Source: Jaapia argillacea MUCL 33604 (Eukaryota > Basidiomycota > Agaricomycetes > Jaapiales > Jaapiaceae). From it: a stretch of 64,000 nucleotides of DNA. Both the position numbers and the translations under genes were made by a program. The stretch lies in NCBI GenBank assembly GCA_000697665.1, contig KL197787.1, forward strand, positions 8,067 to 72,066, read 5' to 3'. Shown here piece after piece: positions 1 through 64,000 of this stretch (the stretch's first letter is position 1; each line of letters begins with the position of its first letter). The notes beneath the pieces were generated by a model. It was not told where the DNA came from, did no database searches, and saw only the letters and a program-made list of their open reading frames with translations.

Positions 1-1
1 G

Positions 2-1886
2 CACCATCCACTTTCCGGGAAAGGCAGAGATATATCTGATGCGCCCGAAGCGAGAATGCCTAATTCTTCCAACCTCCATGATCCTCGACATACTAATCCC
101 AATACATTGGCATTCACCAGAACGACATCATATCATCCCTCCGGTATGGTGGATTCTTTTGTCTCACAAGAATGTCCAGGAGGCCTGACATTCGTAGCAG
201 ATACCACTCCCGAGACATTTAAATCAGCACCATCCACTTTTTCGCAAGAACGACCTGCAACCTCAACTTCTGCAGCATCATCCCGTCCAGAACAATCAAC
301 ACCCGTACAACAATTGCCTACCCCTCCTTCCGACTCAGACATGGATGTTGATCCCCCTTCACAACATGATGTTCCACCCACGAATGTACATGATCATCCT
401 TCCTTTCCACTCTTCAGTTTGTGACTTCGCATCTCTAGGGGTTGCCCCTTGATCTGGCACGACGTCTACATCGCTCTCTGGCTGATATCACCGAAACACT
501 CCATAAATATATGCTTCCCGATCCTCCGAAAAAGGTGTGTTGGCTTTCATGGTGATATCCAATGCCGAATACTGATATGGTCCGTTTGATACAGCCCAGC
601 CCCCAACAGATAAGTGAGGATGACAATGTGGATGAATCCCCTCGACAAATCCCAAAGTCTCGGCGATCGCCAGGCAGAAAGCCCCTCGCAGTTAACGAAG
701 CGAACGTAAGTGGCAACTTTCCATCCACCCCATTCAATATTCCTTATTCGCTGTAGGCCGCAGTCAGAAAATTCTTACATGCAAAGAGCGTTCTCGCCGT
801 GGGTTCCCTCCCAAGATCCGCAAACGCCGACCTCGTTATTGCCTTCGAGAAGATCTGATGCCCACCCATTAATCCCACAGACCTTAAACTGCGCTGGGAA
901 GACCCTTTGTCGAGCATATGGAATATGGAAGTCATTTGGTTACTTGCTGGCGCTCTCCATGACGAGATAAAGGGAGGACACTATGAGGTGCTCAAACATC
1001 AAGGCTGGCTTGAGAAGAAGAGGGCAGAGGTAGCAAAGATTCTAAGGGAATGTCTTGACCGTGCTAAGTGCAGTCAATCTACTTTGCGGTCCACAGTGCC
1101 ACCTTCGCTTTCTTCTGCATCCCCGGACAGCAGTTCATCGCCTGCCTCTGACCCAACATCGTCTACTTCTAATTCAACGTCTTCTGCCAACAACCCATCA
1201 CCATCTACCTCTAACCCAATGCCATCTACCTCTAACTCAACGCCATCTACCTCTGATCCAACATTGTCTCCGTCTAATCCAGCGTCATCTACACCCGATC
1301 CAGCATCGTCACCATCTGCAACCGATCCTGTTACTTCGTCTTCTTCGAGGGCAGCAGAGGCCAGACGAAACAGGAGAACTTCAAGAAGACATAGCGTAAG
1401 TTCCATTGATGTCCTTCATCTTATCTTTGTAACTCTTCTTGCAGGTTTACACTCGTCACACAAAGAAAGCCCGTCTTCTTGCGAGTAGAGGTCCTGAATA
1501 CAAAAAGTCAGAAAATGCCTTGAAGCGGGTCGGTGCAGGTGGTACGAGTGACGATGAGACTGACGACGGACTGATTCCAAAGTCGGTGAGACGTGTTGAT
1601 CTCGAGTGGAGGGCTCCTGGCCTTGGCTTGATGATGCGTGCCATTGACTCGGATAACTCGCATCAGTGGCCGTCTAGACGCGGGAACAGGTCATTGCCTC
1701 GTGAACCTCAGGCACGACGTGCAGAGCGTGGCAGGGTAGTGCATGGCCTCCCTACTAATTGGTACAGTGAAACTTGGTTGGCATCGCTCTCACAGAGTGA
1801 GCGCGACAGTCTCGAGATGACTCCAGAGGAACCCATCCCCGTTCTGGTTTGTTTTTTTTTCCTTGTAGCTTCGTTCCAGATACTGA
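2..1886 (+). CDS. Unknown protein with Ser/Thr/Pro repeats, 5' end outside window
   Basis: The frame is open from the window edge, so the 5' end is probably missing. Exons that join in phase are up to 385, 439-534, 595-705, about 757-800, about 883-1395, 1445-1846 and a last 18-nt exon 1869-1886 ending in TGA. The junction near 800-883 is not resolved. The middle (about 1100-1340) encodes a degenerate repeat of roughly six residues built on STSNP/S. A helical stretch with WLLAGALHDEIKG lies before it, and a basic region with RRGNRSLPRE and a WLASLSQSERDSLEM segment lies after it. I do not recognise the family. The repeat suggests a disordered linker between two folded parts. The 53-nt intron 386-438 is typical for this genome, which supports a real gene. 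Confidence 0.6.
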
Positions 1887-2881
1887 TTATGTTTGCTAGC
1901 CCACTGCTTAACGAAGGACGCTCTCAAGTAAGTTGCGTTGGCTGCTATTTGACGAACCACTCATAATTAACTTTCGTTGGCAATTAGGGGGACAGTACTC
2001 GCCCATGTGAGTGGGAAAGGGCCGCTGATCGCCCCACTCCCCCCTGATCGCCCCCCTGATCATCCCGCTCCTATGTCGCGCAGGCATATTCAAACAATGT
2101 TCAATCAGTATGGCGACCTGACACAGCCATTCGCCCAATTTATACTATTTTCATCCATCTTGCAATGGACCCGAGTTATATTATACGCTTGGACATACAT
2201 AGAATATCTCCATCCTGATATGCCAGTCGGCATTTTATCAATACGTGCTCGAGTTATATTCCCTGTAATAGTCAAACTCGGAAGAGTTGATATGCCCTTA
2301 TGCCAGAGCCAAATAATATATTATTCGATATAGTATGACTTTTGCCGTTTGAATAAGTCAGTCACCAATTGTCAATAAAGTGTTCAAACTCTGTCAGTGG
2401 CTATGCCGCCCGCCCGAGCTACGCCGATATTATTCACACGCCAATGCCTTGGTGAACAATATGGTGGGGTGGTTTATTTGTGTTGGTCTGCAGTGTTGAG
2501 CCTCCCATTACACATACCAGGACATTTTTTGGACTAAATTCGACGAAATTACCTGGATTATACCCTACATATTCACGTTTCGGCAGCAATTTTTACCGGG
2601 ATCACTATATCCGACCTTTCTATGACAGGCATTGTATGCCTCCGGGCGGTCCATTGCCACAAAATTTTCGTCCCTCCGGAGGTTTGACCTGGACAATTAT
2701 CCAACCTCTCGGCCAAAATAGATGATTTTGACCAGTTTTGACCGGGATTATACCCAACCTCCTCACATTTTGGGGGTAATTTTGACCAGGACTCTGATCT
2801 GACCCCTCCCTCTATTATCCAGGGTCCTGTAATATGTAGATGTACCAAGTATATTTACGATGCTCATTCTCAGCGAGCAAG
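1887..2881. other. Spacer with degenerate direct repeats
   Basis: No gene is seen in this 1 kb. It holds a pair of related segments of about 70 bases (about 2553-2625 and 2738-2812). Each begins with a GGATTATACCC motif, continues with a TCACnTTT block and ends near TGACC or CGACC. They look like a decayed duplicated repeat. The polypyrimidine stretch near 2035-2070 repeats a CTGATCGCCCC unit a few times. Confidence 0.4.
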
Positions 2882-4110
2882 TCAATCCCAAGGCAAAAGG
2901 CCTCTGTACACCCTCGTAGATTCGCCACTCCCAACTTTGTCAGGACACCAATCCAAAAGTCCCCCAATCTCAGGTGACGAAGTATAGTAAGAATGAAAGC
3001 GACTAAACGGGTTTCGGCCGCGTCGTTTGGACGAGAGCGGTGGGTGGCAGCCGTACAGGTCTGACATGTATGGAAGGAGCGCGTTTTGTCGCTAGTACCG
3101 ACATGTCGGTCAGTAAGGACGAAGGTTAGCGAAATAGAAGATCCTCACCTCTCCTTCTCTAGCAATTTCCCCATCTCCCTCCATATCAACACCGATATAC
3201 TCAAACTTGTCCTCCGGCCACCTCAGCGCCTTCCTATGCAACTCTACAAATCTTTTTCTCTTCATCTCGAACCCAACCACTGTGATATAAGTTGGATATC
3301 GCCCCACATACTCGTGGAATCGAGCGATTGAGAAAAGAAGGTTTTGGTAAGAGTCAAGGGCGTAGTTTTCTGTCGTTGCACGGTTGAAATGAAGTGGGAG
3401 GAGGGAGGCTGCGATGGCGAGTCGGAGGTAGGAATCCGCTTCGGTTGAAGGAGACGAAGGCCTGGTCTGCCCTCTGTAACAAAAAATGAGCTGAAATAGA
3501 ATACCTGAGCTGAAAAAACTTACCCGCTGAAAACGAGCAGTGAGTCTGCCTCATTCCGCGCATACTCGGCTCTGCGAATCAATGTCACATATTGCAACCA
3601 GAGTACGAACAGGGGAATACTGACATACCCTTGTCGTATATGCTCGAAGAATGCATTCACACTCTCGCCTCCTCGCTGAAAGGGTTCCAGCACCCATTCA
3701 TCATCTTCCATCCTCATAGAAGGATCCGACCCTTTCCAAATAGCATGTCCAGGAACCATGATCAAATGCGTCAGGTTACGAACGACAGGATCTCTTGCGA
3801 CAGTGTCCAATAATCTGGCCGGATGCCTTCGAGCATCATAAACTTCAAACGAGGGTGGACGCGCGAGGTAAAAGGAGAGGTTGATAAGTAACGAGAGGCA
3901 GCAAACTGAAGCTAAGATAAGGAAGCCAAGATTGGTGATACGAGCACGAGACAGCAAGAAGTCGATTTTTCGGAGAGGGGGATGTGTTGCATGGCGTCGA
4001 AAGCCGCCTTTGAACGTTGCTGGTAACGGAAGCATCGACGCTGGGGACGTGTCGCGTCCATCAGCCACCAAATACTTCGGGCCGAGGCTTCCGAGCAAGT
4101 ATTGTCGCAT
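2882..4110 (-). CDS. DUF218-family membrane-anchored protein
   Basis: Four exons (4110-3629, 3571-3524, 3473-3149, 3091-2882) join in phase to 354 aa. One hydrophobic segment near residues 50-70 (LGFLILASVCCLSLLINLSF) suggests a signal anchor. The DUF218 core follows: LIMVPGHAIWKG near residue 115, then a LLVFSGGQTR loop and EADSYL. The C-terminal block has DLYGCHPPL, KRRGRNPF, LLDWCP and a final GLLPW, as in fungal homologues such as the one in fission yeast. For the last intron, the acceptor at 3092 restores the conserved C-terminal frame, whereas the nearer CAG does not. DUF218 proteins are poorly characterised; bacterial relatives act in envelope metabolism. The gene lies just downstream of the NRK1-like gene on the same strand. 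Confidence 0.85.
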
Positions 4111-4171
4111 CTAATACTGCGAACATCATCTATGGTCTAAAATCCTATCCATCCAGCCACCTGCGCACGAT

Positions 4172-5401
4172 CTACTGGAACAACCCGTTCAAAACCTCGC
4201 AGCAACTATCGACGATACTCTCCATGCCTTTCTCCGCCTTCAGCGGCTCCAGCACAATCAAACCCTCAACTTTCCCGGTGGGTTTCCCTCTCTCGACATC
4301 CCCATTCTCAAATGAATCCGCATGCGCAGTAACGTAGGCTGGGTACACGACCTGGTGGAAGTAGTCGGGAGGATCGCGCCATAGAGCTCCTTCTGGATCA
4401 GATTGGACTTCAGGTTAGAATGACAAGAATTTGAGATGGGATGAGAAGGGGAGGAGCCATAGAGATAGGTTGCCAGTAATGTCAGGCATCGTGGTCGACT
4501 ATGGCGAAAATTGCTTACCTGCTGTATGGTATCCGTGCCGCTCTTCTCGTCGTTGTTTCAGAACGTCGTGGGGAACACGCAAAAATATTCGAACATCCAG
4601 CTGTGATATGACGTCCTAAAGGGAAGGGATCGGCGACGGCGACAAATACTGAGGCGAGCACATTCAATACTTACTGGGTCCCAATACAACAGAAATCCAT
4701 CCAAAAGACCCCAAATAATCCGTTCACCTTCCTCTGCTCCCCTCTTCTCACGCTCTATCATGGCCTTCTCAAAGTGTTCCCTCCAGTTCTTGGCTAAACC
4801 ATCTCCAATCGGGACCTCTTTCTGCTCATTCAAGTGATCATGCGATCGATGATCTCCTGGAATATTTCCAGTTTGCCTGACATACTTGAGAAACGCGACT
4901 AGGCGCTGCCAGTCTATCGCTCCCACTGGGTCATCCCAGTCCTGTACATTGTAAACCGGGTGCATAGGGATGAGTTCTTGAGGCTATGGGAACAGCTCTT
5001 CAGTATTCACAAAGAAACTTTGACATCTGACCGATAATGACTTACCGGTGCGAAATCCTGAGCATCAGATATCAACCATCCTAGTCACACGAGTGCGAAG
5101 ACGCTGAGATTCAACGCACATCCTGGTGTATGATGATGCTATTCGGTAGGATTCGTCTGAGATGTTTTGCGAGCGTAGTCTTTCCTGAACAAGTCGCACC
5201 GCTTCAACCGCAAATATAAGCGAAAAGTTAGAATCCTGTGTTGACGATCATCGGGCGCGCCTTCCCAGCTTGGTAGGAGAGAGCCAGTCGCTGGACTTAC
5301 CCAATACCCACGACGATCACTCGGGTTTTGAGACTTGCATCCCCCAGAGACAGCGCAGTCTCCTCTAGTCTGAGCTCCGGAGGGAGTGAAGTGTGCGACA
5401 T
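4172..5401 (-). CDS. NRK1: Nicotinamide riboside kinase
   Basis: It phosphorylates nicotinamide riboside to NMN in NAD salvage, in the cytosol. Six exons (5401-5301, 5201-5120, 5046-5057, 4983-4675, 4615-4519, 4407-4172) give 278 aa, a little longer than yeast Nrk1. Visible motifs are the P-loop GGATCSGKTTLAKHL, split by intron 1, then IIIHQDDFAPPQELIP with the catalytic Asp, then VYNVQDWDDPVGAIDW, the IIWGLLDGFLLYWDP strand and the LID region KQRREERHGYHT. Four residues of the active-site loop (DFAP) come from a 12-nt microexon at 5046-5057 flanked by CAG and GTAAG. The frame stays open upstream to an ATG at 5710, but the sequence between is not NRK-like, so I start at 5401. Confidence 0.92.
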
Positions 5402-5691
5402 GGTCGTGTGTGAGCAATGTCTCGGACCGAGCTTTCGGAGGAGATGCCATTGTGATGATGAAGTCCCAATATGGTAAGAAAGTTGTTGGTGACCTCCTTG
5501 ACCATCCACTGGTTTTGCACTACTGGACAGCTGAACGTTTGACTGCACGTCATCCTCGGCGGTTTCTCCTTGCACCGTATTTTCGCTGACTCTCCCTTCA
5601 CGGATCAGTACTCGAGCAGCCCTTATGTCAACCCCAACACCTTCGAGAATGAATGGTTGCATCGACTCGACTCGATTATAGATCACCTCAA

Positions 5692-6109
5692 TCATTGCCG
5701 GGGATGGCATACAATACTCCCTGTTATGAACACCCCAACGGTCTCGAGTGGCGTTTTGTTATGGAGCCAATGCTGCTACAGCCCTCCGCCACGCACTCAA
5801 CTCGAGTTCAATCCGAGATACGACTTCCTCTGCCAGCTCGTGCTCTCCTCTGCGTGCCATAGCATAACCTGGGGACACCGCTCCTGGTTCACCCATGTTA
5901 TCAATCCCACTTCCATCTCTGGGCCCGCCCTCTTCATAATACACAATATAATCAAGAGCTCGAGCCGACTCACTATGGAGGAGATAATTTTCGTCTCCAA
6001 TCGTCGTGCCCAAGGATTTGTCTCGCAGCATTCTCTCCATGTCTATTATGCTACCTAAGAATGGCACCGATTCAATCCGTTTCGTATTTGATGATGATCT
6101 GTAACTCAT
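5692..6109 (-). CDS. Small unknown protein
   Basis: An ATG at 6109 opens a frame starting MSYRSSSNTKRIESVPFLG. It continues with a mixed, acidic sequence (DYIVYYEEGG, EHELAEEVVSRIELELSAW). A 68-nt intron with donor GTAGCA near 5776 and acceptor near 5728 would carry the frame to a short second exon ending YAIPGND and a TGA at 5692. Without splicing the frame stops at 5759. The product would be about 120 aa, soluble and without a recognised domain. It sits between the kinase tandem gene and NRK1 on the same strand. The coding look rests on composition and open length only. Confidence 0.5.
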
Positions 6110-6225
6110 GAAAGAAGATTGGGGGGAGGGGGGGTTAAAAGATCGGGAGCCGTTCAAACAAGAAACATCAAGAGACTTGATTTGCAGTCGTCAATCAATT
6201 GAGCTACCTCAGGTTATCCTCATCT

Positions 6226-9200
6226 CTATCGAATTCCTCGCTGACGCTCACATTCGGAGCTCAGCGCCCGCAACACCGATGCGAGATCAGGTCTATCAGC
6301 CGAGCACTGGCTCCAGCAGCGCTTAGCAAGGTGCCATAGGGCATCCGAAAGTCCCCGGTTGGCACCTTCGTCGGGTCTTGGTGGGCGGCCGCCCTCCATG
6401 ACCACCTTCGGCACAGCTGGCTCCTCCAACCAGTCAAAGGGGAGTTTATCTGAATACACCTGCGAGTGTGCATCAGTGCTAGTATTGGAGGTCCAAGCTG
6501 AATACCGGAGCATACCTCATAAATCACCAAGCCGAATGCGTACACGTCACCGCTCCTCGTGGGCCCCTTTGGTGCAGTCGGGTCTGCTTGTCCAGGGTCA
6601 AATCGTTCTGGAGGCATCCACCTCCAAGACCCATTCCTTGCTGATGTTGTAGATAATGAATGAACTATGTCACTATCATATGCAGCGAGATTCGTGAGAC
6701 CAAAATCTGTCAGGAGAGCGTGACCTCGATCATCTATTAGGATGTTCGTCTGGGGAATGTAATAGTCAGCAATCCTGTACCAGTACCTTGCAGCGGAGGT
6801 TCGCTTACCCCCTTGAGATCACCATGAATAACATCAATACCATGTAGGTGATGAAGGCCAGCCATGACGTCGCGCAACTAGATGGAAGCTCAGCAAACCT
6901 CCGCGTATTGGAAGCTTCGAGATGCTCACAATGCAAACACGGCTCGCGGCAGGGTGATTCTCTAAATAGCCCAAGACATTCCCATTCTTCATCCACTCGC
7001 TAATCATGCAAAAAGAAGATTCAACATGATATGGTCGTAGCCCCTCGACAGCCGAAGTGACCGAAGCTCCAATGAATCTTGCAATGTTGGGTGGGGGGCC
7101 CTCCGACACACGTTTCCAAACAAAAATCTCGTCAAATAGACGCTAGGGGGTTGTCAAATTTACAATCTGCTGTATTTGTATGCACCGACCTTTCTGAATC
7201 GAACCACATCTAAATTTTGAGTCTTGGCAGTCAAAACTTTAATCGCAACTTGTCTGTTTTGATACTCCCCGAGAAAGATATCTGCGAAGGCGCCAGAAGC
7301 AACGGGATAGGGTTCCAAGACTTTCAATCCACCTGGAATCATGTAACTTCGGGGTAAACGATTGAATTCGATGCACAACTTCTTCAGTAGTCGGTGATTG
7401 TCTGTATGCATGCGGTCGCTCCCAGTGTCAATCTGAAGAAGGGATCAGAATCGATACAGGAGAGGAAACTTTGGACAGATGCGTACAGCGGCCTTCTCCT
7501 CTATCATGCGATCGGGACTCGAAAAGCTACGTTGCAGGGTTTCTGGAGCCAATCGTCTCTTCGGGGATGGAGGTCTGTCCGTTCCAGGAGGTGCTGTGGT
7601 CTCTGGGGTACACCCACTGGCAACGTCTTGTAAGACCTTCCTGATCGCGAAAACAGTTGGGCGCCTCCGACAACTCGCATCCCAGCACGAACGCATGATC
7701 CACCATATCTCGTCAGAAAGACCAGCGCTCACCGCACCGGAAGGTCGTGGCGGCATGATTCTTTGGGGGAAAACTGCAAGGGCATATTCGAGATCACTTG
7801 GATATTCCGCTGCGAAAGGAGCTACCCCCGTGAAAACCTTGAAAAGTCATGAAATGTTGAGGAATCTGGGGAAAATGAGTGCCAACCTCCAACATCAACA
7901 TGGCAAACGCATAGACATCACTCTTGAGAGAGGGTGCCGCGTCGGGCGAGGCGAGCTCTGGAGCCCTCCATCGGATGTACGTCATGTTCTGAAACGATCT
8001 CCGAAAGGGCTGGTCATGCACAAGACTCGTCCGAGTAAAATCATATAAACAAGCCTGGTGGCGGTCATTGATAAGAATATTCGCCTAGATTTCCTCATTA
8101 GTCGGACGGTGGGTTGAGGAAAGGCGACGCACAGCTCGTAGCTCCCTGTACAACAACCCCACCGAATGCAGATAATATAGCCCATTAGCACAGTCCAGGA
8201 GCTGCCAGCCATCATCAGACCAAAGTGACAAAGAAGGCAGGCAAGACGGCCCACCAGCTTGATCCGGCTATGGCTAGGATAGTCTTCCAAAAATTCTAAA
8301 ATGTTCCCTCGATCCATCCAGGTGGATATCAGGCATGGTACTTCCCGGTCAGGCGATAAGGTAAGTTGAGATACCCCTCGGAACGGAACGATGTTTTGAT
8401 GAGATAGGCGCTTCCAGGTCACAGCCTCTTGGAAGAACATCTAACGCAGAGGTGAGGGATGATAGCAGTATCCCATGTAGTTGAACGAACTTTGTTGATG
8501 CGATCAGTTTTATTCGAGTCGTAGGATCGCAAGATTTTGATAGCGACCGTCTCTCCACGGTATGTTCCCTTGAAGATGTCACAAATGCCCCCAAACGTGT
8601 AGGATTCGGTGGATTTTTCTGGCTCTCCTTCCAAACGGACACATTTTGGGAGCATGCTAGACATCCTACAGAGTTGTCGAAGGACACATAGACACTGACT
8701 GTAGTCGAAAGTGTCTGGCCATAGTTGGCCGAGAATCTGGGGCGGAGTGGTCAGTAAATCGGTGAGATCGTCGACGATAGATAAGCTGCACATGCATCAT
8801 CCAAATGGTCGAGAAACATTTGTAGCTCTTCCGATGAAAGTTCCCGAACCACATCCATAGACTTCTTCGTCGACAGGATCCAACACGTCAAATTCTTCAA
8901 CTCCTCTGCGAGGTCCGCTTGGGGATGCAGTCGCGTGGAGGCGTCCAGAGTCAGCGGCCACGGAGAGACATCACAGGCCTGTATCCAGATTATAAAATAC
9001 ATTCACCAGAGATGTGGATACACCTACCACTTCATACATATGTTGCGGCATATTCTCCTTTAGCCTACAAAGCTCTGCGTGAACGCTCTCCCGTTGGAGC
9101 AGTAGGTGAACGGAATCGGTGTTCGCCCATTGTCCCAGTTGTTCCCCAAGTTTGCCAAACCACCTGTCCGGAATGCAACCAATGAGGGCAGTCGACATGG

Positions 9201-9514
9201 AATAATCCTGAATCATACCGAAGAGATTGAACAACGCTTCCTCGATCGATCTTCAGATCGAGGAGTTCACGATCTAGCCTATGGGCATAGATATCGCAGA
9301 CTCTCAGAATTTCTCTTGCAAGACTCTGATTAGGTACAACAGACATCAGGATTCGGGGATAGTCTCAAAGCGTGTTGCTTGCCTTGAAAAGACATAGTTT
9401 GTCCACAGCATCTCGAATGCGTCGAAGACGGGGGAGGAATTCGGCCGTGAGTGGGAATTCTGCGTTCTGGAGCTGGCTATCATCGAGAGACAAGTCCACG
9501 AGATGTTGGTCCAT
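6226..9514 (-). CDS. Helical N-terminus + pseudokinase + kinase tandem (TKL type)
   Basis: Fourteen exons join in phase to 866 aa: 9514-9383, 9325-9219, 9163-9028, 8978-8796, 8736-8491, 8440-8255, 8201-8133, 8084-7887, 7837-7487, 7432-7190, 7142-6930, 6877-6809, 6749-6516, 6459-6226. Residues 1-186 are helical (LPRLRRIRDAVDKL, LLQRESVHAELCRLKENM), like the N-terminal bundles of agaricomycete TKL proteins and MLKL. The first kinase domain keeps the ATP Lys (VAIKIL, about K253), but HRD reads YRE (348-350) and DFG reads DFT (368-370), so it is probably catalytically dead. The second has VAIKVL (K601), HGDLK (D708) and TDFGL (D726) and looks active. A 54-nt GTACGC...TTCAG intron (7433-7486) joins them in phase 0. 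A stop follows if it is retained, so two genes remain possible. Two introns appear to use GC donors. Confidence 0.75.
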
Positions 9515-10001
9515 CGTAGCACCGCCCGATATCAACAGCACGGATGGGGTGAGTCAAACTGAGGGAGTGGAGGAGATAATCTGTACGTGACAGCACGCAT
9601 GCCATTCGTGGCATCCGATAAGAACAGAAACAGGCGCTCGACGGATAGTTGGGTTGACCTAAGCGCTAGCTCCCCGATTTAGAATCCAGTTCTTCGTGGG
9701 TCAACTCCCGGAGGAGAGGAAAAATAACGCCATGATAGTCATCTCGCCCGACCGACCCAGTGAAAATATTGAGGTATGCGACGACTTTGGGCACCGTACC
9801 GGCGCACTGGTTGAGAAGATATGGGACCACCAATGAATCGCGTTCGAGTGGGATGAAGGACTCAGAAAGGTGACGAATTCGAAGACGTAAGGAAGCACCT
9901 TCGCTTGTCGAATGGTCGGACCTACGCTTCAACTTGGTTACTTGGAAATGAAAGCCAGTGTCCGTGGACTCACGTTCATGCAACTGCAGACTCTTTCGTC
10001 C
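9515..10001. promoter_or_regulatory. Shared upstream region of divergent genes
   Basis: A 487-base region separates the start of the kinase tandem gene (minus) from that of the coiled-coil paralogue A (plus). It must hold both promoters. I see no clear TATA box or other motif. An alternative in-frame ATG for gene A lies at 9978. Confidence 0.4.
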
Positions 10002-11663
10002 ATGGCTCAACTGGAAAGTATTCCGTCTTCACAAGAGGATGAGAACAACGAGTCAAAGTTGGTGCAAGAAATGCTGCGCCTTCTGAAAAATGACAATGAT
10101 CGTCTCCGAGGTTTGTTGCTCGCGGTGAGTACTTGCACTTGAAGTTACCTCTCTCTTCTGATCGATCCACCTTTATAGCATGGTATCTCGCATCATGATG
10201 AAGTGATGTCAGGCTCCGCGACCGAGGAAGCTCCATTAAGGCGAACCAGCCACTTGTCTGAGCCTCAAGACGACGAGCTAGATGTGAAGGAGGTTGGCAA
10301 CCCACATTCCGTTTCGCTCCCACTGGCAAGAATTACCCTAACTGTCACCCCGACTTAGACCCTCCAAGTCCGACTCTCCAAAGTTACCCAGGAGCGCGAC
10401 GAATTATTGAAAGGGAGAGAAGTGACTCGGCTCAAATATGTCAGTCGTTGAATATCCTTCTGGATTATACTGATATTGCGTCAACTTGTCTATAGGAGGA
10501 GAAGTTGGCAAGGCTCCAAAGCAAGCTTCGTTCAGCCCAGGACAAAATGACTTCATCGAACGTACGATACGACAAGTTGAAGACCGTACGCGATTTTCTT
10601 CCATTCCATGTGAAAGTATTTCGAGATCCGTCTGCAGGCATATACTGCTCTCCAAGCATTACAGTCCGAAACCCAAGCCGACCTTGAGCTGTCCGCTGCC
10701 TTGGCAGAAGCAGCTGTGCAAGAGGTGACCTTACGACATCCAACTAGGGCTTATATTCTGGAATTAACCTCACCTCAATCAGGCTGTACTTGACCCTTCG
10801 ATTTTCCTCTCGACAACGATAGGTCTGCGACCACGTCATCCCTATCCGAACGGAACCCAAATCATTACCAAACCTCCACTGTTGCTCGACGAAGTCTGAT
10901 AAAACATCTGTTCATTCCTCGCACATTTACTAATATGATCGAATCGCAGGCTATTAAGAAACTCATGTACGCCTTTAATTATCTCCCGATATGCAGCGTC
11001 TCAACTCGATTTTCGCTAGAATTCCAGGTGGGCATCTTTGCCTCGAAAACAACTACGATATAATCTGGCCCGAGGGTCCCCGAACACACGCGATAGTTAT
11101 CTCCCCCGCATTTCTGTGGAACGCAAACCTCAAAGGCGGTTTCGGCGACTGGGAACACGCCGCTCCCCGCTTCCCAGTTGGTGAAAAACGTGAACTCTTC
11201 GTTCAACATCCACATGGCTTGTCGTACGAGGGTACTTTTGAGTGTGTTGATTCCACGACAGTTGTATACTCAGACTTCAAAGAACTAACCACCACAGTAA
11301 GCACCTCCACCGCACCTCTTCCCAACCTGTAGCTCACCCCGTCAATGTGTGTAGCAGGAATCCAGGATGATCATCAATACCCTGTCGTCCTACATGCACA
11401 CAACTCCCTTCCTCCTATGCCTCATCGACAAAATGTACGGGATTGGGATCCTCAAAGTCCGCTGCGCCGCCATCAAGATGGTTAGCTTCAACGATCGATT
11501 ATACAAGTCCCTCATACAGAAGAGGGCTCCCCCTCAAACTCAGGCGGCGTCTACATCCAGGGCCGCGAAGAAACCAGCCAAACGCAAGTCGGAGGCTGAA
11601 CCAGTGGACGCTGAGAAGCCCTCGAAGAAGAGGAAGAAGGCACCGACTTCCGTCGCGAACTGA
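10002..11663 (+). CDS. Coiled-coil paralogue A (unknown basidiomycete family)
   Basis: Nine exons close in phase: 10002-10124, 10179-10292, 10359-10439, 10496-10585, 10638-10724, 10783-10893, 10950-10966, 11020-11296 and 11358-11663, giving 401 aa. The N-terminal half is charged and coiled-coil-like (KLVQEMLRLLKNDNDRLR, EEKLARLQSKLRSAQDKM). A globular part then starts at IPGGHLCLENNYDIIWPEG, has the family signature KRELFVQHPHGLSYEGTFEC, and ends with a helix matching the paralogues' GMQCVGFNxxLY (here AIKMVSFNDRLYKSL). The tail is basic with a KRKS...KKRKK patch, a possible nuclear signal. Exon 7 is the conserved 17-nt microexon. Four relatives lie at 15.4-24.7 kb on the other strand. The domain may be one of the recent basidiomycete DUFs (DUF6697 came to mind, unconfirmed). 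Function unknown. Confidence 0.75.
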
Positions 11664-12104
11664 GCCCGCTGTCCTTCATACCCCGTTGCTTTGCGGTCTG
11701 GTGCGATGGCCCATCGCTTTGTGTCCTCTCACTTGGCCAAGTGACGACTCCTTTCACGGAGCCTCCATCGTTCACCTTCGTGTATCCTCGTTGCGTATCG
11801 TATTTAGCTATGCCATCCCAGCATGTGGCTTGATCCGAATCTGCCTAAACCCGCTTGTACCGCATTACGGGAGAATTCTAGAAACCATTTACTCTTCGCA
11901 AACATCACGTTCTGATATAATTCCATGAAAGCAACGTGCATATATTCAAACAATGGTGTTACAGAGAAAGAACAAGGTTCAATCAAACAGTCCGATCCTA
12001 AGATTTAGAAAGCCAAAGAGACCTCATGCAACGACGGTTTGCTACGTCACATCAACACACTCATCTCATGTCACCGGCCTCCTACTCCAACACGCCACCC
12101 ATGC
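11664..12104. other. Spacer between convergent genes
   Basis: The 441 bases between the stop of paralogue A and the stop of the membrane protein gene hold the two 3' untranslated regions. No further gene is seen. Confidence 0.4.
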
Positions 12105-13167
12105 TTAGTTTCCACCAACAAGAGGAGCCCTCTCAGGGTCCTCGAGAACAATACCTCCGCCCCTAGCCCTCGAGATCCTAGCTCCAACACCAAAGAATCC
12201 CTTGACGACCCAGACCAAGGCAAGGATGGCGAAAGCCAAAGCCGACCAATGGATGAACTTGGACGAAGTTTGATGGGCAAAGATGGCAAAGAGGGACCAA
12301 GCGATGGAGATGGAAGCAGGGAGATCGCCTTCAAGAGAAGTGAAGGCGTAGGTGGCAGCGGTACCCTCGAGGAAGAACCTGTGTATTCACAAATAGGTGT
12401 CAGTGACATTCAACAGAGCAAGTAAAGAACTGACAAGCCAAGGAAAACAAAGACCTTGGTCCAGATACCAGCCTTGTGGCTGATGGCGTTTACACCAAAT
12501 GCCTCGAAAGCGGTCAAGACGACGAGAACGGTTGTCCATCCGTGGTACAACGAGAATGGGAGGTGAACAAAGATCTCGTCGTTGATGTTTTGAGGTTCGT
12601 GATACTTCTTGATGATGTAATAGATGTGGGTCACGGCGGACGAGACAAAGAGAGCAAAGATGAAAGCTGATAGGACGGGCATGAGCTGAGCGAAAGAGGG
12701 TGTAAAGGGGTGACGGAAACGCACCAACGACGTAATGTTGCGAAGCCCAAAGGTTTACGTAGATCGCGTTCAGAACGCCAAGGAGAGGGAGCCTCCAGGA
12801 GATGCCGTCAACGATGACCACCTTTCCAGTAGGGAAGAATTGGTAGATGATAGTTCCGAGCAACAGGAGGTGAATCAAAGACCTGCAGACTAATTCAGTC
12901 CAGACAAGAATGAGTTCGGCTGAATATTTACGCACCAAATGGTAAAGGCCCAAGGAGCCGGGGTAATGTAGGTCTCTTTTCCAGAATGGTAGATCCCGGA
13001 GGGCGAGACAATGGTGAAGATGTTTGAACCAAGGAAAAGGAAGTAGACTATAATGTTCGTAATCTGGACAACTGCGCGGTCAATACTGAACCACGTTCCT
13101 CGCGAAAGACTCGACGTACTTTGAGGAGCAAGCCATCTTTCCAAGAGGTTCCTTCAGTGGGCGGCAT
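12105..13167 (-). CDS. Eight-span membrane protein, TspO/MBR-like motif
   Basis: Exon 1 (13167-13120, [16 protein letters not shown]) joins 13063-12936 in phase through a 56-nt intron. Further exons run about 12882-12731, then from about 12687, with a last one ending at the TAA at 12105. The donor near 12725-12731 is ambiguous. About eight hydrophobic segments are visible, among them [35 protein letters not shown] and [16 protein letters not shown]. The segment [19 protein letters not shown] resembles the conserved AxxFxIWxxIY helix of TspO/MBR-related proteins, but the chain is about twice the usual TspO length. TspO proteins bind porphyrins or sterols; whether that holds here is unknown. 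An open frame on the opposite strand at 12039-12425 is a shadow. Confidence 0.7.
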
Positions 13168-13832
13168 GTCGGCGGCGTAAGAATAACGTGCAATATGTCG
13201 TTGGTGCGGACGAAGGGGGTGGGAGTTGGGAGGAAGAGAGGACAGAATGAAAGCAACGGCGAGGCGACCTGCCTTTTGAAGGATGCGAATGAACGTCTTG
13301 TGACCGCAGCCGAACTTTGCAAATGACGGACTCGTGCACGTCATCTATTGCACGATCCACGTGCGCTCCACCGCAATTCGTTCTCTCCTGCACCCCGACA
13401 GCCGCACGAAGGTTACCGCGACAGTTCGACATCCTCCACGTTGGCAACGTCCTTCATGACATGAGGGGCATGCGGGCGGTCTGTCGCATGTCGCCTGTCT
13501 GTGGCTTTCACCTTGCCTTGTTTAATCTTCGGTTAGCAGCTTTGCATCGTCAAATTTCTCCCCTCCACTTCGCTCGTAGGTCTTCCTTATGTTCCTGTTC
13601 CAGTCTCACATTGCTGGCAGTGCTGTGTTACTTTGGCACAGCCGTTTTCAAAACCTTGTCCAGCAACAACCAGCAGCGTGGCAAGCGGTGGCCCCCATCC
13701 GCCACCTGCGCTGCTGCTTTGCCGTCGACAACTCGTGTCTTTCGTGGCTCACACGATCGATGTAATTTATCTGGAGCTAGTCATCCCATGTCTAGCACCA
13801 ATAAACAACAGTGACAGACAAAGTGCTCGTAG
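13168..13832. other. Spacer, divergent upstream regions
   Basis: These 665 bases separate two divergent gene starts. Short open frames occur on both strands, but none has splice signals or composition that convinces me. No repeat was recognised. Confidence 0.35.
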
Positions 13833-15018
13833 ATGAGGGGTGGACTAAATCTCAGCCAACTTGGACAATCCTTCGAGGTCTCAGCCTACGACCTGGCGGT
13901 TGAACAGAGAGGTCAACTATGGTAGGTAGATTTCATCTCGACATGGTACGCTGGAGAAGTTGACCTACTTTAGGGGTTTGTTATCGTTCCAGATTAATGG
14001 GTTTATACAAGGAAGAATACCAAGGTCAAGCAGGACACCCTTCCCCATATTTGCCTTCAAGACGGCGACAAATCAGAGACTCGTTGCCGTAAGTTCAAGT
14101 TGTCTGTGAATCACTGTATCAGTTTGGGTTGCATTGAGATTGTGATGGACTTCTTTCGCTCTACTTTTAAGGCGCTTTAGCCAAGTGGTTACGGCGACAG
14201 ATTAGAATTCAATACATCTGTTTCCCTTTGGGAGCATAGGTTCGAGTCCTGTAGGCGTCGGATTGGTTTTGCACCTCATTTCTTTGCCCCACTCACCTAC
14301 ATTTTCGTACTCTGCAGGGCTCCCCGATGTTCGTGACCACAATTCCGATTTATCAAGCCTTAGGTATATCTCGGTTCTTGTTCATTTCCATGTCCTATTT
14401 GAATGAGAAATTTGATACAGGTGGTATGTATTGGACTGTCCATTCCATCGATCTCACCCCCCTCCGTGGTGAGCAAGTCCAACCTGCGCTGCACTTAAAT
14501 CGCGGTACCTCCTCGCGCATGATTGAAGTGGGACTCCAACTTCCCTCGCATTTGTCTCAGGCACTTCATCGTCGCCTTTGGTACGTCTTCGGTTGATAAT
14601 TGGGTATCGACAAAGCCAAAAATCCCGCTCGCTCGTTATCTCGTCGGAAGATCGCGAGGGAAATCTAACTGACGGTAACATGTTGGTCATCCTCGGTCAT
14701 CTCTCCACAGTAAGCAGCCTGTCCATCCATTCGTTTTTCGCACTGACTCATGTCCGACTTCCCAAGTTTTGACCTACCCGCGGCCAGATACCCCTCTCGT
14801 CAACCCCTCGCGACCGTCCGTTTGCCCAGACGACGGCCGAGTCTGCAAGAGTGTCACAATCAAAATTTGAGATCACGCGAACTGATGGTTTGCAGAGTGT
14901 TCAGACGGATGAGGTAGGGAAAATTCAGTCCGAGAGGACTCGTGGCGAACGACAAGATCCTTCCGCTGCTCAATCATCTAACCGGGTTGATCCAGACCCG
15001 AAGAACAAGTTCTGTTGA
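13833..15018 (+). CDS. Unknown protein; an intron appears to host a tRNA gene
   Basis: An ATG at 13833 starts MRGGLNLSQLGQSFEVSAYD. Exons 13833-13921, 13974-14088, 14318-14363 and 14421-14580 join in phase. An exon ending at 14709 and a last exon 14788-15018 (ends DPDPKNKFC, TGA) also agree in phase with each other. The start of the exon ending at 14709 is unresolved; the nearest acceptor would leave an intron of only about 35 nt. The intron 14089-14317 has GTAAGT and TCTGCAG ends and contains the whole tRNA-Ser gene on the same strand. The protein, about 230 aa, has no recognised domain; a loosely hydrophobic stretch (PMFVTTIPIYQALGG) and a polar tail rich in Gln, Ser and Arg are visible. 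Two genes flanking the tRNA are the alternative. Confidence 0.5.
14171..14260 (+). tRNA. tRNA-Ser(AGA), class II, with short intron
   Basis: A full cloverleaf folds. The acceptor stem is GGCGCTT with AGGCGTC, the D arm GCC...GGC, and the anticodon stem ACAGA/TCTGT. The loop reads TTAGAA plus an inserted TTCAATAC before the last loop base, which I read as an 8-nt intron after position 37. The long variable arm (CCC TTT GGG) and the T arm ATAGG-TTCGAGT-CCTGT mark a serine tRNA. A T-run follows (GATTGGTTTT), a Pol III stop. The anticodon AGA reads UCU and UCC after inosine modification. It lies inside a predicted intron of the surrounding gene. Confidence 0.88.
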
Positions 15019-15406
15019 TCTTTTCGCACACGGTCAGTCAACCTATGCCCGTAGTCTGACTTGTTGACCGAACGGATCACTCGCCAGGGCGACATGTTTT
15101 TCAACCTCCATGGAATCCTGGAGATTTCACTTCGGCAAACTTGATTGGTTTCCTCTTGACGCCTCGCTCCGAGTCGCTTCGGTAAGCTTGCCTTCCGCTG
15201 AATGGATTCAACGAGAGAGTTTCTTCCAGAGTCGATTGAGTCGTCAGGTGCGCGCTCCTGGAGGCATTCAACCGGTCAGGTACTGAACCCTGAATCAACC
15301 AGTGATTGACCTATCCATGGGGGATGGAGTAGACGGTACCAGCAACGTATGAAATGCAAGGGTACATTTTCTATGCGAAGAACAGAAAACAAAAACGACT
15401 GCCCCT
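15019..15406. other. Spacer between convergent genes
   Basis: The 388 bases hold the 3' ends of the tRNA-hosting gene and of paralogue B. No gene or repeat is recognised. Confidence 0.35.
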
Positions 15407-17034
15407 CTACGTAGCTTTGGCTTTCTTATTCGAACCTCCTTGCTCGGATGATTTCCTCTTGTTTGGATTCGGGACCCCTTTAGAACCATTGGCCGGAATT
15501 GCAATTGGTACTGGTGCCGATTTCTTGGGAACACTGCCTTTCTGTACATTCAGCATAAGACGGTAAAGTTCGTGGTTGAATCCGACACATTGCAGGCCAA
15601 GACAGAGGGGAAGAATCACGCCCTTTTCGAAGGAGTCTTGAATCAAAGATGCAGCGAGGAGTGGGGTACTAAGCTTGGTTGTGAGAACCTTGCTAAGTAA
15701 ATACTTTTGAACCTGTGTAGATGTCGATGATGTGTAAGCTTGCACTATCCGTCAACCAGAGATTTGACAATGCACATACCCCGAGGGGCAATCTCCGGTA
15801 CTCTTCTCCACTCAGCCTGGATAGGGAAAGACACTTGTAGGTTCCAGCATAATGGATCATCCCTCCTTTGGCTCGGAAGAACAACTCGCGAGTATTACCG
15901 GCGAACCGTTGAAAATTTGTGTTCCGTTCATTCCAACTACATCCCTTCTGCTCGGCAAAATAACGGTATTCGTAGTGGGGTTCGATCAATAATGCATGCT
16001 GAGGCGGGGTTGCATCTCCTGGAGCAGGGAGACACCAAACGGTGAGATCCGGGGCGAATATGAAACCATCGGATGTACTGGATGGTGTGGGAGCCGATTT
16101 ATATGATTGTTCATTCAGAAGTAATAGTACTCACCATAGCGCGTTCATTTGCTACGGACGTTGCCCATCAACCTCCGGAACTCAGAGAAAATAAAGCAAG
16201 AAGCGGACCTGAGTTAAATGAGTTGCTGGCGACATGTTGCTTCGAGGAAAGCAGGGAAGTAAGTCATCCTGCCGTGGTCTGTCCGCTATAATGGGTAGCT
16301 TGACCATGAGTTGGCTGTTATCAAGGGGTTCTTGTGATGGCTGGATCAAAGGATAAGCGGATGGAGAGCGAGGAGGAATTAGGAAGGCGTACGTTGGATG
16401 AGCTCTTGCTGTTGAGCTCCGTGTCTCCAGGATGACCTGCTCACGTCCCTTGTCCTTGACTTTCAAAAAATTCAGCTCTTCCTCCAACCTGGTCCTCTGC
16501 TCCGACTGTAGGGACAAGCCAAACCATCAGAGTGGTGAGGGGATGGAAGGAATGGTGTCTGTACATGCTCATGGATCGTATTGTCCCTTTCCTGAAGAAG
16601 ACGCCGAAGTTGCATTATTTCCATCTGGGAGAAGGTGAAGGTGCCATGTCAATGGGCACCGAAAGGAGGATCGGTGAATTTGTGAATCTTACGTCGGGTT
16701 TTCGGTCGACTTCTTCAGGGGCTGATTTTAAGTCCGAGTCCGCCTTGAGACGCCTGTTCTCCGTGGAAAGGTCGGCGACCCGCGTAGTCAGGTGGATATT
16801 GACTTCCTCGAGGCGCTGAGCGTGGTCCTCAAGTCGACGTATCCTCTCGAAATCAATCGGTTGCGATTGCGACCCACCACGCTTGAAAGTAAATGGGTCT
16901 CTGCGCGCGCCAAATGACAAGGGGTGATTCACCTGTGCATCGTCTTGCTGTCTCTTCCTGAGTGATAGGAGCTCTTGCCCTAAGAGTTGCAGCATCTGGG
17001 ATGCTAGCTCTGGATCTACGGTCACGGCGTCCAT
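15407..17034 (-). CDS. Coiled-coil paralogue B (same unknown family)
   Basis: Exons are 17034-16933 (34 codons, MDAVTVDPELASQMLQLLGQ), 16881-16693, 16624-16565, from 16505 to about 16400-16450, 16340-16209, the 17-nt microexon 16151-16135, 16077-15780 and 15712-15407. All join in phase except the 3' end of exon 4, where the donor is unclear. The order matches paralogue D: leader helix, coiled coil (STENRRLKADSD, EQRTRLEEELNFLK), a linker with QLMVKLPIIADRP, then the globular part with SDGFIFAPDLTVWC, NTRELFFRAKGG and HYAGTYKC. It closes with GLQCVGFNHELYRLML and a basic tail (KRKSSEQGGSNKKAK). It stands head to tail with the decayed copy C. No function is known; the basic tails hint at the nucleus, which is inference. 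Confidence 0.75.
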
Positions 17035-17462
17035 GTTAACTCTGCGTCCTCGGCGGGAACGTGAACAAGGACAGTGGTAACTGTATACATCCTGAGAGAA
17101 ACATAAGTGAGCGTGGAAACGTCACGCATCACGTACACGTGATCAGGTATAAATAGCACCGATATCCAAAGGCTGCGCAGAAAGATACATCGGTGCATGA
17201 GAAGTATCCATGCAGAGATTGGTATATCCTAGACACTGCGACCCATGAGTCGAATGCGGACTTTGACCAGAACTCCCACACGAGAGTCAAATGGAAAGTT
17301 ACATCCTCCTACGCGCTCGATAAGGGGGTGCTTATGGGGAAGACTCATTACGACGAACTCGTTTAAGTATCTATCCGGTTGCGTCGGTAGAGCATGAATG
17401 CAATCGCTTTACATCGAGTTCAGGTGCCTAATCTGTAGTGTAACGTACATGACGGATGATCC

Positions 17463-18388
17463 TCAAGCAAACTTGATTCGCTTCCCGACTACCTTGGTGG
17501 CCGGCGGTTCCAGTGGTTCCTTCGTCTTTCTTTTCTGAGCTGATCGTAGCCTCATTCCAGGAGTGGGAATGGGTACAGACGGCTTGGTTGAGGACGACTT
17601 GGCATCCAAAAGCGCTCGGTAGAGTGTGTTGTTGAAACCGACACATTGCATGCCCACACACATAGGAAGAATGACACCACTCTCGACCATCTCTTCGATG
17701 AGGGTGGCTGCCAGTGGTGGAATCGAGGCCCTGGACTGGATGACATGTTGAGCCATCTGCTTTCGGAACTGAGCATCCAGGTCAGTAAGACAGGAGGACG
17801 TATAGTAATATTCGCACCGAAATGTCGACCTTCAAGCATTCTTCTTGATTCAATTTTGGAACATCGAGCTCCCAGCCATTCCCCCCTTTCCCAGAAAGAA
17901 AACCCCTCTCGTCTGGCCGATCGGTATGCTTTGAAACCTCTGGTTTCTGAGCCAACCCCATTTCTTGCGGGGAGGAAGATAGGAATATTCGTGGGAGGCC
18001 TCCAGTAATAGAGCATGCTGAGACGGCACACTCATATCCCCCGGATGATTCCACCAGATATATTTGGCGGGCAGGAACAGCCAGCCGTCGGAGCTGCGGT
18101 CATGGATAAGTGTCATTACAGGAGCCGAGAACGTTGACTAGTGCGACATTTGCTTCTTCGAGGGAAAGAACACGCTGTTCTGCTTGAGCCAGTCTCTCAT
18201 CTGCTGTGTACGACCTTGACCTCGACCCCTTCAAATGAGAACTGGTATCTTAAATCGAGACGAAACCAAAGTGTGCGCTGAACGTACCTGTTCGTATTCC
18301 TGGAGTTTCCTCTTGACAGTGATGAGTTCCTGGCAAGGAGTTGTAGCATCTGAGATGCTAGCTGGCGATCTTCAGGTACCGAGCCCAT
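17463..18388 (-). pseudogene. Coiled-coil paralogue C, decayed
   Basis: This is a family member with clear damage. Exon 1 (18388-18288) is 101 nt against 102 nt in B, D and E. Aligning it with them places a one-base loss in the Gly codon of QLLGQEL, near 18331-18335. The middle coiled coil, the linker exon and the 17-nt microexon are missing: exon 2 (SRSRSYTADERLAQAEQRV) runs almost straight into the SDGWLFLPAKYIW block near 18092. Within that block the frame is lost again, at a run of six G after a normal QTRGVFFLGK, where the relatives read RELFF...YxGTY. The last exon is intact: VESGVILPMCVGMQCVGFNN and a basic tail ending KRIKFA. It could be a pseudogene, or in part reflect sequencing errors, but the missing exons argue for real loss. 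Confidence 0.7.
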
Positions 18389-18587
18389 TTGAGCGACAAG
18401 GAACAGATAAAGCTGTTGGAGAACATGCGACGCGCGCAAAGGAAATTAAAGTTGCGGACGCGATCACATGATCAGAGCGTACGCCCCGTCGAAATACACG
18501 AGGGATGATATAGTGGAACGGGTATACAAAATCGGTAGTGCGACATGTCAGACCCGCGACTATTCTCTGATACGCTCATGCTGGATA

Positions 18588-18596
18588 GGAGTGTGT
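18588..18596. repeat. Target-site duplication, left copy
   Basis: GGAGTGTGT immediately left of the terminal inverted repeat; identical to the right copy. Confidence 0.7.
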
Positions 18597-20696
18597 GAGG
18601 ACATCGACAGTAGAAATTTTTGGTTCGCATTCTGAATGCGAACCTTAGATGCGAACTTCTAATGCGAACCTAAAAACGCGAACCATCAACAACCTCAAAT
18701 ACCAGTATTTCGTCGCGGCATTATTTTTCGATTGCTGCCCTCCCAAAATGCGAACCTTTGTCGCATTGTGACGAAGACCTGTTACGCCCGTGATGTCGTC
18801 TTGATTCGGTCCGCGGAAGACCACCCGAAGACCATCATTTTCTTCCACCAACCACAACCATTGAAGGACGTCGAAGGTGACGTTGCCTCCAGTGTTCTCA
18901 TCGTTGACCGCCACGGCGACGCGGGTCCTCGCAGTACCAGCCAACCTTGCAACGTCCCCATCCTCAGAGCCTTTACCACTACTTTCTGCCACCAACTGCA
19001 ACGAACATGACTATTCGGTCCATCCTCGTTGTTGAAAACCACGGTGACACAGCTCCCACGGTGGCCGACAGTGAGTACTAGTAAGTACTCCCATTTCGCG
19101 CTCTTCGTTAGCATACTGTGACCAGTCTCTGAGAACAGGTGTCATGCCAAGCTGGTGAGTTACCCCCGAGCATGGCCTGGTTGTGGATCAAGTACGTGTT
19201 GTTCCCCTGACTTTGTTGTCTTTCACTGACACGGTCGCAGTAGCCTCCCCACGACTCGGCACACCCCAATAACTACCCATCAAACCGATCTTCTCACCTT
19301 CGCTTGAAGTTGATTCACCACGGTGTACCGAATGTTCTGGGGGGACACTGACGTAGAGATACAGAGTATATATGATATTTGTGATATATGCATGCATAAG
19401 CCCAACAGAGATGGACGAGAAGAACACCTCCCACCAACTTCCTTCAGAAGTGCACACAATGATTCAACACAAATTGTCTAACTCAACGTCGTTGAGAAGT
19501 GGGTTGGGTTGCAGGTTTCTCAACTCAAGTGTGATGTTTGGACAGAAGAATATGTTTTATTGTCATCTAAGTGAATAGATCTTGTATACATTTCTACATG
19601 AGGGGGGGAGAGGGGTAAGATAAATTGAGAATAAACTAGTCTCGGGGGCTATGTTCACAACCCACCGAGCCCTCTGTCCCCGTCAACACAATCCGAGGGT
19701 CATGATGATTGCCGCATGTGTGCGCAGACGCGCAACGGGGAGGGCATCAGCAGGGTAGGGTTAGGGCGGAAGGGAAAGGGCAGGTGTTGCAGGTTACCGA
19801 TTATCGAGGATGAGAACAGGAGTTGGGGGTGATTTCCAGCAGGAGGTCACGTAAATCATGTCAGCCACAAAATAACTGTGACAACAAGACTTCACTCACT
19901 AAACCAATTAGCGGCGTGGGCGGGGATATGTTCGCAACCCACGAAGCCCTCCGTCCCTGCCAGAGCAATACGAGGGGTGACCATGGGTGCAAGCACCTGG
20001 CGAACCGGCATGTGAAGAAGGGGGCCTCGGTAGGGTAGGTTTAGGGTGGGAGGGTGTCGCGGGCTCACCTGATTTGGTTGAGAGCCCATGGGGATCTGCG
20101 AAACAGGCTTCAGGTTAGCAGAACCCGTGGCTCCGAACCCATTCCCTCCTCTGTTCAATATTCTGCAAGTTGGTATACAGGTGCGAGTGGACACGGCAGG
20201 GGGCGAGGGCGCATCGGCAGGGCAGGGTTAGGGTGGAAGGGAAAGGGCGGGCATCGCGGGGTGTTGCTCGTCGAGGTCGGGGGTGGTTTCTGCTGGAAGA
20301 TCATGTTTTTTGGTGTCAGCCACACAGAAAAAACAGTGAAAACGAAGTTTTACTTACGAAAACTGCTGCCGCACATGCATTCTACACCGAAAAACTTGGA
20401 TGGGGAGGGTGTAGGGCCAGTCGGGGGATTGAACAGATGGTGGTTCGAGGATAAGAGCAGTTGGTCCTCCGAAGGTCCACCGGGAGACTGGATCAGCAGC
20501 AAGCCGTGTCACTGCATGTCACGCGATGTAGAAAGGTGGTTCGCATTTTGGGTTATTTGTGGAGTCTCGGACGTTCGCATTCGAAAAATCACGCAGTTCG
20601 CATTTCTGAGGAGGTGGTTCACATTTTTTGGGGAAGAGTTCCCATATTTGGTTCGCAAAAAGAATGTGAACCGATTTTTTCTACTGTCGATGTTTT
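18597..20696. mobile_element. Non-autonomous Mutator-like DNA transposon (about 2.1 kb)
   Basis: The ends are inverted copies. The left end has ACATCGACAGTAGAAA followed by TTGGTTCGCATTC; the right end, read on the other strand, has ACATCGACAGTAGAAA followed by AATCGGTTCACATTC. Just outside, the 9-bp word GGAGTGTGT occurs at 18588-18596 and again at 20697-20705, a perfect target-site duplication. A 9-bp duplication is the hallmark of Mutator-like elements; hAT elements make 8 bp. Sub-terminal copies of GGTTCGCAT in both directions crowd both ends (18621-18690 and 20538-20680). No transposase-like frame is seen inside. The right end lies only 26 bases beyond the stop codon of paralogue D. Confidence 0.75.
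19640..20345. repeat. Degenerate internal direct repeats of the transposon
   Basis: Two kinds of block recur. One contains ATGTTCrCAACCCACsrAGCC (about 19649 and 19928). The other contains GGGTTAGGGyGGAAGGGAAA followed by a GCAGG/GCTGG and TGTCAGCCACA segment (about 19755-19870 and 20220-20325). A third, partial G-rich copy lies near 20030-20050. The G-rich part includes short TTAGGG words, as in fungal telomeres, but only one or two at a time. Confidence 0.55.
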
Positions 20697-20705
20697 GGAG
20701 TGTGT
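20697..20705. repeat. Target-site duplication, right copy
   Basis: GGAGTGTGT immediately right of the terminal inverted repeat; identical to the left copy. Confidence 0.7.
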
Positions 20706-20722
20706 TGGATAGTAATAATGAG

Positions 20723-22592
20723 TTATTTTGCGTCGGATTTCTTTCTCCTCTTCCCAGGAGGGGCCCGGGGATTGTGCGGAATCGGGATGGGAACAGGTGT
20801 CTTCCTCTTCAAGCTCTTGGGCATGTCATTCAAGAGTTTCGTGTATAGCTCTTGATTGAACCCAACACACTGCATACCGACACAAACGGGGTGGATGATC
20901 CCGAGCTGGTACATCTCCTCGATCAGAGAGGCGATTAGAGGGGGCACGGATGCCCTCTGGGGTATTGTGCGGCCAATTAAATAACCGTGGACCTGAGCAT
21001 GTAGCAACGACCCTTAGCTACGAACACAAACTGACGTTGAAGCACGAAAGCACGCACGCCTTTGTCTAATCGCTGGCATTCCTTTTGACCCATATTTGGC
21101 AATTCCAGGAAAGTATATGTACCAGCGTAGTACGTGTTTGCTTGCCTTGTAAAGAACAGATCCTTGGTCTGCCCGACTAGATTCTGGATCGTTACTCGCG
21201 TCTTCCAGGAGAATTTTTTGAGCCCTTCATCGTACTGATATCGATGTGGGGACTCAACCAAAAGGGCGTGCTGGACTGGGGTAATTGTGGAATTTGAGGG
21301 ATAACACCAGACGGTCTGCTCTGGTAAGAAAACCCAGCCACCTGGACTTAACACGTTGGATAACGTGAGGCGCGAAGAAACCATTCGCACAGGAGCAACT
21401 CACCACATGCCGTCCGCGTCCTGGATAATGACTTTAAAAGATGGGTCTTTGTAATGGGAACAAGATGGCTTACAGCTTTCAGGTAGGATTTAGGTGACGT
21501 TCCGTGTCCGGGGAAACAGGGGCGGAGCTCTTCATGGTTGGGTCTGTCGGGACAGACGGGCAAATTCACCATGAATTGCGCATTTTCGAGGCATATAGAT
21601 GGCTGATAGGGTTGTTACTTCAGAGGAATTCCCGGGGATGACGAGAACCAGCCCACCATCGTGTTCTCCGCCAGGACAGCATCTCTTTCCTCATTCACTA
21701 CTCGGAATTGCTCCTCAAGGTCACGCAACGACTATGGCACATACCAATATCAGCAGTCTGACGCACAGGTATGGAGTGAGCACCGACTTGAAGAGCTGTC
21801 TGCATACCCTCTTCCATTCTATCCTTCTTCTCTCGCGAGGACGACAACTTCGCTCTCAATCGTGCCTCCGAAGCAGACTATCGCATATTTCAAAAACATA
21901 AGAAAGTTACGAGGAGAGAGGCTATCGCTCAGAGCTTACCAGAGATCGCTCATTCTCCGCCTTCTCCAAAACGCTGGCCTGCAGTCGCTCATTCTCGTCT
22001 CTCAGAGATTGTAGTGCTTCCTCCTTATCAAGAATGAGGGCATCCTGGCGCTTAATCTTTCCTCTCAATGAGCGCAGCTGCGCCTCCAACTCGGTGGTCT
22101 GCTCAGACTGCCGGAACCTATGAACTATGGACGAGAGCGGGCAGGTGGAAGCTCACCAGCGCCGTGACACTGTTATCGCTTTCGGCCAACGTTTGTCGGA
22201 GTCGCACTACTTCTACCTAGAGATAGATAGACGAGACGTCAGAGTCAGGATAGAACAACGTAGTCCAAATCCTACGTCAGATTTCACGTCGATTTGCTCT
22301 CGAAGAGAATCAAGCTCCGCTTTGAGGCGACTATTCTCGGTGGAGAGATCTGTCACCTGCTTGAGGACAACATCATCATGTTGAAGCGCATGAATCTCCC
22401 CATCAGCAGTGTGCGATCGCGACCTTGAACCCTTCAGAGAAACACATTCGAACTGCGGATCGCGACCATCCTGGAGTCACAACCACCTACCTGTTGGTAT
22501 TCTTGGAGCTTCCTCTTGACAGCGATAAGTTCTTGACCTAAAAGTTGCAGCATTTGGGCTGCCAGCTGGGGGTCGTCAGATATAGCTTCCAT
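20723..22592 (-). CDS. Coiled-coil paralogue D (best complete model of the family)
   Basis: Ten exons close in phase to 451 aa: 22592-22491, 22431-22276, 22216-22157, 22107-21940, 21877-21788, 21731-21657, 21602-21474, 21420-21404, 21346-21058 and 20992-20723. The leader helix (QLAAQMLQLLGQELIAVKRK) is followed by some 150 residues of coiled coil (VTDLSTENSRLKAELDSLRE, LRDENERLQASVLEKAENER). A conserved linker FMVNLPVCPDRPNHEELRPC comes next, then the 17-nt microexon, then the globular part PGGWVFLPEQTVWCYPS, QHALLVESPHRYQY, KDLFF and YYAGTYTF. It ends with GMQCVGFNQELYTKLL and a Pro/Lys/Arg tail (PIPIPHNPRAPPGKRRKK). Exon 1 has exactly 34 codons, as in B and E. A Mutator-like element sits 26 bases past the stop. 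Function unknown. Confidence 0.8.
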
Positions 22593-22842
22593 GGCGAAAA
22601 GGGTGACATGCGAAGGGCACCCGTCGAGCGTGAACGGTTCTGAAACGGGACGATCCATAAACACGGTCACCTGACTATTTCCGGGTCTCAGGCTGTTGTA
22701 GCTCTGAATCTGATTCATCGTCTTTCTTCATCCGTACTTCAGCTTCCGTAGCTTCAATATTCAATCTTTAGGTTGCTTTTTGTCATTAAGCTAACGAGAA
22801 ATACCACGATGGTATGACCCAACAGGAATTAATAGGCGAAAA

Positions 22843-24703
22843 TTACGCGTCCGAACCCAGTTCATCAAACTCCACCCCTTCCTCCTCGCTCTCCACCTTA
22901 ACTCTCACTCTCTTTGACCTCGACTCGTCACCACACCCTGTCTTGTCCTTCCTCTTGGTAGCCGAAGAGGATCGACGCTGGTTTCGTGAAGCTGATGCCT
23001 CTTGCGTTTCCTGCTGCTCAGGCGGGTGCACTGCGTCGTAGAGCACCCGATTGAACCCAACGCACTGTAATCCCAGACATTGGATACCCAGGAACCCCAT
23101 CTCGTACAATGATCGAACTACTGTTGTAGTTGATTCTGGGGATATCTCATCTGGGGGAAGTGTGGCATCGATAATCCCTGCCTGGATCTGAATATGGACA
23201 CATTAGGACTATCGACGATACGATATCAGCACCAACTCACTGTACGACTAAGTTCCTTGAAAGCATCCCCACTCAATCCGGGTAGAGCTATGCATTTGTA
23301 GGTCCCGACATAGTAGACTAGTTCGTGGGAGGTCGATTTATGGAAAAGCTCGCGTGTTTGACCGACCATGGTGGACAGGTCGTCACGACGCTGCCATGAG
23401 CCCTGACAAAAGGAACGCGGAGCGTATTCAAAACAGGGTTCAAACAAGATGGCATGATATTTGAGCACTGCCATGGTTCTGTTGGGATACCAAAGAATTC
23501 CGTCTGGGGAACTACGAAAACCATGAGAAGAAAATCGTCATAATAGGTGTAAAACCCCACCATAGCGTTTTCAGTGCCTTGGCGTGGATGACCTCATTAG
23601 CACCGAGCACGAAACTTTGGGCAAATGACTTACCAGAGATAACTCTTGCGGGTGGAACGGCAGAAGTTGCTTCCTACTTGGAGGTTGATAAACGATAGGG
23701 ATTGCCTTCAATAGGTCAATGGGATCCTGTATATCCTAAATAAATTCCCGGGGGAGAAGAGGCAGATTTTTGCAGACGAGCCTCTGCCGTGCGGTTTGGT
23801 ATCATAAACTTTCTGGACTCTATAAGCTCAAGCTCCAGTGAGGCGACTTTCTCAAGACCACCAAGTGTCCCATGGGAGTCAGGTTTCGGCACGAAACAAG
23901 GAGGATAAGCCCTCACATCGGCATAGTTCGAGACGTCGGCCTCGAGGTCTTTTTTGGATCTCTGAGCAAGTCCCACAGCTTCTTGGACATTCTTCATCTC
24001 TCGGACCTGATGGGAAATCAGTTCACCGATCATCAACGGAAGGGGGAGCACAGACATGTTGCTGAACAGTGCGCTCGTGGTTTTCGGCTGATCGTTTTAG
24101 TTTAACCTGAGAAGACGATATAAGTAATTCCAATTCTGCCAGCCTTTTCCGCTAGAGAGGATCCAACGCGAATCAGTCACGAGCAACCAATCAACAATGG
24201 ACGACATATACGTGTGCGTCGAGATCATCATCCCTGTTGTCGAGAGCTTCTTGAAGCTGCTTCGCCTTCTCTCGGGCCTGAGATAACAAGGTATGAGAAG
24301 AACAGAATCCTCGGAAAGATTCCACCATTCACCTCATCGAGAGCCCTCACGTCTGGCTTCATATCTGCCGCGTTTCGTTCGGCAGCGGTAAGTTTAGACT
24401 GGATGTGCGCGTAATGTGCGTTCAGGTATTGGACTTCGTCCGTCAGGGCGGCGTTCTTCTCTTCCAAATCCTTGACTTGAATCTCCAAAGCCGCTGATCT
24501 TCCCAATTGGTCCAGCCGATCCTGGGAAGCTGCTCTCTAAAGTAAAGCTCCAGTGAGATGTGCACGAAAGGTTAAAGGGTGAGCTGCATTATGTCACTGA
24601 CCGATTCTGCGTCGTCGAGCTGTCTCCTGAGCTTCAACATCTCGGCACCCATCAGTTTAACCATTTCGCAAGCTAGAGCTGGATCGGAGAGAACGGCGTC
24701 CAT
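22843..24703 (-). CDS. Coiled-coil paralogue E (same unknown family)
   Basis: Clear exons are 24703-24602 (34 codons, MDAVLSDPALACEMVKLMGA), 24536-24351, 24277-24212, the exon starting RKRLAELELLISSSQ near 24151, one with VREMKNVQEAVGLAQRSKK, one ending near 23634 with IPIVYQPPSRKQLLPFHP, the 17-nt microexon 23577-23561, 23511-23241 and 23187-22843. The junction around 23725-23770 does not resolve: no GT donor gives the right phase, so a small error or a lesion there is possible. The globular part has SPDGILWYPNRTMAV, QTRELFHKST and YYVGTYKCIALPGLSG. The end has GLQCVGFNRVLYDAV and an acidic-basic tail (KRVRVKVESEEEG). It diverges from ATG5 across 228 bases. Confidence 0.7.
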
Positions 24704-24931
24704 GACGAGATAAAGCGATGGACGAAGGACCTCAGATGGTCCGGCAGAACAGACCAGACAAATAAATGATGCGCGTCCCAGAGGCACAGGGTTACAGCTC
24801 CAGTCAGGTTTTTGGCAAACTGGAATCCTTGCAGCTGAAGTCAAGCTGAAGTTCGCCGAGCTCCGCCAAGAGCATGCTTGCCACGTGTGAAATACGTATC
24901 TGGACACCGTCTGGTCTGACTTGTGCTGATA
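24704..24931. promoter_or_regulatory. Divergent promoter, paralogue E / ATG5
   Basis: The 228 bases between two opposite start codons must carry both promoters. No specific motif is claimed. Confidence 0.4.
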
Positions 24932-26171
24932 ATGTCGACGTACGGTGCCCGACAAGCCCCTTCTGCTTTCTCTACCCCAGCTTCGATCACTTTATTTCGT
25001 AGACTGACATGGGAAGGAACAGTCCCTCTGGAAATCAGAGTCGACGCCAAGGAGCTCCCTGCCAACAGTGACCGCGGATTGGAGTGCTACTTCATGCAGG
25101 CGCCCAGGGTTAGTTACCTGCCCCTGTTGATGCCAGAGATCAAACGGTTCTTAATGGACGTCGTCTTCGACGAAGCCGCTGGGAAGATGTTGAAGGAAGA
25201 GGACTGGTGGTTCGAAAGGGATGACGGGAGCTTACTGAAGTGGTACGTTCACTAGCTATCGAGTTCGCATCTCTTTCCACTCAGCTTGGCTTTCAGGCAT
25301 TGGCCCATTGGCTTGTTGTACGACAATTCTATCATATCCGCGTCGATTCGGCTATCTCCTTCCCCGTCTTCGGCTATGGCTCAGACCGTCCCTCTTCGAC
25401 TCATTCTGCATCTCGCTTCTCCGCCGACCGATAAACTTCTGCTATCCCCAAGTGCCGACTCATGCAAACAAGCATTCATGGGTCAGCTAAAAGAAGCTGA
25501 TTTTATTCGATGGGGAAACACCAAACGTATGACTGGACTAAGAAAAGCGGAACAAGATGGAATTTGGGAGGGAATTAAAGAACGTAGGTTACCCGTATCA
25601 ATCTACCTCGTAGGATTCACGAGTAATCCCACATCCCCCCCTACGACAGATAACTTCGACGATTACTGGCGCGTCGCTTCTAAAGTCACCCCGACAACGT
25701 CACCAACACGGTCCTATTCGCCACCTCCGCCTCCCTCCTCGGCTTCCGTGCATGCGAGGCCTCCTTCCGCGGATCCCAACGCAGCAGCTCCGGATCGTGA
25801 CGGTGCTTACAGCGTCCGCAGCGTTCCGGTCAGAATTTACCTTCCTGAAGGACCTGTGTTACAAGATTTAGTACCACCAGTCTTGGAGGACGGTAAGTGA
25901 AACGTGCTGCTTGCCCCGATTTCGGCTAGCTGATTCCAAATGTCTCTCATATTTAGGTGGACCTCACACACTTGCAACATTCTTATCTACACACCTTCCA
26001 CTCCTCTTCCCCCCTGAGCGATCACCCAGCTCACGCACTTTGGCATACCCTCTTGTCCAAGGCGTGCTGTGTCCTCCTGAAGCCGAAATGGCTTGGTTGG
26101 GAGCATGTATGGCTGGCGCAGATGGCTGGGTCAACGTTTGCATTGGATTGTCGAAGCAGGGAGTTCGATGA
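24932..26171 (+). CDS. ATG5: Autophagy protein 5
   Basis: Atg5 is conjugated to Atg12 and, with Atg16, promotes lipidation of Atg8 on the forming autophagosome. Exons 24932-25242, 25297-25583, 25650-25892 and 25957-26171 join in phase to 351 aa. The diagnostic start is visible (LFRRLTWEGTVPLEIRV, then YLPLLMPEIKRFLMD and LKWHWPIGLLYD, split by intron 1). The central ubiquitin-fold region has MGQLKEADFIRWGNTKRMT; the Lys in it matches the Atg12 acceptor position of the family. A Pro/Ser-rich insert (about residues 225-255) precedes VPVRIYLPEGPVLQ. The C-terminal fold ends GVLCPPEAEMAWLGACMAGA. A start three codons upstream (24923) is possible. Confidence 0.93.
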
Positions 26172-26331
26172 GGGGATTTCATAGTCAATTATAGGATTTG
26201 TTGTCGCCAGAACATACTACTTATTATATCATTCCCATCCATAACCCTTCCAACCGTCAGAAACGACTCCGCAAAAAAAAATTCCTGCACCTGGAGCGAT
26301 TTGATCGATGAAACCTGGCCAAAAGGACAGT

Positions 26332-26404
26332 TAGCAGCGACTCGTCTCGATCGAGTGACCTTGGGGTTATGAGCCCCACGCGCTTCCGACTGCGCCACGC
26401 TGCT
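26332..26404 (-). tRNA. Initiator tRNA-Met (CAT)
   Basis: The cloverleaf folds on the minus strand. The acceptor is AGCAGCG/CGCTGCT with an A1:U72 pair, the D arm is GCGC...GCGC, and the anticodon stem TGGGG/CCCCA carries the three G:C pairs of initiators, with loop CTCATAA. The T loop reads ATCGAGA, with A instead of T at position 54, a eukaryotic initiator mark. It lies 160 bases past the ATG5 stop. Confidence 0.93.
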
Positions 26405-26461
26405 GCAATATCAATTAATACAAAGCACTATTGAAGATGTCGAGTTTATAAATCTTGACAT

Positions 26462-27138
26462 TTAACGAGACCTCATGTACCACGATCTCGCCAATCGCAT
26501 TAACAGCTCCACCGGCTCCTTCCCCGTCGGTTTCATGACTGATGGTATGCAGGGAAAACCCAATGTATTCCACCGGAGTCCCGTTGAAGAGTCATTGTCA
26601 ACCTCGTGGTCGGACTCGGAGGCAGAGTCTAACCACGCGAGGTAGTTGAGGGCGGCTAGATGTCAGCTATTGTTGTACTTTGCCCAAAGGCTGGATGACC
26701 CAGGCTGGAGGAGACATGCCATTCCACGGACCGCTTTGAGTTTGAGGGGTCACCTTGTGTCCGTCAACTCACGAGCACAGTGATATGCACCTTGATCTTC
26801 CGCGATATCGGGAATGAAGATGGAACGTCGGCGAGGATGACGAGAATCCGAGGTGTATCATGATCATTGATGCGGTGGAGACAATTCGCTTGATCGCGGC
26901 ATGAGCTCAGTTGGGGTGATAAACTTTGTATACCACCGGTGAAATCGGTGTTCGTGTGTGTTGAGGAGAGGAAGAGCCACAAGCGAAGGTTAACGGTTGC
27001 TGAACGAAACCCATATTTCGACCGAAGGTGAATGTTTTGAACCTTGTATAACTGGGCAAAAGCTGCTCGATTGGCTCGAAGCCGGAGTCGAAGCTCAGTA
27101 GCATCCCTGGGAGGATGAATTAAATTCACTGGCGCCAT
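26462..27138 (-). CDS. Unknown protein, possibly membrane-anchored
   Basis: A first exon 27138-26773 starts MAPVNLIHPPRDATELRLRL. It has a coding look (FAQLYKVQNIHLRSKYGFRS, TPRILVILADVPSSF) and ends at a good donor, GTGAGT. A second open stretch, about 26653-26462, reads ALNYLAWLDSASESDHEVDN and ends WYMRSR and TAA. The obvious acceptor (CATCTAG) puts it one phase off, so the junction is unresolved. Upstream, at 27140-27340, another open stretch has a membrane-type segment (DWTFVALLLLVSTLSLCLLYG). It may be the true 5' exon, which would make this a single-pass membrane protein. I do not recognise the family. Confidence 0.45.
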
Positions 27139-27340
27139 ACAACAGACAAAGTGACAAAGTGCTAACCAAAAGTAAAAGAGCTACGAAGGTCCAATCGACG
27201 ACAGGGGTTTCAGCAAGACGCGTGTAGGGCCGTTGGCTATGCAGCAGGGGTAAAGACACCGACTCCTCGAGGCAAGCACTGGATGAAATCTGTTGAGTAA
27301 ACAATGGTGCTTCGTGTAGCCCATCAGATGACCAGCCCAA

Positions 27341-28556
27341 TCAGCATCCTACCTGTTGGCCAACTGTGGAAGATAAACGGCGTGTTTCCCAAGGAGAGGT
27401 CATTGAGTTACCTTGGCACTGCAGACGGAGGTCGATAAAGGGCCTTGCCATATTGCTCCCACATCGATTCCCCGATGTAACGTATTCGGCGCCCTATAAC
27501 CTCCCAACATACTGGTTACCGTACTTGCAATATGTCCTCTCGTATATCCCAGAAATATGGCGGGCGGTCGTATTTAGAATAAGAACGCTTAAAATTACTA
27601 TATTAGGAAGTAAAAATGCGGATATACTTTAAATATGTCATTTAGATATGGTGTAGCCTTGTACGAAATCCAGTACTTTCAAAATTTCTAAGGGTATGTT
27701 CCGTGGAGATAGCCCCCTGTATATTATTCATCGGTATTTCGAAATGGTGGTAATATGGTGGACGCCTTTATCCAGCCATGTCTGCAGTGTGGTCGCCGGT
27801 TCACAGCCCCATCAAGTCGCATCAGCCCCTTGCAAGGAAGTGTTCCATTTATGGAAGGAGCCTCTCAGGTAAGGGGAAGTTCGACCCGTCATTCTGGAAC
27901 CTCTTTCTCTTCTGAACGCACTGCACAGTCAACCCCTCGAGCCTATGTCGATCTTTGCTAAGTAGCCCGCACGACTGAGACGGAATGCCATCCTTACGTG
28001 GCCACTCTAGTCCGATGAAGAGGTTTGTCGAGGATTGGGACTTCAAATTCGCGGGTTAACGTTTGTAGGCCGTACGGAATTTTAGTGAGACACCGGGCGC
28101 CCAAAGTCGTGCTAACCCTGAATGGCGAATCTCTCCCATCCCGAGAACCTCCCCCAAAGCGTTGTGACCCCTTCTAAAAATCACTCAAATGACCCCATCA
28201 TCCATCACCGAAACAAGAATCATGACGGCTTCAATTGGAGTAAATTGTTTGTGACTGGCTGACATACTTTCGAACGCGATCCCGACCATCTCGCTCGTAA
28301 CCGCCCGCTTTGCGTGATCCACCTGACTCATGAACTGCTGACGGAGCTCCTCGGCGATTGTGGTGAGTCACCGAAGGACGAAAGCAAACGTTAACATCAA
28401 CATACATTAGAAGTACAGTCCCGGCGATTATAGATTATAGCGACAAAGTCTACCATAGGAATACATTGCGAGAGAGACGAGTAAGGCGTTTACAGGCCCA
28501 CTGGACGACAGAGAAGTTAGTACAAGTTTGAAACCGAGAGTAGGCTCACAACTTAC
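27341..28556. other. Spacer with possible 3' remnants of the Zn2Cys6 gene
   Basis: AT-rich DNA at about 27540-27740 holds no gene. At 28185-28330, on the minus strand, an open stretch (IAEELRQQFMSQVDHAKRAV) looks coding and ends in TGA at 28185. It could be a terminal exon or remnant of the regulator gene upstream, but I could not connect it in phase. Confidence 0.35.
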
Positions 28557-30000
28557 GGTTCGAAGCAGACATGTGCAGTTGCCACGCTGTCGACCAAGTG
28601 GCTTGCAGTTTGGACCTTTCCCGGCCACTTGTAGTCATCTGAATGCTCTGGGAGTCGGAAAGACCGATGTCAAAGGCCATCCTCACCGCCATCTGTGAAG
28701 AGTTCATGACGAGAAAGTTTGCAATGAAGGAGACAACATCTTACCTCGCTGTAGGCTCGAAACCCTGAAGTTTAGAAGGTCAGCGATGATGAAATCAAAT
28801 TGTGGTGAGCAGCTCACCGGATGCCCGATTGCTCTTGAACTCCGACATGGCAATGAGTATGAGCGCATGCAGGGAATCGAGAGCAGGGACGTGCATAATC
28901 GGCGATAGAATATTCTGGTGGGATTCGTCAGATGAGGGAAACGAGAAAAGAACAGGGGCCCACTTTAGCATTGGAACAATAACTTTCAGCGACATTTGGT
29001 AGGCCCTGAGTAGTAAGTTGAGGAAGATCCGAAAATCTGCGGTCTTGAAAATGAGAGATCACGCTGAGGCGTGAGGTAGCAAAGAAGCCCCACCGAGATG
29101 CAAGTGCTGCGATACAATTGGCCAAAAGCGGAGGTAATGCTTGATCGAGGAACCGACGGATGACATCTTCGTTGGATAGAAAGGGACACTCGCTTCCCAT
29201 ATTGTCGAAGAATTTGTGAATGAAGTGGGGCATGAGAGTGTAGTTTGGATAGTGAGGGTGAGTGGCGTCGAATAAGGAGACAGATGCGGCGGAGTCAGGC
29301 TGTTGCACCAAGTCAGAGGTTCTGGAATGCTCCGGTGAGAGTACGTGTAAATCGGCGGGGTAATCCCACGAATCAGGGTCGGTTGGATCGTACGATAGAG
29401 GAGATGCTCTGGTGCAAAATTCACGACCCAGTGAGCAGACAATCTAACAAGAATAAAGCTCACAAACCTATGGTCAGTGCTGAGCGGGTGATGAAATTCG
29501 GGTGGCTCAGAGGAACGCCGACCATGATACCCAAAAAACTCGTCTTCAGCTTGGGACGAAGAAGAGAAAGTGGTCCGTGGCGAAGGTGCTGAATATGATG
29601 AATGCAATGAGGAGGGCGGGCTATCGTTTGGACGATGGAAATTCCGCGAATGCATTCGGGGAGATGTGGAAGCGACAGCCGACTTTCGTCCAGCTGATAC
29701 AGGTGTCACCACACTGGAGCCAGCGATGAGGCGGCTTCGCTCTGCGAAATACCGCTCTCGGTCACGAAACTGGCAAGCTACATTGGCGGTGGTACAAGCT
29801 TCGCATCGGTCATTGGTGGATCGTTTGACACATCGTATCTTCTTGACGCGACTCGTGGACAAAGAAGAGTCAAGTTCGACTCCTTGATACTACCGATAAC
29901 CAGGTACTCACCAATTATCGCACGCGGTTACTAGACGAGGACGTTTCCTATGGCCTTGGTGGGATTGGGGTGACTCGTGAACAAAACGTAGGTCGTCCAT
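28557..30000 (-). CDS. Zn2Cys6 transcription factor, C-terminus apparently cut short
   Basis: Seven exons join in phase: 30000-29912, 29851-29468, 29408-29094, 29036-28964, 28914-28818, 28764-28745 (20 nt) and 28692-28557, giving 371 aa. The binuclear cluster has all six cysteines (CDNCRVKKIRC, then CEACTTANVAC), split by intron 1 in the second Cys codon. The following DRERYFAERSR resembles the FarA/CTF1 group of fatty-acid and cutinase regulators. A Ser-rich linker leads to the fungal_trans domain: FIHKFFDNMGSECPFL, FSDLPQLTTQGLPNVAE, LHALILIAMSEFKSN and FRAYSEMAVRMAFDIGL. After HMSASN, where relatives continue for hundreds of residues, every frame I tried stops within about 30 codons. It is either a truncated gene or one with 3' exons I failed to see. 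Confidence 0.75.
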
Positions 30001-30843
30001 CGGGAATACTGGAGGCGAAAGAGGCAGCACGGTGTATCGTGGCTTTTTTAAATAGACTTCGTGTAGAGGGGAAACCAGGATCGTGGATTACAAGTATCTG
30101 ATCGGGCGTGGAATCTTGAGTTATAAGGCCCAGCTGCTTCAGAAGCACAGCCTCCATTCTCTTCGGCCATTGGCACGTTGGCGTGGCCGAGAAACCCAAT
30201 CCAGATCAGCGGCGCTGAAGTTTCTGTAAAAATAAATATTGTTCTATGGACCTGACGGGTTCAGTAGCCTCCCAAAAGCGGGATTCTCGAGAACGTCAGC
30301 AAGCAAATCAACAATACGTCATCAAGTAACATCGCGAAAAATGCCTCCAGTCGGTCACAAACCATACCTTTTCCCATCCAACATCTTCCCAACACGTCGA
30401 CAGGGAAAGTCTTCCTCCTGTTCGGCCTCGTGATCCTGGCATGGAAACCCGTACGCGTAAAGGCGATGATAACTCAACTTCCTATCAGCCCGCGGAATAC
30501 ATGCTTGCACTTCACTCCACGGAGTCAGTCCCCCGAGTGAGTATTGAATTGGCGCTTGTTAACCACCCCCACACCGCTTGGCGCAGGCTGAGATGTTGTT
30601 GGCCAGAAGGAGCGTAGCGAGCACCGACCTGCTGATTCAGTGATTGACCTTCGATCAACGATATCTGTGCTCCACGTTCTGGTTTCCACGTGTTGGTCGA
30701 AACAATCAGATAAATGTTCGATCAAGGTCATTCCGGGTAGTACGACCAGTAGCTCGGCGTAGGAAGCCAATCCAATGAGTACGCGGCTTCTTGGTACACT
30801 AATGTTCTAGACAATGCTCAAACATAGTCTACGACGCTCAATG
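30001..30843. other. Spacer
   Basis: These 843 bases separate the regulator start from the transporter stop, both on the minus strand. Short open frames lack ATG starts or splice support. No repeat or RNA gene is recognised. Confidence 0.35.
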
Positions 30844-32863
30844 CTAATGAGGGGGTATCTCCTCCTCCCCACCATGGTTGGCCCAAGCTCTCTCGACATC
30901 TATAGATTGCCGAATCAGGCTATCGACCTCAGGGTTCCTAATGTTCCTTGCAGGTACCTTCGCCCTCTCGGAAGGGAACTTGGATGACCTGATACTGCGC
31001 AACTCTGCTGCATCTTGCTCATCATCGCTTCCAACCGAGAAAAGATTTGAATTGCCACTGATCGAGTCTGCCTAAAAATCAAGGATCGGAGATTCCGTTA
31101 GCAAGTCATACAGAAAAGGGACCAGATAGCGGGCTCTGAGGCCGCCGGCCCTGTTGGCTTTTGGAGGCAAGCCAACGGCAGCACCTCAGAAGTGATTGGC
31201 ACAGCCAACATGAATAGCAAAGTAACGCCCGAGATGAATGGAGATCTGACCTGATCGTCATCAACACTTCCCCGTCGTTCTCGTTGATCATTGCCACTGC
31301 TGAGGGCGATGCGGTATTCAGAGATATCTTCATCGCTCTTGATGGGATTGCCGTGTGCATCCAGTGGTACGGTGGACTCCATCGACTTACGATACCTATG
31401 GTAAGTGAACAAGCCAATACCTGCAAGAAATTGATGTCAACGATTACTCGCAACACAAAAGTACTAAAAAAAGATACCACAGGCTGTGATCGCTACGCCC
31501 GTGATATTCAGGGGCGTAAGTTGGTCTCCAAAAAACCAAGCGGAGATCGTAATGGTTGTGACCTCCTTCGCAATCCCCGCTATCGACATGGGTACAATGC
31601 CTACTCGCTGGATGATGCTACGAATAGCGAGATCAGTACTATATCAGGAGAACACGGACCTGCATAAGAAAGACTCACTAGAACTCACTCAGAACCATAC
31701 AAAATGCCAGGACCCCGGGAAGGACGAGGAATGCGATGGTGTTGAGGGCGTTCAGTGTGCCATCGAAGAACGGGCTCGAGAAGACTAAGTTCCATCGATC
31801 CAGTATGGCGCTGATGATGGCCAATGTCACCCCCATGACAGGAGATAGCCAGAAGATGGTCGCCGCTGGATTGTCCATACCCATTTTCTTATTTTTGAGC
31901 AGTAGCTGCGTTAAGCTCCATCGTAGACCGCCAAGCGCGCTAGCCGAGATGACAAGGAGGAAACCACCAAGTATGAAGTGGGTTTCACTCGCAACCATGA
32001 GCAGGACACCAGAAAAGATGAGTCCAATAACGCCAACGAGCCGTAGGGAGTAGGTTTCTAGACGGAATAAAAAGGCGAATAATAAGACAAAAACAAGCGA
32101 CGAAGACTTGCACATCGCTAGGAAGAGTAAAAAGACCGATGGAGAGCGATGAGGGTCGGGCAACGGACGGTCGGGAGGGATACTCACTGTAGAACGACAA
32201 CGTGATGGTCTTTAAGGAAAGATTCGACAGTCCGATATCAAGGCCAGTTGTTACAGCACAGGGCACTGCCTTCTTCCTAGATAATGAATAGTAAGCATCG
32301 CTAATCAAGTAGGCCGCATAGAGCGAAGCAAATATGGGGACTGGAGTCGGGAGAGCAGGTAGCTTTGTGTGGAGGAGCGAGCAGCTCTCATCCCAAGGTG
32401 TATAATCACCACTCACCCATAATCCTCTCCACTCGGACGTCGCTCGGGCTTGAAGTGTTTCGGCCACAGGAGTCTGAGACAGCCGGCGAGGCTGAACTGA
32501 ACAAACATGTGGAGAGTGGTGACGAACAAGGGGTAGGGAAACCCAAAATGTTCTGGCGAGAACATCCATTTGTTGTACAATGACAAGAGGGTTGCGAAAA
32601 AGAACCTGAGAGTGATATTTTGGTTGAGACGGAAGATTCCTTCGAGCGATTCAGGGGGTGCAAACTCACCATGACGAGATGAACAGTGTGTTGATGAACG
32701 CGTTCCTCCACCATAGGCGCCTTTTCTCGACAAGAGTCGCGAGATGTACGTCCAGATCTAGCCCAAGGTCTTCACTCTCGTCGATATAAGGAGCTTCATG
32801 GTCGTCAGGGTACGTGGGCTCAGCGTGTGCCAGGACATATTCATGTTGAGGTGGTGAGGACAT
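30844..32863 (-). CDS. Triose-phosphate/nucleotide-sugar-type transporter, SLC35C2-like
   Basis: A Golgi or ER membrane carrier of the drug/metabolite transporter superfamily; the substrate is unknown. Exon 1 (32863-32670) gives an acidic cytosolic N-terminus (YPDDHEAPYIDESEDLGLDL) and the start of span 1. Exon 2 (32605-32417) has LLSLYNKWMFSPEHFGFPYP, the typical TPT signature. Later exons carry AVTTGLDIGLSNLSLKTITL, MCKSSSLVFVLLFAFLFRLE, GGFLLVISASALGGLRWSLT, SLTQLLLKNKKMGMDNP and EVTTITISAWFFGDQLTPLN. About ten spans can be counted. A hydrophilic tail follows (FTYHRYRKSMES...) and ends with NHGGEEEIPPH and TAG at 30844. A further short exon between 32417 and about 32270 cannot be excluded. 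Fungal homologues are known as TPT-domain proteins of the SLC35C2 branch. Confidence 0.85.
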
Positions 32864-35685
32864 GAGGGCCTGTTACGCGCACCGGCTGGCGTGGGAACCG
32901 TACCATTCTTGTTAGCTTGCTTTCCGATCTCAAGGTTTGACTTGTTGGATTTCGGGAGGTGGTCCTTGTACAAAATCATTCCCTCCAACCTTGGAACAGT
33001 TCGCCCAATAAAACCCTCATCCTCCTCTCATGCACAATATCCGCCGATTTTGTCAACTTGATCAATCGAACTCAGGGGAGCTCAGGACACCGAGTCGGGG
33101 CAGCCCCACGGGCCACGGCGGACTCGATGCACGATCAGGTCGGTCATGGGGAAACTATACCTCGGTGCCACGGTGCCTTTGAGGCCAGCGACACGAGGGA
33201 TCAAACGAGGGGACTCCCAAGATGTCATGCACCTGGTTGAATGCTCGGCACTTAGCAGAGGATCAAGTTCCCATTGGCCAGAGACTGTCTTGTGTGCATG
33301 GGACCACCCAACATGCCCACTTGGTCGGGGTTCCACAGAACCATCCTGACCATCGCAGGTACGGATCACTCCAAGCTCCGCGTCAATCGTTCGCTGAGAT
33401 CTCGCAGGTTTCGAGGACCAGGGTTTGGCAAAAGAGTAATCCGCTGAAACAACGTATAACAGGCTTAGCCTCAACCCGCCGATATGGCTCAGCTCAGGAG
33501 CACTCCAGCCAAACCCTCAATACTACTCGACAAGCAGTTTATTAGACACCCAAATCCGGCTTAGAGTCAAGCGCCGACGACGGTACCTGGAGGTTCATCT
33601 CGTCTCTGAAGGCCCTGGAATGATGGTGCTCGCCTAGGAACCTTCTGAATCTCAGCACTACAAATTCTGTGCTCCACTCTACTTCGGCATCAAGGTGCCG
33701 CGATAATTCCCGCCAAAGAAACGTAGAAGAAATTCGAGGGTGAAGGGTCTCATGCTCATCTTGTGGCTCGTCGTTTCTCGTCGGAGATTATAGGTGAGGA
33801 AACCTATCCAAAATCTTCACCCGCTCCGAAGGAAGAGTGAACTCACCACAACGCCTACTCACCTGCCGCTTTCCCCACCAGTCCATCGTGTGCCTGGGAC
33901 GTTAGCTGGCGGCCCGGTATTTTGATCTCTCCACGACTGCAATATAATCTACTTATCTGCTCCTTCGCGAAAGCTGATAAGGGCCCATTGATGCGGGCGA
34001 TCAACATCGATTCGCCCAGCAGGGCACCCGTGTATCACCCCTTTCCGCGGTCCATGACGCAATGATACAAGTCGACAGTTTCTAGATTTTACAATTATGA
34101 CAGCTACCCTCGCTTCGCGGCAACTTCATCACGATTTTTGCCTCATCTTACGAACAGCTTGCGGCCTGAGTATTACCTCACGCTGACCCGACCCTGTCCA
34201 TCGACGGCGCGCCGATTCTAATATCCTCAAACGCCTGAACATGACACCAGATCGATACGATGTACGTCTATCTGGGTTTTCTCTCCCACGACAAACCGGA
34301 CGCCCTCGACGACATCACCAACTTCTTGTTCTCGACGCGCAAGCCAAAGAATAACGAATTGTGTGCTTTATTTAATTTACCGCTGATCCTTGATCCATTA
34401 TCATGGAGATGAGAAGTCGTCGGGTTCTATCGTTATTTCAATCAGGCGACCGATGCTTCTTGCACAATGGACGCGCTTGAACACGCCTCTCCGTTGCGAA
34501 GTCAGAGCCATGTTCCAGGATCTGGTCTACGGAAACGGATGAAAAATCCGGTCAGCCGACGCACGCGGGTTACACCGAGGGTACTTGGACTGTACGGTGT
34601 ACGAACTCAAAGTCGGACTCTTGTCGACAAGAATTTTTTCAGATTGCCGCGAGAGTGGAGGCGCCCAAGGTCTCAAGGTTAGCGCGCACAGAAAATCTCT
34701 TATCCAGGCTCCCCTTGCACATAGCTTTAGGCCAGGAGAGTCATTAGTGGTAATTCAAGCGGGCCGCTACTACCGCTGCAGACAAATGGATAGCACCGCC
34801 GATAGCCTGGCAAGGCGGCGGAAGGCGCTATGAAAGTGCAGTGGATCAAGGCAACATGAAATGCGTAACTGCGACTGCCTCTCGGGTCACCGTCAACAGT
34901 GGTTCGGAGCTGGATTAGAGTGGATTCGCCTGTATTTTGCCTTATCTCCAATTTCGACGTCAATGTTCATTTTGGCGGAGGTACTCGCCTTTGAAAGAAG
35001 ATGTGAAGCCATAACAAGCCCCGGATGGATCATCCCCATATCCACTGGTCAGGCTTTGGGGAAATGGGTCAAGGAATTGCGATGCGACAAAGTCTCACTC
35101 AGCCATCGGTGAGTGCAACAGGCAGCTAATAGGCCGTCTGGAATTGTAGTGAGGGCTGATCGATCCGTGAATTCATATTTGGCGAGAAAGGTTGATTCGC
35201 AGGATAACATGACGGATCATAGGGTGGAGGAACACGTTCGTACTTGCAGGCGACAGTGGATACGATACTGGCTGGGAAAGGCGATAGGGTATGAGACACA
35301 TTGCGGAGTTTGACAATGGTTGTGCAGACCGACATGATAGAAGCCACGATAGCATTCCGTAAACAATGGCAAGCGAACATTATGGGCGACAATTCGAAAG
35401 ATTTACAGTTGATACACGGACCAGAGCGGCTGATGGGAATCCTCAAGGTAGGGGACGTCATCCTGATAGGGGGCTGAGCACCAACTATCGAATCGTGATA
35501 TACGATGTATCGCCATCTTTGTCTTCAAGAGGTGGTACTATTGGCCAGTATCTTGTCCGTTCACAGCGGACTGCTGACCCTCGGAGGGAATAATAACACC
35601 GCTTAAGTGCTGAGGGTCTCGCCTAGTGAGAAAAGGTAGGGAGAAAATCAGCCACGGCGAGCGGGGGCTGATTGCAAAGGAACTC
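32864..35685. other. Gene-poor 2.8 kb
   Basis: No gene could be supported. Short coding-like fragments occur, for example VYLGFLSHDKPDALDDI on + near 34260-34330 and a basic stretch near 34467-34680. They do not connect through splice sites and match no family I recognise. They may be relics of a dead gene. No terminal repeats were found. Confidence 0.35.
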
Positions 35686-36091
35686 TCACCAAGTTCGCCA
35701 ATGATCGAACTGTTTCTGGTTTAAAAACTCCCTCCATTCATCTTTCCGAATTTCAGCACGGAACTGGGCATGTTGAAGAAGCTCGAGATGGTGAAGTGCG
35801 TGAGGGTAGCTAGGGGACGAGAAGTTGTGGAGTCTTAATCAGCCTCCGTGCACTGAAATTGTGTGCTGTTGAAAGCTAAGCGCACTGGATAAACCGAGCG
35901 TAGTCCTTATCTCGCCAGTACTGGAGGTATTCAAGAAATTTGATGAAGCTGGGCTGATCGAGGATTCCCTGTTGCCCCAAGGAGTGCAAGTAGAATGGAT
36001 TGGCAAGAGACTGGACGAATTCAAGCTCGAGCTCGAATCGTGCACGGTTGGCAGCTCGCTCGTCGTTGTCCGATGCCGGTCCCTCAGACAT
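35686..36091 (-). CDS. MED31: Mediator complex subunit 31
   Basis: Med31 (Soh1) is a small conserved subunit of the Mediator middle module, acting with RNA polymerase II in the nucleus. Two exons (36091-35886 and 35809-35686) join in phase to 109 aa. Nearly the whole family domain is visible: RFELELEFVQSLANPFYLHS, then GILDQPSFIKFLEYLQYW, DKDYARFI, YPHALHHLELLQHAQFR and the closing DHWRTW. The intron falls inside the FIxYPH motif; the usual Gln there is His (CA+C). An upstream in-frame GTG is not the start; the ATG at 36091 fits family length. It is divergent from UCH37. Confidence 0.95.
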
Positions 36092-36286
36092 TTCGGTGGT
36101 GGCTGAAGCGAAGACGGTCGCCACAGCGCCACATGGTTATGACGCGTCCAACCTGCCCAAAACACGATCGCAGCGCGTCCCTCAAATTCAATTCGACTTG
36201 TCCCTCACCACCGAAATCGGTGCAAAATATTCGAGCATACCGTTTGCTCGTCAAGCATTCGACTCTAGATTATTTGATTCCCTGCC
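36092..36286. promoter_or_regulatory. Bidirectional promoter, MED31 / UCH37
   Basis: Only 195 bases separate the two start codons. The interval must serve both genes unless transcripts overlap. No specific factor site is claimed. Confidence 0.55.
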
Positions 36287-37507
36287 ATGTCAGACGAGGA
36301 GAGCGGTTGGCATCTAACCGAGTCCGATCCAGCGGTCTTCAGGTGAGCAGAATTCTTCAGTGCTCCAGTTCGGATTGAAAACTATCCACTAGCGAACTCC
36401 TGAAAGCTCTGGGGGTGCCGCTGATAGTCGATGACTTGTATTCCTTAGACCCCGACTCTCTGGCGTCTCTGCAGCCTCTTCACGCTCTCATCTTTCTGTT
36501 CAAATGGCTCCCTTCCGCAGCCTCTGAACCGGACCCTTCCTCAATTGCTCAACCGGACCCTGACTTCCCCGGCTTTTTTGCTCACCAAACTGTCAATAAC
36601 GCTTGTGCAACCCTCGCCGTCGTTAATGCGCTGGGTAACATCCCATCGCTTCAAACCGGTCCTCAGTTCGCGCAATTATTGAACTTCACTCAGGGCTTGG
36701 ATCCTCAGATGAGGGGCATTGTTATCACGAGCTCAGATTGGCTGAGAGAGGCGCACAATTCGTTGTCCCCCCCATCAGCAATCTCGTTGGATGGTTTGGG
36801 TTTGCCAAAGACCGGTGAAGATGCATATCACTTCATTGTGTACATGCCTGCAATGGGTTGTGTGTACGAACTTGACGGGCTGCAGCAGTTCCCTATTCGC
36901 CATGCCCCATACGAGGATAAAGGGGAGGGCTGGTTGGCCAAAGCAAGGTTAGGGTTTTCGCTTCCGCATCCATCCCACCGATAACCTAATTTCTCCCTCC
37001 CCAGAGAAGTTGTGGAGGCGCGGATAGCAACCTACCCACCGGGATCGGTGTGTCGCCCAGCATTGTTTCGCTTTCATAAGCCTTCGTTCTGATCCCGTGC
37101 AACTACCCTCAGCTCGAATTCTCACTACTCGCCCTCCACGATGACCCTCTCCCTAGTCTCCAATCTCGCTTGAAGGTTCTGCAAGAATCGGGGAAAGGAA
37201 ATGACTCCGAGGCTGCAGAAATTATCGTTAAACTTTCAACAGAAAGCGCAAAACGAGAGCGGTGGGCTGTATGTACCTCCTTGTTCCGAATTCCTTGTGT
37301 CTGTATCCCTTACCTTTCCTCACATCCCTTCAACAATAGTTCGAGAACTCTGTCAGAAAGCACAACCATCTCGGCCTAATCCACGCTCTTCTGCTGACCC
37401 TTGCAAAGTCCGGCAAATTGGAAGGCGCCACAGAAAAGGCAAGGGAGGTGATGAAGGAGAGGATTCAGAAAAGAAAGGAGGCAGGCATGGAAGTAGATGA
37501 CGATTGA
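36287..37507 (+). CDS. UCHL5: Ubiquitin C-terminal hydrolase UCH37/UCHL5
   Basis: A cysteine protease that trims ubiquitin chains; in many fungi and animals it works on the proteasome lid or with INO80. Exons 36287-36342, 36393-36947, 37005-37047, 37113-37268 and 37340-37507 join in phase to 325 aa, the usual length. The catalytic core is visible: the active-site Cys in TVNNACATLAVVNALGN, the His in DAYHFIVYMPAMGCVYELDG, and the following Asp. The ULD-like tail has LEFSLLALHDD, KRERWAFENSVRKHNHLGLI, split by an intron, and a Lys/Arg-rich end (ERIQKRKEAGMEVDDD). This C-terminal helix contacts Rpn13/Adrm1 in other species. Confidence 0.95.
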
Positions 37508-37739
37508 GTTTGTCTGTTCGTATTGGTGCCCCTCCTTAGGCATCGAGAATCCAGAACCCCCGCCGTTGACCCTGCGTATAACGGGATGAGCTCATGGCGT
37601 TTTGCGTGGGGCTCAAACCAGACCAGCGACGCCCTGTCTCCACTTGTCTGAAGTTCATCATTGTTTCCATTGAGGTGCCCGGAACCGGCAGAGTCCATGA
37701 ATGTTAAAACACCATTGCGAGCAGAATCAAGATACTACC

Positions 37740-38999
37740 TCAGTCCCAATCAACTGGATTCCAACTGACTGCTCCTTCCTTACCCTTGTCAAGCGCGTCT
37801 AACTTCGCCATGTCGTCGTCTGTCAATGCGAAGTCATAGAGGTGGGTATTTGAGTGGATGCGAGCGGGTGTGGCAGATTTGGGCAGAGGCACGAATCTGC
37901 GTTGAATCGGTCAGTTGATGGAAATGTCAAGGATACAGATATCGAGAAACACACGACATACCCTTTCTGGAGCGACCATCGGAGCAGAATTTGTGCTGGG
38001 TCTCTGGAATACTAGACACAAATGAGAAAAGGGACAAGAATATGTGATGAGACCAACCTTGGCTGCGACCTCCTGAATGACGGGATCATCCATCTTGCCT
38101 CGGATGATAGGACAGTAGGCTTGAACTACGATGGAGTGCTCGCGGCAGTACGATACTATCGGCTTCTGTTGACAGAATGGATGCAACTACAGAAGACGAC
38201 GACGGTCAGTACATTGAAGTCTCTCCAGCGAGACAACTGTGCAACACCTCAATTTGATTGACAGCCGGCATCTCATACCCAGCATTTCGAATCTCCTCAA
38301 GGTGTTTGATGCCGCTGAAATCTACGAGATGAGGCTCCGAGCAAGAATATGATGGAAGCCACCTTACTAGTTGGATACACCAACACTCCTAATCTTCCCT
38401 GCTTGGCGACACTCTTGAAGCGCCTTGTAAGTAGCCAGCCTCCTCAGTGCCAGACATCGGATCATGGATGAGGAAGAGGTCAATATAGTCTATATCGTGT
38501 TATCAAATGAAAGGTATTACGGATGGTTCATTTGTCCAACATACCAAATCCGAATTTCGAGAGAGACAAGTCGACCCCTTTCAGAGTACTTTCGTATCCG
38601 TGGGTCTTATTGATGCACTTGGTCGCTGAATCATGCTTAATATACTCGAGAAACATTCGGATGGTGCAAACTCACTGATGAACAAATCTTGGCGGTCTAA
38701 CCCACTCTCTCGAACAGCCGCGCCCACGTCAGCTTCATTCCGATAAGCCTGTGCCGAGTCGATATGTCTGAGATGGGATGTTGAGTCCCTCGAAGACTAG
38801 CTCGAATCGGTAGACGCACCTGTAGCCTGCTTTAAAGGCTTCCAGGCAAGAAGGCCGGGAGGTGTAATTCTGGTAAACACCGAAGCCAAGGAGAGGCATG
38901 GTGTATCCTGCAGTGGTTCCATTGAACTTGAGTACGTTAGAACCCCGTGGACGTACCTGAAGATAGACGAACAGAAGAGTTGAGGTTGAGTGCTGGCAT
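37740..38999 (-). CDS. Aldo-keto reductase
   Basis: An NADPH-dependent carbonyl reductase of the AKR superfamily, probably cytosolic; the substrate is unknown. It starts MPALNLNSSVRLSSG at 38999, with an intron inside the first strand, then TMPLLGFGVYQNYT. The AKR signature HIDSAQAYRNEADVG contains the catalytic Asp and Tyr. TKC, LSLSKFGFDYIDLFLIHDP, MPAVNQIE and YCREHSIVVQAYCPIIRGKM mark further barrel strands, and the cofactor-binding VPLPKSATPARIHSN is near the end. The last exon ends NPVDWD and TGA at 37740. Seven or more short introns interrupt it; I did not fix every boundary. The N-terminal half resembles fungal 2,5-diketo-gluconate reductase-like enzymes. It is convergent with UCH37. 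Confidence 0.88.
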
Positions 39000-39200
39000 G
39001 GTTGACGGTGGTACGAGGGACCGGGGAGGAGGGTTTTTGAGACGATGCGGATAATCTATCAAGCCATGACCTCAGATCTCAACTCCGTGCGTCAAGTTGA
39101 ATCACTGGCGGTAGTGTTCGAAGTCAAGCATAACGAGTCGGACAGGGATAAGGAAAACAAGGGAGAGGTGTGCAACTACCGGTGGACGTCCACAAACTAC

Positions 39201-41413
39201 CTAAGCTAGCCAATAATACAATCTCCAAGCCCATCCTGCTCGCCCTTTGAGTAAGTTATCTCGCTCTTCATCATCCACTTCATCGTCCTCCTCCTCCTCA
39301 TACTCGTCATTTCGCAAGTCAACGGTAACAGGATCAACCAGCACCGTTCCTCCCTGAGCCTGAAGTGAAGGTTTAGGAAGTAAGGGTGTCGAAGCCGATA
39401 ATGGGGTGGTGCTTGTATCTTCTACAATATGAGAGGGAGGAAGACGTCCTTTCACAACCAACCACCCTACAAACATCAACGTCATAACTGGAATTTCAAT
39501 GTAGAACGAGACGAAATCGACGGGCGAGAAGCGTGGCACCACGGACGACCAGCCTTGAACTACAAGCGAGGCGGTAAGATGGTGTGTAGAAGGCGAGGGG
39601 AAAGAAACTTACTCAGGATGAGACACGCCACAGCAAAGGTCTATGAGGAAATGAAGTTATTTGAACGATCACAGTAGAAGCGAAGATGCACACACGACAA
39701 ACGGAGGACCCCATGGCCATGTCCACGAAGCCCGAAACTTCATGTCTGAAAGGGACCGTCCCTGCGCGATCCAGGCGTTTCTGAATCTCCAGCTAGCGAT
39801 ACCAATGGAAAACCAGGCGATCTACGAACAAATGTCAGCCAGAGAGTACCTACCAGCTAATGGAGCCTTAAGGACTCGCCTGATTGGATACTCCCACAAT
39901 ATTCTGTAACCAGCCCCAGAGCGTCCCGCTACCCACAAAGCTACTTCCGAAACATAAGGCACTAACACTGCTCGTCATCAACAGCGAGGCCAGTGGAACA
40001 CCTCTCCGAGTGGTCCAACTAAATATTTTGGGAGCCTGGGGGTTAGGCTCGGTGACGGAGAGGCCATACAAAACCCGGGTACCAGCAAAGAGCGCATGAT
40101 TGCCAGCAGACAGGACGGAGGTGAGGATGACGGAGTTCATAAATGAGGCTGCGACTGAAGATCCAGCTTCTCGAAAGACGATGGTGAATGGGGAGGTTGT
40201 TGTGCTTCTATTGGATAGGTCCGGGTAATTCCACGGTACTATGGCATGAAGATCAGCGATAGAGCAATTGACTGAAGGTGGAGGCTAACCGTTCAAACCG
40301 ATAAGGGCGATACTCAGGATGTAAAATAAGAGAATCCTAGAGAAGGGATAAGGTGGGCCGTGGAATCTACTGCATGCGAGATGTACCTCCAGAAGACAAA
40401 CTTGACAACTCTTGGCATGTTGCGCGAGGGATTCTTTGTTTCGCCGGCGGTGACTCCTAGGCTCTCGGTTCCGCCGTCTAGGAAGACATCAATGAGGTGT
40501 AAGAAGAAAATCATCACGAAAGCAGGATACCCACATGCAAAACTGGCAGTCACAAAAACTCGTGCGAAGCCACCGAAGCCACCAACAAATGGAGCACCTG
40601 GGATGAACCAATTTTTGGTTCCGATGACGGTGTGAGTGCGATTTACGCCGGCATTGACGATGATGCCGACTATAATGAAGAGGACGACAGTTGCAACCTT
40701 CAGAAACGACAGCCAATATTCTAGACAACGAAGTCACGACTGAGATGTAAAGTGAGGGGATAACGGCACATACCAAGTTCTCCGTAGGCCTTCACATGAA
40801 ACGCATTCACGCTCACAAGGAACACCCAAAACAGAAGACTAACGATCCACGAATGGGGGATATCCCAGAATTGAAGGACCAGCTGAGCAGCAGTGAGATC
40901 TGATGCAACGGATACTGCATCGTTGAACCAATAGTTCCAAGAGAGAGCAAAGCCGTATGCTGGAGAAAAGAAGCGAGTTGCGTACGCGTTGAATGAGCCT
41001 GAAGGAGATACTGGTTATTACAAGGTCTCCAGCGGTCCAGGAGGATAAAGTAGCAGTAGGGACACATTGACTCGGCACATTCGATTCCAACAGTAAGATC
41101 GCTCACCTGCGACGGGATACTGAGTCGCCATCTCCCCAAGTAACAGCAAGGTGACATAGACAATGAATCCAACAATGGCGTAGCAGATGAGCATACTTGC
41201 TGGACCTCCTTCGGCCAAGGACTTTCCAGTACCCAAGAATAACCCAGTGCCTATAGTCCCAGCAATTGCGATCATTTGAACTTGACGTGCGGAGAGTCCG
41301 CGATGGAGGTGGCTAGTCATCTTGAGACGAGAAGGCGTCTGATCAGGGTCCTCTGGGTCGATGGGGTATTGTGGGCTGTCTGAACGACGTTGGCGTGGTG
41401 GTGGTGAGGCCAT
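39201..41413 (-). CDS. Amino-acid permease (APC superfamily, fungal YAT type)
   Basis: A plasma-membrane amino-acid:proton symporter with about twelve spans. From the ATG at 41413 a hydrophilic, Pro-rich N-terminus leads to LHRGLSARQVQMIAIAGTIG, which with GTGLFLGTGKSLAEGGPASM is the family's unwound span 1. Further landmarks are GEMATQYPVAGSFNAYATRF, LSWNYWFNDAVSVASDL, NRTHTVIGTKNWFIPGAPFV, GGTESLGVTAGETKNPSRNM and VLSAGNHALFAGTRVLYGLS. The tail is long and acidic (about EEEEDDEVDDEERDNLL) before the stop at 39201, unlike yeast Gap1. Introns are short and several; not all boundaries were fixed. The Ty3/Gypsy element lies 285 bases upstream of the start codon. Confidence 0.9.
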
Positions 41414-41693
41414 GGGCGCTCGACATGGCTAGTAAGCAGCGAAGCCCCTTTGACTGACGACATACATGGGAAAGATGTCGCAGTCCCAAATCGGACTTGC
41501 ATCAGCAAAACGGGGAAGTCTCTGACGCTCTTTCACAACTGACAGGATTTTGTCAGAGCCGCCAGATGAAAGTTGTTCAGATAACTTATTGTACTCTTAA
41601 GGAGCGATGAATCTAGCGCGCAAGCTGTTACAGGCTTCACTAAGTAACTATTAAACAACATCATTTATGGTTCTCTCTTCGCATACAAGGGGG

Positions 41694-41698
41694 GTGAA
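41694..41698. repeat. Target-site duplication GTGAA (left)
   Basis: GTGAA directly before the left LTR; the same five bases follow the right LTR at 48877-48881. Confidence 0.85.
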
Positions 41699-41967
41699 TG
41701 ACACAAACAAAAAGATGTAGGAAATGCCAACTCGAAGATGGAGAGTATCCTCCATCAAGAGCAGCTTATATATTCATAGGAGAATACAGTTCTGACTACA
41801 GACTACAGAAGTGGAGAATGCTCAGTAAGATACTGCGGACTGTGCTCAGAGAATACTCAGGAGAAACTGCGGTGCTCAGTAATGCTCAGTCAGATGACGT
41901 ATGTAGGAGTTCGAAGAATGTTCAGGAATGAGAACGTGAAGGGGTGGGAAAATGTAAAATCGTGACA
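41699..41967 (-). repeat. 3' LTR of the Ty3/Gypsy element
   Basis: A 269-bp direct repeat flanked on its inner side by a purine-rich tract. Confidence 0.9.
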
Positions 41968-41979
41968 AATACCCCCTCC

Positions 41980-43590
41980 TTAAGGATCACGTCCCCGTGA
42001 TCCAGATTGGCGAAGTTGCCAACGAAGATAAGCATTATCATAAACCAACCCAAAGGGGTCGGAGTCCGTCTCAAAATAGTCAGACCAACTGTCGGTCCAA
42101 TCTATGCGTCGAATCTGTTGTCCTCCTGGGATAAGAATGGTGGGCATGTGAGGTGCGGTGGGATTGAGTTGATGGAATTTATCAATCAAATCCTTGCAAA
42201 CTTTGATCATTGTCCACCTGGCTTCCCAGGTGTTGTCAGATCGCGGTTTTCCCTTCCATTTGATTAAATATCATAGTCCGCCACGGACTACTTTCGAGTC
42301 TAATACTTCCTCAGGCACAGCAAGAGGATCTACGAGGATCGTGGGAATTTGAAGTACCGGCGTCTGTGTCGGAAATTCCGGGGCCGAGTAGGGTAATAAT
42401 AAAGCTTCATTGAAGACAGGGTGGATTCCTTTCCACGAAGTCGGTAACTTTAGCTTATATGCGCTATTTCCAATGCGTTTAACGATCTCAAAGGGACCAT
42501 AGCGTCTATTGTCTAACTTCTTGCTAGGTCGATCCGTTCTAATGTTAATCCCCTCTAGGAGGACTTTGTCGCCAATATTATAGTCTACAGCACTTTTACG
42601 ACCCTTGTCATATTGACGCTTCATGATCTCTTGAGAAAGTAACAACGCAGTTGTTGCTTCCTCTTGGATTTTCTTCATGCGTTCCGAAAATTGGATTGCA
42701 CTCTCGCTTTTCAATTCCTTCCTAGTTTCGACGCCAGTATAGGCTTCAAAACCATGAGTCATAAAGAATGGGGAAAATCCCGTCGAGGAATGTTTCCTAT
42801 TACGATAAGTGAATTCAGCCATTGGTAACCAATCGGACCAGTCTGATTGTCGGTGATTTATGAAGATCTGTAGATAGGTCTGGATCTCACGATTCATCCG
42901 TTCCGTTTGACCATCAGTTTGAGGATGGTAAGCAGTACTTGGATTTCCGGTTATACCAAGAGCTTTATAGATATCTTTAATGAATTGAGACACAAATTGC
43001 GGTCCACAATCGGAAGTAATCCGATGAGACAATCCATGTTTGGCCCAAACATTTCGAATATATAAATTAGCCCATCCTTCTGAGTTCAACTCATCAACGG
43101 TGGGAATAGCGATATAATCTTTTGATTTCATGTCAACAATCACTAGGATTGCAGTATGACCCAGAGAGTCGGGAAGATGTGTCATCATGTCAACTGAGAC
43201 ATATTCCCAATTACGACTAGGAACTGGATTCGGGTGTAAAGGCGCTGCCTTCTTTTGTTGGTTGTACTTGACTCTTTGACAAGTCTCACAACCTTTTACG
43301 TATTTTTTAACATCCTTGCGTATGGATGGCCACCAATAAGAGCAATAGATAAGCTCTTGGGTTTTCTCTTGACTGGGATGTCCAACACTAATGGAATCGT
43401 GATGAGATTGAATCACTTTTCCACGAAGTGTTTGATCATTTGGAACAACCAATCGTTCTTTTCTCCAGATGAAACCCTGTTCGTCTTGATGATAATCACC
43501 ATTACCGTCCTCTACGGCTTTGATGACTGATTCGTCGTATAGATTAAGTTTTTCTTCAATCTCAGATCGAAGTTTATCTGTTCCTTCCAC
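41980..43590 (-). pseudogene. Integrase and chromodomain-like tail of the LTR element
   Basis: The integrase part has the zinc-binding HH-CC block (CETCQRVKYNQ) and a DDE core region (TSDCGPQFVSQF). A chromodomain-like segment (IKWKGKPRSDNTWEARW) lies downstream before the purine tract, which places it with the chromoviruses. Confidence 0.8.
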
Positions 43591-43599
43591 TGTAATCGC

Positions 43600-45846
43600 T
43601 CAGAACCATTCTGGTTTTAACAATGTAAGATCTTCATTGTCATTCATGGTTCCTTGATGATCTGGTCGACGAGATAATGGGTCGGCTTTGATCATTGTTT
43701 TTCCAGGTTTATGGATCAGGTCAAAGTCGTATTGCATTAACTTTGCTGACCATCTTGCCTGTTGCGGACTTAGGTGTTGGGGTTTTCGATAATAGATAAG
43801 GTTCTTATGATCGGTATGAATTTCAAACTTTTGTTGTGCACCCAACAAGAAGTGACGCCACTCATCTAGAGTGGTGATCATAGTGAGCATTTCTCTATCA
43901 TAAATTTCATAATTACGTTTGGCAGGGGACAGGCTTTTGGACAAATATGCAATGGGTTTCCACACACCATTTTGTTTCTGTGCAAGTTCTGCGCCTAACG
44001 CAAACATTGAAGCATCACATTCTACTTTGAATTGATCGGTGTCGTTTGGAACGGCAAGGATCGGTGCTGATGTCATAGCACTTTTCAGAGCAGAGAAGGC
44101 TTCATTTTGTTCTGATCCCCAGGACCATTCAGCAAGACCAGTGAGTTTAGTCATAGGCGAAGCAATTTTTGAGAAGTCTTTTATGAATTTTCGATAAAAA
44201 TTGGCAAAACCTAAGAATTGCTGGATATCTTGTTTGCATTTCGGGGTTGGCCAGCCCGAAACACCTTCTACTTTAGATGGATCCATGCGGACAAATCCAT
44301 CTCCGATAATGTGACCCAAATATTCAACCTCCCCCTTCTCAAACTGGCACTTCTCCGGTTTGCAGGTGAGGTGGTTATCACGTAGCAATTGCAGTACTTG
44401 TGCTGTGATTTCCCGTTGCTCCTTCAAGGAGGAGGTGAAAATTAGAATATCGTCTAAATATACAACAACCTTTCCTTTTAGGATAAGGTCTCGGAAGACG
44501 TCATTCATCATTGTTTGAAAGGTTGAAGGACTATTAGTCAACCCAAAAAACATAACCAAGGGTTCGAACAGACCCCTGTTGGTGATGAAAGCGGCCTTTT
44601 CTTCGTCTCCGTCTTTCATGCGAATATTATTATAACCCCACCGAACATCAAGTTTGGTGAAGTATTTTGCACCACGAAGACGATCAAGTAGTTCTGCAAT
44701 TAATGGCAGGGGATACTTGTTCTTCTTTGTGAGATCATTTAATTTTCGGTAGTCTTGGACCAGTCGGAGATTACCTTCTTTTTTTTTGACGAAAAAGAAG
44801 GGTGCTCCCCAAGGAGATTTTGATGGACGAATGCGCTTCATTTTCAAATTCTCCTCCAAGAACTTATCAAGTTCCTTTTGCTCATCAAGAGTCATGGAAT
44901 AGACTTTTCCAGCATAAGGTTTAGCACCTTCCACGAGTTCGATCGTGTGATCGTACAGTCGTCGATCGGGGAGGGTGTCAAATGTCTTTGATTCGAAGAC
45001 ATCACGAAAAGAGTGATAATGATGAGGAACAAGTTCCTCAAAAGAACCAATCTTTTTATGCTTATTTTTCTCTATTGCGATATCCATCGCATTGGTGGCG
45101 CGTAGATAGTGGGATGGGATCGAGGGGGGGCGTGAAGCCATCCATCGTCTTACATCCAACATATACAACTTGTCATCATCATCTATCTCTATTCTGTGGA
45201 GATGGATACAGGAATCGGGACAACGCCGGAATTCAATTAAGCGTTGTTTCCAATGAATTATTGGGTCATGGTGTTCAATCCATTCATAACCAAGGAAAAG
45301 ATCTGCTTTTCCAAGGTCGGTGACTAGAAACATACATGTCTCTTTATGATCACCAACCGTCATAGATAATCGGATATAATCGGTAATAAAACCTCCAGCG
45401 TTAACTGAGCCATTGGCATTGTAGACTTCTATGGGTTCATCAAACTTCATGGTGTCCAGACCATGTCGTACAATAAAATCTCTATTAACACATGATCCCG
45501 TACTGCCAGAATCAATAAGTGCTATCGTGTCTATAGATAGGGTGGTTGCAGGATTGGTAATCGTGACAGGCAAGTCCATTTGCATGCCTCGATTTAGTCC
45601 TTTAACGACTTTAAATAATTTAGGTCCTTCGGTTGTGATACTCCGAAGTTCCTTCGCAACCTTCACACTAGGTTGTTTTTTGTTGTCTTCATCGACGACT
45701 TCTTCGATAGAAACTTTTCTATTTTTCTTCGCTACTACTGGTACATGTGGAGTCATAGGGGAATTAAGCACGGATGACGTTCCACCGCGCTTCTTTTCAG
45801 AAGACGCCCCTGACGATGATGGAATACATGGTGGTACAAAGGACAT
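43600..45846 (-). pseudogene. Protease-RT-RNase H region of the LTR element
   Basis: A 748-codon open frame holds an aspartic protease (ALIDSGSTGS), reverse transcriptase (YLDDILIF, with LRLVQDYRKLND before it) and RNase H (FEIHTDHKNLIYY). Domain order and motifs are those of Ty3/Gypsy. Confidence 0.9.
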
Positions 45847-45950
45847 AGATCGTTCTTGGATATCTATGCTATCCGGTAATGAGTCTTCGATATGTAGTAC
45901 AGAGAAACGATTTGGGGATGAAAATACAGAGGGCAGGGGATCTGGTGCAA

Positions 45951-47423
45951 TCAGACCATGCCGGAGACAAAACCCGCTGCTTTTGCAGTTTCTGGATCCT
46001 TCTTGATCCAGGCTCTCATTTTCTCAATAAAGTCGGAGGGGGATTCTTTCTCCACGACTTCTTCAATTGAGGCTGTCTTGGTCTCAGTCCACCAGATCTG
46101 CTGTTGATCCTTTGGTTGGTTGGGGATGTGCCAAGGGCTCCTGCAAGTACCCTTCTTGCTTTGTTTGGCCTTGCACTTCACACAAGGTCGATCGGTTATG
46201 CTCCGATCTACATCCATGGGCTGTCCGCGCCCAGTGAAGGTTTGTCCCTTCGAACCGCTTGTTGTCGCAGAGGTCACCTGCGTTGTCCCCATCTGTGGGG
46301 CCTTCTTCTGCTGATACGATCCTGATGTATACAGCTTTGTCTCTTCCTCGTGTTGCCGACAATTTTCATCGATCGCAACTAGTCACTTCTTCCACGTGTC
46401 ATAGGATGTCGGAATGACATCACTATTGGTAATAATCGACCTGATTATCGATTGGTCCGAGTTCAGTTTGATAAGGGCGATCAATTCCCTTTCATCTTTT
46501 GTGAGGCTTAGGTTCGCACGCTTCACCAGAAGCTCGAATTCCTGGAACCACTCTACCATGCGCTGCTTAGAGTCTTTCTTTAGACTCTTTAGCTTTGCAT
46601 ATGATCTATCTTGGATGGCAGGATCCAAGAAGAATTGATCCAACATTTGGGTGAAGAATTGTATGTCGGAATATCGGTTTTTGGGTGGGAGGCCTTCAAT
46701 TTGATTCATATGGTACTGCTGTGCCCATACTGCAGCAGTTCCAGTTTTCATATACGATAACGTATATAGAATTCTTGATTTGGCAGAAGTATATCGTTTT
46801 TCGTCTGATAAGAAGACGATCTGACATTGTCATACAAAATCCTCAAATTTTTCTTTGTTTCCGTCAAAGTCGTCTGGCTTTGCGACGGAAACTGGTTTTT
46901 CTCCCCCTTGTTGTAGACTATTGAAGGCATTTGTCATGGCTGCCATCATTTGGTCCATTGGGTTAACAGCTATCGGGGGTGTTGGTAAAGGTCGGTGATG
47001 TGGTGACGTGTGTCGAGATGCATATAGAGAGTGTGGGGATGGTATAGTCGGTATTGCTGTTGGTGGAGTTCGTCCAGGAACATATTGACGTGGCGGTGCT
47101 AATCGTGGGTAACTTGTGCGGTACTCTTGATGGAGTGTAGCAGGTGATGGAGGTGGCTGATTTCCTAGCCAACTTTGTTGTAGGTGTGGAGTATTTGGCG
47201 TCGGGTTGTAGCATAAAAAATGCTGAGGGTTTCGAACATCCGTGATGGGATATGTTGGTAGTGGTGGTGGAATGGTGATGTGAGGAAGAAGGTATGGTGC
47301 GAACGGTGGTACAACTGGCTGTGGTGCAACTGGCTGTGGTGCAACTGGCTGTGGTGCAACTCCCACCATTGGTACAATGACCGGTGTGAATCCTGGCGTG
47401 GAGTGTTGTGACATTTTTGACAA
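45951..47423 (-). pseudogene. gag region of the LTR element
   Basis: Minus-strand frames encode a Pro/Thr-rich N-terminus and a retrotransposon gag-like core (motifs WFQEFELLVKRANLSL and DRSYAKLKSLKKDS). It is part of the fossil element and reads in more than one frame. Confidence 0.75.
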
Positions 47424-48607
47424 ATAGACCTATGCAGAGGGCACGCAACCCTTGTCTTCTGCTTTAGGATGAGAATATGAGATGTGTCAGTTTTTTTTAC
47501 GATAAAAACCTGTAAAAACGAGTTGAAGAGAATGGGGTAGGATTACGAATCCTGCTGGACTGTCTCAACCAGGCTGTAGCCTAGTCGAAGTTGCCAACGA
47601 CAAAAGTATCACTACGACGGTTCTTTCTTTGGACGTTCAAACGTGGATCAATCTTTTTCCACCGTTTGACTTCTATCGTCCAGATCTTTCGTCCCTACTA
47701 TTGTAATCTAATCCCAATATCAGATTAATCCCTGTAAGTCCAGCTGCCGTGATTAGGCAAAGCGTGAACGAACTTATTCCAGGATTGATCAACCGATGAA
47801 GGTTAATCAAGAAAGATCAGGTGACCTGAATCTTTCTAATCACAAGATACTGAAATCAGACTAATGTATGCTAGCAAGGAATGCTTTTTTATCTAGTTTT
47901 CTCTATTTATACGGAGTGCGCCAGGGGGTCTAACGAAAGGAACAAAGAAAAACAAATAGAGACTAGTAATATAGACGATCAGGGCGTGTAAAGGATGAAT
48001 GGAGTTGTTTTTGTAGATTAACAATGCGATGATAACGATCAGAATCAATGAAATAATGTGCATAAGGATGGTGAAAAGGGTCGAGATGGTCACAGGCGAA
48101 GGAAAGGGTGGGACGACGACGAAGCGAGAACCTGGTTTTGGCCTGTGTGACGGCCAGTGATGATGAATGTCGGGGGTTTCGTCGTAGTAGTGGTATTGAC
48201 AATAGTCGATATGACAAAACCGGTAACAAAGGGAGGCGTGGTGAATGCGAAGACCTCGAGCGGCCTGGGCGTAGGTGTAGTGTTGGTCGATGAGAAGTCC
48301 GCTGGTGTAGTGTTTAGGTCGGGTGGGTATGATAGGGATGGATGTCAAGAATTTCATTGACGTCGGTTGGAAGTATGTCGGATGAGGTGGATTGTGTCGG
48401 CGAGGTTGACGACGGTGATAACAAGTTGGATGATGACGATGATGAATTCGATCAAGAGGATGATTGGATGCGAGGTCATAAAGAAGGGCGCAAACGTCAA
48501 GTATCAACGATGCAGCCAGTGGGTAGGGTGAAGAGATGAGCAGATCGCTCGGGGAGAGTGCGTATGTCGCGGATGTGAACGGTGGTGAAGAGGGATCTTC
48601 AAGTTAA
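47424..48607 (-). other. Long leader of the LTR element with an extra open frame
   Basis: About 1.2 kb separates the 5' LTR from gag. It contains an open stretch (about 47893-48507) rich in His, Pro and Tyr, with two hydrophobic segments near its end (LILIVIIALLIYK, LFFFVPFV). Whether this was ever a gene of the element is unknown. Confidence 0.4.
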
Positions 48608-48876
48608 TGACACAAACAAAAAGATGTAGGAAATGCCAACTCGAAGATGGAGAGTATCCTCCATCAAGAGCAGCTTATATATTTATAGGAGAATACAGTT
48701 CTGACTACGGACTATGGAAGTGGAGAATGCTCAGTAAGATACTGCGGACTGTGCTCAGAGAATACTCAGGAGAAACTGCGGTGCTCAGTAATGCTCAGTC
48801 AGATGATGTATGTAGGAGTTCGAAGAATGTTCAGGAATGAGAACGTGAAGGGGTGGGAAAATGTAAAATTGTGACA
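48608..48876 (-). repeat. 5' LTR of the Ty3/Gypsy element
   Basis: A 269-bp direct repeat starting TG and ending CA, nearly identical to the copy at 41699-41967. It lies upstream of gag in the element's own orientation. Confidence 0.9.
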
Positions 48877-48881
48877 GTGAA
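48877..48881. repeat. Target-site duplication GTGAA (right)
   Basis: GTGAA directly after the right LTR, matching 41694-41698. Confidence 0.85.
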
Positions 48882-51054
48882 TGACATTCGAAGCGGAAAA
48901 TCGCAACAACTAAAATCCTCGCGAAACCGCCGATGGCTGACCGGTTCCACCAGCTACGAATATACGAGCCTCACCATGGAGTGAGCTTTCCTGTACGGAG
49001 TCTTGGAGACAGTTTGTCAGACATGAGCAGTTGGCTGGAAGGGGATGTTCTGGTCTGAAAAGTCGACGTGGCTGTCAGGCGTGAGCCAACGCGAGGTAGA
49101 GACAAAGGAGGGGGATTGGGAAAGTGAATAAATCCAACTTGAAGGGTTTCAATATTAGATAGCACCTGAGGGCCACCCAAATTATGGAGACGAGTGGAAC
49201 ACTGGCAGGACAGAACAAGCTGGTGGTAGGGATGAAGAACGCGTGAAATTTACAAGTGGAACAGCGGCAATTGCCGTAGTCAGTTCAACTGCCACCTCAT
49301 CGGTGTCCTGAACGTTGAACATCGTTGAGCTCCTGCTAAGTGATTCTTCATCTCGCATAATCTCAGTTCGTCTTCCTTCCCTCTGACTGCGGACACCTTT
49401 CTTGTCTCCGAAATGGCAAACCCTCAAATCGATATCGGCACCCAACACAAACTTCAAGTTGAACCTCGAAGACAAGCTGCCACCATTAACACACTTTCCT
49501 ACCTTCGGGTTACCTCCTGGTGCCTCCTAACGACCTTCTTTACGGTAGGACCTTGCTTGTGAGTGGCTGATAAGAGTCCTAGTCAATCATCCCTCGGAGA
49601 CGGCTCAGATTTATGTGCCGTGCGAGGACTGAGGTTCCGGTGCGCCAATATTTTTCTCTTGTGCTATGATATTCTGATATGTATTTGTAGCACATCTCAA
49701 TCTCAAGGTAATCTATATCTTGAACAAGGAGACCTCCCCGAGCAGTATCCGTGCCCGTTTGCCCCAAAAGCGAGCCCACCCTCCCTCTACCACAATGCCA
49801 TTCCCAGCGCTTAGGTGCGAGGGCCAGTGTTACAGAGAGGACTTCGAATAGCCTCTGACGGTGATGTGTTGGCGTTGATGGTGTACGCGACACCCTGGAG
49901 CCTCCTTCGCTCTTTCATCCCCACTTCATGTCGTCAATCGACGATACTTCCATAGTTAATGATATCATGTATCGTCTCCACATAACTTGAATCCATAGAG
50001 TCATGGAACTAACCACCTGAGGTTGACATTCCATTGGCACAACACTGGAAACTCCACGGGTAGCTGAAATGATCTGTTTGCTCTGACCCCAACTAGACAC
50101 TCTGACTGTATCTGACAAGACATTTTTCTCGATTCTCTGACACGCCAAAATCGAGGTTCTGACAGCTGTCCGACTTTTATGTACTGAGAGCTTCTGACAG
50201 TCTTCTTACGGCCACTTTGGCCTCTGACGGCGGCCCGTCAGATGATTGCCCGTTTTGCTGATGCTGTGCGCATTGCCGCCAACCACTCCGATGCTTTCAC
50301 CCTTACTTACTTGTGTATCTGTCACGGTTCTCTAAATCAGTAAAAGGTGACGGACTTGCTCACCATCAACTCAACGCACCGTCCCTTGCGATCCTCGCTC
50401 GTCCGCCCGTCATCATATATTGCTTCTTCGGGGTTGTTTCTGACTTTCACAACCTCAGGCATCCCTAGTAACGACTGGATCCTCCCCCTTGCTTCCGCCT
50501 GAGAGATCGCCTTCTGGTTGCCTCCGCTACTTAGTACTGTCTCATGATTTTGCGACTGCCTCTTGCTCCTGATTTCGACATGCCACATGTGCTTTGACCC
50601 CTTCTCAAGAACCTGCCCAACTGATATTGGTCACTTTGCCTCTGATTCTCCAGGATTCTCTCCAACGTGCCCTGCCATATGACATCCTTTCGTGCTATAT
50701 TTTCCACGAACTGTCGAGTTCGCTCGATCCCTTCCTTTTTGACCATCTGGGATGCACTTCGCCGTCGCTTGTGCGGTTGTCGCCACCTGGCACCCAACAT
50801 CCGCAGGTTCCTACACCGCATGATGCTCATCCTGGTGTAATTTCTCCTCGAAAAACGTGGATCCTTACTTGCTTCTCCAACTTGCTGGACCGCCCTCTGT
50901 TTCAACGTCCCAGCGTGCCCTTCTATCAAAATTTGATGTAGCTAGATATAAAATCAAACATGTCGGATCTAAATCAACCTCAGAAAGCCATACGCCCTCT
51001 CTCCAACGAAGGCAGCTCTCAACTCCTCCTGCCCCCCTTCCCAAATAATTGAAT
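48882..51054. other. Gene-poor 2.2 kb
   Basis: No convincing gene. A minus-strand open stretch at about 49182-49475 (FNLKFVLGADIDLRVCHFGD) looks weakly coding but lacks a partner exon. At 50100-50260 short TCTGACAG/TCTGAC words recur. Nothing else was recognised. Confidence 0.35.
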
Positions 51055-52088
51055 ATGCGCATCCTCACTCTCGCTACCCTCTTGTTTGCAACCTCCGTTT
51101 TGGCCAACCCCATAGAGAAGCGTGCTGCCGCGTATTACAATCCCAATATCAACGGTGGCTCAGAGCTCGACAATGCCGGCGACGGTCTTGGCGAACCATT
51201 GAATGCAGGTCATCAGCTTTTGACTCGTGTTTATCCCGTACTTATCGCATTGTTGAACAGGTTATTATTTCTGGGCTCAGCTCTTCCGGTGTTCTCAACT
51301 TGAATGGCCTTCTTAACTACGCTGAATCCCTCGGATAGTTCGTCGCCTGAATATGTCCTTTCCTTTGGACCCCTCACTAGAATACCTCATACAGCTCCGA
51401 GGAGTGCTTTGACATTCATCTTGGTGGCGCTCAGACGGCCAACCTGGGAGATGGTAACGGCTGGACAAATCAAGTCATTGAAATTCGTCAAGACTACGGG
51501 AGTGCCTCAGTCGGTACGTGCCTTGAGAGTCTTGTTGGTGGAAATCACTTCGGGTAGGGTCTATATTGTAGAGATACCTATAGCGTTGTTGAATCTATTT
51601 TCAGTGCTTGGCAGCAGAATGGCAGTCTTGCGAGCAGCGGTGCTTGGTTTTTGGCGTAAGTTTGATATTCCTCGAGGATATTCGTCATAAAAATCTTCTT
51701 TGCTAGTGTCTCTGAGGAAGAGGTAGGAGTTCTGTCAGCTTTCTCTCTTCACTTCTAATCTTGGCTTCAGGATGTCTTCGAGGGTCACACCATTGCTCCC
51801 AATGGTTATAACCTTGGTCGGTGAGCCTAGGCGTTCCGATATCTTCATTTCAACACCTGACCGCTCGTTGTGCAGGAACGCTCTCGTCGCCGCTGCTGTT
51901 GGTTCGATCAGTTATAATGGTGTAACCTACACTACCACTGCCTAGAATATCACTGGACTTCTGGCTCCAGGAGCTACCGGTGTTAACCACAGTGCGTCTC
52001 CGCTCCTTCATATTGATGCCTAACTGACAGGCATTAAGACATTTCTCAGGATGGTATCATCACCTTGTTAACCGTCGCAATTCAATAA
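51055..52088 (+). pseudogene. Small secreted protein of a large agaricomycete family, with premature stop
   Basis: The start MRILTLATLLFATSVLANP is a signal peptide, and NPIEKR ends in a Kex2-type KR site. The mature part follows a familiar agaricomycete secreted family: INGGSELDNAGDGLGEPLN, VIISGLSSSGVLN, ANLGDGNGWTNQVIEIRQDY, GTCLESLVGGNHF, DVFEGHTIAPNGYNLG and YNGVTYTTTA. After this last motif the frame has TAG at 51943-51945. The family reads Gln (CAG) there, and the sequence goes on in frame with NITGLLAPGATGVNH and, after splicing, QDGIITLLTVAIQ and TAA at 52088. A single C-to-T change explains the stop. The first intron appears to use a GC donor (AAT|GCAGGT). Function unknown. Confidence 0.75.
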
Positions 52089-52502
52089 AGAATCACCACA
52101 GGAACCATTCATCCAGCAGAAGGTGTTCGATGTCTGATTTTTAGTTACCTTCTCCTGTCTAGCATTGGAATTAAACAACGCCCCACTTCATACTTTTCTG
52201 TTCGACGATATTGCTGTGAATGCACTCCACAAACATCGCCAGCCAACGACTAAATTACGACTGCACATATCCTGGCGAGGGTCCAGTCAATAGTAAGGTA
52301 TCTAAAATCCTACCAAGCTAGGTATGTGCTTAACGAGTTACGACCGTCTACGTGTCCGTTGTCCCAGAAAAAATCCAGCAGGAAACGGGACCAAACAAAA
52401 CAGAGGGGAAAATGAGACCACCAACTAGGATATAATATTGTCCTCGGGAAGAATTACGAAAAGGTCTGATGTTAAATAGTGCTTTTGTAGAATGAAAACC
52501 GT
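52089..52502. other. Spacer between convergent genes
   Basis: The 414 bases hold two 3' ends. No gene or repeat is recognised. Confidence 0.35.
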
Positions 52503-54466
52503 TCAGAGAAGTTGCTTCCAACCGGCCTCGCGGCATCTCTTGACCAAACGTTTCACTTCTTGAGACCGGGCTCGAGTAGTGACGAGCAACGTATCTGGCA
52601 TGTCAACGATAACAAGATCGTCGACTCCAAGACACGCAACCAGCCTTCCAGATCCAGGGACAACGATCCCACCAGCAACTTGCTCCGTGAGCACTGCATG
52701 CCAGATTGAGTAGAGTTAGACGAAGAATAGAATTTAAACTCACCGAGAGCGTGATCTCCTAATACACGTGTTTGATTGGCTTCCGCGGGCAACAACTCCG
52801 CAAGGGAAGAGAAATCGCCGACATCGTCCCAACCTGGCAACGAAAGGTGAGAAGAAAGTACACTTAGGATATGCTCATGACTCACCGAATGTGGCAGGTA
52901 CTACAGCCACTCGGCCCTCTACAGCAGCGGGCTCAGCGACGGCGTTATCGATGGCGATTTTCTCTAACCCAGGCCACACTTCGCTCAACACACGCTGCCT
53001 GGCCACCTCGTCTTCCCAAACGTCTGCGATCTTCGTCAACCCATCGTACAGCTCAGTCTTGTACTCCTTCAACAATTGCATCAAGAACGTCGCCTTGGTG
53101 ACGAACATACCGGCATTCCACCGGTAACTACCAGTAGCGATGTACGCAGCAGCGGTGCGAGCATCAGGCTTCTCTTTGAAGCTCGAGACGAGTCTGGCGT
53201 TGGGCGCCTCCTTGATATTCAGCTTCTCCCCAAGACGAACATATCCGAAGCCAGTCGATGGGTGAGAGGGCGCGATTCCGATTGTGACCAGATAGTCCTT
53301 CTTGGCCACTTCCACAGCCTCCGAGACGGCTGACAAGAAGGCATCGTCACCAGAAATCATATGATCTGCTGCGAAGGACCCGATGACGGCCTCAGGGTCC
53401 CGTTTGGCGAGAACGGCCGCTGCAAGGCCGATGGCTGCCATGGAATCCTTGGCGCTGGGCTCGGTAAAAAGGTTGTGAGTGTAGAGCTCTGGAAGCTGCT
53501 CGCGGATGCTTTTGACGTGTGCAGGTCCAGCGACGATGGTAGTACGACTCGCGGAAGAAAGAGGGAGAAGACGGTCCCAGGTTGCCTGGATCAAAGAGCG
53601 GCCCTTGAGGGTCAAATCCAAGAGGAATTTGGGGTGGTCTTCACGGGAGAGAGGCCAGAGTCGAGTTCCAGCACCTCCAGCTGGAATGACGACGTAAAAG
53701 CCAGGGATTTCGCGGATTCCAAACGGAAAGGCGGTGAGCGAATGGTCACCCAAAGGAGAAGGAACGTGTATGGACGGGGGCACAGCTAGTGCAGGGATGC
53801 TGCTGGGAGTAAGGAAAGGTGACTTGGCTCGAAGTTGCGGGCTTCCTGGAGCAGGTGTTGTGAACCCAGGTGTATGGAAGCCACTGGAGCGGAATGGGGA
53901 ACCATTGTGACCGTTCTGTGTGAAGTATGTTAACGAAAGAAGAGGTCCAGACTACCAGATAATGACAAGAGTCAACAAGATGTCCCAATTCTCCAGTAAT
54001 CCAACCATTGCAATACAATGTACAAGAGGATGTCCGATGTCCGCTCATCCTTCATCTCTGAACAAGCAGGTAACTGTTCGACGACGAACACACACACACA
54101 CTAATTTCGATGTGGTCCTTGCCAAGACGAGGAGCGACGGTATAAGCCGTACACTCCTGGCACAAAACATATAAGAATGAACGAGACAAGGGAAGAGAAA
54201 GCACCTGTAAACCTTCTCTGACTTGACGCTCGAGACAAGCATTGGAATGCCTCAGGTCTGCGCATTCCTGTCGCAAGTCTGCAATTTCGACATGCTACAG
54301 ACGGGCGATTGTCAATCACCGCTGCCGTTACCGCCAACGACAGAAGACTTACCGATCTTTGGACGGCCTCCATGATTTGCTGGAACATGGCTTCGACTCC
54401 GAGGCCAGTTGGAGGCTGAGGGGCCTGCATGGCGGGCTTTGTGTTGAGAGAGAGGGTGTTTGGCAT
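52503..54466 (-). CDS. ManC-type mannose-1-phosphate guanylyltransferase with coiled-coil N-terminus
   Basis: It makes GDP-mannose from mannose-1-phosphate and GTP. Exons 54466-54353, 54294-54205, 53915-52886, 52833-52744 and 52693-52503 join in phase to 504 aa, if no extra exon lies in the 289-nt intron. The N-terminus has a helical stretch (QQIMEAVQRS, then EIADLRQECADLRHSN) and a Ser/Pro linker. The catalytic part is of the bacterial ManC kind: VVIPAGGAGTRLWPLSREDH, PKFLLDL, GSFAADHMI, GFGYVRLGEKL, SFKEKPDARTAAAYI and RWNAGMFV. A C-terminal cupin-like hexapeptide segment (VGDFSSL...VDLVIVDMPDTLLV-like) is short. The usual fungal Psa1 has GGFGTRLRPLT instead. The GTG at 53783 is internal, not the start. 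Confidence 0.82.
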
Positions 54467-55026
54467 GGAAGCGGGGAGGAAATTGAGGGCGGAGAAATGA
54501 AAGGAGAGTTGAGTTTTGAAGGCGCTGGCTGGCTGGCACGAAGCATGAGTGACACGCCAAATGCCCGATCCGAACTTGGGCTCGGACTTGTCCGCAATTG
54601 GCGAGACACCTCGAGACCCCGGCATCAACCTCCGCACGGACTGTTCCTTGTCCCAGCGGAACCTGGTACGCTGCAAAGCTTGACCAGCGCCCGACGTTCA
54701 ATCCCCGTATCTCGTCTATCTATCACACCCTTTCTCCTCTGCTATCTATAGTCTTCCTCACGCTTATCGCTTCAAGAATACGCACCATCATGTACTCCCG
54801 AGCGGAAACCATACGAGCGGGCCGTTCCCAGACGGCCATCGGCTGCACACGTTCATGCTCCGTATTCGTTAGCACCTGACGTCGGACCATTTCCTGTCAT
54901 TATACTGGAGAATGTATCTCAGATTCATTCTCGTCCATCCACCGAGGCAGGGCCACCACCTGGTGGTTGGATGTCCTCATTCCTAGCGCCGACAAGAGTC
55001 CATCGTAATACCGTGAACATGAAAGC
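54467..55026. other. Spacer
   Basis: These 560 bases separate two minus-strand genes and should contain the ManC promoter. Open frames here lack splice and composition support. Confidence 0.35.
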
Positions 55027-56152
55027 TCAGTCATCATCCTCGAACTCCAGCTCTTTGAACTTCCGAGCTTTCTTGTTGGGATTTGCCAGAGAAGAGCCTT
55101 TCGTTGGTCTTGGTGCTGGGCCAGGTTTGCTCTCTTATTATTCCGCCGAATCATAATATGGAAATCAGTAGGTGAGGAACAAACGGTCATATACCACCTA
55201 CTTGAATTGGACGCCGCAGGCAACGGTTTACTCTTGGGCGGAAGGGCTTTCTGCGAGTTGGCTTTAGCGAGCTCAGCCCTCAATTTCTTGATTTCCTCCT
55301 GACGAGCTTCGTCCTCCGCGCTGCCTGTACTTGACGTAGTATTCATGCCGGGGTCGACTGATTTGGTGTCCGCTTTCGCAGTCTGTTTCGATCTCACTGT
55401 CCTGTGCATCAGGTACTACACCCCGAACCAGCTGGACGAGACATACGGGCAGGTGCTGGAAGTGTTGAGGTAGTGGGTATTGATGCCTCGAATGCGGATG
55501 GATGGAGTCGGCATCTCCGAGACTGAGCTTGAAGGGCAATCTGACAAGATTTAAACACCTCTTGAACTCCCATCTCTTTACAACAGCGAGAGAGTTCGCT
55601 ACTCACGGCAATAAACTGACTAGTAGCGAACGCCGCCCCTTCTTCGGGACTTAACTCGACCAAGGTGACTTTGAGCGGCCTTTTGGCGGAGGGACCAAGT
55701 ATCAGCTGGCACGTCAATCCCAGGAATTAACAACCTGTGTTAGTCATTAAACGAGCCCTGCAACTCACATTGATACTGGCCCCCTTTTCTGGAACCCAAT
55801 CGCCAATGTGGAGTTCTCCTTGTACGAGTGCGTCGGCGAGCCCACTGGCAAACGATTCCAGAAGGTGACTCGAAGATTTCGTTCCCTGGGTTCAAGGACA
55901 AGCCACGATGGATACGTCGAGGCGTTTAAACGGCCACTAGTATCCAAGAAATAAGGTACGTACAATGACGCGAAGGATGTCGTCCTCGGCCCAGCGCCCT
56001 CGCCACCATCTTCCCTCCTTCCCAGATAGACCGACATGAACGGTCCAGAAATTGTCGTCTACGTTAGAGACGACCACGAAACGAGAAGACCCTTGGTAGA
56101 TCAGTTGTATGAGTTCGTCAAGGACTGAGAAGTGCGATAGTGTATCCGACAT
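55027..56152 (-). CDS. Candidate PAXX/XRCC4-superfamily end-joining factor
   Basis: Six exons (56152-55964, 55885-55769, 55705-55607, 55540-55447, 55396-55202, 55115-55027) join in phase to 260 aa. A beta-rich head is suggested by RFVVVSNVDDNFWTVHVGLS, RWWRGRWAEDDILRVI, LADALVQGELHIGDW and LILGPSAKRPLKVTLVEL. A helical part follows (EEGAAFATSQFIA, IALQAQSRRCRL), then a charged helix (EARQEEIKKLRAELAKANSQ) and a Pro-rich linker. The end, SSLANPNKKARKFKELEFED, resembles the C-terminal Ku-binding tail of PAXX (NPGF...KK...DFDE). XRCC4, XLF and PAXX share this head-stalk-tail plan and scaffold DNA ends with Ku. The match is by pattern only, so this is a candidate, not an assignment. Confidence 0.55.
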
Positions 56153-56308
56153 GGTCGTTTGTGAAGAGAAGTCATTCACGCCGACTTATGTGTGGTGTCA
56201 ATCCAGATACTACGAGCGTCACGGTGTGAATGTGCCCGGAGTCCCTGTCATAACGAGGCAATGTAGATATACAACGGTGCAGCAGTAAGGAGACGGTAAA
56301 TGAAGTTC

Positions 56309-58607
56309 CTATCCAGATCCTTTCTTCCTCAATTCGAGGAAGAAAGCAGTCACTTCTGACATTGGCGGTCGAAGGGTTGGCGTGGAGTTCCAACACATTT
56401 CTAGCATATTCCAGAACGCCTCTGCCGCAATATCCCGGATGAGACAATGAGCTCCTCTAGCAGGCTTGACCCCTCGCATAATATCAAAAATGATTGCGTG
56501 ATCCTTCGTCCGGTTAGGATACGGTACTTGGTCAGTCGCAATCTGTCCAACCAACAGAGTTAGTCATGCCGTTCACGAAGATATACAAACAGAAACATGC
56601 TTCAAGACAAACCGACCCGAACGCGTAAACGTCGCTGTGTGTTGTGATGGGAGGCGGAACGTCCTCATCTTCGATGAGTGCAAGGACGATCTCAGGTGCC
56701 ATCCACCGCGTTGAACCTCCAAAGAACGAGGTGGCGATATGATGCGACTCGCAGAAGTCTTCCATCACCTTTGACAGGCCAAAATCAGTGATGAGAGCTT
56801 TACCATCGTTATCGATCAGGATGTTGCACTATCTTGGCGTTAATAATGAACCCGTGAATGATGATCGAAACACATACGCCTTTCAAATCTCCGTGGACTA
56901 CAATGGGCTTGAAGCTGTGGAGATATTGGACCCCGGACGCTATTTCGACGACCTATTCATCTTTCGAATGAGACACGAAAGGCAGATGTCGATCCGCTTA
57001 CCAGCTTCATTCGATCGGCATCCGGGCAAACATCTTTCAAGTAGTCGATTACCGTCCCATTGTTACACCATGGAGATACCATGGCGATAGTGTTGGACTT
57101 CTGGACGACCCCATAAAACTGAAGGATATTTGGGTGTCGGAGCCGGTGCCACGCCAAAATCTCGTCTTTGAGTCGCTGGTTTTCAAGGTGAGAATTAGTC
57201 ACAGAAGAATGATTTTGAAAGAGACCCAATCATACTGTCAGGAGCTTCTCTTTAATTCCTTTGACCATGATCTGACGGAGTACTTTCAGAGCCACCTTGA
57301 AGTTATTGAAGTATCGTCAGGCAACACCCTCCAGAAAGATATCACTGTCGCGTACTGGCCGAGTCTGATGTCGGACACGATCGATCCATTCTCCCTTCCA
57401 TATATCCGCAAATGAACCAAACGCGAATGGTGAATCGCCGTCATATACAATGTCATCAGTGAGATCAGTGACCTTTATGGACTCCCGAACGATGAGGGTC
57501 TTCTTGAGGCTCTCTTGGATCATCTTGGTTCGACATTGCGTCTTAAACAGATTGCAGTCCCAGCTTCTAGCCGCCGAGTGGTCGCTTCCCAGGAGTGACG
57601 CGGCCTCGATTGCAGATCGTAGGGATGAGAAGTAAACACGGCGAGGGGAAGATTCCAGGATGGCAGCATTTCGGAGATGCACATCCAAGCGGGATTCGAT
57701 ATCGCAGTCGACAAGGGAGGACCTGGGTTTCAGGACGTTGTCTTGATCCTCCTCAGCATTTGTCAGCAGGTAGAGAGTTACAGTGGATTTGAGAGGGAAG
57801 AATAGATGGCAAATGCCCTGGCTGCGATGTGTGGGTCAAATTAAGCGCCGATCAAGGTAAAATACTCACGAATTGTGATCGAGTTCCTCGCCCAGTACGC
57901 CCAAGCCCTTATCAGGTAGTAGATACTGATGTCCATCGGAAGACTTTCCGAAGCAAATTTCTGCGTGGTACAAAGACCAGCAACTGTCGTATACGTCTTG
58001 GTACAATCCTTCTTTCATCGGCACATATCCAGGCTTGTGACGTAGAAACGCCTCGAAGCTTCCAAGAATCGCGCGGCGTCGGACACGCTGGAAGGGGCGA
58101 TATTCCACCCAGTGACCCGACCAAGCTCTCGTCTTTTGCCCCAACTTGTGGAAAGTTTCAGCGTATTTGTCGCTGTTACGGTACCGGAGAAAGATGAAGT
58201 ACTTGCGCAAGCTGTGCAGATCATCGTCCGAAATCGGCAGTCTCGTCCTAGTTTCGACCCCTCCCACGACGCTTATCAACTGATCTAGGATGCCCTCAAC
58301 TTCCTGCTCGAGACTCCAGAATGCGTCCTCTGCCCGGGAGAGGGCGCTGCGGCAATGATGGTCGAGCACTCCGTTATCGTAGATATGGAAGATCCCACGT
58401 TTGCGCTGAGGGATTCGGCGAGCTTCTGCGAGCACTCCTTGACTGGTGTCGTAGATGTGAAGTCGACAATTATCCAGCGTGTCCTGACTGGAAAAACGCC
58501 GTCAGTTAACATAGGAAGTGTCTTTCGTGTGGGACTTACGGATCCGATAACCAGAACCTCAATATGAACTCAGGGAGATGGGGAGAGATGTCCAAAGTTT
58601 CCATCAT
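56309..58607 (-). CDS. DUF4238-kinase fusion protein (TKL type)
   Basis: Eight exons (58607-58540, 58487-57870, 57821-57377, 57295-57236, 57175-57002, 56952-56878, 56828-56601, 56542-56309) join in phase to 633 aa. Residues 1-about 320 look like DUF4238: HLPEFILRFWLSDP at the start, LHSLRKYFIFLRYRNSDKYA, YQDVYDSCWSLYHAEICFGK, and ICHLFFPLKSTVTLYLLTN near its end. The kinase follows in the same exon: FAFGSFADIWKGEW, VALKVL (K381), HGDLKG (D477), ITDFGLSK (D495), GSTRWMAPEIV and HSDVYAFGSVCLE. All catalytic residues are present. The shared exon 57821-57377 encodes both the DUF4238 tail and the kinase glycine loop, so the fusion does not rest on a guessed intron. The intron after CLE uses a GC donor. 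The substrate is unknown. Confidence 0.8.
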
Positions 58608-58907
58608 GAAGCTGCTCGACCCATCCGATCAACGGCCGAGTGTCAAAATGACAGAGGGATGGAGCACAGTGTGGATTTGCAGGAATCGTGAGGTCAAGTC
58701 TGGCAGGGGTAAGGATGTCGACGAGGCGGCGTTCATCCCACTCCAACACGAGAAATCCATGATGTCAGGCGCACAGCTTTTCAGCGCTAAGGACTGAAAT
58801 GGTGGAGAGCTTGGATGGTCTGCGAGGTCTCCCAATCAAGTCCAGTGTGGACCGTGTTTTCTCCGACCGCGCCATCCAATCCATCCGCCATTCGGCGCGT
58901 CGTCGAG

Positions 58908-60026
58908 ATGAACGATCCTCATTTGAGAACGTCCAAATACTTCACACCCGTGCTCGCTTCTCGATTCTTCTCTTCCCCGACATTCTCTCCCCTTCACTCG
59001 CCGGCATCTCGACCCGCCAAGAAGCGACGACGAACACTTGCCGCATTGCTTTCAGATGTCAACTCCGACGCCTCCATCCTGACGACCGGCAGGGAACATG
59101 GTTACATTGACACAACTCCGTACCACTGCTCAGGTTTTGAGACCTTCGCCGATGACTTTCTGGAGCATTACGATGATCTGTCAATGGCAAAGCCCATTCT
59201 CATTCAAGGTCAGTTCAGCATTGCCGCCTTATGCTGCCCATCCCGACCACTCTACACAGAGCATATTGGACGAGACCCGTGGAAGCTCGTCGTTGCCGTT
59301 ATGTTCCTGAACAAGACATCTGGGAAGTCCTCGATCCCCATCTTTTGGGAGTTGTTGAAACGATGGCCGACCGCGGAGGCTTTGAGTCGAGGTGTGCACA
59401 GATTACTGTCGATGTCCTACGTGTTGACAATTGGCGCACTCTTCAGCTGAGCTTTCTGAAGTGACTGACCTATTACATCCACTGGGGTTGCAGAACACCC
59501 GAGCCTCCCGTCTCATTGCGTTGTCAACCGTCTACCTACGGGATCCCCCTCATCCTGACCGACTCCGGAACTCGAAGGTTCAAGTCTTGATGTATGCCGA
59601 CCATCTGCGAGAGAAGCTACACCGAGAAACATTGAAGAAAATGAAAGGCACTGTCCAATATCCACGTACTCGTCGTTCCGGACACCGTCGTGAACGCTAC
59701 CCACCTACCCCTATTTCCCACCTCCCAGGAACTGGGCCTTATGCGCTTGACTCGTACCGCATCTTCTGTATGGACTGCGACGAGTGGAAGAGGGTGATGC
59801 CAGCTGATAAGGAACTCATCAAATACTTGGTCAGTTGATTCAGTAAGAAGCGTAAGAGTTGTCGTCTCATCGTGTCTTTTAGAAGTGGAAGTGGGCTGTG
59901 ACAGACTTGAAAGTATGGGATCCTATCCTTGGTGTTGTGGGAGACATCTCCATTGCTCAGATGGCAACCTTGATCACTGAATTGTCTGACTTGCGAGGGT
60001 GCCATGGGGTGTTACCATCTTGTTAG
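58908..60026 (+). CDS. MBD4-type HhH-GPD DNA glycosylase
   Basis: It removes T or U from G:T/G:U mispairs, starting base-excision repair at deaminated (methyl)cytosines. Exons 58908-59208, 59260-59391, 59447-59829 and 59883-60026 join in phase to about 319 aa. The N-terminus is basic and unstructured (SPASRPAKKRRRTLAALL). The fold is visible as RDPWKLVVAVMFLNKTSGKS, FWELLKRWPTAEALSR, LLHPLGLQNTRASRLI, then the hairpin and catalytic block ISHLPGTGPYALDSYRIFC, whose Asp matches the MBD4 catalytic Asp. DCDEWKRVMPADKELIKYL and KWKWAV follow. No methyl-CpG-binding domain is present, as usual in fungi. The tail after KWKWAV is longer than usual and may hold a missed intron. Confidence 0.9.
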
Positions 60027-60735
60027 GTGAAGGGATTCTTCTCAATGCTTTGGCAGTGCAATCTGCTTAGGCTGCTATTTCTCTTATATGATCCATGTTG
60101 CCCACTTTGAATCTATTTGCCCATCTCCATCCTTGGCTGTTGTGGTACATGTTAAGATTGTTACTTCAACGAAGTATATGATGAAAGACTTTGATACTTC
60201 TCTGATGGTATCTAGGCTACAGCCCCAGAAGTAACATGATGAGAGGATGGGGATCTATCAGAGGTTTCCAGATGATTGATCAGACAGTGATCAAGTTGAG
60301 ATGATGCAAATAAAGATAACATCAGGAAAAAAGGTTTGGAGTGCTTCTCGCTCCAGACCACTTCTATAGTTAGATTGTTCTAAATTACCTGAATTATGAA
60401 CTTCTGAGGCACCTAGAGCATTCCAGACTTTCCAGACCTGTAGCAACCAAACTCTAGAGGCGTCTAGAATCCTCATTTCCAAGGAATCTTTCTAGCTAAT
60501 GCTATAATAGTCACTGGTGGCATGCCAATTCTTTGGTGTGAAGTTCTAGTAGCTTTAGATTGAAGCAAGTAGCTCCATAGTGTTCATAGTTCCTAGGCGT
60601 AACAATAGGTCCATTACAAGTTGAAAGTCAAGTAATACACATGATCTCAAGGAACATTTGATGAGATTAGATATTGACATCTGTATCATCAACAAGTGCA
60701 AGGGCTAGCTATTACAGTGTACAAACACTATTCAA
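60027..60735. other. AT-rich spacer
   Basis: No gene is seen. CCAGA/TCTAGA-type words recur (for example CCAGACTTTCCAGACC near 60421-60439), without a clear unit. Confidence 0.35.
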
Positions 60736-61035
60736 ATAAGGGAGAAGGAAAGAGGGAGGGAGGGCGAAGGAAATGAGAAGGGAGAAGTGAGGTGGAGGGG
60801 AGAAGAGAGATGGATGAAAGAGAAGAGAAAGAGAGAAGGTTGAGAGGAAGAGAGTTGGAGACAGAAAGAGAAGGAAGAAGGAAAAGAAAGGAGAAAGAAG
60901 AGGAATGGAGAAGAAATGGGAGAAGGCAGGAGGGGGAAGGGAAAAGGAAGGGAGAATGGAGAGGAAGGAAGAAGAAAGAGGAAAGGGGAAGGGAGGAGGG
61001 AAGGGAGAAGGAGAAGGGAGGAGAGAAGGGGGAGG
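60736..61035. repeat. Purine-rich low-complexity tract
   Basis: About 300 bases almost wholly of G and A on the plus strand, built on irregular GGGAGAAGGA units. It runs into the assembly gap and resumes on the other side. Open frames read through it are artefacts of composition. Confidence 0.85.
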
Positions 61036-61664
61036 NNNNNNNNNNNNNNNNNNNNNNNNNNNNNNNNNNNNNNNNNNNNNNNNNNNNNNNNNNNNNNNNN
61101 NNNNNNNNNNNNNNNNNNNNNNNNNNNNNNNNNNNNNNNNNNNNNNNNNNNNNNNNNNNNNNNNNNNNNNNNNNNNNNNNNNNNNNNNNNNNNNNNNNNN
61201 NNNNNNNNNNNNNNNNNNNNNNNNNNNNNNNNNNNNNNNNNNNNNNNNNNNNNNNNNNNNNNNNNNNNNNNNNNNNNNNNNNNNNNNNNNNNNNNNNNNN
61301 NNNNNNNNNNNNNNNNNNNNNNNNNNNNNNNNNNNNNNNNNNNNNNNNNNNNNNNNNNNNNNNNNNNNNNNNNNNNNNNNNNNNNNNNNNNNNNNNNNNN
61401 NNNNNNNNNNNNNNNNNNNNNNNNNNNNNNNNNNNNNNNNNNNNNNNNNNNNNNNNNNNNNNNNNNNNNNNNNNNNNNNNNNNNNNNNNNNNNNNNNNNN
61501 NNNNNNNNNNNNNNNNNNNNNNNNNNNNNNNNNNNNNNNNNNNNNNNNNNNNNNNNNNNNNNNNNNNNNNNNNNNNNNNNNNNNNNNNNNNNNNNNNNNN
61601 NNNNNNNNNNNNNNNNNNNNNNNNNNNNNNNNNNNNNNNNNNNNNNNNNNNNNNNNNNNNNNNN
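61036..61664. other. Assembly gap (629 N)
   Basis: Unknown bases. Both flanks are purine-rich repeats, so the gap probably reflects a repeat that could not be assembled. Confidence 0.98.
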
Positions 61665-61694
61665 GGGAGAGGAAGGGAGAAGGGAGAAGGGGGG
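61665..61694. repeat. Purine-rich tract, right flank of gap
   Basis: The same GGGAGAAGG-type units as on the left side, about 30 bases, ending before a non-repetitive segment. Confidence 0.75.
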
Positions 61695-64000
61695 GTTGAA
61701 GATCAGAGTTGAAGAGGTAGTAACAGTGAAAATGGGCAAATGAAGGTAAAGGAGCAGTGTGACTCATGGGGCAAGGGGGGCAATCAACAGAGGGGATCCA
61801 GTGCATCAAAATGATCCAAGATTTAAGGGAATACGAACCACAGATCCTGAGATACCTCCAAGTCTCTCCCAAAACACAAAAACATCGATATCTCCACCAA
61901 TTCCCAACCAAATCCCAAGACCCAGGTATCGTTACGAGCGGACAGAGGAGGCGATTACGATGGCGTTGAACGTTTTTGAAGTGCTGGCGAAGTGCGTGAA
62001 ACATCGGGCAAAAACTTCGAAAAGATGGAGGGGACTGACCTAAGTTGAATCAAAGGCCCTGGTGCTTATCAGAGCTACGAGGCACAGTTCAGAGGAGTTG
62101 TATTGTTCCAGTAAATGCAGCAAGCAGATAAGAGGTAGCCCTGGTAGATAGCCTGAGTGTTCATGGTGTTGTTGACAGTAAGGATTGGGATGAGTGTGGC
62201 AAGCCTGAGTGCAAAGACGAGACACGAAGTCTGGAAAGTCCACGGTCCGTGGTTCCTTGCCGCTACTGAATCAGTAGCGGCACGGAAACAAGGCCCGCGC
62301 TTTCCAAATGCACGCAACATTTGTAAAGTCTGACTTCCCAGTGTTGACATGCGTCCACTTGTTCACTCTGTAGGGCTCTTTCTCACTTGACAGAAGACAC
62401 TAGGCTCTCTCGCCCTCATGCTCTGTTCTCCATTCTTGCTCGCTTGCTCTCTCATTTGGGTGCTCGCCCTCATTTTCATTCACTCTTGTTCGCTCCCCAT
62501 TGTGCATGCCAACACTTGACATTTCCAGCATCTGGGCTGGTGCTTCTGTGTTGTGGATTGCTAGAATCAACCCTTGGTAAGTAATGTCCTTCCTCCTGCT
62601 ACTGTCTAAGCTCAATTTCATCCTGCGGCAACACTCTTTGACAAGCAAACTGACTGTGCTCGCCAACAAACACCCACAGCAAAGACTACACATGGCACCC
62701 TCCAATAACAGCAACCACATCCCTGAACAACGACAACAACGGCGCTGTCACTGTGTGTTGACTCGACAACTCAACAATTGTCATGTGTTCTGGTGAACAC
62801 TTAGAATTGTGGGGTCATAGTCGCAGAGGTCTTATCAGGGTGAGTCTCTCTTTCTCGTAACTACTCCTCAAACCTGAGCTCCTTGCTGACACTGTTGCAG
62901 GCCTGTTTTCTACTGTATCAAGTACCCTCCTTCCCGTTTCCATTTCCTCTCAGCACACAAGCTCCACACAACATCGTCGTCAACCCTCGTCCCTCTCAAC
63001 TCCCTCACCAGTGACTTCTCATCACCGACACTCCTTTGCACTGATGTTCCTTTGTGTTGAGCTTCGTGCTGCACTGGACGTTCACTTTCTGGAGGGACAC
63101 ACATACTCTTTGGGTTTTGAGGGATCTTTACAGAGTCCTCTGGAAGTTGCTGTGAATGTAGATCGCTGGGGGCCCATGGATTTGTCAAGTCTACTCTTGG
63201 TAAGCAATATCCTCCTCCTGCCGGCTCTCATTGATGAGCAGTTTGTCTTGCAGGATTTGCGTTCAATATATGAAGGTATTGGAGGGCTGGAAGGGTGTAA
63301 GAATGAGGTTACAGCCTTATAGTAAGTTCAAAGCATCCTTTCTGGATGTATTTTCGGCTTATTCACTTTCTCTGCTCTTTAGATCTTTCTATCTGCCCAA
63401 CAACTCCAAGCCCACCTCCATCAACAACTCTGGCATGAACACATGCTGCACTCCTACCCCTATCTGCAAACTCTTTTGCATTCTGCTATTTAGTTCTCCT
63501 GTAGTAGCCTTTGTTTAACGAACTATCTTTGTAAAGTAATAGCTAGATACATTTGATTCAAATACATTTTTGAAGCTTCTATACCTGTCTATGCTGGCTA
63601 TAAGAGAAAAAATCGGCACCTACTGCTATAGAACAACTGCCAGAAATATCTTTACTATAGAAGTCTTCTAAGATTCCAGGGCAGCTATAAGATTTTCTTC
63701 TCAGATAATGGCACTATTATAGCATTTTTTAAGGGGGACCCTTGGTATAACAACTTTAAGTTCTATTACATCTAGATACGAGTGTCTAGGCACTCTGAGT
63801 TCCAAATTGACAAAGTGAACAAGATGGGGAATACTAGCAAATACAGGGAAGTATTTATACTAAGGTGAAGCACAGTCCGTAGTCCATAGTCCAGATGAAA
63901 AAGACAGTAGTAAGAATGGGTAGAAGTGAGTCAGAAAGATAGGAGTCTGTAGTTAGGGGTTAGGGGTCCATAGTCCGTAGTCCACAGTCGATGGTCTGGA
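61695..64000. other. Gene-poor terminal 2.3 kb
   Basis: No gene could be supported. At 62390-62510 short CTCGCCCTCATT / TTGCTCGCTTGCTCTC units recur imperfectly. 63520-63850 is AT-rich. Some open stretches (for example 63011-63322 on +) have no splice or family support. Confidence 0.35.
63860..64000. repeat. Short AGTCC-type tandem words at the window end
   Basis: CAGTCCGTAGTCCATAGTCC near 63870 and GTCCATAGTCCGTAGTCCAC near 63967 are variants of a 9-10-base unit. A short TTAGGGGTTAGGGG lies between them. The repeat may continue beyond the window. Confidence 0.55.

Follow-up and report, generated by a model that had tools for sequence, protein, structure and literature searches.

Structure of the gene

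A gene for an 866-amino-acid protein with two kinase domains in tandem lies on the minus strand of the window, the 64,000-nucleotide stretch of Jaapia argillacea MUCL 33604 DNA that was analysed. The host is a wood-inhabiting fungus. The features identified, with the basis of each in brackets where applicable, are the following.

6226..9514, minus strand: whole coding span of the 866-aa gene (open frame; exon matches in its own genome)
9383..9514, minus strand: exon 1, residues 1-44 (matching first exon in paralogue C25; missing from the public model)
9028..9514, minus strand: N-terminal domain (NTD), helical by prediction, residues 1-125, exons 1-3 (similarity to the C25 NTD)
8620..8978, minus strand: pre-kinase helical module, residues ~126-225, ending in LRQLC.....LP (z-scores against other modules)
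7595..8619, minus strand: first kinase domain (K1), predicted pseudokinase, residues ~226-500 (Pfam PF07714; motif table)
8536..8538, minus strand: ATP-site Lys253 (VAIK) of K1, retained
8142..8150, minus strand: YRE replacing HRD in K1, residues 348-350
8034..8042, minus strand: DFT replacing DFG in K1, residues 368-370
7433..7486, minus strand: 54-nt phase-0 intron in the K1-K2 linker (spliced out in public model P0001)
6229..7390, minus strand: second kinase domain (K2), predicted active, residues ~551-866 (Pfam PF00069/PF07714; all catalytic residues)
6818..6826, minus strand: HGD catalytic loop of K2, residues 706-708
6699..6707, minus strand: DFG of K2, residues 726-728

From the ATG at 9514 to the stop codon at 6226-6228, all 866 codons are open after splicing, in 14 exons separated by 13 introns of 47-59 nt, and the coordinates, strand and length given by an earlier sequence-only reading of the locus were correct. 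From residue 45 on, the model equals public gene model JAAARDRAFT_644376 (P0001; 822/822 residues), which by itself spans both kinases. The plan of the protein from N to C terminus is NTD, pre-kinase module, K1 (predicted pseudokinase) and K2 (complete kinase). Exon 1 is followed by a GC-AG intron (9382-9326); in paralogue C73a an intron with a GT donor lies at the same place, after ...LFK, and on such alignments exon 1 is supported by the paralogues. A trial model of 858 aa had contained the introns 9301–9241 (weak) and 8791–8715 (77 nt), which were replaced by the public-model junctions 9218–9164 and 8795–8737; a suspected frameshift in the NTD was gone once these junctions were adopted.

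The two kinases are joined by the 54-nt intron (7486-7433), which has GT/AG ends and a branch-like CTGAT roughly a dozen nucleotides ahead of the acceptor, and which joins them in phase, as had been proposed. Retention of the segment gives an in-frame stop at 7447-7445, also foreseen by that reading, and an in-frame ATG for K2 is present at 7411; two adjacent genes, the first ending at this stop, would read the same DNA. Such an arrangement is scarcely credible: it leaves just 33 nt from stop to ATG, the splice signals of the intron are acceptable and its phase is 0, the public model fuses the kinases, and the paralogue models show the same fusion, with linker introns between the kinases in C25 and C73c. 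By its frame and junctions, the tandem protein is read here as one fused gene model.

Kinase domains

Pfam kinase profiles matched K1 and K2 in two stretches each, with E-values of 2.8e-66 and 9.9e-54 that exclude chance; the search was made on the 858-aa trial model, which has the final kinase exons, and repeated on P0001. In K2 the residues Lys, Glu, HGD, Lys, Asn and DFG were all found. The motif table likewise bore out the earlier description of K1, with YRE and DFT beside a retained ATP-site lysine: in addition to these two replacements, the catalytic-loop Lys is changed to Arg, and Lys253, the alpha-C Glu, the Asn and the Asp of DFT are retained. HGD in place of HRD is usual in this kinase family: it occurs in 29/37 single-kinase rows (rows picked as fungal by source name). 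By the loss of residues (YRE, DFT), K1 is predicted to be a pseudokinase.

Certain kinases without canonical residues are active, and K1 retains Lys, Glu, Asn and the metal-binding Asp. An active atypical K1, its catalytic Asp replaced by Glu, would make the protein a dual kinase like its paralogues. This is improbable in view of the combined departures of K1 (YRE, Arg for the catalytic-loop Lys, DFT), set against HGD..K..N / DFG in the K1 of paralogues C25, C73a and C73c.

In profile the first domain is still kinase-like. Scored with 47 other kinases as the profile (built without the window K1 and K2; P0165 included), K1 reached 234.5 bits, close to the 248.4 bits of K2, and is thus not visibly decayed; neither frameshift nor stop was found in it. 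The four K1 introns, all phase 0, fall in the same alignment columns as K2 introns, and the two domains are 34.3% identical (93/271). Their structural match is that of the general TK/TKL fold, and the AF2 model (pTM 0.45) gave no reliable K1-K2 interface.

N-terminal domain and pre-kinase module

The helical N-terminus described by the sequence-only reading is helical by prediction, and it consists of two parts, the NTD and the pre-kinase module. The NTD resembles that of paralogue C25 (Smith-Waterman z 10.9; 0/500 shuffles). A weak third copy lies upstream of C73a (one HMM match, 7.3 bits), and none was found by HMM upstream of C73c. A six-frame genome search returned the window NTD in its own gene only, and the C25 NTD in its own only. 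An assignment to a known domain was rejected: the window NTD had no Pfam match up to E 10, and neither it (up to E 10) nor the C25 NTD matched a PDB sequence above cut-off. When P0001 residues 1–235 were searched against 1,808 candidates, only the protein itself was returned at E up to 10, by a word-based method which may miss distant kin. In comparisons with the P0122, P0123 and P0129 N-termini the z-scores were 0.7, 1.5 and 2.1, so that homology among these NTDs was not shown; the Rhizoctonia and Calocera N-termini produced nothing above cut-off in the PDB sequence search. The AF2 helices of the NTD have pLDDT 38-55, and neither of two structure models was confident in this domain. Judged by eye, the exon 1 sequence is highly charged and not hydrophobic.

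The pre-kinase module, interrupted by the GC-AG intron 8795-8737, also precedes other TKL kinases. It is similar to three modules of Thelephora P0002 (z 8.5, 13.1, 12.6) and to that of the single kinase P0134 (z 6.3), and gave z 2.4 with C25. The motif LLxxLCxxxxxLP, already noticed before each kinase by the sequence-only reading, is present ahead of both K1 and K2, and it is not peculiar to this protein: a looser pattern precedes 15/53 fungal kinase units (1/53 after shuffling) and 0/125 other units (plants, bacteria, animals, metagenome rows). On this distribution the motif is a family trait.

A likeness to MLKL had also been noted, together with a check of the N-terminus against MLKL helical bundles. 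Kinship was not supported and an MLKL-like bundle was not shown: MLKL_N was matched neither by the NTD nor in the six frames of the genome (E up to 1; exon by exon, so weak), there was no Pfam or PDB match, and the helices are those of low confidence given above. The same results weigh against a necroptosis-like module, in which K2, acting like RIPK3, would phosphorylate K1 and so free the NTD to permeabilise membranes in the manner of MLKL or HeLo/HELL bundles. The domain order NTD-pseudokinase-kinase fits such a module, and in tandem protein P0123 of Rhizoctonia solani the sole Pfam match of the N-terminus was MLKL_N, below cut-off (E 0.045, 13.7 vs 27 bits). Fungal HELL domains joined to kinase or pseudokinase domains are mentioned in the available text of PMC12881547, and MLKL-like N-termini are described as common in basidiomycete NLRs in that of PMC9815663. 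Given an NTD with no match, helices of low confidence and a charged first exon, we nevertheless regard the module as unlikely.

Paralogues in Jaapia

In three Jaapia paralogues, C25, C73a and C73c, a linker connects two complete kinases (the C73a model departs from public P0121 in the linker), and C25 has the same plan as the window protein, differing in its complete K1. Among the copies seen, the loss in K1 is therefore local to the window gene. Paralogue C73b was not accepted as a further intact tandem: of its first kinase a C-lobe remnant is left, with an intact K2 behind it, so that a protein of this family can do without K1. No orthologue of the window gene was found. By these comparisons the window protein belongs, with its paralogues, to a small family of tandem TKL kinases in Jaapia.

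Both the remnant in C73b and the whole kinases of the other three paralogues would suit a K1 that is an inactivated duplicate with no regulatory job, on its way to being lost, K2 alone being of importance. The window K1 itself does not look the part, as its frame is intact, its other scored core residues are in place and its kinase score is K2-like; the idea is doubtful, although it deserves some weight.

Tandem kinases across Agaricomycotina

The same architecture had been suggested for a search in other Agaricomycetes, and there the layout recurs. Motifs were readable in 17 distinct tandem proteins of Agaricomycotina: a dead kinase precedes a live one in 12, one has the reverse order and four have live kinases only. 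The orders in which the layout was seen are Jaapiales, Agaricales, Cantharellales, Hymenochaetales and Dacrymycetales. Counted by motif groups, dead-first stands against dead-second at about 7 vs 1 (two-sided sign test by hand, 0.07), suggesting a weak excess of dead-first proteins with few lineages behind it. The Calocera, Rhizoctonia and Rickenella rows are single public gene models. The Rhizoctonia model, which includes a third kinase (judged by eye to be MAPK-like), may result from a fusion in annotation.

Low scores against the 47-kinase profile were obtained for the dead first kinases P0129 (134.7 bits), P0123 (131.1 bits) and P0144 (98.0 bits; truncated), as would be expected of duplicates being lost. 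Against this, six Mycenaceae proteins share one K1 loss (HGN with GYG or GHG), an indication that a dead K1 can persist.

The window kinases group with Agaricomycete TKL-type kinases. The trees were quick ones, with SH-aLRT support alone. A single clade of dead domains was rejected (p-AU 0.0014). At least 7 changes were needed on a 63-domain tree with 12 dead rows, and 4 on a 59-domain tree made without the long dead rows P0123_K1 and P0129_K1 and the short rows P0173_S and P0154_S; P0144 was left out of both trees, and P0165, a single kinase without the catalytic Asp, was labelled live in both. An independent origin of each dead kinase is too strong a claim. One origin for the window K1 and the six Mycenaceae K1 domains was not clearly rejected (p-AU 0.078). 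The tree places the window K1, with weak support, closer to the K2 of its paralogues than to their K1, and one clade of Jaapia K1 domains was not rejected (p 0.443). The dead domains are not a single clade, and the number of losses is uncertain.

Proposed mechanism and its meaning

The analysis established a fused frame, a set of paralogues, the residue losses and a kinase-like profile for K1. The reading that we favour, and hold to be somewhat probable, is a tandem TKL kinase that arose by kinase duplication and in which a catalytically lost K1 regulates K2 in cis. K1 and K2 would most likely derive from the duplication of one multi-exon kinase. The window K1 would then have given up the catalytic base and the DFG glycine, while the fold and the nucleotide-binding residues stayed. 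If truly inactive, K1 would most likely contact K2 and control it as an allosteric regulator in cis, by analogy with the pseudokinases of Gcn2 and JAKs. The NTD and the pre-kinase module may mediate oligomerisation or the binding of a partner, and in this way set off or release the switch. A part in stress or cell-death signalling, as the sequence-only reading proposed, would be an inference.

A wider proposal is put forward tentatively. Tandem TKL proteins with a dying first kinase and a living second one, some with a helical N-terminus, may make up a class in Agaricomycotina that has evolved repeatedly and is so far undescribed. It would be a further counterpart of JAKs and plant tandem kinase-pseudokinases, plausibly for non-self or stress signalling, with live-live and dead-first forms together in Jaapia. 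If this is right, a single fungal subphylum has produced dead-plus-live tandems on more than one occasion, separately from Gcn2, JAKs and the plant tandem kinases. They would offer a testable natural experiment on the tendency of the N-terminal copy to lose catalysis and on whether that loss makes a switch; since C25 (live–live) and its dead–live paralogue share the NTD in one genome, the effect of the loss is directly comparable. Knowing a function of these proteins would also show what part of the large TKL expansion in Agaricomycetes is for.

Comparison with known systems

The window protein has its kinase sequence, HGD and pre-kinase module in common with the Agaricomycete TKL / TKL-ccin kinases and the FslK lineage; the trees named no FslK references. 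Kinase expansion in Agaricomycetes is described in the available text of PMC3937382, where the terms searched found no mention of tandem fusion or catalytic loss.

MLKL and HeLo/HELL/BaMLKL proteins have a helical N-terminus ahead of a pseudokinase, and the window NTD is helical by prediction; there is, however, no detectable sequence match between them. In MLKL the pseudokinase comes last and is phosphorylated by a separate kinase, RIPK3 (PMC12881547, in part), whereas in the window protein a catalytically complete kinase stands behind K1.

Plant tandem kinase-pseudokinases belong to other kinase subfamilies than the window protein. In WTK1/Yr15 and others, one of the tandem kinases is catalytically dead, as predicted here; their immune role is their own and is not attributed to the window protein. 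The accessible portion of PMC6170490 gives 92 putative proteins of this type and suggests convergence with JAKs.

In the eIF2alpha kinase Gcn2, also a fungal protein, a pseudokinase lies immediately N-terminal of an active kinase, as is predicted at this locus. In yeast it directly stimulates the adjoining kinase (PMC4014428, in part), and the domain order is RWD-pseudokinase-kinase-HisRS-like-CTD (PMC12394161, in part). The window protein differs in having no Pfam RWD or HisRS-like match, and in kinases whose best or nearly best profile is PF07714 and which resemble Agaricomycete TKLs.

JAKs have the JH2 pseudokinase before the JH1 kinase, an order predicted for the window protein too, and carry FERM and SH2 domains, whereas no Pfam match was found here outside the kinases. 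Of the comparison with JAKs made by the sequence-only reading, the order, dead then live, stands and a kinship is not supported. The paralogues with two complete kinases and the grouping with Agaricomycete TKLs point to a local history. The likeness to JAKs is one of layout only, and for that layout Gcn2 and the tandem kinase–pseudokinases of plants are just as good a precedent.

Gene model and domain layout

The tandem-kinase gene in the window (C79:8067–72066 of the 43.7 Mb assembly of Jaapia argillacea MUCL 33604, an Agaricomycete of the order Jaapiales) is sound in structure, and genes of its kind are known from elsewhere. It is encoded on the minus strand in 14 exons, and splicing of these gives the 866-amino-acid product claimed by the sequence-only reading. 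Intron ends are GT–AG in 11 cases and GC–AG in two (9382–9326 and 8795–8737).

Exons of the window gene model (window coordinates)
9514–9383, minus: exon 1
9325–9219, minus: exon 2
9163–9028, minus: exon 3
8978–8796, minus: exon 4
8736–8491, minus: exon 5
8440–8255, minus: exon 6
8201–8133, minus: exon 7
8084–7887, minus: exon 8
7837–7487, minus: exon 9
7432–7190, minus: exon 10
7142–6930, minus: exon 11
6877–6809, minus: exon 12
6749–6516, minus: exon 13
6459–6226, minus: exon 14

The public counterpart, JAAARDRAFT_644376 (P0001, 829 aa) of the same strain, was 96% identical over 95% of a trial gene model in a protein search, and equals the final model from residue 45 to the C-terminal end (822/822 residues). 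Its coding sequence begins with the ATG at 9345, and exon 1 is missing from it; this exon is supported by a matching first exon in the paralogue C25 and, in the paralogue C73a, by an intron with a GT donor at the same place, after ...LFK. Pfam matches in the protein were to kinase families only.

Domains of the window protein (residues)
1–125: N-terminal domain (NTD), predicted to be helical
about 126–225: pre-kinase module, ending in the LLxxLC motif
about 226–500: first kinase domain (K1)
between K1 and K2: linker carrying the 54-nt intron
about 551–866: second kinase domain (K2)

Other features of the window
14171–14260, plus: tRNA-Ser (AGA)
26332–26404, minus: tRNA-Met (CAT)
42271–46023, minus: retrotransposon pol ORFs in an AT-rich stretch, with protease, reverse transcriptase and RNase H (Pfam) and integrase-like sequence (by eye)
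52875–53951, minus: nucleotidyl transferase ORF (PF00483)
56348–57508, minus: another TKL kinase, single, matched in exon pieces, with intact HGD and DFG motifs
about 60700–62000: long N run within simple-sequence DNA

Catalytic state and origin of the two kinases

K1 retains Lys253, the αC Glu, the catalytic-loop Asn and the Asp of DFT, and has YRE for HRD, Arg for the loop Lys and DFT for DFG, while K2 holds the full set of catalytic residues. On a profile of 47 kinases, built without K1, without K2 and without 13 named tandem pseudokinases, K1 scored 234.5 and K2 248.4 bits; K1 is therefore hardly more decayed than K2. Other first kinases read as dead from their motifs ranged on this profile from 262.0 (P0131) down to 98.0 bits (P0144, truncated). 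Since K1 and K2 are 34.3% identical (93/271) and all four kinase introns lie at the same alignment columns in both, the pair fits a putative duplication of a multi-exon kinase.

Paralogues in the Jaapia genome

Twenty further loci of the genome, which holds at least 163 TKL exon matches, were screened with the kinase profile. Close tandem pairs were found in three of them, namely C25 and, on contig C73, C73a, C73b and C73c; the other 17 were classed as single kinases from the spacing of profile matches. Both kinases are complete in C25, C73a and C73c, and in C73b (locus L040, about 6860–8576, plus strand) a C-lobe remnant is all that is left of K1 before an intact second kinase. At one of these 17 (L045) a partial second kinase (1738–2088, minus) lies directly behind a complete one (2209–3278). 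A single TKL-like gene (L051, 1832–2544, plus), whose HRD and DFG positions read HGN and SDV, is predicted to be another pseudokinase.

Tandem kinases in other Agaricomycotina

Of 7,990 candidates that the profile search scored, 733 proteins passed E ≤ 1e-10, and the best 120 of these, the matches listed, included tandem proteins of further Agaricomycotina. The motif comparison covered 244 sequences, made up of 240 proteins listed in this search or in the protein search with the trial model, and of four Jaapia models; taxonomic orders were checked for Jaapia, Rickenella, Calocera, Rhizoctonia, Roridomyces and Tephrocybe. Among the matches listed, and with each gene counted once (P0121 is C73a; win866, the window model, is P0001), 17 Agaricomycotina proteins carried at least two kinases in which the HRD and DFG positions could be read. 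Left out of these were P0124, P0140, P0166, P0183, P0184, P0196 and P0208, in which the motifs of one domain were unreadable, and also P0138, P0147 and P0174.

Order of dead and live kinases in the 17 tandem proteins (among the matches listed)
Dead then live, 12: P0001 (Jaapia), P0122 (Calocera), P0123 (Rhizoctonia), P0129 (Rickenella), P0144 (Tephrocybe); P0125–P0128, P0131, P0132 and P0133 (Mycenaceae)
Live then dead, 1: P0130 (Mycena)
Live only, 4: C25, C73a, C73c, P0002 (Thelephora, three kinases)

The 12 dead-then-live proteins are not independent, because in six of them (P0125–P0128, P0132, P0133) K1 has HGN together with GYG or GHG, and these six K1 domains group in a single clade. Among 37 rows with one kinase that were selected as fungal, 24 had HGD/DFG and one (P0165, HGN) lacked the catalytic Asp. 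In the public models of three Mycena proteins (P0125, P0127, P0132) the dead-live tandem is joined to differing extra Pfam domains (zinc finger and homeobox, RhoGEF and others, Zn2-Cys6), which reflect genuine domain shuffling or else gene models fused in annotation.

A quick tree of 63 domains requires seven or more changes to account for the dead state, and the grouping of all 12 dead rows in a single clade was rejected (p-AU 0.0014). A 59-domain tree, from which two long dead rows had been removed, requires four or more, and a common origin of the window K1 and the six Mycenaceae K1 domains was not clearly rejected (p-AU 0.078). The differing residues at the two motifs would favour separate losses of catalysis. 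The window K1 was placed nearer to the K2 than to the K1 domains of C25/C73; a single clade of Jaapia K1s was not rejected (p 0.443).

N-terminal parts and the MLKL question

The window NTD matches that of C25 (z 10.9, 0/500 shuffles as good), and in both an intron precedes the RW[FY] motif. A candidate NTD-like exon (7.3 bits) precedes the first kinase match of C73a by ca. 0.7 kb, and no NTD-like sequence was found upstream of C73c. An NTD-like piece at L059 844–978 (plus; the same genomic place as L040 9344–9478) adjoins the C73 tandem kinases, with no kinase match behind it within the fetched stretch.

As the pre-kinase module matches the modules before the three kinases of P0002 (z 8.5, 13.1 and 12.6) and the one in P0134, a protein with a single kinase (z 6.3), it is a family trait, outside any MLKL bundle; the C25 module is barely a match (z 2.4). 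For the NTD itself Pfam listed no family up to E 10, and there was no significant alignment to the N-termini of the Rhizoctonia, Calocera and Rickenella proteins. The sole Pfam match of the Rhizoctonia N-terminus was MLKL_N, below the cut-off (E 0.045). A six-frame search of the Jaapia genome gave no MLKL_N match, exon by exon, a test which split domains would escape. Fungal HELL domains joined to kinase or pseudokinase domains are noted in PMC12881547, and MLKL-like N-termini of fungal NLRs are dealt with in PMC9815663 and PMC10197012.

Comparison with known systems

The interest of the window gene lies in the recurrence of its tandem layout. Among the matches listed from an open-access collection, which covers a minority of subscription papers and no bioRxiv preprints, none dealt with tandem pseudokinase–kinase TKLs of mushroom fungi. 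Two papers report an Agaricomycete kinase expansion, with FslK members called likely active (PMC3937382), and many TKLs in Laccaria (PMC2838846). As far as our searches show, this kind of gene is undescribed in fungi outside Gcn2. K1 may regulate K2 in cis, which is the best-supported mechanism, by analogy. JAKs are regulated by their JH2 domain. In yeast Gcn2, according to PMC4014428, the pseudokinase makes contact with the kinase and stimulates it. Tandem kinase–pseudokinases of plants are described in PMC6170490, where convergence with JAKs is suggested.
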